Shown piece by piece: positions 1 to 32,005 of a DNA stretch of 32,005 bases. The position numbers were made by a program, and so were the translations under genes. Below the pieces are notes generated by a model. That model did no database searches. It was given only the letters and a program-made list of their open reading frames with translations, and was not told where the DNA came from. Source of the DNA: Actinomycetota bacterium (GTDB lineage Bacteria > Actinomycetota > JAICYB01). Within the stretch, counting starts at the first letter, position 1; every line of letters starts with the position of its first letter. The DNA is taken from the NCBI GenBank assembly GCA_035536535.1, contig DATLNZ010000088.1, positions 1-32,005 of the forward strand, read 5' to 3'.

Positions 1-98
1 AGCACCGCCGGCAGGACCAGCAGCACGTAGAGGCCCCCGAGCCTCAGTCCCAAAAGGGCCGCAGCCACCGCTCCCACCAGCGCAAGCCAGATCCACAT
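1..98 (-). CDS. Membrane protein, N-terminal fragment
   Basis: The ATG (complement of 96-98) has a strong GGAGGAGG ribosome binding site just upstream. The frame stays open to the window edge, giving 32 residues. The visible part is almost entirely hydrophobic (MWIWLALVGAVAAALLGLRL followed by GGLYVLLVLPAV), consistent with one or two membrane segments or a signal anchor. It begins 18 bp after the YbjN-like gene and is probably the third gene of an operon with that gene and the EEP hydrolase. The family cannot be named from this fragment. Coding status is well supported by the ribosome binding site; function is unknown. Confidence 0.6.
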   Translation of the reverse strand, partial: MWIWLALVGAVAAALLGLRLGGLYVLLVLPAV

Positions 99-116
99 GT
101 CCGCCTCCTCCACTGT

Positions 117-554
117 TCAGCTTCCGGACGACCCCTTCAGCAGGCTCCCGAACCCAAGCTGCAGGATCGACCGGAACGTCTTCTCCGTCGTCTCCACCAC
201 CGCCCCCACCAGCTCGTCCAGCTCCCCGGCCGCCAGCGCGGCCAGCGGCATCCGCCCCACGAGGCAGATCACTCCCTCGGCCCCCTCAAAGGCGAACGCT
301 ACCCGTCCCGCCGCGAAGTTGGTCCGAAGCAGGAACTGGTAGACCTCCGCCTGGCTCTCGACCGGCTCCACGATGACGTGGCTGACCACCGTGACGGTCC
401 GGGAGCCGATGGACAGCTCAAGCGGGATCCACCGTCTGGCCTGCCCGGGGATCCGGACGTACCAGAACCCGTCCCGGACCCTTTCCCACGTGCAGTCCGA
501 AGGCAACCCCCCGAGCCACGCCCGGATCACGCCCGCCGCCTGCACGCGGTTCAC
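117..554 (-). CDS. YbjN-like (type III secretion chaperone-like fold) protein
   Basis: A 145-residue soluble protein. The GTG start overlaps the TGA of the upstream EEP gene by 4 bp (GTGA), which is why this start is preferred over a longer frame reaching into that gene. The pattern is an N-terminal helix (RVQAAGVIRAWLGG), aromatic strands (FWYVRIPG), then VYQFLLRTNF and a segment VAFAFEGAEGVICLVGRMPL, followed by a C-terminal helix pair. This resembles YbjN/sensory transduction regulator proteins, which share a fold with type III secretion chaperones but are widespread in Actinobacteria that have no such system. It probably binds a protein partner. The exact function is unknown; the family call is by pattern only. 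Confidence 0.65.
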   Translation of the reverse strand: MNRVQAAGVIRAWLGGLPSDCTWERVRDGFWYVRIPGQARRWIPLELSIGSRTVTVVSHVIVEPVESQAEVYQFLLRTNFAAGRVAFAFEGAEGVICLVGRMPLAALAAGELDELVGAVVETTEKTFRSILQLGFGSLLKGSSGS

Positions 555-1324
555 CGCAGCGCCAGCTCCGCCACCACGGGGAAGTGGTCCGAAGGCCAGC
601 GGCCGCCCACCGGCTCGCGAAGGATGTCCGCCGACAGCACCGTCCAGGACGAGTCGCACATCACGTAGTCGATCTTCGCCGGACGGGCCTTGCCGGTGAA
701 CTTGTGGAAGGTCCCCGCCTCCTGCGCCTCCGGACGCGCGACCCGGAACGTGTCGCGGAGCCCGGCCCCCCTGAGGACGTCCAGCGTCGGCGAGTCCTCG
801 TCCGCGTTGAGATCACCGGTCAGGATCACCGGCAGTCCCTCGAACTGCGCGAGCCGGCCGACGAGCAGCCTCGCACTCTGCTCCCGGGCCGTGGGTCCCC
901 GGTGGTCGAAGTGCGTGTTGAGGACGGCGAACCTGCGTCCCGCGGCGCGGTCGGACAGCACCGCCCACGTGCACATGCGCGCCACGGTTGCGTCCCACCC
1001 GATCGAGCCCACAACGGAAGGACGTTCACTGAGCCAGAAGTGCCCGTGGCGCTCGAAACCGAATCTGTCGCGCCGCGCCAGCACGGGGGTCTGCTCGCCG
1101 CGGCCGAACGTCCTGCGTCCGCGGCCCACCGAAGCGAACTGACGCAGCGACCGGCGCAGGTGCCACAGCTGAAACCAAAGAACCTCCTGCAGGCCGGCCG
1201 TGTCGGGAGCCGCCGAGCGGATCGTCTCCACCACCGCGTCGCGGCGGAGCCCCCAGCGGTTGAGAGGATCCATGGCGAGCCCGAATCGGATGTTGAACGA
1301 CATCACGCGCAGGGGGCGGCTCAT
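551..1324 (-). CDS. Endonuclease/exonuclease/phosphatase (EEP) family hydrolase
   Basis: About 257 residues, the usual size for the family. The EEP motifs occur in order: strand with Asn RVMSFNIRF (residues 6-14), metal-binding Glu in LQEVL (E47), NTHFDH in the middle, TGDLNADED with the catalytic Asp and Asn, KIDYVM, and the terminal SDHFPV with the catalytic His. The fold hydrolyses phosphodiester or phosphomonoester bonds with Mg2+; substrates range from DNA to phosphoinositides and cannot be chosen here. No signal peptide is visible, so it is probably cytoplasmic. The ATG at 1324 is preferred because the motif strand begins right after it; an in-frame TTG at 1339 adds five residues. It is translationally coupled to the YbjN-like gene. 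Confidence 0.85.
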   Translation of the reverse strand: MSRPLRVMSFNIRFGLAMDPLNRWGLRRDAVVETIRSAAPDTAGLQEVLWFQLWHLRRSLRQFASVGRGRRTFGRGEQTPVLARRDRFGFERHGHFWLSERPSVVGSIGWDATVARMCTWAVLSDRAAGRRFAVLNTHFDHRGPTAREQSARLLVGRLAQFEGLPVILTGDLNADEDSPTLDVLRGAGLRDTFRVARPEAQEAGTFHKFTGKARPAKIDYVMCDSSWTVLSADILREPVGGRWPSDHFPVVAELALR

Positions 1325-1390
1325 GTCGTGCTCTGCCAACGCAGTGACTCAGCCGACGTCGGTGGAAGGAGTGCTCAGTGGGGGGTGCAG

Positions 1391-1642
1391 TTAGGCCGCT
1401 TCGTTCGAGCGCGCGCGCTGATACAGCGTCTCGGGCGCAATATCTGCGCCGTTAGGCCATCCCACTGATCCGGCCTCGATGAAGAAGCTTGCGAAGTACC
1501 CGAAGTCGCGTAGGGGCTCGAACACCGGTCCATCGAGCCAATCTTCGAAGTCCACCGTGGCCTCGGTGCCATCGTTGAAGACGAGGTGAATCCTGTACGA
1601 ACCTCGGTACTCGGCTCCTACAACCGACGGCAGAACCTCCAC
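1391..1642 (-). CDS. DUF2442 domain protein
   Basis: An 83-residue protein with the DUF2442 look: a strand-rich start (RIHLVFNDGTEATVDFEDWL), then GPVFEPLRD and a C-terminal region with GSVGWPNGADIAPETLYQRA. The GTG start is preceded by an AGGGAGG ribosome binding site and lies 13 bp after the stop of the DUF4160 gene. DUF4160 and DUF2442 genes are commonly adjacent, and the pair is suspected of behaving like a toxin-antitoxin or small mobile cassette; that role is inference. The region is visibly less GC-rich than its neighbours, suggesting acquisition. DUF2442 proteins fold as small DNA- or partner-binding domains, but no function is established. Confidence 0.8.
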   Translation of the reverse strand: MEVLPSVVGAEYRGSYRIHLVFNDGTEATVDFEDWLDGPVFEPLRDFGYFASFFIEAGSVGWPNGADIAPETLYQRARSNEAA

Positions 1643-1655
1643 GACCGACCTCCCT

Positions 1656-1916
1656 TTAGTCCAGGGGCTCTATTCTCTCAAGCCTCTCGCTCGCGCGCGC
1701 ACGATTCCAGTTGGAGGTTAGAGCCGGCTCGTTCGCGAGTGCCCATTCGCGGATTAGTCGAAGTGCGGTCCGAGACCTCAGAGAGCCGGCGTGCAGCGCC
1801 CCGTCAAAGGTGAACGTAGCCTGCTGGCCCTGGTACTCGGCGTGGAAGTGCGGAGGACCATGCTCGCGGTAGTACATGCGAATGATGATTCCGTAGAACG
1901 TCGAGATGATCGGCAC
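1656..1916 (-). CDS. DUF4160 domain protein
   Basis: An 86-residue protein. The start is GTG at 1916 (VPIISTFYGIIIRMYYREHG): the family normally begins with a very similar P-x-I-S-x-F-x-G-I-x-I-x-M segment, and a GGAG site sits 6 nt upstream. The conserved PPHFHAEYQGQ block (residues 23-33) is intact, followed by a helix containing ALRLIREWALANEPALTSNW typical of the C-terminus. Length matches the family. It is first of a two-gene cassette with DUF2442. Such pairs occur sporadically and are often listed as putative toxin-antitoxin-like modules; which partner would be toxic is not known. The lower GC of the cassette suggests horizontal arrival. Confidence 0.85.
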   Translation of the reverse strand: MPIISTFYGIIIRMYYREHGPPHFHAEYQGQQATFTFDGALHAGSLRSRTALRLIREWALANEPALTSNWNRARASERLERIEPLD

Positions 1917-1993
1917 GTTCGACTCCGACCCGGTGCGGGCAAGCAACCCCTCGAGTTTGACGCTCCGGACGACAGTGCGAGTCTAGAAGTAAC

Positions 1994-3250
1994 TCAGCGG
2001 GCGGGGTCGTCCAGGACCGAGAGGTGGCGGTGGGAATCAAGGGCCCCCCGGCGCCCGGACCGGAACACCCCTTCGCGCAGCCGCTCACGGGTGGCGATCT
2101 CGTTTCCGTGATAGCCCTCGAAGGCGTCCGGTGAGGCGATGAAGATCTCGCCGGGCTCCCCCGGCGGACAGCCGGCCTCCGACTGGTCGCGCACCGAAAC
2201 GGCGTCCGGTGCAGCGACCGGACCGGCCCCCGTCCGGCGGACCCCGGTATCGCCCTCCGGCCACCACAGCGCATCCAGAACCGGCGTCTCGGCAGAAACA
2301 GCGTCGATGACCTCGACGGACGCGCCGCTGCCGGACGCGGCCTTCAGGCCCGTCGGCAGTCCCTCGTCCACCAGGTCCGCGAGCTGCGGCCCGGAGTAGT
2401 GAAGGTGCGTGCAGCGTTCCCGCACCAGGTCCCGGATCGTGCCCGCGGGGGCCGGGTGCCGTGCCGCGACCAGACAGGCACCGGTCCGGACGACCGGAAG
2501 CACAGCCTGCGGCAGCGTGGTCCCCTCGCCGAGCGGGACGGCTGAGTACAAACGGTCCTCGGCCCCCAGAAAGATCTCTTCCGCGGCCCGCGCGGCCGTG
2601 GCCAGCAGCCGCCGGTGCGTCCACCGCACCGCCAGGGACCGCTCGCCGCCCGTGAAGGTCAGCGCGGCGAGGTCGCCGGGGGCCGGCGCGGCCTCCGGGT
2701 CCAGCGCCGGGGACGCCACCAGGGCGGCCTCCAGCGACTCGCGCGGCTCGATGAGCCCGGGCGGGGCTTCGCGGTCGATGGCCAGCAGCCCGTCGTCGGC
2801 GACGAACGCGTCGAACGTGCCGTCGTCCAGCAGCGGGGCGTACTTCGGCTCCACGACCATGACGTCCACACCGGCGGTGGCAATGTCTTCGGCGAGGTCG
2901 TGTCCCTTGCGTCCGGTGTCCAGGAGGGCGGCGACTCCTCCGGCCAGCGACGCGGCGAAGACCGAGACGAACGCGTCCGGGACGTTGTCCGCCAGCAGGC
3001 CCAGGTGCGGAGGATCGCCACCCGAACGCTCCACCAGGCAGGTGGCCATCCTGCACGCCCGCTCGTACAACTGCGCGTAGGTCAGCGACGCACCTTCGAA
3101 GCGCAGGAACACGGCGTCCGGGGTGCGCTCGGCGCGCTCCCTCACGAGCTCCGCCAGGGAGTCGACCACGCGTGGCTCAGTCAAGGGTGGACGTGAGGAG
3201 GGCGGCGACGACCGGCGGCGGACACATGGAGTCCTGCCATTGTCCCCCAT
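1994..3250 (-). CDS. Truncated, motif-degenerate acyl-CoA synthetase-like (ANL superfamily) protein
   Basis: 418 residues. The N-terminal AMP-binding domain is recognisable: LTYAQLYERACRMA near residue 56, GLLADNVPDAFVSVFAASLA near 84, and LLDTGRKGHDLAEDIA, resembling FadD17/FATP-like ligases. The P-loop expected as TSGTTGxPKG is instead LTFTGGERSLAVRWTHR (198-213), lacking the TGxPK lysine. The late TGD motif reads RSGRRGAL, and the protein stops where the hinge and C-terminal AMP_C domain should start. Family members run about 500-550 residues. ATG 3250 is chosen for its AAGGGGGG ribosome binding site; TTG near 3184 is an alternative. Either a decaying gene or a non-catalytic binding protein. 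The stop lies 77 bp before the DUF4160 start. Confidence 0.7.
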   Translation of the reverse strand: MGDNGRTPCVRRRSSPPSSRPPLTEPRVVDSLAELVRERAERTPDAVFLRFEGASLTYAQLYERACRMATCLVERSGGDPPHLGLLADNVPDAFVSVFAASLAGGVAALLDTGRKGHDLAEDIATAGVDVMVVEPKYAPLLDDGTFDAFVADDGLLAIDREAPPGLIEPRESLEAALVASPALDPEAAPAPGDLAALTFTGGERSLAVRWTHRRLLATAARAAEEIFLGAEDRLYSAVPLGEGTTLPQAVLPVVRTGACLVAARHPAPAGTIRDLVRERCTHLHYSGPQLADLVDEGLPTGLKAASGSGASVEVIDAVSAETPVLDALWWPEGDTGVRRTGAGPVAAPDAVSVRDQSEAGCPPGEPGEIFIASPDAFEGYHGNEIATRERLREGVFRSGRRGALDSHRHLSVLDDPAR

Positions 3251-3302
3251 GACGCCCCCCTTGCCGCAACCGGACGGCATCGACCACACTCGTTGGCTGC
3301 CA

Positions 3303-5435
3303 ATGTCGAAAGCTCCCACCGCACATCCCGCCGTTCACCCGGACCTGGAGGCCGAACAGGCCCACCTGGACCTGGCCTACGAACGCCTGGCCGAGATGCG
3401 GGAGTCGGCCGTGAGCCTGCGCGACTCGGCCCTCGGCTTCGGAGCGGGCGGGACGCACCAGTCGCGCTACGAGCGCGACGTCTTCCACCAGGCGGGACTG
3501 TCGCGGCTGGAGGCCCTGGAGCTCGGCGACCGCTCGCTGTGCTTCGGACGCATAGACCGCAGCGACGGAGAGCACTTCCACATCGGACGAATCGGCGTGT
3601 CCACCCAGGAGCGGCGTCCGCTGGTGGTGGACTGGCGGGCCCCCGTGGCCGAGCCGTTCTACCGCGCGACCGGACGACACCCGATGGGGCTGTGGCGCCG
3701 GCGGCACTTCGACACCAAGGGCCGCCGGCTTCTGGGTATCGAAGACGAGTTGTTCGGCGACGGCGAGGGCCTGGGGCTGTCCGGCACGGGCGCACTGATG
3801 TCGGCGCTGGAGCGGGTCCGGTCCGGCAAGATGCAGGACATCGTCGCCACCGTCCAGCGCGAGCAGGACGAGATCATCCGGGCCCCCATGGCCGGCGTGT
3901 TGGTCGTCCAGGGGGGGCCGGGGACCGGCAAGACCGCCGTGGCGCTGCACCGGGCGGCGTATCTGCTGTTCACCTACCGCTACCAGCTCGAGCGCCGCGG
4001 AGTCCTCTTCGTAGGGCCGAACCCGGTGTTCCTTCGCTACGTAGACCAGGTCCTGCCGGCCCTCGGCGAAAGCGGCGTCGCGCTGAGCACGCCGTCCGGA
4101 CTCGTGCCCGACCTGACCGTGCGGGGATCCGACTCCGCCGAAACAGCCCGCGTAAAGGGCGACGCCCGCATGGCGCGCTTCGTGGCCAACGCTGTGCGCG
4201 ACAGGCAGCGGCCGCTGACCAAGCCGCTGCGAGTCGGCTTCGACGGGCTGGTGCTGACGCTGACTCCGCGCGACAGCCAGGACATCGTGGCCTCGGTCAA
4301 GCGCACCGGCGGCAAGCACAACGCGCGCCGCGTCCAGCTGGAGCGGCTGGTGTACAAGCGCCTCTTCGCGATCTACCGGACCGCTGCCGCCGCCGACAGC
4401 GGGCGCGCCTCGCTAGGGGGCCGGGCCGAGGTCACGCAGGACGACCTCGTGCACGACCTGCGCCGCGAGCCGGAGGTGGTCCGGACGTTCGAGCGCATGT
4501 GGCCGATGCTTTCGCCCCAGGAGCTTCTCCACGACCTGTACAGCGCCCTGCCCCTGATCGCCTCGGCGGGACGGGGGGTGCTGTCCGAGGCCGAGTGCCG
4601 CAGCCTGTACCGGGCCCCCAGCGAGCGGATGTCCGACGTCCCATGGTCGCCGGGCGACGTCCCGCTTCTGGACGAGGCGTTCGTGTGGCTCGGCGTCCGC
4701 AAGCGCAAGCGGGAGCCGGGCGACGACGAGATCACGAGCTACGGACACGTCGTGGTGGACGAGGCCCAGGACATGTCCCCCATGCACTACCGGATGCTCG
4801 AGCGGCGCGCCGACCTCGGGTCGATGACGGTGGTCGGCGACATCGCCCAGGCGACCTCGCACTCGGCGGTGCCCAGCTGGCAGGAGGCGCTGCGCCATCT
4901 CAACACCAGGCACGGGTCCACGGTCGCGGAGCTGAGCGTCAACTACCGGACGACCGCGGAGATCATGCAGCTGGCCGGACGAATCCTGCGCACGATCGTC
5001 CCGGAGCTCAAGGAGCCCGAATCGGTGCGGTCCGGACCGGCCCCCGCGTTCGTCCGCTCCGGCCCGGAGTCGCTGCCGGCCGACGTCGCGCGCACGGCAG
5101 TCGGCGCGGCCGCTGCCGAGGACTCCGGGACCGTGGCGGTGATCTGTCCGGACTCGCTGCGCCCGGCTCTATCCGCGGCGCTATCCGAAGCGGGGGCCGA
5201 CTTCGCCGACGCCGCCGAGTCCGGACTTCGCTCCCCCATCACGCTTGTCCCGGTCTGGCTGGCGAAGGGACTGGAGTTCGACGCTGTGGTAGTCGTGGAA
5301 CCGGCGGCGATCGTGGAGGAATCCCCTCAGGGGATGCGGGCCCTGTACGTCGCCGTGACGCGGGCGACCAAGCACCTGTCGCTGGTCCACGCGCGGGCGC
5401 TTCCCGACGCGCTGCGCGAAGGAGCCGCCGGGTGA
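3303..5435 (+). CDS. HelD/HelR-type RNA polymerase recycling helicase (UvrD-like SF1 ATPase)
   Basis: 710 residues. The N-terminus (EAEQAHLDLAYERLAEMR) is the antiparallel coiled coil that HelD inserts into RNA polymerase. SF1 motifs follow: Walker A GGPGTGKTAVALHRAAYLL (about 203-221), Walker B VVVDEAQDMSP (about 483), TVVGDIAQAT, motif IV VNYRTT, AKGLEFDAVVVVE (about 654) and YVAVTRATKHL (about 682). HelD proteins use ATP to release stalled RNA polymerase from nucleic acid, and some actinobacterial members (HelR) protect it from rifampicin; whether this one does is unknown. The ATG at 3303 gives the usual family start; another ATG at 3249 would add 18 unconserved residues. Neither has a clear ribosome binding site. 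It is divergent from the ANL-like gene and heads a five-gene unit. Confidence 0.88.
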   Translation: MSKAPTAHPAVHPDLEAEQAHLDLAYERLAEMRESAVSLRDSALGFGAGGTHQSRYERDVFHQAGLSRLEALELGDRSLCFGRIDRSDGEHFHIGRIGVSTQERRPLVVDWRAPVAEPFYRATGRHPMGLWRRRHFDTKGRRLLGIEDELFGDGEGLGLSGTGALMSALERVRSGKMQDIVATVQREQDEIIRAPMAGVLVVQGGPGTGKTAVALHRAAYLLFTYRYQLERRGVLFVGPNPVFLRYVDQVLPALGESGVALSTPSGLVPDLTVRGSDSAETARVKGDARMARFVANAVRDRQRPLTKPLRVGFDGLVLTLTPRDSQDIVASVKRTGGKHNARRVQLERLVYKRLFAIYRTAAAADSGRASLGGRAEVTQDDLVHDLRREPEVVRTFERMWPMLSPQELLHDLYSALPLIASAGRGVLSEAECRSLYRAPSERMSDVPWSPGDVPLLDEAFVWLGVRKRKREPGDDEITSYGHVVVDEAQDMSPMHYRMLERRADLGSMTVVGDIAQATSHSAVPSWQEALRHLNTRHGSTVAELSVNYRTTAEIMQLAGRILRTIVPELKEPESVRSGPAPAFVRSGPESLPADVARTAVGAAAAEDSGTVAVICPDSLRPALSAALSEAGADFADAAESGLRSPITLVPVWLAKGLEFDAVVVVEPAAIVEESPQGMRALYVAVTRATKHLSLVHARALPDALREGAAG

Positions 5436-6097
5436 CGGAGCGCTGGCTGACGTTCGACTGCTACGGCACGCTCGTGGACTGGGAGTCGGGGCTGCGGTCG
5501 GCGTTCGCCGCTCTGTGGCCGGAGGCCGACGAGGACGAGGCGCTGCGCGCCTACCTCCGCGTCGAGCCCGTCATCCAGGCCGGGTCGTCGCAGTCGTACA
5601 GGTCGGTGCTGCGCTCAACCCTGGAAGCGGTCGCCGATCAGACACGGCGAGCCGTCCCTGCCGGAGCATCCGACGCGCTGGCCGCGTCCCTGCCGGCCTG
5701 GCCGGTCTTCCCCGAGGTCCCGGCGGCGCTGGAGGCTGTGAGAGGGTCCGGGTGGAAGACCGCGATCCTGTCCAACACCGACCCGGACCTTCTGGAGGCG
5801 TCGATCAGGAGCATCGGCGTCCCCTTCGACCTCACCGTGACGGCGGCCGATGCCGGCGGCTACAAGCCCGCCCACGGCCATTGGGACACGTTCTTCGCCC
5901 GAAGCGGCGCCGGACGCGAAGGACACGTACACGTCGCCGCCAGCCTGTTTCACGACATAGCCCCCGCAGCCGAGCTGGGACTGCGCACGATCTGGGTCAA
6001 CCGTGCCGGCGAGCGCAGCGACCTGCCCAGGGAGGCCGAGCTGCCGGACCTGTCGGGCCTGCCCGCGCTGCTGTCCGAGCAGAACTCAGGGAGGTAG
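5432..6097 (+). CDS. HAD-superfamily hydrolase (haloacid dehalogenase type II-like)
   Basis: 221 residues. The GTG start overlaps the helicase TGA (GTGA), indicating coupled translation. HAD motif I is LTFDCYGTLVDW (nucleophile Asp near residue 8), motif II is ILSNTD, the motif III lysine is in GGYKPAHG, and motif IV is HVAASLFHDIAPA. The FDCYGTLVDW signature and helical cap resemble the type II haloacid dehalogenase branch, though many members are phosphatases. The substrate cannot be assigned. Cytoplasmic. It ends with TAG at 6097, and its last codons form the AGGGAGG ribosome binding site of the next gene. Confidence 0.88.
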   Translation: MTERWLTFDCYGTLVDWESGLRSAFAALWPEADEDEALRAYLRVEPVIQAGSSQSYRSVLRSTLEAVADQTRRAVPAGASDALAASLPAWPVFPEVPAALEAVRGSGWKTAILSNTDPDLLEASIRSIGVPFDLTVTAADAGGYKPAHGHWDTFFARSGAGREGHVHVAASLFHDIAPAAELGLRTIWVNRAGERSDLPREAELPDLSGLPALLSEQNSGR

Positions 6098-6099
6098 AG

Positions 6100-7416
6100 A
6101 TGGCACAGGAAATCCCGGACACACCCGTAGGGCGCCAGATCTCCTGGGCCCTGGACATCCTCGACGGCAAGACCAAGCCGGATCGCGACGACCTGTTGGA
6201 GCGGTTCGCCCCCGAGATGCTCCGCCAGGTCCCGGTGGACCAGCTGCTGGCCGTGCTCGAGCAGGTGGGACCGATGGTGAGGCCTTTCTCGCTCGAGCGG
6301 TTCGACAATCCGCCCACCGAGGCCCAGGCGGTCGCGGTGCTGGCGCGCGGCGACGGCGACTACTTCCGGCTCATGGCGCAGGTGGATCCGAAGCCCCCGC
6401 ACCGGATCCAGGGAATGCTCATCCAGCCTGCGCCGGACCTGCGCAAGGAGCCGGTGGCCAAGAACTGGGGTGAGGTCGAGTCGAAAGTGCGGGAGCTCGC
6501 GAAGCAGGTGAGCTTTCTGGCCGCCGAGGTCGTTTCCGGCGAGCTGGTCCCCATCCACGAAGTCGAGCCGGACACCCACCTGGCACTCGGCTCGACCTTC
6601 AAGCTCTACGTCCTCGGCGAGCTCGCGCGGCGCGTCGAGGCCGGTGAGGCCGCGTGGGACGACGAGCTGCCCATCCAAGCGAAGCTCAAGAGCATTCCGT
6701 CCGGCACGATGCAGGACGCCAAGGCCGGCACGAAGTTCCCGCTGCGCGAGTACGCGGAGAAGATGATCTCGATCAGCGACAACACGGCCACCGACCACCT
6801 GCTGCACCACCTGGGACGTGAGCGCGTGGAGGACGTCCAGGCTGCGATGGGCCATTCGGACCCGTCGCTCAACGTCCCCTTCCTGACCACCCGGGAGATG
6901 ACGGTCCTCAAGGCGGGCGCGGACCCGCGGATCGATTCGTTCATCGCTGCCGAACCCGAAGCTCGCCGGAAGATGCTTGCCGGTCCGCTTGCCAAGGCGA
7001 AGCTGCCGAAGATCCCCGACGAGATGTGGACGTCGCCGAGGCACAACGACACGGTCGAGTGGTTCGCGTCCGCCTCCGACCTGGGACGGGCGATGGCCTG
7101 GCTGCGGGACTGCATGTCGCGCCCGGCCACAAAGCCGGTGGAGAAGGTGCTGTCGCTGAACCCCGGCCTGCCTCTCGACCGCTACGCCTGGACCTACATC
7201 GGCTTCAAGGGCGGCTCGGAGCCGGGCGTGCTGAACATGACGTGGCTGCTGCGCAGGCTCGACGACAGGTGGTTCGTCCTAACTGCCACGCTCAACGACG
7301 ACGGCACCAGCGCGGCCACCTTCGAGCTCGGCGCCCTGATGCTCGCGTCCTCCGCCCTGCTGGTCATGCACCGAAAGGCGCCCGGCAAGCGCAAGCTTCT
7401 GGGCCGCCGGCGCTAA
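6100..7416 (+). CDS. Class A beta-lactamase-fold serine hydrolase with N-terminal ORF12/LpqF-type domain
   Basis: 438 residues. The start ATG follows AGGGAGG at a good distance, 2 bp after the HAD gene. Residues 1 to about 125 are a helical/alpha-beta domain like that in LpqF and ORF12 of clavulanate clusters. The catalytic half carries S165-T-F-K168 (SxxK), S226-D-N228 (SDN) and K370-G-G (KTG-like). The Glu of the class A omega loop is not evident, so true beta-lactamase activity is unlikely; an esterase or cell-wall amide role is possible. There is no signal peptide, which is odd for this fold. A hydrophobic helix (ALMLASSALLVM) lies near the basic C-terminus (KRKLLGRRR). Confidence 0.85.
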   Translation: MAQEIPDTPVGRQISWALDILDGKTKPDRDDLLERFAPEMLRQVPVDQLLAVLEQVGPMVRPFSLERFDNPPTEAQAVAVLARGDGDYFRLMAQVDPKPPHRIQGMLIQPAPDLRKEPVAKNWGEVESKVRELAKQVSFLAAEVVSGELVPIHEVEPDTHLALGSTFKLYVLGELARRVEAGEAAWDDELPIQAKLKSIPSGTMQDAKAGTKFPLREYAEKMISISDNTATDHLLHHLGRERVEDVQAAMGHSDPSLNVPFLTTREMTVLKAGADPRIDSFIAAEPEARRKMLAGPLAKAKLPKIPDEMWTSPRHNDTVEWFASASDLGRAMAWLRDCMSRPATKPVEKVLSLNPGLPLDRYAWTYIGFKGGSEPGVLNMTWLLRRLDDRWFVLTATLNDDGTSAATFELGALMLASSALLVMHRKAPGKRKLLGRRR

Positions 7417-7426
7417 AGTGGGACGC

Positions 7427-7933
7427 ATGGCCCGCTGGTGCCCGAAGTGCGGTTCGGAATACGTCGACTCCTGGACGACCTGTTCGTCCTGCAACGTCGC
7501 CCTCGTGGACGAGCCGCCGAAGCGCGCGACAAGCCGTGAGTTCGGCGTGGACGACGCCATCTTCCTGGAGCCCAGCGCCGTGAGGTCCTACGACGACCCC
7601 TTCACCACGATCTGGGAGGGCGCCACCACACAGGGCTCCGTGCTGGCCCGGCAGCTGCAGGCGGCGTCCATCCCGGTGGACATCGGCGACGCCGCCGAGC
7701 CGGGGAACATGCGGCTGGAGGTCCCCCGGTCCTACGTGAATGAGGCTTACGGCGTGCTGGACCGCGCGGGCGAGCAACCCCCGGACGTGGCCGGTGACTT
7801 CGAGGCGGAGGGCGACGACGAAGACGACCTGTACCCGTCCATCCCCCCCACCTCGGCCTCGCGGGCGCTCAAGACGGCAATCGTCGTCGTGGTGGCGCTG
7901 ATCATCGCGCTGCTGGTGATGTCGCAGTTCTGA
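7427..7933 (+). CDS. Zinc-ribbon protein with C-terminal membrane anchor (DUF2007-like middle)
   Basis: 168 residues. The N-terminus is a zinc ribbon, WCPKCGSEYVDSWTTCSSC, with two CxxC pairs. The middle (TTIWEGATTQGSVLARQLQA, then IPVDIGD and a YGVLDRAG helix) resembles the DUF2007 fold, a small ferredoxin-like domain of putative signalling proteins. An acidic linker (EAEGDDEDDLYPS) leads to one membrane helix (TAIVVVVALIIALLVM) ending three residues before the stop, so it is tail-anchored facing the cytoplasm. ATG 7427 is preferred; an in-frame GTG at 7418 adds three residues. Function unknown. The stop TGA shares a base with the ATG of the Crp/Fnr gene, suggesting linked expression. Confidence 0.75.
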   Translation: MARWCPKCGSEYVDSWTTCSSCNVALVDEPPKRATSREFGVDDAIFLEPSAVRSYDDPFTTIWEGATTQGSVLARQLQAASIPVDIGDAAEPGNMRLEVPRSYVNEAYGVLDRAGEQPPDVAGDFEAEGDDEDDLYPSIPPTSASRALKTAIVVVVALIIALLVMSQF

Positions 7934-8637
7934 TGTCCCGGCCCCCAGGCGGCGGCACCGACACCGCCGCCGCCGCCCGTACGGCCGGTTTCCTTGCCCA
8001 CCTGCAGCCCGCCGAGGAGCAGGACCTGCGCTCCCGCGGCGGCGTCCGGCGCTTTAAGCGCGGCGCGAGCCTGTTCAACGAAGGCGAGAGGTCCGACCGC
8101 GTCGTCTGCGTCCTGCAGGGCCGGGTGAAGGTGGCCTCCTACAGCGAGGACGGCCGCGAGATCGTCCTGGCCGTCCGGGGGCCGGGGGACCTGCTCGGCG
8201 AGCTGTCAGCGCTGGACGGCGAGCCGACGTCGGCGACGGTCGCCGCGCTTGACCCCGTGGAGGCCCTGGTGATGTCGGCCAGCCAGTTCAGGTCGTTCCT
8301 GGAGGACCAGCCGCGCGTGTCGCTGCTTCTGCTGGAGACGCTGAGCAGGCGGCTGCGCGACGCCGACCGCAAGCGCCTGGAGTTCGGCGCCTACGACACC
8401 GTCGGCCGCGTGGCCCGGCGACTGATCGAGCTCGCGGAGAGGTTCGGCGACGGGTCCACCGACCACGTCCGCATCGATCTTCCGCTGTCGCAGGAGGAGC
8501 TGGCGGGCTGGGTTGGGTCCTCGCGGGAGTCGGTGAGCAAGGCCCTTCGGACGCTCCGCACCCGGGGGTGGATCGAAACCGACCGCCGCCAGATCACAGT
8601 CCGGGACCTGGCCGCACTACGCTCCCGCGCGACCTGA
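7933..8637 (+). CDS. Crp/Fnr-family transcriptional regulator
   Basis: 234 residues. The cyclic-nucleotide-binding beta roll spans about 20-135 (FLAHLQPAEEQDLRSR, LFNEGERSDRVVCVLQGRVK, GDLLGELSALDGEP). A long dimer helix (LLLLETLSRRLRDADRKRL) leads to a winged helix about 170-225 with the recognition helix in LSQEELAGWVGSSRESVSKA. In the phosphate-binding cassette the Glu is present (E90 in GELSALDG), but the Arg of the usual RSA triplet is Thr (T99 in EPTSATV), so classical cAMP binding is doubtful. No N-terminal cysteines for an Fnr iron-sulfur cluster are visible. The ATG overlaps the previous stop by 1 bp. It may regulate its own operon; targets are unknown. Confidence 0.88.
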   Translation: MSRPPGGGTDTAAAARTAGFLAHLQPAEEQDLRSRGGVRRFKRGASLFNEGERSDRVVCVLQGRVKVASYSEDGREIVLAVRGPGDLLGELSALDGEPTSATVAALDPVEALVMSASQFRSFLEDQPRVSLLLLETLSRRLRDADRKRLEFGAYDTVGRVARRLIELAERFGDGSTDHVRIDLPLSQEELAGWVGSSRESVSKALRTLRTRGWIETDRRQITVRDLAALRSRAT

Positions 8638-8641
8638 TCCC

Positions 8642-8663
8642 CCGCGTCAGGCTTTCGACGCGG
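8642..8663. terminator. Possible bidirectional stem-loop between convergent genes
   Basis: A perfect 7-bp stem CCGCGTC/GACGCGG encloses an 8-nt loop at the convergent ends of the Crp/Fnr gene and the ketopantoate reductase gene, overlapping the last codons of the latter. No U tract follows on either strand, so intrinsic termination is uncertain. Only its placement argues for a terminator role. Confidence 0.3.
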
Positions 8664-9558
8664 CCAGCCTGATGCCCGCGTAGACCGCCGTGTTTACCGG
8701 CACGGGCACCCCCAGCTCGGCCCCCATGCGGACGATGGCCCCGTTCAGGTGGTCGACCTCCACGCGCTTGCCGCGCCGCAGGTCCCTGGACATCGATGAC
8801 GTGGCCTGCGGGTCGACAGTCCCCGCGTAGGCGAGCCTGTCCTCGACGAGACCGGCCGGAAGTGGAACGCCGCGAGCCCGGCCGACGGCCTCGACCTCCT
8901 CGACCACGGTGCGGAACGTGGCCCGGCCGTGGGGATCGGACAGGATCGGCCCCATCGGCTGGTCGTACAGCGTTGTCAGTCCCCCCATGGCGCAGATCAG
9001 CGCCATCTTCTCCCACAGGGCGATCCGGACGTCCTCCCGCGGCTGCGAGTCGATCCACCCTCCCGCCGACAGCCACTCGTGGACGGCCTCGGTCCGGCTC
9101 GACCAGACGCCCTCCGGCTCCCCGAAGATGATCCGCGAGTAGGTGGACACCACGCGCACGAGGCCCGGCTCCTCGAGGTCGGCCACGATCCCGGTCGTGC
9201 CCGCGAGGGCCACGTCGCCCAGCACTCCCCGGACCCGCTCCGCGGCGTCCACCCCGTTCTGCAGCGTGAGGACGATGCCCCCGCAGGACCGGACCGTCTC
9301 CGCGGCCTCCTCCAAGTCGTAGGACTTCACCGTCAAAAGGATCAGGTCCCGGTCGCCGGCCTCCGCCGCCGTGTCGGTGGCCTGCACCTTCGGGAGCGTG
9401 AAGTCCCCGCGGGCTCCGATCACCTTCAGGCCGCCGGTCCGCAGCGCCTGCAGGTTCGCACCGCGCGCCACGAAGACGACGTCGTGGCCGGCCTGCGCCA
9501 TTGCGGCGCCAAAGGCGCCCCCGACGCCTCCCGCTCCCACCACCAGGACCCTGGCCAT
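8647..9558 (-). CDS. panE: Ketopantoate reductase (2-dehydropantoate 2-reductase) family protein
   Basis: 303 residues. The Rossmann motif VLVVGAGGVGGAFGA sits at the N-terminus. LTVKSYDLEEA and TLQNGVD are typical of the family. The C-terminal helical domain carries WEKMALICAMGGLTTLYD with the conserved Lys, and SSMSRDLRRGKRVEVDHLNG ahead of the acidic/Asn active-site region. The reaction is NADPH-dependent reduction of 2-dehydropantoate to pantoate in CoA synthesis, in the cytoplasm; paralogues reduce other 2-oxo acids, so the substrate is probable rather than certain. The ATG has only a distant GAGG and may be leaderless. It is convergent with the Crp/Fnr gene and divergent from the large MoxR/VWA operon. 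Confidence 0.85.
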   Translation of the reverse strand: MARVLVVGAGGVGGAFGAAMAQAGHDVVFVARGANLQALRTGGLKVIGARGDFTLPKVQATDTAAEAGDRDLILLTVKSYDLEEAAETVRSCGGIVLTLQNGVDAAERVRGVLGDVALAGTTGIVADLEEPGLVRVVSTYSRIIFGEPEGVWSSRTEAVHEWLSAGGWIDSQPREDVRIALWEKMALICAMGGLTTLYDQPMGPILSDPHGRATFRTVVEEVEAVGRARGVPLPAGLVEDRLAYAGTVDPQATSSMSRDLRRGKRVEVDHLNGAIVRMGAELGVPVPVNTAVYAGIRLAASKA

Positions 9559-9564
9559 CGTGCA

Positions 9565-9570
9565 AGTATC
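9565..9570 (-). promoter_or_regulatory. Candidate -10 element for the ketopantoate reductase gene
   Basis: On the minus strand GATACT lies 6 nt before the ATG. It departs from TANNNT at the first base, and no convincing -35 is seen. The spacing matches the leaderless pattern seen at other genes in this window. Confidence 0.3.
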
Positions 9571-9620
9571 GCCTCGCGAGCGGTCGACACATCGGCCAAC
9601 CTCGGGGACACTTGTCCGGC

Positions 9621-9637
9621 CCCGCGCACTGCGCGGG
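9621..9637 (+). promoter_or_regulatory. Hairpin directly upstream of the operon's first ribosome binding site
   Basis: A perfect 7-bp GC stem CCCGCGC/GCGCGGG with a 3-nt loop (ACT) ends three bases before the AAGGAGA Shine-Dalgarno of the TTG-started first gene of the MoxR/VWA operon. It could modulate ribosome access or 5'-end stability. Function is inferred from position only. Confidence 0.4.
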
Positions 9638-9652
9638 CGGAAGGAGACACGC

Positions 9653-12097
9653 TTGCTGCGTTCTCGGGGCCCCGTCCCCGTCCTCGGTGCTCTCTCTCTC
9701 CTCAGCGCGGTATGCGTCGTCGGGTTGTCGCCGGTCGCCGCGGCTGAGACCAAGCTCACCGTGAGGGCCGCGTTCGACGGCCAGTACGTCCCCGGAACGC
9801 GCGTGCCGATGCGGGTGCGCATCGAAGCCGACCGGTTGACCAAAGGGACACTGCGAGTAGTGGTCAGCGAGGCCGGCGCCGGAATGGTGGCCGGAATCAA
9901 GGTGTCGGTCCCGGTCGAGATCCCCGGCGGAAGCGTCAAGGAGTACCTGCTCGTCGTGCCCACGAGCCGCGACGGATCCTGGTTGCCCGGTCACGTGGAG
10001 CTCGCCACGTCCTCCGGACGACAGAGGGCGCCCGTACCGACGCTGCGCCAGACCGACCAGGAGCTGGTCGGGCTGATGCCGGGGGTGCTGCAGGGGCGGC
10101 CCGTTCCCGGCCCGGCCCCCCTGGCTGTGGACGTCGGAGTCGCGAGGTTCTTCGCGCTGGACAACGCGCTGCTAGCCGCAGCCCCCGCGAGCCTCGAAAG
10201 CGTCTCGACCATCGGCATCGGACCCGACGAGCTGCGCCGGCTCTCGCCGCGACTTCGGCCCGGACTCGTGCGATGGATCGCCGACGGCGGCCGCCTGCTG
10301 GTCGATGCCGCCGCCGGCACCGACCTGCAGATGCTGCCGGCCTCCTGGAGGCCGGGACCGGCCGGACGCGCAACCGCCGGCCACGGCGAGGTCGTGCTCA
10401 CCGCAGGCGCGATGTCGGCCGGCACCTGGACCGGACTCGTCGAGCCGACCACCCGGGGGGGCAAGACGGCCGGCACCAACAGCGGCAGCGGCTACTCGGG
10501 GGGGCCGGGGTCGAGGTTCAGCTACGGGGGGTCCGGGTCCAGCTACCGGAGCAACCTGTTCTTCGAAGTGCCGGTGTCCAACGCCGTCGCCGAGGACATG
10601 GGCATCCGGTTCGCCAGGCTCCCGTGGCTGTCGGGCTTCCTGCTCGCCTACGTCCTGGCCGCCGGCCCGATCACATTCGTCGTCCTGCGCCGCAAGCGCC
10701 GCTCGGAGCTGGCTTGGATCGTCGTCCCGGCGCTTGCCGTCCTGTTCGGGGGCGCGGCCTACGCCGGAGGCAGCGACCTGCGCCACCGCCGCGAGGCGCA
10801 CCAGACCATCCTGACGACCGGCGAGGCCGGGACGATGGCCGACGTCACGGTCGGAGTGACCGGCGGCGTCGGCGGCGACAGGACAGTCCAGTTCGCGCGC
10901 GACTGGGCACCCGCCGGAGTCTGGGAGCAGTCCGGGCAGTCCCAAATCGCTCAGCCCGAGTTCACGCTCACCTCTCGGGGGCCAAGGGCGGACCTGGACC
11001 TCGGAGCCGGAGACCTCGCGATCGCCCGCGCGTCCGGACCGCTCGGGTCCGCCGACCGCACCCAGGCCGGCAGCGGTCTGGAGGTGTCGGGGCGCAGCGA
11101 GGCCGACGGCATGATCCGTGGCACCGTCCGAAACGGCACCGGTCTCACGGTTCGCGACGCCGCCGTGCTGGTCGGCAAGTCAGTGGCCAAGGTCGGGGAG
11201 ATGCGGCCGGGTGAGACGCGCAAGTGGGAGGTCACGTCCCAGCCCCGCAGCGACCACTGGTCGCTGCCGGGCCAGGACCTGTGGGCGGGCACGCAGTCAA
11301 ACCCGTACTCGCCCTACTACTCCCGCGGGCTCCCAACGCCTTCGACATCCAAGACCTCCGTCAGCTACGCGCTTTGGCAGGCGTCCACCTCACTGCCCGG
11401 TGGGGACCCCTTAGACGCGGGCCACGTCCTGGCCGTCGGCTGGACGCGCGACTTCAGGCCCGAGGTGAAGGTGGACGGCCGCACGCTGCGGCCCAAGGGG
11501 CGGACGATGATCCTCGGGCGCGCGCCCGTCCAGGCCGACGCCGCAACGATGAAGCCGCTGACGGTCGCGTGGGAGCAGGTCCGGGGGCCGGGGATCCTGG
11601 GCCCCGAGCCCGGGTGGGACGACCTGGACCCGTCGATAAGCCAGATGGTCCTGAAGTTCACGCTGCCGGCGGACTCTCCCGGCAAGCTCGTCCTGCGCTA
11701 CCCCGACACGGCCGAGTCGGTCGAGGTCTGGCAGGGCGGGGCGTGGCAGAAGCTGCGACTGCCCGTTCCGACGTCTCCGACGCCGGGGACCTACCCACTC
11801 CAGCCGAGGCGGCAGGCGCAGGTGCTGCCGCCGGGGATGACACCTTCTCCTTCTCCTTCTCCGGACCCCAACGCCCCGACCCCGGACCCCAACGCCACCA
11901 TCATTCCGACACCCACTGCCCATCCGCCCCCCCAGGTCTACGGGTACCCGGGACCCTCGTACGGACAAGGCACGTCCGGGGCGTCCTACGCCGTCGACCT
12001 TCCGCATCCGGCTGGGCGGCAGCTGTTCGTGCGGGTGCAGCAGACGCCCGGACAGCAGCACACCGGGTGGGCCTTTTCGGTCGAAGGAGCGGGCTGA
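9653..12097 (+). CDS. Large secreted/membrane-anchored protein, first gene of MoxR-VWA-ABC operon
   Basis: 814 residues from TTG 9653, chosen for the AAGGAGA site 6 nt upstream. A signal peptide (VLGALSLLSAVCVVGLSPVA then AAAETK) follows. Residues about 35-130 look beta-sandwich-like; about 150-260 contain ALDNALLAAAP and LVRWIADGGRLLVDAA, reminiscent of the DUF4350/GATase-like domain of similar operons. A Gly/Ser/Tyr-rich stretch precedes two membrane helices (about 323-342 LPWLSGFLLAYVLAAGPITF, and about 353-372). The rest is predicted extracellular and ends with a Pro-rich tail containing PSPSPSPDPNAPTPDPNA, encoded in part by short direct repeats. Its stop overlaps the ABC ATPase ATG. No catalytic motif is recognised. 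It could be the substrate-handling or envelope-facing part of the system. Confidence 0.75.
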   Translation: MLRSRGPVPVLGALSLLSAVCVVGLSPVAAAETKLTVRAAFDGQYVPGTRVPMRVRIEADRLTKGTLRVVVSEAGAGMVAGIKVSVPVEIPGGSVKEYLLVVPTSRDGSWLPGHVELATSSGRQRAPVPTLRQTDQELVGLMPGVLQGRPVPGPAPLAVDVGVARFFALDNALLAAAPASLESVSTIGIGPDELRRLSPRLRPGLVRWIADGGRLLVDAAAGTDLQMLPASWRPGPAGRATAGHGEVVLTAGAMSAGTWTGLVEPTTRGGKTAGTNSGSGYSGGPGSRFSYGGSGSSYRSNLFFEVPVSNAVAEDMGIRFARLPWLSGFLLAYVLAAGPITFVVLRRKRRSELAWIVVPALAVLFGGAAYAGGSDLRHRREAHQTILTTGEAGTMADVTVGVTGGVGGDRTVQFARDWAPAGVWEQSGQSQIAQPEFTLTSRGPRADLDLGAGDLAIARASGPLGSADRTQAGSGLEVSGRSEADGMIRGTVRNGTGLTVRDAAVLVGKSVAKVGEMRPGETRKWEVTSQPRSDHWSLPGQDLWAGTQSNPYSPYYSRGLPTPSTSKTSVSYALWQASTSLPGGDPLDAGHVLAVGWTRDFRPEVKVDGRTLRPKGRTMILGRAPVQADAATMKPLTVAWEQVRGPGILGPEPGWDDLDPSISQMVLKFTLPADSPGKLVLRYPDTAESVEVWQGGAWQKLRLPVPTSPTPGTYPLQPRRQAQVLPPGMTPSPSPSPDPNAPTPDPNATIIPTPTAHPPPQVYGYPGPSYGQGTSGASYAVDLPHPAGRQLFVRVQQTPGQQHTGWAFSVEGAG

Positions 12098-13011
12098 TGG
12101 GCGCCATGGAGGCGACGGCGGTACTGGACCACCCAGAGGCGGCGGAGATCCCCGCGGTGAGGCTGGAGTCGCTCACGAAGTCCTACGGGGGCTTGACGGC
12201 GGTCGACGACCTGACGCTGGAGGTTCCCGAAGGGTCGGTCTTCGGACTGATCGGACCAAACGGCGCCGGCAAGACCACGACGCTGGCGATCATGGCCTCG
12301 ATCCTGCTGCCGACGTCCGGAGTGGTCGAGGTCGCCGGTTACGACCCCAGCCTCTTCCCGCGGGAGGTGCGCAGGCGCATCGGTTTCATGCCGGACGTGA
12401 TGGGCGTCGTGGGCGACCTGCGGGTGGACGAGTACCTGGAGTTCTTCGCGGCGGCCTATGAGGTGCCGGCCGACTCGCGAAAGACCGTCTCGGACACTCT
12501 GCTCGAGCTCGTGGACCTCGACAGAAAGCGCGACGCGATGGTCGACTCTCTGTCGCGCGGCATGAAGCAGCGGCTGAGCCTGGCCAGGGCGCTGGTCCAC
12601 GACCCGGACATCCTGATCCTGGACGAGCCCGCCAGCGGACTGGACCCACGCGCGCGCATCGAGCTGCGGGGACTGCTGCAGGAACTTCAGAAGATCGGCA
12701 AGACGATCGTGATCAGCTCCCACATCCTCGCGGAGCTAGAGGACGTCTGCAGCGACGTGGCCATCATGGAGGCCGGACGGCTGATGACCTCCGGGTCCAC
12801 CGCGTCCATACGCAACCAGCTTCCGACCGAACGCGTCGTAAAGGTGCGCCTGGCGACCGGGGAGGAGCATGAGTTCGTCGTGGAGAGCGAAGACGAACAG
12901 GTGGAGCTTCTCCGGCAGCTGGTCGGGGAAGGGCTGCCGGTGGTGGAGTACTCGGTCGGACGGGTCCTCGAGGACGTTTTCATGCAGGTGACGAAAGGCA
13001 AGGTCCAGTGA
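12097..13011 (+). CDS. ABC-2-type transporter ATP-binding protein
   Basis: 304 residues. It starts at the ATG sharing one base with the previous TGA (TGATG), with GAAGGAG upstream. Walker A GPNGAGKT is at 53-60, the signature is SLSRGMKQRLSLARAL, Walker B is ILILDEPASGLDP and the H-loop is VISSHI. A C-terminal extension after residue about 235 contains KVRLATGEEHEFVV and VGRVLEDVFMQVTKGK, typical of ATPases that pair with ABC-2 permeases (drug, polysaccharide or Gld/Nos-type exporters). It energises the permease encoded next. Substrate unknown; the operon context points to export or membrane remodelling rather than nutrient uptake. Confidence 0.93.
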   Translation: MGAMEATAVLDHPEAAEIPAVRLESLTKSYGGLTAVDDLTLEVPEGSVFGLIGPNGAGKTTTLAIMASILLPTSGVVEVAGYDPSLFPREVRRRIGFMPDVMGVVGDLRVDEYLEFFAAAYEVPADSRKTVSDTLLELVDLDRKRDAMVDSLSRGMKQRLSLARALVHDPDILILDEPASGLDPRARIELRGLLQELQKIGKTIVISSHILAELEDVCSDVAIMEAGRLMTSGSTASIRNQLPTERVVKVRLATGEEHEFVVESEDEQVELLRQLVGEGLPVVEYSVGRVLEDVFMQVTKGKVQ

Positions 13012-13976
13012 GCGCCCAGGTCACGCAGGGGTCACGGTGGAGCCGGGTGAACCCGGTGCTCGCAAGGGAAGTGAAGGAGCGGATGCGCCGGCGCGTCACG
13101 CCCATCCTGCTCACGGTGTACCTGCTGCTGGTGGTCGGCGTCTTTAACCTGGGATACAAGGCCATAACCGAGGTGACGGGAACGTCGACGAGCTGCGTCA
13201 ACGGACGCTGCTTCAGCCAGTACAACGTCGCAGCGACCGCCGGCATCGGCCGGAGCATGTTCCAGTCCACCCTGTTCTTCATCCTTGTCCTGGTCTGCTT
13301 TATCGTCCCCGCTCTGACCTCGGGTGCCATCGCCGGCGAAAGGGAGCGCCAGACGCTGGTCCCGCTCCAGCTGACGCTGCTCAGACCGAGGTCGATCCTG
13401 CTGGGCAAGCTGTTTTCGTCCATCGCGTTTATGGTCTTCCTGATCCTGGCCACGATTCCCCTCATCGCCGTCACCTTCGTAATCGGCGGGGTGGGGCTCT
13501 TCGAGGTCGTCCTCGGAGTCGCCATGGTGATCGCCTCGGCTGTGGCGATCGGAAGCATTTCGATCATGTGCTCAACCTTCATCCGCCGCAGCCAGGGCGC
13601 GACGGTTGCCGCCTACGGGCTCGTCTTTGCGCTCACGGTGGGGACGTTCGTGCCGCTTTCGATCGTGGCAGCCGTCTCACGCTCCTCTTCGGCGATGAGG
13701 CCCACCACGGTGGCCCCCCTGGCGGCCAACCCTTTCGCCGCCACGGCCAGCGTGATCGCCAGCCCCTCAGCGAACTCCAGTCGCGGAGAGTCGCCGTTCT
13801 CGCCGCTCCAGTACCTGATGCGTGAAAGCAGGCGGTCGCCGTCCGACAACGTCTTCGATTTCGCGCTGGGGAAGGTGCCCTTCTGGCTTCTTTCCCTGAT
13901 GGCCATGGCGGGCATGTCAGCCGCGAGCATCGCGCTCGCGGCCAAGCGACTCCAGACTCCGGCGCCCAAACTGTAG
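13008..13976 (+). CDS. ABC-2-type transporter permease
   Basis: 322 residues. The GTG start overlaps the ATPase stop (GTGA). An N-terminal coupling helix region (NPVLAREVKERMRRR) precedes the first membrane helix (PILLTVYLLLVVGVFNLG). The ABC-2 hallmark GAIAGERERQTLVPLQLTLL follows the second helix, and then LLGKLFSSIAFMVFLILATI, a Gly/Val-rich helix pair, AAYGLVFALTVGTFVPLSIV and a final helix near the C-terminus, for about six segments in total. A soluble loop with one CVNGRC pair lies between helices 1 and 2, probably extracytoplasmic. It forms the membrane half of an exporter with the preceding ATPase. Confidence 0.9.
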   Translation: MSAQVTQGSRWSRVNPVLAREVKERMRRRVTPILLTVYLLLVVGVFNLGYKAITEVTGTSTSCVNGRCFSQYNVAATAGIGRSMFQSTLFFILVLVCFIVPALTSGAIAGERERQTLVPLQLTLLRPRSILLGKLFSSIAFMVFLILATIPLIAVTFVIGGVGLFEVVLGVAMVIASAVAIGSISIMCSTFIRRSQGATVAAYGLVFALTVGTFVPLSIVAAVSRSSSAMRPTTVAPLAANPFAATASVIASPSANSSRGESPFSPLQYLMRESRRSPSDNVFDFALGKVPFWLLSLMAMAGMSAASIALAAKRLQTPAPKL

Positions 13977-13978
13977 GC

Positions 13979-15630
13979 ATGGCCACCTTCGACGCGCTCC
14001 TCAAGTCGGTCCGCAGGCGGCTTCGGCTCGCGTGGGGTGCGACCACCGCGGTGCTGTGGGGTCCGGCCGCGGTCGCGGCGGCGCTCGCCCTGGCCATCGC
14101 TGCACGGATGCGGCCCCTGGCGTGGGCCGAGCCCGCGGCGCTGGCCGTCCTGGTGGTGTGCGCCGTGGGGATCCTGCTGGCGGCCGTGGCGATCCGCATC
14201 CCGGACAGGTCCACAGCCCGGGCCGCCGATCGCGGACTGCGCAGCGGCGACGTGATGGCGACCGCCCTGGAGGTGAGGTCCGCGCCCGAGGGACCGTTCA
14301 CCGCGCATGTGCTGTCCAGGGCGGAGAGGCTGGCGAAGTCCACGAGTCCGGCGGCGGCCATCCCGGTGCGGGTGGACGTCCGGCGCGCGGTCACGTCCGG
14401 GCTGCTGCTCGCCGTTGTCGCCGGCCTTCTGTTCGCGCCGAACCCACAGGACGAGGTCCGGCGCCAGGCTGCCGTCCAGCGCGCGCTGCTGGACTCCGAG
14501 GCCGAGAAGCTTCGCAAGGCCGCGCGGGAGCTGGCCAAGGCCCCCGGCGCCACGGAGGCCCAGAAAGATGTCGCCAAGGAACTGAGCGAGCTGGCCGCCG
14601 CGCTGGAGAAGGCCCCGGACGCCACCGACGGAAAGAAGGCCGTCGACGCCGCCGCCCAGCAGTTAGGCGAGAAGCTGGACCCGAACCTGCTCGCGTCCAA
14701 GGCCGCCGCCACCGGACTGGAGAAAAACCTGGGAACGCAGCCGCTGCCCGGAACCTCCGGAGGCGACGCCGCAAAGCAGCTCGAGGACTCGGCCAAGGCG
14801 CTGGAGTCGATGACCCCCGAGCAGCAGAAGCAGGCGGCGGACAGGCTTTCGTCGCTCGCGGCGACCCAGTCCGCGGGCAATCCGAAGGCCGCGGCCGACC
14901 TGACCAAGGCTGCAACTGAGCTGCGCAACGGCAACGCTCAGGCCGCCGCGGAGGCCATGCGCGGCGCTGCCAACGCCCAGAGTGGAGCGACCGGGAAGGT
15001 CGCCGACCAGGAGACGGCGGCCGGCGCAGTCGGCGCCCTGGGGGCCGTCCGCGAGAGGCTCGACTCGGGAGCCCAGGGCCAGGAGGGCCAGCAAGGACAA
15101 CAAGGCCAGCCGGGCAGCCAGGGCCAGCAGGGCCAACAGCAAGGGCAGCAAGGGCAGCAAGGGCAGCAGGGCCAGCAAGGACAACAGCAGGGCCAGCAGG
15201 GCCAGCAGGGCCAACAAGGTCAGCAGGGCAGCCAGGGACAACAGGGCGAGGGGCAACAACCCGGTCAGGGACAGCAGCCGGGTGCCGGTCAGGGCCAGGG
15301 TCAGGGACAGCAGGGTCAGGGACAGCAGGCGGGAGGCAGCCAGGGTCCGGGACAGGGCTCCGGAGGCGGGCCCCCGTCCACAGCGAAGATCTTCGACCCC
15401 CTGCTGTCGGGAAACCAGGAGGTCCAGGTCCAAGGTCAGGAGACGGGCGAGTCGTCCGGCGAACGGCTGGACACCAGCGAGGGCCCGACCGGGCGCGGCA
15501 GCGCGCAGGTCCCGCTGAGCCAGGCGCTGCCCCGGTACCGGCAGGAGGCGACGCGTGCGCTGGACTCCCTGGAGATCTCGCCGTCGGTGCGGTCGCTCGT
15601 TCGCGCCTACTTCGACAGCCTGGGCGAGAT

Positions 15631-15634
<4 letters not shown>
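13979..15634 (+). CDS. Membrane protein with coiled-coil and Gly-Gln repeat linker
   Basis: 551 residues, starting 2 bp after the permease stop. Two N-terminal membrane helices (about 18-42 and 50-72) and a third at about 136-153 (AVTSGLLLAVVAGLLFAP) are followed by an Ala/Lys/Glu-rich coiled-coil region (about 160-350). Next is a low-complexity stretch about 364-466 of GQQ triplets. The C-terminal domain (467-551) contains PLSQALPRYRQEATRALDSL and the ending SVRSLVRAYFDSLGEI, a conserved-looking tail found in analogous proteins beside MoxR genes. No enzyme motif is visible. The architecture suggests a structural or scaffolding protein spanning the envelope. The last codons overlap the MoxR TTG start. 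Confidence 0.75.
15077..15360 (+). repeat. Gly-Gln (GQQ)n coding repeat
   Basis: Imperfect tandem 9-nt units such as GGCCAGCAG, GGCCAACAG and CAAGGGCAG encode residues about 367-460 of the preceding membrane protein. Glycine falls every third residue over long runs, with single-Gln insertions (GQQQ) and occasional Pro, Ser or Glu. Synonymous CAG/CAA and GGC/GGA variation means selection is on the protein rather than recent DNA duplication alone. The tract may be prone to length change. Confidence 0.85.
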
Positions 15635-16629
<995 letters not shown>

Positions 16630-16634
16630 CGCCG

Positions 16635-17501
16635 GTGGCCGAGCCGCTGCTGGACCCGGGCCTGCTCGCCCGTCTCGAGGCGCTCCAGCTGCGCTCGCGC
16701 CACAGGCTTGCCGGACTGTTCTCCGGCGAGCACCGGTCCTCGCGACACGGCTCGTCTCCGGACTTCAGCGATTACCGGACCTACTTCCCCGGCGACGACT
16801 TCAGGCGCGTGGACTACACGCTGTACGCGCGACTGGACGTCCTGCTCGTGAAGCTGTTCGAGGCCGAGGACGAGCTGCACCTGCGGCTGCTGGTCGACAC
16901 GTCCGGGTCGATGGGCGCGCACGGCAAGCTGGCTGCGGCCAAGCGCCTCGCGGCGGCGCTGGGATTCGTCGCGCTGGTGAACCGCGACCCGGTCAGCGTC
17001 CACACCTTCCCGCTGGACAGACCCGCGCCGAGGTTCCTCGGGCGGTCGGCGTCCGGTCCGCTGTTCGCTCACCTGGAGTCGCTGACGGCCTCGGGGACCA
17101 CACCGTTCGCGGCCGCTGCGAGCAGGCTGTTGTCCCGTCCCGGCCCCCGTGGAGTGACGGTGCTTTTGTCCGACCTGCTGACCGACGAGTGGGAAGCAGG
17201 ACTGAAGCGGCTGCCGAGCCGCGGTGGGGACCTCGTCGTGGTGCACGTCCTGGCCCCCGAGGAGCTGGACCCCCCGATGGTCGGCGACCTGGACCTGCTG
17301 GACCGCGAGGACGGCACACGCGTAGAGGTCAGCCTGTCGCCCGAGACGCTCAAGCAGTTCCGGGCGGACGCCGCCGCGTGGGCCGACGGGGTCGCCACGC
17401 GCTGCCGGCGCGCAGGTGCGGCATACCTGCGCCTGGACCCCGCGGCCGACCTCGAGCCGCTGCTGCTGGGCGCCTGGCGCGAGGCGGGGGTGCTGCGGTG
17501 A
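16635..17501 (+). CDS. DUF58 domain protein (VWA-like)
   Basis: 288 residues from GTG 16635, 5 bp after the MoxR stop. The DUF58 signature SDYRTYFPGDDFRRVDYTLYA is at about 45-65, followed by a VWA-like MIDAS D88-T-S-G-S92, and later VTVLLSDLLTDEW and GGDLVVVHVLAPEELDP. It has no membrane helix, so it is probably cytoplasmic. DUF58 proteins nearly always sit beside MoxR and are thought to link the ATPase to its client. The stop overlaps a 14-codon frame that leads to the giant VWA gene. Confidence 0.92.
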   Translation: MAEPLLDPGLLARLEALQLRSRHRLAGLFSGEHRSSRHGSSPDFSDYRTYFPGDDFRRVDYTLYARLDVLLVKLFEAEDELHLRLLVDTSGSMGAHGKLAAAKRLAAALGFVALVNRDPVSVHTFPLDRPAPRFLGRSASGPLFAHLESLTASGTTPFAAAASRLLSRPGPRGVTVLLSDLLTDEWEAGLKRLPSRGGDLVVVHVLAPEELDPPMVGDLDLLDREDGTRVEVSLSPETLKQFRADAAAWADGVATRCRRAGAAYLRLDPAADLEPLLLGAWREAGVLR

Positions 17502-17542
17502 CCGCGCTCCGGGCACGTCCACGGACCGAGGCGGCGCGATGA
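17498..17542 (+). other. 14-codon open frame bridging DUF58 and triple-VWA genes
   Basis: GTG at 17498 overlaps the DUF58 TGA (GTGA), and the frame runs 14 codons (MTALRARPRTEAAR) to a TGA that overlaps the ATG of the next gene (ATGA). Both ends have the classic 4-bp coupling geometry, so terminating ribosomes could be handed across a 37-bp gap lacking a good Shine-Dalgarno. The peptide itself is unlikely to be functional. Chance cannot be excluded. Confidence 0.35.
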
Positions 17543-20500
17543 GGTTCGCCAACCCGGCGGGACTGCTCCTCGGCCTCCTGGCGATCCCGGTCGTGCTTCT
17601 GCACATGCTGCGTCCCAGGCGCAGGGCCGTGGAGGTGTCTTCCACATTCCTGTGGTCGCGAGTGCAGCGCACCGTGTCGGCCGCGGTGCCGTGGCAGCGG
17701 CTGCCGCCGACGCTGCTGCTCGCCCTTCAGCTTCTCGCCGTGGCGCTGCTGGCCCTCGGTGCCTCGCGTCCGGTGCGCGTGACGGACGCGCCGCTGTCCC
17801 CGCACACGGTTTTCATCTTCGACTCGTCGGGGTCGATGGGCGCGCTGGACGGACGCCCCGACCGCACCGCGCTCGCGCGAGCCGAGGCGCTGAGATTGCA
17901 CCGCCAGCTTCCGGCCCAGGGACTGGCCAGTGTCGTCATCGCCTCGAGCCGTCCGCAGGTGGTGCTGTCGACGAGCCCGGATGCCTCGTCGTTCCGGGAC
18001 GCCGTGGACGCCATCAAGCCGACGGCAGGGGCCGCGGACTTCGCCACCGCCTTCACGCTCGCCGAGAGCCTGGAGACTCCCGAGGCGCCCGTCGGGTTCG
18101 TGCTCCTGTCCGACGGCGGCCTGACCGAAGACCAGCGCCGCCTGATACCGCCCGGGACGAAGTGGGTGAAGACGGGGTCCAAGCGCAACAACCTGGCGCT
18201 CACGCGGCTGACCGTCGAACCGCGCGGGGCCGGCATCCACGCGCGCGTCACCCTTCGCAACACCGGCACCCGGGACGCTCGGCGGACGCTGCGCCTGTCC
18301 GTGGACGGAGCCCAGGCCGTGGACACGTTCGTCGTCGTCCGGCCGGGAGCGACGATCGAGCGCGAGCTGGACCTCCCGCAGGGCGACCGGGTCCGCGCGT
18401 CGCTGACGGGATCGGACCTGCTGCGCTCCGACGACAGCGCCTACGCCGTAGCCGGACGCCGTCCGGCCGTCCGGGTCATGCACGCCGGACCGGACAACCC
18501 TTACCTCGACCGCCTTCTGGCCGCGATCCCGGGCGTCCAGGTGGAACGCTCGCCGGCGTCGCGTCCGGCCCCCGGATTCGACCTGGCGATCTACGACCGC
18601 GTCGAGGTCCCGCGCGACCCGGCGGCCCCGGTGTGGGCGATTGCGCCACCGGGGGGCATGGACGGAATCCACGTGGCCGGCGAGGTGGAGCAGCCTGCGG
18701 TGACGCTCGTGGAGACCGGCGACGACCTGCTCGAGGGTCTGGACCTGTCCGGGGTCGGGATCGCCAAGGCGCAGCGTCTGGTCCCGGAAGGCGACGAAGT
18801 GCTCGTGGGGGCCGAGGGGGCGCCGCTTCTCGTCCGGGGGATCAGGTCCGGACGTCCCGTCGTGTACCTGGCGTTCGCGCTGGACCAGAGCAACCTTCCG
18901 CTGCAGATCGCGTTTCCCGTGCTCGGCGACCGGCTCGTCACCGCACTGACGGGTGCTGCGCCACCGCCGGCCGACCTGCGGTCCGGACAGCCCCTGCCGA
19001 TAGCCCAGACGGGACGCGAGCTTGTGGTGTCCGGACCCGGACAGCCGTCCATCGACCTGCCACCGGGGGCGGCTCCCCCGCTGGCCTCAGCCCCCGGGTT
19101 CTGGACCGTGAAGGAGAAGACGGCGGACGGCGCACCGCGGGGCACCGAGCGGGTGCTGGCCGTGAACGCCGACCCCGCCGAGTCGTCCATCGCGCCGGCG
19201 GACTCTCTCCCGCAGCCCGCCAGGGCGCGCGACCGCGGACAGCGCCGTCCCGCCGGCGAGCTTCCCCTCCTGCCGTGGGTCGCCGGGATCCTGGCCGTCG
19301 TCATGGGGGCCGAGCTGTGGCTCAGCCGCCGTTCGGCCGGCGTGTCCGCCCGTCAGTGGCGGTGGGCGCTGGGGGTCCGGGCGCTGATCGCGCTCCTGCT
19401 CATCGGATCGGTCCTGGGCTTTGCGGTCCCGCGCACCGGCAAGCACGTGGCGACGGTGTTTTTGGTGGACGCGTCGGACTCCATGGGTCAGGACGGAGTC
19501 GCCGCGGCCGTGGACTGGGTGCAGGACGCGCTGCGCCGCCAGACTCCCGAGTCGCGCGCGGGCGTCGCGTTTTTCGGCGGCGACGCGCGACTGGAGCACG
19601 TCGTGCAGCCGGAGCTGGAGCTGCAGGGGCAGCACGTGAAGGTGGAGGCATCGCAGACCGACCTGGCCGAGGCGCTTCGTCTGGCCGAAGCCGTGCTTCC
19701 GTCCGACGCGCGCCGCCGGGTGGTGGTCGTCTCCGACGGCCGGCCCACCGAGGGCGACGCCGCAACGGAGGCCACGCGGCTGCGGGAGTCGGGGATCGCG
19801 GTGGACGTCCACCCCATACGGCGGGGCGGGGGCGCCGACGTCGCGGTCGCCCGCGTCGACACGCCGAGCGTGGCGCGGGAAGGCGACGCCTACTCGGTGC
19901 GCGTGACGCTGGCCTCCACGGTCCAAACGGCCGTGCGCGTCGAGCTGGAGCGCGACGGAAAGACGGTCGACGCGCGGGCGGTGGACGTCCAGCCCGGAGA
20001 ATCGGTCGTCGAGTTCCCGCAGTCGGCCGGGCCCCCGGGGTTGATCCGGTACGTCGTGCGGCTGACGGCCCAGTCCGACGCGATCAAGGAAAACGACATC
20101 GGCTTCGCCGCGGTCCGCGTCGAGGGACCGGCGCGCGTGCTGCTGGCCGAGGGACGTCCGGGGGCCGCGGCACCGCTCGCAGGCGCGCTGGGCGCCGGAG
20201 GCATCCGCACCGAGACCGTCGCGGCGGGGGCGCTCCCGGCGCTGGACGTGCTGTCGACGTTCTCCGCCATTGCGCTGGTGGACGTGGACCGCGCGTCGCT
20301 GTCGGACAACCAGGTCGCGTCCCTGGGATCGGCCACGCGCGACCTCGGACGAGGGCTGGTGGCCATCGCCGGCGACCAGTCGTTCGCGCTGGGCGGCTAC
20401 CTCGACAGCGATCTCGAGAAGCTGCTGCCAATCGTCAGCGACATCAAGGACCCGAAAAAGCGCCAGCCGGTCGCGCAGATCCTGGTCATCGACTCCAGCG

Positions 20501-22080
20501 GCTCGATGTCCCAGGGCGGACAGCAGGGGGCTCAGGCGATCGACCTCGCGAAGGCGGCCGCTGCGCAGGCGCTCAAGACACTGAAGCCGACCGACGAGGT
20601 CGGGATCATCGCCTTCAACAGCCAGCCCCGCTGGCTGCTCCAGCTGCAGCGCAACCCCGGCGAGGACGCGACGGTCTCCGCCCTGCAGGGACTTCGCGCC
20701 GACGGCGGGACGGCACTGCTGGCGCCGCTGCAACAGGCAGGCGAGGCGCTCAAGGCCAGCAAGGCCTCCCGCAAGCACGTGATCATGCTCAGCGACGGTC
20801 AGACCGGGGAGCCGGGGCTGCGCGAAGAGGCGGCGCGCATCGCCAAGACCGGGGTCACCGTGTCGTCCATCGGAATCGGGTCCGGGTTCGACCCCGGGCA
20901 GATGCAGGGGATCGCCGAGGGCGGCAAGGGACGGTTCTACGCGGCGACCGACCCGGCGCAGGTCCCCAAGCTGCTCACCCAGGAGACCGTGCTCGCGTCG
21001 CGCAACTTCGTCAACGAGGGCAGGTTCCTGCCGCGCGTGGTGTCGCGCGACGATCCCGTCCGCGACCTCACGGGCTCGCCGCCGCTGCTCGGTTACCAGG
21101 CGATAACGGCCAAGCCGGCGGCGTCCACCCTGCTGGACATTGGCGAGGACCAGGATCCACTGCTGGCGACGTGGCGGGTCGGACTCGGCCGCGCCACCGC
21201 CTGGACCAGCGACGCAGGCGCCAGGTGGGCCCAGCTGTGGGCGGCGTGGGGGGGCTTCCCCGCGTTCTGGTCGGCCGTGGTCAAGGACACGTTCCCGCTC
21301 GGCGGAGCGTCCGGAGCAGGGGTTCGCGCCACCGTCGAGCAGGGACGGCTGCGCGTGACGGTGGAGCGCGAGGAGCCTTGGCCGGACGGAGCCGTCGCGA
21401 CGGCGCGCGTGTCGGCCCCCGCACTGGACGGCACCCCCATGGCCCTGGAGCGGACGTCGCCGACGACGTTTTCAGGCGATGCTCCGGCGACGCAGACAGG
21501 CAGCTACTCGGTGGGAGTGGAGGTGACGTCCGGGGACACGACGGTGTTCTCGTCGGTGGCTATCGCCAACCGGTCCTACTCGCCGGAGTACCGTCCGGAG
21601 GACCCCGACCCCGGCCTGCTGGAACGAGTCTCGAAGCTGTCCGGGGGCCGCGGGTCCATCCGCGCGTCGCAGGCCTTCCAGCCGCAGGGACTCCGTCCGG
21701 GCCGCGGGTCGATCCCGCTGTCCGGGTGGTTTTTGTTGCTCGCCGCCCTGCTATGGCCGCTGGACGTCGCACTGCGCCGGCTCGTGATCGGACAGGCGGT
21801 CCCCCTGGCCGTGTCGGCCACCCGCCGCAGCGCCGACAGCATCCGCTCCCGCCTGCGCCGGCTGTCCCCGCCCTCGCTCAGCCGCGGGGAGACGGCACCC
21901 GCGAGGGGGCCGCGTCCGAGTCCCGTGTCTCTGGGTCCCGAGGCCGTGCAGCCTTCGCAGCCCGAGCCCCCGCAGCACCCGGGGGCCGAGCCCCAGCCAC
22001 AGGACGCACGGACCGAGACCCTGCAGCGGCTGCTGGACAGAAAGCGCCGGATCAGCGGCGGAGGCCCGCCGGACGACTAA
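17539..22080 (+). CDS. Giant membrane protein with three VWA domains (BatA-like fusion)
   Basis: 1,513 residues from ATG 17539, where the BatA-type start MRFANPAGLLLGLLAIPVVL begins. Membrane helices lie at about 6-25 and 55-75. VWA1 has MIDAS D95-S-S-G-S99 and LSDGG. A beta-rich region follows to about 560, then helices at about 573-590 and 613-632. VWA2 has D644-A-S-D-S648 and SDGRP. A beta-domain precedes a GATase-like Rossmann region (about 866-975). VWA3 has D985-S-S-G-S989, GGTAL and D1086 in LSDGQ. A last helix (about 1391-1413) and a Pro-rich cytoplasmic tail close it. It looks like a BatA-like protein fused to a separate VWA/GATase membrane protein, genes that are usually independent. 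All MIDAS motifs appear intact, implying metal-dependent partner binding under MoxR control. It ends 6 bp from the convergent apt gene. Confidence 0.88.
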   Translation: MRFANPAGLLLGLLAIPVVLLHMLRPRRRAVEVSSTFLWSRVQRTVSAAVPWQRLPPTLLLALQLLAVALLALGASRPVRVTDAPLSPHTVFIFDSSGSMGALDGRPDRTALARAEALRLHRQLPAQGLASVVIASSRPQVVLSTSPDASSFRDAVDAIKPTAGAADFATAFTLAESLETPEAPVGFVLLSDGGLTEDQRRLIPPGTKWVKTGSKRNNLALTRLTVEPRGAGIHARVTLRNTGTRDARRTLRLSVDGAQAVDTFVVVRPGATIERELDLPQGDRVRASLTGSDLLRSDDSAYAVAGRRPAVRVMHAGPDNPYLDRLLAAIPGVQVERSPASRPAPGFDLAIYDRVEVPRDPAAPVWAIAPPGGMDGIHVAGEVEQPAVTLVETGDDLLEGLDLSGVGIAKAQRLVPEGDEVLVGAEGAPLLVRGIRSGRPVVYLAFALDQSNLPLQIAFPVLGDRLVTALTGAAPPPADLRSGQPLPIAQTGRELVVSGPGQPSIDLPPGAAPPLASAPGFWTVKEKTADGAPRGTERVLAVNADPAESSIAPADSLPQPARARDRGQRRPAGELPLLPWVAGILAVVMGAELWLSRRSAGVSARQWRWALGVRALIALLLIGSVLGFAVPRTGKHVATVFLVDASDSMGQDGVAAAVDWVQDALRRQTPESRAGVAFFGGDARLEHVVQPELELQGQHVKVEASQTDLAEALRLAEAVLPSDARRRVVVVSDGRPTEGDAATEATRLRESGIAVDVHPIRRGGGADVAVARVDTPSVAREGDAYSVRVTLASTVQTAVRVELERDGKTVDARAVDVQPGESVVEFPQSAGPPGLIRYVVRLTAQSDAIKENDIGFAAVRVEGPARVLLAEGRPGAAAPLAGALGAGGIRTETVAAGALPALDVLSTFSAIALVDVDRASLSDNQVASLGSATRDLGRGLVAIAGDQSFALGGYLDSDLEKLLPIVSDIKDPKKRQPVAQILVIDSSGSMSQGGQQGAQAIDLAKAAAAQALKTLKPTDEVGIIAFNSQPRWLLQLQRNPGEDATVSALQGLRADGGTALLAPLQQAGEALKASKASRKHVIMLSDGQTGEPGLREEAARIAKTGVTVSSIGIGSGFDPGQMQGIAEGGKGRFYAATDPAQVPKLLTQETVLASRNFVNEGRFLPRVVSRDDPVRDLTGSPPLLGYQAITAKPAASTLLDIGEDQDPLLATWRVGLGRATAWTSDAGARWAQLWAAWGGFPAFWSAVVKDTFPLGGASGAGVRATVEQGRLRVTVEREEPWPDGAVATARVSAPALDGTPMALERTSPTTFSGDAPATQTGSYSVGVEVTSGDTTVFSSVAIANRSYSPEYRPEDPDPGLLERVSKLSGGRGSIRASQAFQPQGLRPGRGSIPLSGWFLLLAALLWPLDVALRRLVIGQAVPLAVSATRRSADSIRSRLRRLSPPSLSRGETAPARGPRPSPVSLGPEAVQPSQPEPPQHPGAEPQPQDARTETLQRLLDRKRRISGGGPPDD

Positions 22081-22137
22081 GGGCGCTCAGTACGTGACGA
22101 GCGAGTAGGGCTCGACTCCCGTCAGCTTCGAGCGCCC
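22081..22137. terminator. Possible bidirectional terminator at convergent operon ends
   Basis: An 8-bp perfect inverted repeat, GGGCGCTC (22081-22088) and GAGCGCCC (22130-22137), encloses 41 nt holding a smaller GAGT/ACTC hairpin, exactly where the triple-VWA gene and apt converge. It overlaps the end of apt and lacks a strong U tract on the plus side. Its role as terminator is tentative. Confidence 0.3.
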
Positions 22138-22614
22138 GTTCAAAAAGCCCAGCTCGATGATGAACCCGGCCCCGACGACCTCGGCCCCCAGCTGGGCGAC
22201 CAGGCTCAGCGCCGCGGCCGCGGTGCCCCCCGTGGCGAGGACGTCGTCAATGAGCAGCACCCGGTCGTCCGGACCCAGGGCGTCACGGTGAAGCTCGAGG
22301 TTCTCCGTCCCGTACTCCAGTTCGTAGGCGATGGACTCCGTCTGCCACGGAAGCTTGCCCTTCTTGCGGGCCGGGACAAACCCCGCGCGGAGCCGGTATG
22401 CCACGGGGGCGCCGAGGATAAAGCCGCGCGCCTCGATTCCTACGACGCGGGTGGGACGCATCGGCTCGAAACGCTCCACCAATGCGTCCACGATGGAAGC
22501 GAAGGCTTCACCGTCGGACAGCACTGGGGTCAGGTCCTTGAAGACGATCCCCGGCTTCGGGAAGTCCACCACGTCGCGGATCAAAGCCCGGACGCGATCG
22601 GCGCACTCGCTCAC
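22087..22614 (-). CDS. apt: Adenine phosphoribosyltransferase
   Basis: 175 residues, the normal Apt length. The family start DFPKPGIVFKDLTPVLSD is at 17-34, GIEARGFILGAPVA at 59-72, the KKGKLPW segment at 84-90, and the PRPP-binding loop VLLIDDVLATGGT at 119-131. The reaction is adenine + PRPP to AMP + pyrophosphate (purine salvage, cytoplasm). The GTG start lies 4 bp after the secF stop, in the usual actinobacterial order yajC-secD-secF-apt. The (p)ppGpp synthetase gene relA that often follows apt is absent; instead the MoxR/VWA operon converges here. Confidence 0.95.
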   Translation of the reverse strand: MSECADRVRALIRDVVDFPKPGIVFKDLTPVLSDGEAFASIVDALVERFEPMRPTRVVGIEARGFILGAPVAYRLRAGFVPARKKGKLPWQTESIAYELEYGTENLELHRDALGPDDRVLLIDDVLATGGTAAAALSLVAQLGAEVVGAGFIIELGFLNGRSKLTGVEPYSLVTY

Positions 22615-22618
22615 GGCG

Positions 22619-23719
22619 TCAGCGGCGTCGCTTGCGCTTCTTCGGCCTCGGCTTGGGCGGGCGGTGCTGTGGCCGGCCGGCCGAAGGAGTTCCCACTGAG
22701 GAGGAAACTGCCTCCGGCTCGGCGGGCTGGACCGGCGCCGCCGGCGTCGTCATGAACCGCGGTCCGGACGGCTCTGCCTGCCGTGCAGCGATCCTCGCCC
22801 TCAGCTGCGACCACCTCGTCTCGCGCTCCTTCCAGGCCGCCAGCACGGGGACGGCGAGGAACACCGACGAGTAGGCGCCCACGGCGATTCCCAGGAACAG
22901 TGCCAGCGCCAGCTCGCGCAGCGTCTCGGCCCCCAGCAGGTAGGACCCCACGAACAGAAGACTTCCCACCGGCAGTAGCGAAACCAGGGACGTGTTCAGC
23001 GACCGCACCAGCACCTGGTTCAGCGACTCGTTGGCAATGTCGGAGTAAGTCTGCTTGCCGGCCGCCGACAGGTTCCGCGACCTCTCCCGGACGCGGTCAA
23101 AGATGATGACCGTGTCGTAAAGCGAGTAACCCAGGATCGTCAGAAGAGCGATCACGGTCGCGGGGGTGACGACGAAACCGATCAAAGCGTAGATTCCCGC
23201 CGTCGCGATGAGGTCGTGAACCAGAGCGAGGAGCGCCGAACCCGCCATCTTCGGCTCAAAGCGCAGCGATATGTACAGCGTCACCACGACCAAAAAGGCC
23301 AGCAGCGCCCGCAAAGCCTTGGCGGTGATCTGCTGCCCCCATCGAGGGCCGACGTCGGTGACGTTCACCTCGGCCTCGGGGACCCCGGCCTCCCGTGCGA
23401 GCTTGCTCTTCACCTCGGTTTGCTTCTCCGGCTTGAGGTGTTCCGTCTGGACCAGAAAGCCCCTCTGTCCGACCTTCTGAACGACCGGCTCGTCGATTCC
23501 TGCCTCCTCGACGATGCGCTCGAAGTCGTCGACGGTCGCCCCCTGCTTGGCCTCCACCTGAAACGAAGTACCTCCCTTGAACTCCAGCCCCAGGTTGAGC
23601 CGGCGGACCGCAAGCGACCCGATGCTGAGCACCATGATCGCTGCCGATATCAGAAGCCAGCGCTTGGTCTTGCCGACGAAGTCGTAGGTGAACCCGCCGC
23701 GCCGAAGCCTTCGCATCAT
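22619..23719 (-). CDS. secF: Protein translocase subunit SecF
   Basis: 366 residues. The first membrane helix (KRWLLISAAIMVLSIGSLAV) is followed by the SecF motif LGLEFKGGTSF and a periplasmic P1-like domain, then a block of five helices including ALVHDLIATAGIYALIG and ILGYSLYDTVIIFDRVRE, the conserved SecF sequence, and NQVLVRSLNTSLVSLLPV. SecF with SecD uses the proton gradient to complete export through SecYEG. The ATG overlaps the secD stop (ATGA), with GGAGGTGA upstream. A Pro-rich, strongly basic C-terminal extension of about 60 residues (ending RPKKRKRRR) is longer than in minimal SecF proteins. Confidence 0.96.
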   Translation of the reverse strand: MMRRLRRGGFTYDFVGKTKRWLLISAAIMVLSIGSLAVRRLNLGLEFKGGTSFQVEAKQGATVDDFERIVEEAGIDEPVVQKVGQRGFLVQTEHLKPEKQTEVKSKLAREAGVPEAEVNVTDVGPRWGQQITAKALRALLAFLVVVTLYISLRFEPKMAGSALLALVHDLIATAGIYALIGFVVTPATVIALLTILGYSLYDTVIIFDRVRERSRNLSAAGKQTYSDIANESLNQVLVRSLNTSLVSLLPVGSLLFVGSYLLGAETLRELALALFLGIAVGAYSSVFLAVPVLAAWKERETRWSQLRARIAARQAEPSGPRFMTTPAAPVQPAEPEAVSSSVGTPSAGRPQHRPPKPRPKKRKRRR

Positions 23720-25101
23720 GTGGCGGCAGTCACCTCCTTCATGCCGACCCTGGCGGCGCCGGCGCCGCTGAGCTTCGTCTTGCGGGACAGCAGGGCGATG
23801 GCGGGGTGCGTATAGAACTTCAGCAGTGCGATGTCCAGCAGGGCCGAGATCCCGAGCGTCAGGGCGAACCCTCGCACCGGTCCCACCGCCAGCAGGTACA
23901 GGATGATCGCCGCCGTGAAGGCCACGGAGTTGGCGGCGATGTTCGTCTTGATGGCGCTGGCGAACCCCCGGTCAACGGCGCTGCGGAAGGTCTTGCCTTC
24001 CTTCAGCTCGTCTTTTATCCGTTCGAAATAGATGATGTAAGAGTCGGCGGCGATACCCACCGACACGATGATCCCGGCGATCCCAGCCAGCGTCAGCGTG
24101 AAGCCGCGCCAGACACCGATCACGCCGATGATGCCCATGAGCATCGCGGAAAAGATCCCCAGGCCGAAAAGGGTCACGAGCCCGAACAGCCTGTAGAACA
24201 GCAGCATGTAGATCGCGACGGCGGCCAGACCGATCATTCCGGCCATCAAACCGGCCTTGAGCGAGGCGCTCCCGAGAGTGGGACTGACGACCTGGTGCTG
24301 CTGCGGCTCCAAGGTGATGGGCAGCGCACCCGTCTGCAGGACGATCGCCAGCTCCCGTGCCTCCTTTTCTTCGAAGCCGCCGCTGATCTGGGCCTCGCCC
24401 TCCTCGATGACCGTTTCGACCACGGGAGCCGAGACCACCCCCTCGTCCAGCACGATGGCCAGCGCGCTCTGCGGCTGCTGGCCGGGCGGGGGGGCGAGCC
24501 TACGGGTGATGTCCGCGAACTTCTCCCGTCCCTGGCGCTTCAGCTCCAGGCTGACCAGCCATTGTCCTGCTGTCTGGTCGAACTGGGCCATGGCGTCGTC
24601 GATGTCCGAACCCAGCACGGCCGCCGGGCCGAGCTTGAAGACCTGGCCTTTGGTCTCCCGTCCGCTGCCCGTGAAGAAGACCTCGGAGCCGGCCGCGTCC
24701 TCCGTCGAGATCTTCCAACCTTCCCCTTCCTTTTCCGCGTCGGCCTCCGACTTCACGTCCAACACGGGGCGGAAGCGCAGCTCTGCCGTCTTGCCGATGA
24801 CTCGCAGCGCTTCGTCGGGGTCCTTCACGTCGGGCAGCTGGACGATGATGTTGCGGTCGCCCTGGCGGGAGATGTCCGGCTCGGCTACGCCCAGGCTGTT
24901 GACGCGGTCGCTGATGATGTCGACGGTCTTGTCCAGGGTGTCGCTTTTGACCTTGCCCTTGGCCGCGAGAACCACGGACAGGCCGCCGCGAAGGTCCAGG
25001 CCCAGCTTCGGACGCCAATTGAAAACGGTCAGGATCAGGACGCCGAACCCCGCCAGAAGGAGCACGAGCGCAAGCGAGATGACGTGGCGGCTGGTCTTCA
25101 C
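23716..25101 (-). CDS. secD: Protein translocase subunit SecD
   Basis: 461 residues from a GTG overlapping the yajC stop (GTGA); longer upstream frames run into yajC. Helix 1 (VISLALVLLLAGFGVLILTV) is followed by LGLDLRGGLSVVL, the conserved SecD D1 motif. The P1 domain includes IISDRVNSLGVAEPDISRQG and NIIVQLPDVKD. A C-terminal five-helix block has GIAGIIVSVGIAADSYIIYF and ELKEGKTFRSAVDRGF. The length is shorter than the E. coli protein (about 600) but typical of Gram-positive forms. It partners SecF and YajC at the membrane. Confidence 0.96.
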   Translation of the reverse strand: MKTSRHVISLALVLLLAGFGVLILTVFNWRPKLGLDLRGGLSVVLAAKGKVKSDTLDKTVDIISDRVNSLGVAEPDISRQGDRNIIVQLPDVKDPDEALRVIGKTAELRFRPVLDVKSEADAEKEGEGWKISTEDAAGSEVFFTGSGRETKGQVFKLGPAAVLGSDIDDAMAQFDQTAGQWLVSLELKRQGREKFADITRRLAPPPGQQPQSALAIVLDEGVVSAPVVETVIEEGEAQISGGFEEKEARELAIVLQTGALPITLEPQQHQVVSPTLGSASLKAGLMAGMIGLAAVAIYMLLFYRLFGLVTLFGLGIFSAMLMGIIGVIGVWRGFTLTLAGIAGIIVSVGIAADSYIIYFERIKDELKEGKTFRSAVDRGFASAIKTNIAANSVAFTAAIILYLLAVGPVRGFALTLGISALLDIALLKFYTHPAIALLSRKTKLSGAGAARVGMKEVTAAT

Positions 25102-25418
25102 CCCGCGTCCTCGATCTTTCTTGCCACCGATCCCCTGTCCACCTTTATGACCACGTTGTCGGCCACCTGAAGCGAAAGGGTGTCGTCGTCCACGCGCCGG
25201 ATCGTGCCCACGATCCCGCCCGCGGCGACCACCCTGTCGCCCTGCTTGAGCTGGCTCATCAACGCCTGGTGCTGGCGGACCTGCCGCTGCCGGGGCCTGA
25301 TCATCAGCAGGTACATGGCGCCGAAGATCACAAGGATGGGAAGAAAGCCGGCGATGGGGTTCTCCTGCTGCTTGCCCGCCCCCTGGGCGAGCAGCAGCGC
25401 GAGTTCTGTAGTCGTCAT
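25098..25418 (-). CDS. yajC: Preprotein translocase subunit YajC
   Basis: 106 residues. One membrane helix ([18 protein letters not shown], about 25-42) is followed by the classic [20 protein letters not shown], then [20 protein letters not shown] and a hydrophilic beta domain. YajC binds SecDF and supports protein export and insertion. It is first gene of the yajC-secD-secF-apt operon. The ATG is preceded by AGGATG, which could act either as a weak ribosome binding site or as part of a -10 box. The gene diverges from the YyaL-like gene. Confidence 0.95.
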
Positions 25419-25427
25419 GGCGGCAAC

Positions 25428-25433
25428 ATCCTA
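25428..25433 (-). promoter_or_regulatory. Candidate -10 element of the yajC-secDF-apt operon
   Basis: TAGGAT on the minus strand, a full TANNNT match, lies 9 nt before the yajC ATG, so transcription would start within a few bases of the start codon. No good TTGACA-like -35 is seen 16-18 bp upstream. Confidence 0.45.
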
Positions 25434-25485
25434 GCCGACCCCGGCTGGACGTCCGGGAGGCGGCGCGGCCCGCCTTGGGGTCGGC

Positions 25486-25491
25486 TACGGT
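25486..25491 (+). promoter_or_regulatory. Candidate -10 element of the YyaL-like gene
   Basis: TACGGT (TANNNT) ends 7 nt before GTG 25499, and no Shine-Dalgarno sequence is present, consistent with a leaderless transcript. The -35 region is GC-rich and unconvincing. It shares an 80-bp intergenic region with the divergent yajC promoter. Confidence 0.4.
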
Positions 25492-25498
25492 GGCCGCC

Positions 25499-27481
25499 GT
25501 GAGCCCCAACCGCCTGGCGGCCGAGACGTCGCCGTACCTGCTCCAGCACGCGAACAACCCCGTTGACTGGTACCCGTGGGGCGACGAGGCGTTCGAAGAG
25601 GCCCGCCGGCGCGACGTGCCGATCCTGCTGTCGATCGGGTACGCCGCCTGCCACTGGTGCCACGTGATGGAGCGCGAGTCCTTTGAGGACGCCGAAACGG
25701 CCCAGCTGATGAACGAGCTGTGCGTCAACGTGAAGGTGGACCGCGAGGAGCGTCCGGACGTCGACTCCCTTTACATGGACGCCGTCCAGGCGATGACCGG
25801 CCACGGCGGATGGCCGATGACCGTGTTCATGACGCCGGACGGCATCCCGATGATCGGCGGAACGTATTTCCCGCCCGAGGATCGTCACGGCATGCCCTCC
25901 TTCAGGACGGTTCTCCGCTACGTTGCCGATTTGTGGGTGAACAGGCGGCCGGACCTGCTCGCGCAGGGCAACGAGCTCATCCAGCGCATCTCGCAGTCGA
26001 TCCCTGCCGCGTCGTCTGAGCCGCTGACCGACGCCCTGCTCTGGGGCGCCGCGCGTCAGGTGTCGTCCGTTCACGATTCCGAGTTCGGGGGATTCGGCAG
26101 GGCCCCCAAGTTTCCCCAGTCCCCCGTCCTGGAGTTCTGCCTGCGCGCGAGGGCCCGGGGGGCCGCGATGCGCGGGCTGCTGGACACGACCTTGCGCGCG
26201 ATGGCCCTTGGCGGCATCTACGACCAGATAGGCGGCGGCTTCTCCCGCTACGCGGTGGACCGCCAGTGGCTGGTCCCTCACTTCGAGAAGATGCTCTACG
26301 ACAACGCACAGCTGGCGCGCGTGTATCTGCACGCTTGGCAGACGCACGGCGACCAGTTGTACGGGCGCATCTGCGCGGAGACCCTCGACTACCTGCTGCG
26401 CGACATGCGCGACGACACAGGCGCTCTTCACGCAAGCGAGGACGCCGACTCGGAAGGCGAGGAGGGCAAGTTCTACGTCTGGAGCCACGAGGAGTTCATG
26501 GCTGTGGCTCCCGAAGCGGCCGGATGGTTCGGCGCCACCCCCGAAGGTAACTTCGAGGGGCACAACATCCTCACGGCCGGCGGTGACGACCCGCCGCTGG
26601 AGGCGCGGGCCAAGCTGCTGGAGGTCCGTTCGCGGCGCGTCCGGCCGGCCAAGGACGACAAGGTCCTGGCCTCCTGGAACGGACTGGCCATAGCCGCGCT
26701 GTCCGAGGCGGGGGCCGCGCTTGACCGTCCGGACTTTCTCGTCGCCGCTCGCGACGCGGCCTCCTTCGTGCTGGACGGCATGCGCCGCGACGACGGCAGG
26801 CTGCTTCACTCCTACCGCGCGGGCAAAGCCCACATCCCGGGGCTGCTCGAGGACTACGCGTACATGGCCGACGGCCTGCTCGCACTGTGGGAGGCGACGT
26901 TCGAGCCGCGGTGGCTGCACGAGTCGCAGCGCCTCGCGCGTGAAGCGATCGATCTGTTCGCCGACCCGCGCGGCGGAGGCTTCTACGCGGCGGCCGAGGG
27001 CGACGACGCGCTCGTCATACGCCAGAAGGACGTGTCGGAGAGCGCGACTCCGTCGCCGGGGGCAGTGCTGTCCCTGGTGCTGCAGCGCCTGGCGGTGCTG
27101 TTCGACGAGCCGGACCTCGCACGCCCGGCCGTGGACGCGCTTCGCGTGGCGCGCATCTACATGGACCGCGCCCCCCAGGCAGCCGCCACGTGGCTCGCCG
27201 CCCTGGACTTCTACCTGTCCACACCGAAGGAGGTTGTCCTGACGGGGGACCTCCGCTCCGACGCGGGACGCGAGCTCGCCCGCCAGGTCTGGACGACCTA
27301 CCTGCCGAACGCGGTGATCGCCGGGAGGCCGGCTGTGTCTCCGGACCATCCGATCCTGCAGAAGGTGGCCCTGCTAAAGGACCGCGAGACGCAGGCGCCC
27401 ACCGCATTCGTCTGCGAGCGATACGTGTGCAAGCTGCCGACGTCCGACCCGCAGGAGCTCGCCCGGCAGCTGACCTCCTAG
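25499..27481 (+). CDS. Thioredoxin-fold DUF255/YyaL (spermatogenesis-associated 20-like) protein
   Basis: 660 residues, normal for YyaL. It opens with [20 protein letters not shown], the DUF255 signature, then a thioredoxin-like domain with C51-H-W-C54 in [29 protein letters not shown] and GGTYFPPED. The rest is an alpha/alpha toroid like N-acylglucosamine epimerases, with [32 protein letters not shown] and [19 protein letters not shown]. The family is widespread but has no firmly established reaction; a redox or sugar-linked role is inferred. GTG 25499 is preferred because the family motif starts right after it; GTG 25490 is possible. Its TAG overlaps the convergent gene's stop. Confidence 0.9.
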
Positions 27482-28146
27482 AGCCGCTCCCCGCTGCCCT
27501 GCTGGGCGTCAGGGTCCTTCGACACGGGGTCCGGCTGTTTTGCCTCCGGGGCGGGTTCGGTCGGTTCCGGGAGTAGCGAGATCCTCTCCCCCACCGCCCT
27601 GAGCGGGCTTGCCGCCTCGAACCACCGCCCGACCAGGTTGCCGCTGCCGCGGCCCGGCCACACGTCCAGCATCCGCTCGAGGCTGGACAGACACCCGCCG
27701 TGCGTGACAACGAGGACTTCTTCATCCGGATGATCCTCAGCGATCCGTGCAAGGGCAGAGAGCACCCGCGCCTTGTGCGACTCCCTGTCCTCCCCGCCGG
27801 GGTAGCCGGTCAGCCGGCCCTGCCGCCAAGCGGCCATCTCGTCGGGGTAGTCCCGGGCGATCTCGGCATGCGTCCGGCCCGTCCATTCCCCGACGTCGAT
27901 CTCACGCAAGCCGTCGTGAATCTCAGGGGGCCGGAGGCCCAGCCCCGCCGCGATGATCTCAGCCGTCTCCCGCGCCCGCCGGAGGCTGGAAGCCGCAACG
28001 GCCCCCCGAAGCCCCCGCAGCCGCGAGACCGCAGCGGCAGCCTGCTCACGCCCCACCGGCGACAAAGGCGGATCCCCCCACCCCTGCCACCGCCCGAGCG
28101 CATTCCACTCAGACTCAGCGTGCCGAACAATCAAAAACCTGGTCAC
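27478..28146 (-). CDS. Histidine phosphatase (phosphoglycerate mutase-like) family protein
   Basis: 222 residues. The catalytic RHAE motif lies at residues 8-11 ([19 protein letters not shown]), followed by [42 protein letters not shown] with the catalytic acidic residue, and VLVVTHGG with the second His. These enzymes remove phosphate from small metabolites via a phosphohistidine; candidates include phosphoglycerate, alpha-ribazole phosphate and sugar phosphates. The C-terminal 35 residues are Pro/Glu-rich and look disordered. GTG 28146 is chosen because the family begins here; ATG 28212 would add 22 unconserved residues. Its stop shares the palindrome CTAG with the convergent YyaL gene. Confidence 0.88.
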
Positions 28147-28152
28147 CAGCAG

Positions 28153-28158
28153 AAGGTA
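28153..28158 (-). promoter_or_regulatory. Candidate -10 element of the histidine phosphatase gene
   Basis: TACCTT (TANNNT) on the minus strand ends 6 nt before GTG 28146, and no ribosome binding site is present. This placement fits a leaderless mRNA. No strong -35 is visible. Confidence 0.4.
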
Positions 28159-28239
28159 CGACTTCCTAGCGCCGAGGCGTCTTCGCTGCTGTGGCCGCCC
28201 GCCATGCTCCACCTTCTCCTCCCGGTCTGGCAGCCCAGA

Positions 28240-28971
28240 TCAGCAGCCGAAGGTGCTATCGGTCGGGCCAACCTCGAAAACCTCGAATGAGGGGTCCCGC
28301 TGGATTGTGTCTACGCATTCTCTCGATCCGCCGACAAAGGTGGATGTGTAGTCGAGATCGGAGGCAACGAACCACGACCGGTCGGAGGGCCACCACATGT
28401 TGGGAGGCACCCACCATTCGTGCCCTCCCTGGGGTGCCTCAAAGTGAAATGAACCGATCGCCCCCATAGGGCCTCGAAACAAGACGCAGGGCCGGTACAG
28501 ATGGACTCTGGGCATCGAGGAGTAGCGAACGGACGTGGGGCCGTAACCCTCCCACAGAGCGAACACGCAGTCCTCCGGGGTCCTCGTGAACGACTCGAGA
28601 AGCTCGACCAGGCGCAGGGTCTGCTTCTCGTCGAGGGCATGTGCTGGTCGCTCGTGAGCCGGACGATCAACCCAACCAGCGGCCTCCTCAAAGGAAATCA
28701 ACGGGTGCATCTTGGCCTTTGTCCGCTTGGCCAAAGTTTCCCAGCGAATTTCCTCCCAGCGATCCTCTTCCAATGAGATCCGGTGCAAGATCCGTAGATA
28801 AGCCTCGAATACCGGAGGCACCAGACTGCTCACCGTCGGCTCGCTCTCTGGCCCAACTTCCGACAACGTCAGCCGGCTGGCCACCGATGGCTCTGCCACC
28901 CACGTGCCCTCTGGCGGGACAACGTCCTTCCTCAAGAACCCCCTCCCGGTCGAGCCGTATAGGGCTTGCAC
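28240..28971 (-). CDS. Uncharacterised actinobacterial protein
   Basis: 243 residues, soluble, rich in Trp and Pro. Recognisable blocks are GRGFLRKDVVPPEGTWVAEP near the start, VFEAYLRILHRI, CVFALWEGYG, RVHLYRPCVLFRGP and a C-terminal HEWWVPPNMWWPSDRSWFVA followed by DLDYTSTFVGGS. This pattern recurs in uncharacterised proteins of Actinobacteria, often annotated only as hypothetical; no catalytic motif is evident. The last block, with an aromatic cluster and an Asp pair, may be a ligand-binding face. Base composition is less GC-rich than neighbours, suggesting transfer. The GTG start coincides with a perfect palindrome. No ribosome binding site is clear. Confidence 0.75.
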   Translation of the reverse strand: MQALYGSTGRGFLRKDVVPPEGTWVAEPSVASRLTLSEVGPESEPTVSSLVPPVFEAYLRILHRISLEEDRWEEIRWETLAKRTKAKMHPLISFEEAAGWVDRPAHERPAHALDEKQTLRLVELLESFTRTPEDCVFALWEGYGPTSVRYSSMPRVHLYRPCVLFRGPMGAIGSFHFEAPQGGHEWWVPPNMWWPSDRSWFVASDLDYTSTFVGGSRECVDTIQRDPSFEVFEVGPTDSTFGC

Positions 28972-28982
28972 TTATGCATAAG
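28971..28982. promoter_or_regulatory. Perfect 12-bp palindrome CTTATGCATAAG at a gene start
   Basis: CTTATGCATAAG is its own reverse complement and abuts (by one base) the GTG start of the uncharacterised 243-residue protein. An AT-rich palindrome of this length stands out in such GC-rich DNA and sits where a repressor would block transcription or translation. It may be an operator; the regulator is not evident nearby. Confidence 0.4.
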
Positions 28983-29120
28983 GAGCAACGGGACTCCTGT
29001 CCAACAGTGAATCCCGTCCGAGGGAATCTGTCGCACCAGCCGAGGCGCCGTGCTCGACGGGGAGTTCGCCAGCGGGACCCAGAACCCCACCACCGGGGGC
29101 GTGGGGAGTGGCGTGAGGGA
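28983..29120. other. Non-coding intergenic stretch
   Basis: Part of the 321-bp region between divergent genes. I see no convincing start codon with a ribosome binding site and no tRNA cloverleaf. A short CCCCAC (29085-29090)/GTGGGG (29101-29106) stem lies at the end. Confidence 0.5.
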
Positions 29121-29215
29121 GCGGTGGGGGGAGGGTGCCGGGCAGGGAGGGCGTGGCCAATGAGCGAGGCGCGAAGCGGCCGCGACGGAGGCGCCCGGTG
29201 CCCTCCCCCCACCGC
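29121..29215. repeat. Inverted-repeat element with 22-bp arms (MITE/REP-like)
   Basis: Arm 29121-29142 and arm 29194-29215 are inverted copies differing only at two adjacent positions, where the RNA would form U-G and G-U wobbles, so a transcript would pair over all 22 positions. Inside lies a second stem, CGTGGCC (29152-29158) with GGCCGCG (29178-29184). No clear target-site duplication flanks it. It may be a small palindromic mobile element, a structured RNA, or a terminator-like insulator. The left arm also holds a G-quadruplex motif. Confidence 0.65.
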
Positions 29216-29257
29216 GACGCACCAAACGCAACCACCTCAACCCCCCCCCAACCCCAG

Positions 29258-29286
29258 TTGCCCCCCACCACAGCCACCAGTACGTT
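29258..29286 (+). promoter_or_regulatory. Promoter of the cyclase/AAA/TPR gene
   Basis: TTGCCC (29258-29263), a 17-bp spacer, and TACGTT (29281-29286) give the best sigma-70-type promoter in the window. The -10 ends 6 nt before ATG 29293, placing the transcript start at or next to the ATG; no Shine-Dalgarno is present, so translation is probably leaderless. The -35 is embedded in a C-rich tract that is a G-quadruplex motif on the other strand. Confidence 0.55.
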
Positions 29287-29292
29287 CACCCC

Positions 29293-32005
29293 ATGCCCGG
29301 ACAGATCTGTGCCTCGTGCCGCCACGACAACCCCGCCGACTCCCGCTTCTGCGGCGAGTGCGGCTCCCGCCTGGGCGCCGGGCCTTCCTGTCCGGGCTGC
29401 GGCACCCCCTATGCGGCCGGACAGAGGTTCTGCAACGAGTGCGGACGCAGCCTGACGGCGCAACCGGCCCCCGCCAGCTACACGCCGCCGCACCTCGCGC
29501 AGAAGATCCTCACCTCGCGCAGCGCGATGGTCGGCGAGCGCAAGCAGGTGACCGTGCTGTTCACCGACATCAAAGGGTTCACCCGCCTGGCGCAGGAAGT
29601 CGGCATCGAAGAGCTCCACCGGATCATGGACGACTTCTTCGCGCTGGCCCTGCAGAGCGTCTCGCGCTACGAGGGGACCATCAACCAGTACGCCGGCGAC
29701 GGGATCATGGCTCTGTTCGGCGCCCCCATCGCGCACGAGGACCATGCCAGCCGCGCCTGCTTCGCGGCGCTCCACCTCGCCGAGGCACTGGACCGCTACG
29801 CCCGAGACCTGCGGCGCGACAAGGGGCTTTCGTTCACGGTCCGAATGGGGGTCAACTCCGGAGAGGTCGTCGTCGGAGCCATCGGCGACGACCTGCGCCT
29901 GGACTACACCGCGGCCGGCAACACGGTCATCCTCGCCCGCCGCATGGAGGAGCTGGCCGACCCGGGCAGCATCTTCGTGACGTCGGAGACCGCGGCTCTC
30001 GTGGAGGGCTACGTAGGCCTGGACGACCTCGGCCATTTCAACATCCGCGACGTCCCGCGGCCGGTGCATGCGTACAAGCTGTCGGCCGGAGGCGACGTCC
30101 GGACAAAGCTTCAGCGGGCCCGCGCACGCGGATTCTCCAGGTTCGTCGGACGCGAGGCCGAGGTTGAGGATCTCGAGTCCGCCTTGGAGCGCGCCGTCGA
30201 GGGGTCCGGCCAGGTCGTCGGCGTCGTCGGGGAACCCGGCGTGGGCAAGAGCCGCCTCTGCTACGAGGTCGTCCAGCGGGCCAGGGCCCGGGGGCTGAAG
30301 ATCATCGAGGCGCAGGCCATACCGCACGGCAAGGCCGTGCCTTTCGCGCCGGTGCTCGAGCTGCTGCGCGGGTACTTCGGCATCGCCGACCTCGACGACC
30401 CGGTTGCCGCGCGGCAGAAGATCGCCGGAAGCCTTTTGCTTCTGGGGGAGCGCTTTCGGGAGGTCCTGCCGCTGGTATTCGACTTTCTCGGCGTCCCGGA
30501 CCCCAACCTGCCGGCCCCCCACGCACCGGGAGAGGTCCGGCACCGCCAGCTTTCGGGGGTCCTAGGACAGCTGGTGCGCGCGCGCAGCGACCGCGGTCCG
30601 GCGGTCGTCCTGCTCGAGGACGTGCACTGGCTGGACCCGGGCAGCGAAACGTTCATCGAGCAGCTGGTGGACGCCGTCCCCGGCACCCGGACGCTTCTGC
30701 TCGTGAACTTCCGTCCGGACCTGTACAGCGCGCCGTGGCTGAGACACCAGGTCCAGCTGCGGCCTCTTGGACCGGAAGCGATCGTGCAGATGCTCATCGA
30801 CAGGCTGGGCAACGACCCGTCGCTCGACGGGCTGCCGGAGCACATCCAGGTGCGCAGCGGCGGCAATCCCTTCTTTGCCGAGGAGCTCGTCCAGGCGCTG
30901 GTGGACTCGGAAGCCCTGGTCGGATCCTGGGGCTCGTACAAGCTCGTGGCGCCGGTGGATCACACCGCTCTGCCGGCCACCGTCCAGGCCGTGCTGTCGG
31001 CGCGCATCGACCGGCTGGAGGAAAGGGAACGATGGGTGCTGCGGGCGGCTTCGGTCATCGGGCGCAAGTTCTCCGAGTCCGTGCTGCGCAACATCTGCGA
31101 CCTCGACGACCACGAGCTCGCGTCCTCGCTGGACATCCTGCGCCGCGCTGAGTTCGTCCACGAGCGCGGGCCCGGCGATTTCTCCTTCCGCCACCGGCTG
31201 ACGCAGGAGGTTGCCTACAGGTCGCAGCTCACCGAGCCCCGCGCCCGGCTGCACGCAGCCGCCGCAAGGACGATCGAGGACCTCGAGCCCGACCGCCTGG
31301 ACGAGCTCGCGGCGCTTCTCGCCTACCACTGGACCGAGGCCGGGGAGCCGGCGCTTGCCGCGCGGTGGCAGACCAGAGCCGCGGCCTGGGCGGGCGTCAA
31401 CGACCCTGAGGCGTCGCTGCGTCACTGGTGGGCGGCACGCGAGCAGATGTCGGCCATTCCCGAAGGGCAGGAGCGCGACAGGCTGGCCCTTGACTCCTGC
31501 GTCGGCATCCTCAACTCCGGCTCCCGGCTGGGTGTGTCGGTTGAGCAGTCGGCGCAGCTGCTCGAAGAAGGACGCCTGCTCGCCGAACGGCTTGGCGACA
31601 CCAGGTCGCTGGCCCAGCTGCTGCTCGTCTACGCCCGGGCACGGGGACAGGCGGGGGCCGTCGAGGAGGCCCTTGAGCACAGCCTCGCCGCCGCCACCCT
31701 GGCCGAGCAGACGGGACTGCGGGGGCTGCGCATGGCCGCGGCCGTGAACCTCAGCATCTGGCACTGGCAGATGGGCCGGCTGGACGAGTCGGTGCAGGCG
31801 GCCGACTCCGCGCTCGTACGGGTGCCGAGCGACCTGCGAATCGGATCCGAGCACCTGGGGTCCAGCCCGTACATCTGGCAGGTGATGCAGCGCGGACGCG
31901 TCCTGCCGTGGCTGGGCAGGTTCGCTGAGGCAGAGCGCGAGCTGGACCGGGCGGTCGGCCTCGCGACCGAGCACGAGGAGATGGAGATCCTGTGCTGGGC
32001 TCACC
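29293..32005 (+). CDS. Zinc-ribbon / class III nucleotide cyclase / AAA ATPase / TPR signalling protein (3' end beyond window)
   Basis: 904 codons are visible and the frame is open at the window edge. Two zinc ribbons use C6/C9/C20/C23 and C33/C36/C47/C50. A class III cyclase domain (about 80-265) has metal Asps D92 (VTVLFTDIKGFT) and D136 (QYAGDGIMALFGAP). The substrate-selecting Lys position is Gln (Q132), and the usual catalytic Asn in VNLAARL is Ile (I213 in NTVILARRM), while the following Arg is kept (R217). An STAND/AAA_16 ATPase follows with Walker A GEPGVGKSRL (about 313-322) and Walker B PAVVLLEDVHWLD (about 436-448). Beyond about 640 are TPR-like helices. Such proteins are soluble signal integrators common in Actinobacteria. 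cAMP synthesis is uncertain because of the substitution. Confidence 0.9.
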   Translation, partial: MPGQICASCRHDNPADSRFCGECGSRLGAGPSCPGCGTPYAAGQRFCNECGRSLTAQPAPASYTPPHLAQKILTSRSAMVGERKQVTVLFTDIKGFTRLAQEVGIEELHRIMDDFFALALQSVSRYEGTINQYAGDGIMALFGAPIAHEDHASRACFAALHLAEALDRYARDLRRDKGLSFTVRMGVNSGEVVVGAIGDDLRLDYTAAGNTVILARRMEELADPGSIFVTSETAALVEGYVGLDDLGHFNIRDVPRPVHAYKLSAGGDVRTKLQRARARGFSRFVGREAEVEDLESALERAVEGSGQVVGVVGEPGVGKSRLCYEVVQRARARGLKIIEAQAIPHGKAVPFAPVLELLRGYFGIADLDDPVAARQKIAGSLLLLGERFREVLPLVFDFLGVPDPNLPAPHAPGEVRHRQLSGVLGQLVRARSDRGPAVVLLEDVHWLDPGSETFIEQLVDAVPGTRTLLLVNFRPDLYSAPWLRHQVQLRPLGPEAIVQMLIDRLGNDPSLDGLPEHIQVRSGGNPFFAEELVQALVDSEALVGSWGSYKLVAPVDHTALPATVQAVLSARIDRLEERERWVLRAASVIGRKFSESVLRNICDLDDHELASSLDILRRAEFVHERGPGDFSFRHRLTQEVAYRSQLTEPRARLHAAAARTIEDLEPDRLDELAALLAYHWTEAGEPALAARWQTRAAAWAGVNDPEASLRHWWAAREQMSAIPEGQERDRLALDSCVGILNSGSRLGVSVEQSAQLLEEGRLLAERLGDTRSLAQLLLVYARARGQAGAVEEALEHSLAAATLAEQTGLRGLRMAAAVNLSIWHWQMGRLDESVQAADSALVRVPSDLRIGSEHLGSSPYIWQVMQRGRVLPWLGRFAEAERELDRAVGLATEHEEMEILCWAH

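What the first reader, a model, noticed from the sequence alone, without database searches (positions are those of the whole stretch)
9653..22080. Seven-gene operon joining an ABC-2 exporter, a Gly-Gln linker protein and a MoxR/DUF58/triple-VWA module
Seen: seven same-strand genes with 1-4 bp overlaps or gaps of a few bases through most of 12.4 kb, so probably one transcript. Known: MoxR + DUF58 + VWA proteins form activation modules, and ABC-2 exporters with a GATase-like auxiliary protein occur in gliding-type systems. Inference: here both are combined with a large signal-peptide protein and a membrane scaffold carrying a collagen-like Gly-Gln tract, suggesting a membrane complex in which MoxR remodels VWA proteins to control export or surface assembly. 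I know of no named system with this exact set.
Basis: partly seen in the sequence, partly recalled or inferred. Interest (0 to 1): 0.75.

Follow-up and report, generated by a model that had tools for sequence, protein, structure and literature searches.

The report
Conserved exporter plus MoxR envelope operon
Seven adjacent genes encode a membrane exporter together with a chaperone-driven set of surface-facing binding proteins, and the same genes in the same order recur across at least three bacterial phyla, which points to a widespread envelope machine that seems never to have been studied as a unit.

Summary
Seven tightly packed same-strand genes run from 9653 to 22080: a signal-peptide GldG-like protein, an ABC ATPase, an ABC-2 permease, a Gly-Gln membrane protein, MoxR, DUF58, and a 1513-aa fusion carrying three VWA domains. 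The grouping is not chance. The same order, usually with the last protein split in two, recurs in Actinomycetota, Bacillota and Chloroflexota. The exporter triad and the GQ/MoxR module co-occur in genomes even where they lie apart (75 of 77 Chloroflexota genomes; not corrected for kinship). The operon's MoxR is a clade distinct from the genome's five paralogs.

The Gly-Gln tract is a variable disordered linker, not collagen-like. All three VWA domains are predicted to be extracytoplasmic, so MoxR can touch only DUF58 directly.

Best explanation: an envelope export/assembly machine. An ABC-2 exporter with a GldG-like partner is built or gated by a cytoplasmic MoxR–DUF58 chaperone and an extracytoplasmic VWA scaffold.

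The closest precedents are the archaeal DUF4350–MoxR–vWA secretion system predicted by Makarova et al. 2015 and the Bat operon. This is a new variant of a known kind. No substrate or phenotype is known.

The parts
9653..12097 (+). SP: signal-peptide membrane protein (814 aa). Model: beta-sandwich, GATase/DUF4350-like domain, TM hairpin (res 323-375), further beta-sandwiches. GldG-like exporter partner.
   Evidence: orthologs hit DUF4350/DUF7408; model; TM scan
12097..13011 (+). ABC-2 type ATPase (304 aa)
   Evidence: PF00005 E=2e-26; best NCBIfam relatives DrrA and GldA, below cut-off
13008..13976 (+). ABC-2 permease (322 aa)
   Evidence: PF12679 E=4e-12
13979..15634 (+). GQ protein (551 aa): 3 TM, helical region, disordered Gly/Gln tract, conserved C-terminal helical hairpin; no curated family
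15098..15508 (+). codons of the disordered Gly/Gln-rich linker (res 374-510)
   Evidence: pLDDT under 50; composition varies in orthologs
15512..15631 (+). codons of the conserved C-terminal hairpin (PY..V...Y...A...L...P....VR.YF..L)
15631..16629 (+). MoxR AAA+ ATPase (332 aa) with Walker A GVPGLGKT, Walker B LADEINR, sensor 1 ATQNP
   Evidence: distinct clade
16635..17501 (+). DUF58 protein (288 aa), soluble, VWA-like with MIDAS DTSGS
   Evidence: (E=8e-29); no TM
17539..22080 (+). VWA fusion (1513 aa): BatA-N + VWA1 (part 7A) fused to TM + VWA2 + GATase-like + VWA3 + TM + tail (part 7B); separate genes in most relatives
8647..9555 (-). flanking divergent ketopantoate reductase (start approximate); not part of the system
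22087..22614 (-). flanking convergent apt-like phosphoribosyltransferase; marks the operon's 3' end

Best explanation
The operon encodes one envelope machine made of two functional modules. Module 1 (SP, ABC ATPase, permease) is an ABC-2 exporter whose GldG-like partner carries Ig-like and GATase-like domains outside the membrane. Module 2 (GQ protein, MoxR, DUF58, VWA proteins) is a chaperone-driven scaffold. Cytoplasmic MoxR hexamers work with cytoplasmic DUF58, as NorQ does with NorD. Outside, three MIDAS-bearing VWA domains and the long flexible tether of the GQ protein, ending in a conserved helical hairpin, hold or gate the exporter and its cargo. MoxR-driven remodelling of the membrane parts from the inside would assemble, reset or license the exporter. 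Shown: the genes, domains, intact motifs, conserved order, genome-level co-occurrence and distinct MoxR clade. Predicted: topology and folds. Inferred: physical complex, direction of transport, chaperone action on the exporter. Unknown: substrate.
For: The same 7-8 gene order occurs in Actinomycetota families f1, f9, f23, f26, f38, f44 and f69, in Acidimicrobiia, Bacillota and Chloroflexota. Every SP-bearing Actinomycetota contig long enough to tell keeps it, except one permuted case. SP and GQ co-occur in 15 genomes, against 17 with SP and 16 with GQ, in Actinomycetota, and in 75 of 77 strong GQ genomes in Chloroflexota even when unlinked. GQ sits directly before MoxR-DUF58-7A also where the exporter is elsewhere. 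The operon MoxRs form a 100/100 clade apart from five own-genome paralogs. MoxR catalytic motifs, DUF58 MIDAS and most VWA MIDAS motifs are intact. SP orthologs match DUF4350/DUF7408, and DUF4350 proteins resemble GldG by HHpred (PMC5898192). MoxR-VWA pairs are ATP-driven remodellers (PMC13036017). A Bat VWA faces the periplasm experimentally (PMC5700661).
Against: No experiment, expression data or substrate. Direction of transport is assumed from ABC-2 type. Topology rests on hydropathy. Some VWA-A proteins (for example L029, L132) lack a clear DxSxS. The exporter triad often occurs without the module adjacent, so coupling is not obligatory in one operon. The Fisher tests ignore kinship of genomes. 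Several source genomes are MAGs. No co-folding was possible.
Confidence: 0.45

Rival explanations
1. It is a Bat/Cmd-type envelope-integrity or oxidative-stress complex. MoxR, DUF58 and BatA-like proteins maintain the envelope, and the ABC exporter is a separate transporter that shares a promoter.
For: BatA-N domain and MoxR-DUF58-VWA order as in bat operons (PMC5700661, which also reports that R. leguminosarum cmd mutants have envelope defects). The exporter triad can be far from the module in Chloroflexota.
Against: Conserved linkage in three phyla and co-occurrence even when unlinked. No BatD or TPR-type BatC gene in the set, and the GQ family occupies a fixed place.
Confidence: 0.25
2. It is a dedicated protein-secretion system, the bacterial counterpart of the archaeal DUF4350-MoxR-vWA system predicted by Makarova et al., exporting surface proteins.
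For: Shared DUF4350-like, MoxR and vWA parts with extracytoplasmic Ig-like domains.
Against: The archaeal description does not mention an ABC exporter or DUF58. ABC-2 transporters more often move lipids, polysaccharides or small molecules. No conserved cargo gene lies next to the operon.
Confidence: 0.2
3. It matures a membrane metalloprotein, MoxR-DUF58 acting as a cofactor-insertion chaperone like NorQD or CoxDE.
For: MoxR-VWA pairs insert metals in known cases (PMC13036017).
Against: No metalloenzyme is encoded in or conserved beside the operon.
Confidence: 0.05
4. It is an anti-phage or conflict system of the MoxR-vWA ternary kind.
For: MoxR-vWA ternary conflict systems exist (PMC7159879).
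Against: No PADLOC match except generic ABC ATPases. No effector domains. Conserved, non-hypervariable parts.
Confidence: 0.03

Closest known systems
Predicted archaeal secretion complex of arCOG01314 (DUF4350), MoxR and vWA (Makarova, Galperin, Koonin 2015, PMC5898192)
   Same: Membrane-anchored GldG-like DUF4350 protein, MoxR/COG0714 ATPase, VWA proteins, Ig-like extracytoplasmic domains
   Different: The account read describes no ABC ATPase or permease, no DUF58 and no GQ tether; it is archaeal and includes S-layer-like proteins
Bat (Bacteroides aerotolerance) operon of Bacteroides, Leptospira and Borrelia
   Same: MoxR, DUF58, BatA-N plus VWA proteins in one operon; Borrelia BB0173 VWA faces the periplasm
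   Different: Bat has BatD and TPR proteins and no ABC exporter; here a GATase-like/VWA protein, a GQ protein and an exporter instead
GldA-GldF-GldG ABC transporter of Bacteroidota gliding
   Same: ABC-2 ATPase and permease with a large GATase-like extracytoplasmic partner
   Different: ATPase and permease score far below GldA/GldF equivalog cut-offs; no gld/T9SS genes tested or seen beside it; no MoxR module in Gld
NorQ-NorD and RavA-ViaA MoxR/VWA chaperone pairs
   Same: MoxR AAA+ with a cytoplasmic MIDAS-bearing VWA partner acting on membrane complexes
   Different: Partner here is DUF58; client unknown; three further VWA domains predicted outside the cell

Membership tests
Bat operon | MoxR, DUF58 and BatA-N/VWA genes together | tested here: met
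Bat operon | BatD and TPR (BatC/BatE) genes in the operon | tested here: not met
   no such domains in the seven genes or recurring in flanks
Gld ABC transporter | ATPase and permease above GldA/GldF equivalog cut-offs | tested here: not met
   GldA 199.8 bits against cut-off 402.6; GldF 19.8 against 288.5
Gld ABC transporter | GldG-like GATase partner | tested here: inconclusive
   orthologs hit DUF4350/DUF7408, which resembles GldG per PMC5898192; no direct GldG match
Makarova archaeal DUF4350-MoxR-vWA system | DUF4350-family protein with MoxR and vWA genes in one operon | tested here: met
   DUF4350 match is in orthologs, not in the window's own protein
Makarova archaeal DUF4350-MoxR-vWA system | Ig-like/S-layer membrane proteins of arCOG02884 type | not tested
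   no archaeal profiles were compared
MoxR/VWA chaperone pair | catalytic MoxR plus cytoplasmic VWA partner with MIDAS | tested here: met
   motifs in 18 loci; DUF58 has no TM
MoxR/VWA chaperone pair | physical MoxR-VWA complex with ATP-driven remodelling | not testable with these tools
   needs biochemistry or co-folding
Collagen-like protein | long Gly-X-Y repeat conserved as period 3 | tested here: not met
   period-3 Gly fraction 0.40 in the window tract; orthologs GQ, GS, GN, GD
MoxR-vWA ternary conflict systems / PADLOC defence | match to defence models | tested here: not met
   only generic ABC ATPase hits

The most novel reading that the evidence does not exclude
A previously undescribed envelope export or surface-assembly machine, present in at least three phyla, in which a cytoplasmic MoxR-DUF58 motor controls an ABC-2 exporter through a membrane tether (the uncharacterised GQ family) and extracytoplasmic VWA domains.
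Probability: 0.35. Interest if true: 0.78.

Novelty: new variant of a known kind. Interest (0 to 1): 0.58.

Why it matters
MoxR proteins are among the commonest AAA+ ATPases in prokaryotes, yet few clients are known. A fixed gene set that ties a dedicated MoxR-DUF58 pair to an ABC-2 exporter and a tether family across phyla makes the client question directly testable. It also gives two unnamed protein families (GQ, and this SP branch of DUF4350/DUF7408) a defined context, and extends an archaeal secretion prediction to bacteria with an energy-coupling transporter attached.

Tried and rejected
Chance adjacency: rejected by cross-phylum synteny and co-occurrence. Collagen-like tract: rejected. 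GldAF membership: below cut-offs. Defence system: no PADLOC support. DUF4175/TIGR02302 (another GQ-rich membrane family recalled from memory): no Pfam or NCBIfam match for GQ members. A ninth conserved gene: flank clustering recurred only within one family, mostly shadow ORFs. Viral homologs of the VWA fusion: none. Foldseek of the SP model against PDB gave only generic beta-sandwich matches with low TM-scores; the GQ model matched nothing at E<=0.001. First MoxR tree lacked the paralogs and was redone. Literature search for MoxR with DUF58, VWA and ABC transporter found only an unrelated mycobacterial review.

Full report
Observation. The window holds seven + strand genes from 9653 to 22080: SP (814 aa), ABC ATPase (304), ABC-2 permease (322), GQ protein (551), MoxR (332), DUF58 (288) and a 1513-aa VWA fusion. 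Junctions are 1-4 bp overlaps or gaps of 2-5 bp, except 37 bp before the last gene. The operon is bounded by a divergent ketopantoate reductase and a convergent apt-like gene. SP and GQ match nothing on their own. The genome is a 2.6 Mb, 205-contig assembly with five further MoxR genes. The nearest relatives of the VWA fusion are Actinomycetota/Acidimicrobiia MAGs.

Conservation. Two genomes of another family in the phylum carry the whole set in the same order, with the last protein as two genes (7A, 7B) and a GQ tract in the fourth protein. A scan of 84,980 species genomes with the 7B part found the full order in Acidimicrobiia, Bacillota and Chloroflexia MAGs, and 7B alone in many Anaerolineae. 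An SP profile hit 17 of 397 Actinomycetota genomes. The fetched regions show SP-ABC-PERM-GQ-MoxR-DUF58-7A-7B up to the contig ends, in several families. In the Bacillota sample 39 of 250 genomes have SP, and 7 of 10 inspected carry the full order up to the contig end. In the Chloroflexota sample 81 of 251 have SP; three of ten inspected carry the full set, and most of the others show only the exporter triad. There GQ-MoxR-DUF58-7A often sits elsewhere in the same genome.

Two modules that go together. A GQ profile without its tract hit 94 of 251 Chloroflexota and 16 of 397 Actinomycetota genomes. At the stricter level 75 of 77 GQ genomes in Chloroflexota also have SP (Fisher p about 5e-54), of which 47 are linked within 12 kb. 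In Actinomycetota 15 genomes have both (p about 4e-24). These tests treat genomes as independent, so the p-values are too small, but the unlinked co-occurrence is hard to explain without a shared function.

Dedicated MoxR. The operon MoxRs from three phyla, with the similar loci of Chloroflexota and Opitutia, form one side of a 100/100 branch. The window genome's five paralogs lie on the other side. Three of the paralog clusters are MoxR-DUF58-transglutaminase clusters, a different kind. Catalytic motifs are intact.

What the unknown proteins are. SP orthologs hit DUF4350 (3 of 9) and DUF7408 (2 of 9). The model shows a beta-sandwich, an alpha/beta domain, a TM hairpin and more beta-sandwiches (mean pLDDT 67). 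GQ has no curated family and no solved fold relative. Its model shows TM helices, a confident helical region, a disordered tract (374-510) and a C-terminal hairpin. Across more than 30 orthologs the tract changes from GQ to GS, GN, GD or GQQ, while the hairpin motif stays. So the tract most likely works as a flexible tether and is not a collagen.

Topology and mechanism. By hydropathy and positive charges, GQ has three TM with its tether outside, and the VWA fusion has five TM with all three VWA domains outside. A sixth weak hydrophobic peak at 896-914 lies within the GATase-like region and was not counted. MoxR and DUF58 are soluble. The experimental precedent is Borrelia BB0173 (PMC5700661). 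MoxR can therefore work directly only with DUF58 and cytoplasmic loops. By analogy with NorQD (PMC13036017), the MoxR-DUF58 pair would remodel a membrane client, most simply the exporter or the GQ/VWA scaffold. This step is inference.

Prior art. Makarova et al. 2015 predicted an archaeal secretion complex of DUF4350, MoxR and vWA proteins (PMC5898192). Bat operons share MoxR-DUF58-BatA. Neither description has the ABC exporter plus GQ set. The searches covered open-access papers only, so a subscription-journal description cannot be excluded.

Verdict. A real, widespread, apparently unnamed operon: a new variant of a known kind. Its existence as a functional unit is strongly supported; the mechanism is moderately supported; the substrate is unknown.

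Noticed in passing
window 5515-7416: Beta-lactamase-like protein with an ORF_12_N domain (clavulanate ORF12-like), upstream on the + strand.
   Followed up: no
window 7933-8637; L015 1818-2381: Crp/Fnr-type regulator upstream of the operon, also present upstream in the same-family genome G001; possible regulator.
   Followed up: partly
L019, L020, L021 (own genome contigs C36, C130, C138): Separate MoxR-DUF58-transglutaminase (TgpA-like) clusters, some beside branched-chain-type ABC transporters.
   Followed up: partly
G010 and G051, about 5.4 kb upstream of the operon: Small secreted protein made of QGISWVGAQ-type repeats, in both genomes.
   Followed up: no
L043 and L097; L081: Rubrobacter MAG operon MoxR groups 100/100 with a Chloroflexia one, and a contig labelled Pleurocapsa minor carries a Chloroflexota-like 7A-7B: misbinning or transfer.
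   Followed up: no
L249 (G202 contig C169): Permuted arrangement: ABC-PERM-GQ-MoxR-DUF58-7A-7B followed by SP and a second ABC gene.
   Followed up: partly
L028 4326-5783: GQ reading frame appears frameshifted in its middle (MAG error or decay).
   Followed up: no

Follow-up and report, generated by a model that had tools for sequence, protein, structure and literature searches.

The hairpin described here lies in a 32,005-nt window, by which we mean the whole stretch of DNA that was analysed; it is the entire contig C88 of a 2.62-Mb assembly in 205 contigs. The hairpin occupies the gap between two divergent reading frames. One of these (28240-28971) has no Pfam match, and the other begins about 78 nt beyond the hairpin and encodes a cyclase-like protein (29293-32004, truncated by the contig end) that opens with a double zinc ribbon and continues into a guanylate-cyclase and then an AAA ATPase domain. 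The parts of the element are as follows, with "copies" referring to related hairpins elsewhere in the same assembly.

29121..29143, + strand: 5' arm of the outer stem, 23 bp; its sequence varies among copies
29144..29165, + strand: 5' half of the family-1 core, AGGGAGGGCGTGGCCAATGAGC; the copies in contigs C43 and C84 are identical save at two positions
29164..29183, + strand: inner hairpin with apex GCGAAGC; varies among copies
29182..29191, + strand: 3' half of the family-1 core, GCGACGGAGG; also in the copies of C43, C84, C13 and C31
29193..29215, + strand: 3' arm of the outer stem; pairs with 29121-29143, including two G·U pairs
29216..29233, + strand: A/C-rich 3' tail, GACGCACCAAACGCAACC, of a type common to the family-2 copies of this genome; that it forms part of the element is suggestive only

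A first-pass annotation of this DNA had described an inverted repeat with 22-bp arms. The repeat itself is borne out: in the region 29081-29260 the best 23-bp arm match reaches 21 of 23 positions, compared with a maximum of 18 in 1000 dinucleotide shuffles, none of which was as good. The arms are slightly longer than proposed, at 23 nt each, and are 91% complementary across a 49-nt spacer, with 21 Watson-Crick and two G·U pairs. This is the strongest inverted repeat of the window, across which only two overlapping-size tiles attain 21 arm matches; its run-length score of 15 against a shuffle maximum of 14 is a weak test that the 23-bp arm comparison supersedes. The minimum free energy of the hairpin (29111-29225) is -81.2 kcal/mol (z = -5.8), and none of 200 shuffles was equally stable. 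The two arm positions that depart from Watson-Crick pairing are neighbours and both form G·U pairs on the plus strand, just as had been noted, and the second, inner stem that the annotation reported is present as well, with one G-G mismatch in the window copy and a regular helix in the other two complete copies. The window has no match above a curated family threshold in Rfam. Near the hairpin, a scan covering one promoter type returned no promoter-like match, and neither strand of 28900-29400 holds a terminator-like site.

The annotation had also suggested a multi-copy repeat of the REP or MITE kind, and the sequence is indeed not single-copy. At least five copies of what we call family 1 are found in the assembly: that of the window, two further complete ones (C43 and C84), a 3' half in C13 and another half at the edge of C31. 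This number is a minimum, the assembly being fragmented and broken within the C31 copy. The three complete copies share a core in which GGGAGGGCGTGGCCAAnGAGC is followed by a variable inner hairpin and then by GCGACGGAGG. The outer arms have a different sequence in each of them and yet remain complementary: in this small sample of three, 86 of 87 alignment cells hold standard pairs and 12 of 29 pairs have changed on both sides, a level of covariation reached by none of 500 shuffles. A U·G pair at alignment columns 15 and 80 is identical in all three while its neighbours change. Outside its own genome, family 1 was not recovered. The core as an exact pattern had no match in the GTDB genomes and IMG/VR, a set from which this genome is possibly absent; a covariance model searched against 396 Actinomycetota genomes matched the genome of origin only, the other matches (best E about 0.02) looking like chance. 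The 5' half of the core, with two mismatches allowed, found nothing better than two mismatches among 60 relatives, and a plasmid collection gave no match. With family 1 found in one assembly only, no gain or loss at the strain level was seen.

The positions of these copies bear on both function and mobility. The C84 copy lies about 60 nt before dinB, and the C43 copy sits inside dnaE2, antisense to the gene but in frame and free of stop codons, where it corresponds to residues 496-528 of the reading frame. Compared with the 80%-identical gene of genome G001, this dnaE2 has about 90 extra residues (486-575), and the element lies within them. The inserted segment exceeds the element in length, falls in a region where homologs differ in length, and is not a clean empty site. 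The 3' half in C13 directly adjoins an element of a second family, and the C31 half begins exactly at the contig edge (1-31), as if the assembly had broken at the hairpin; the sequence beyond it, to judge by eye, may be the 3' portion of an RNase P RNA gene. As a side observation, replication and repair genes recur as neighbours of these hairpins, among them dnaE2, dinB, a dnaE-like gene and a position near dnaB; the dnaE-like case is a family-2 copy in C181, 34 nt past the end of a gene (L115:934-2397) that resembles dnaE by eye. The siting upstream of the cyclase gene is as the first-pass annotation had it, but the link looks incidental, because the genes that flank or contain the other copies are unrelated. 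The hairpin is not a one-off regulatory RNA of the cyclase gene.

A short, palindromic, dispersed and non-coding element of this sort invites comparison with a conventional MITE, that is, a deletion derivative of an insertion sequence that a DDE transposase moves by recognising its terminal inverted repeats. A MITE is defined by conserved terminal repeats and a target-site duplication, whereas here it is the terminal arms that differ and the middle that is conserved, the reverse of what a MITE would show. The target duplications that the annotation had raised were looked for in the flanks of the family-1 copies, where no direct repeat exceeds the background. We therefore regard a MITE as very unlikely.

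A second family came to light through the 3' tail of the C84 copy, ACAACAGACGCC, which recurs at the foot of a different hairpin in C23; this is the one copy pair in which the two families share a 12-nt tail. In the same genome family 2 numbers at least eight copies, full or partial (contigs C13, C23, C51, C90 and C181), and G001 has one. Its core, GCGAGTTCCGCAGC…GCGAGGACTGC, folds into a helix of 8 bp that contains a U·G pair and a bulged A, and being invariant this helix has no covariation support of its own. The exact core pattern occurs in 26 stretches of one-per-species genomes, in Adlercreutzia, Enterorhabdus and Enorma and in Bdellovibrio, Omnitrophota and Proteobacteria assemblies. In most of these stretches the fold includes a long outer stem whose sequence is particular to that stretch and which reaches about 40 bp in Bdellovibrio. 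A family-2 covariance model matched 27 of the 396 Actinomycetota genomes, three of them with at least 12 copies. Copies occur in both orientations and are mostly intergenic, including some that, judging by eye from the sequence, fall within the pheS-pheT and gatA-gatB gaps. Rfam gave no match for any of 18 family-2 loci, the core sequence returned only unrelated hits among the matches listed when paper text was searched, and nothing specific was found in the literature on such repeats in Coriobacteriia or Eggerthella. In genome G141, some copies (L201, L202, L203 and L205) have almost no inner hairpin (GCAGCGAAGCGAGG) and may be regarded as a minimal form of the element. The hairpin-repeat searches also returned a single viral match, at locus L146.

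The two families share a genome, a build, the strand that carries the wobbles and a type of flank, and in both cores we discern by eye a CC·GG pair and a short loop beside the inner hairpin. They differ in the sequence of the core and in distribution, family 2 being widespread and family 1 confined to one assembly. The two probably form one group; because family 1 gives no profile match to the family-2 model, their common origin is something that we infer.

The outer stems of both families allow us to ask which strand folds. Among transition-type departures from Watson-Crick pairing in 63 outer stems, G·U on the core strand occurs 72 times and A·C, which corresponds to G·U on the opposite strand, only 10 times. 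Core-strand G·U is the commoner kind in 39 elements and the opposite kind in one. Split by lineage, the counts lean the same way each time: 34:5 in Adlercreutzia, 16:4 in the Eggerthella group and 22:1 among the remaining stems. Since copies related to one another do not count as independent observations, the p-value by elements, 7e-11, is too small, but every group shows the bias in this direction. Because the wobbles favour the core strand 72:10, preservation of one folded strand, the core strand, is supported. The annotation had taken the two wobbles of the window copy as a sign that an RNA hairpin is maintained; the preference for one strand stands, and the identification of that strand as RNA is not established by it.

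The orientation of family-2 copies sheds further light on the nature of this strand. In Eggerthellaceae and Enorma, an antisense orientation was read for about 16 of 20 gaps between co-directional genes, three doubtful frames being excluded. Among the flanking genes, a separate set of 20 picked by hand, and thus non-random, all have a Pfam match and 17 end at the 3' side of the element. These counts cover family 2, family 1 having too few copies for an equivalent test. Most family-2 copies being antisense to the adjoining gene, the mRNA of that gene is usually not the strand whose pairing is preserved. This has consequences for the possibility that the hairpin is a transcription terminator or a stabiliser of mRNA ends. 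Family-2 copies often start 30-80 nt past a stop codon (20-80 nt overall), as such a role would predict, but the would-be mRNA strand is then the one that carries the A·C mismatches. Moreover, the copies of the window and of C84 precede genes, others separate pheS from pheT and gatA from gatB (by eye), and the window copy lacks the T-run that directly follows the hairpin of an intrinsic terminator. A terminator or stabiliser is accordingly as improbable, in our view, as a MITE.

A function in the 3'-UTR is less favoured by the orientation data than either single-stranded DNA or an antisense RNA of its own. Because most family-2 copies are antisense to the gene ending beside them, an intermediate of single-stranded DNA accounts for the folded strand no less well than RNA. 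If RNA were the folded form, the element could be a multi-copy structured non-coding RNA, transcribed from the plus strand, whose core internal loop binds a protein or ligand. The strand-specific G·U preference agrees with this idea, as does the combination of an invariant internal loop with variable stems that is familiar from known structured RNAs. The lack of an Rfam match, the unrelated neighbours and the lack of a promoter-like match of the type scanned near the window copy speak against it, and so does orientation, the C43 copy being antisense within dnaE2 and the family-2 copies mostly antisense to adjoining genes. We consider a structured RNA unlikely, if still the most plausible of the alternatives weighed here.

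Our preferred reading, to which we assign a probability of roughly 60%, is that the 95-bp hairpin represents a non-autonomous mobile repeat, palindromic and interspersed, that is similar to REP and Rickettsia palindromic elements (RPEs) and handled as a folded single strand. The copies are dispersed, one is an insertion relative to G001, the core is conserved and the pairing is strand-specific. We suspect that the core strand folds as a single strand, either as DNA during replication or transposition or as RNA, and that an enzyme encoded elsewhere may recognise the core internal loop and so spread the copies; any effects on neighbouring genes would be incidental. Selection for folding could maintain the complementarity of the arms, as could template-switch correction of inverted repeats; the two may also act together. 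Template switching can keep inverted-repeat arms complementary without selection (PMC8794818), but it is expected to erase wobbles, so the wobble bias still needs another cause. A site bound as duplex DNA by a nucleoid protein, gyrase or similar, and dispersed by selection instead of transposition, might account for the intergenic bias and for the exact conservation of the family-2 core across unrelated phyla; it has no need of long complementary arms or of wobbles on one strand, and the dnaE2 copy is an insertion in length. We judge such a site extremely improbable.

More tentatively, and with somewhat less than even confidence, we propose that the two families represent different core types within a single super-family of long-hairpin mobile repeats, hitherto undescribed and present in several phyla. 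Its members would move as a folded single strand through the action of some enzyme distinct from the known REP-associated Y1 transposase; that enzyme would recognise the invariant internal loop and leave the flanking stems free to change as long as they stay paired. The Y1_Tnp domain (PF01797) has no match in the fragmented assembly of the genome of origin or in G001, in a search that produced control matches in 5 of its 14 genomes, and it likewise has no match in 14 of 26 genomes in the family-2 carrier search, among them three of those richest in copies (G173, G259 and G363). Mobilisation by a RAYT or another Y1 enzyme is thus not supported.

Among known systems, the element may work like a REP or an RPE. 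REPs (the GTAG and CGTC super-families, with REPIN and BIME arrangements) are dispersed palindromes, mostly intergenic near the 3' ends of genes and sometimes within genes including DnaE2, and their stems, of 5-13 bp (GTAG) or 8-9 bp (CGTC), contain G·T pairs and are accompanied by an unpaired tag (PMC3733652). Dispersal, intergenic bias, insertion into DnaE2 and G·T or G·U pairs in the stems are thus common to both. Unlike REPs, the elements described here have an outer stem of 22-24 bp (22-23 bp in family 1) and their conserved part in the middle, and the copies of this genome have no constant GTAG or CGTC tag at their feet. GACG, the complement of CGTC, does lie 0-8 nt from the 3' foot in three family-1 copies, but its distance is not fixed and it is absent in most family-2 copies. 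Because the tag and stem length differ and the Y1 enzyme associated with GTAG REPs was not found, we do not file the element as a REP, although this is the nearest described kind. RPEs are palindromes of about 100-150 bp that can sit in frame within genes (PMC10969869). The C43 copy in dnaE2 does the same, and is the only one of the five known family-1 copies to lie inside a gene; the likeness considered here concerns build and siting. The ends of IS200/IS605 elements and other single-strand hairpin substrates are recognised as one folded strand with mismatches or bulges, a feature that the present elements would share, in genomes that often lack the Y1 transposase associated with REPs. With a family-2 core common to Actinomycetota, Bdellovibrio and Omnitrophota assemblies, these elements provide a tangible system in which to ask what agent copies hairpins of this sort and by what means long arms remain complementary, and the family-2 alignment and covariance model could be used to annotate copies, for instance in gut Adlercreutzia and Enorma. 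Known REPs are short and tagged, one kind having a known transposase, whereas the elements described here are longer, are centred on a core and prefer one folded strand.
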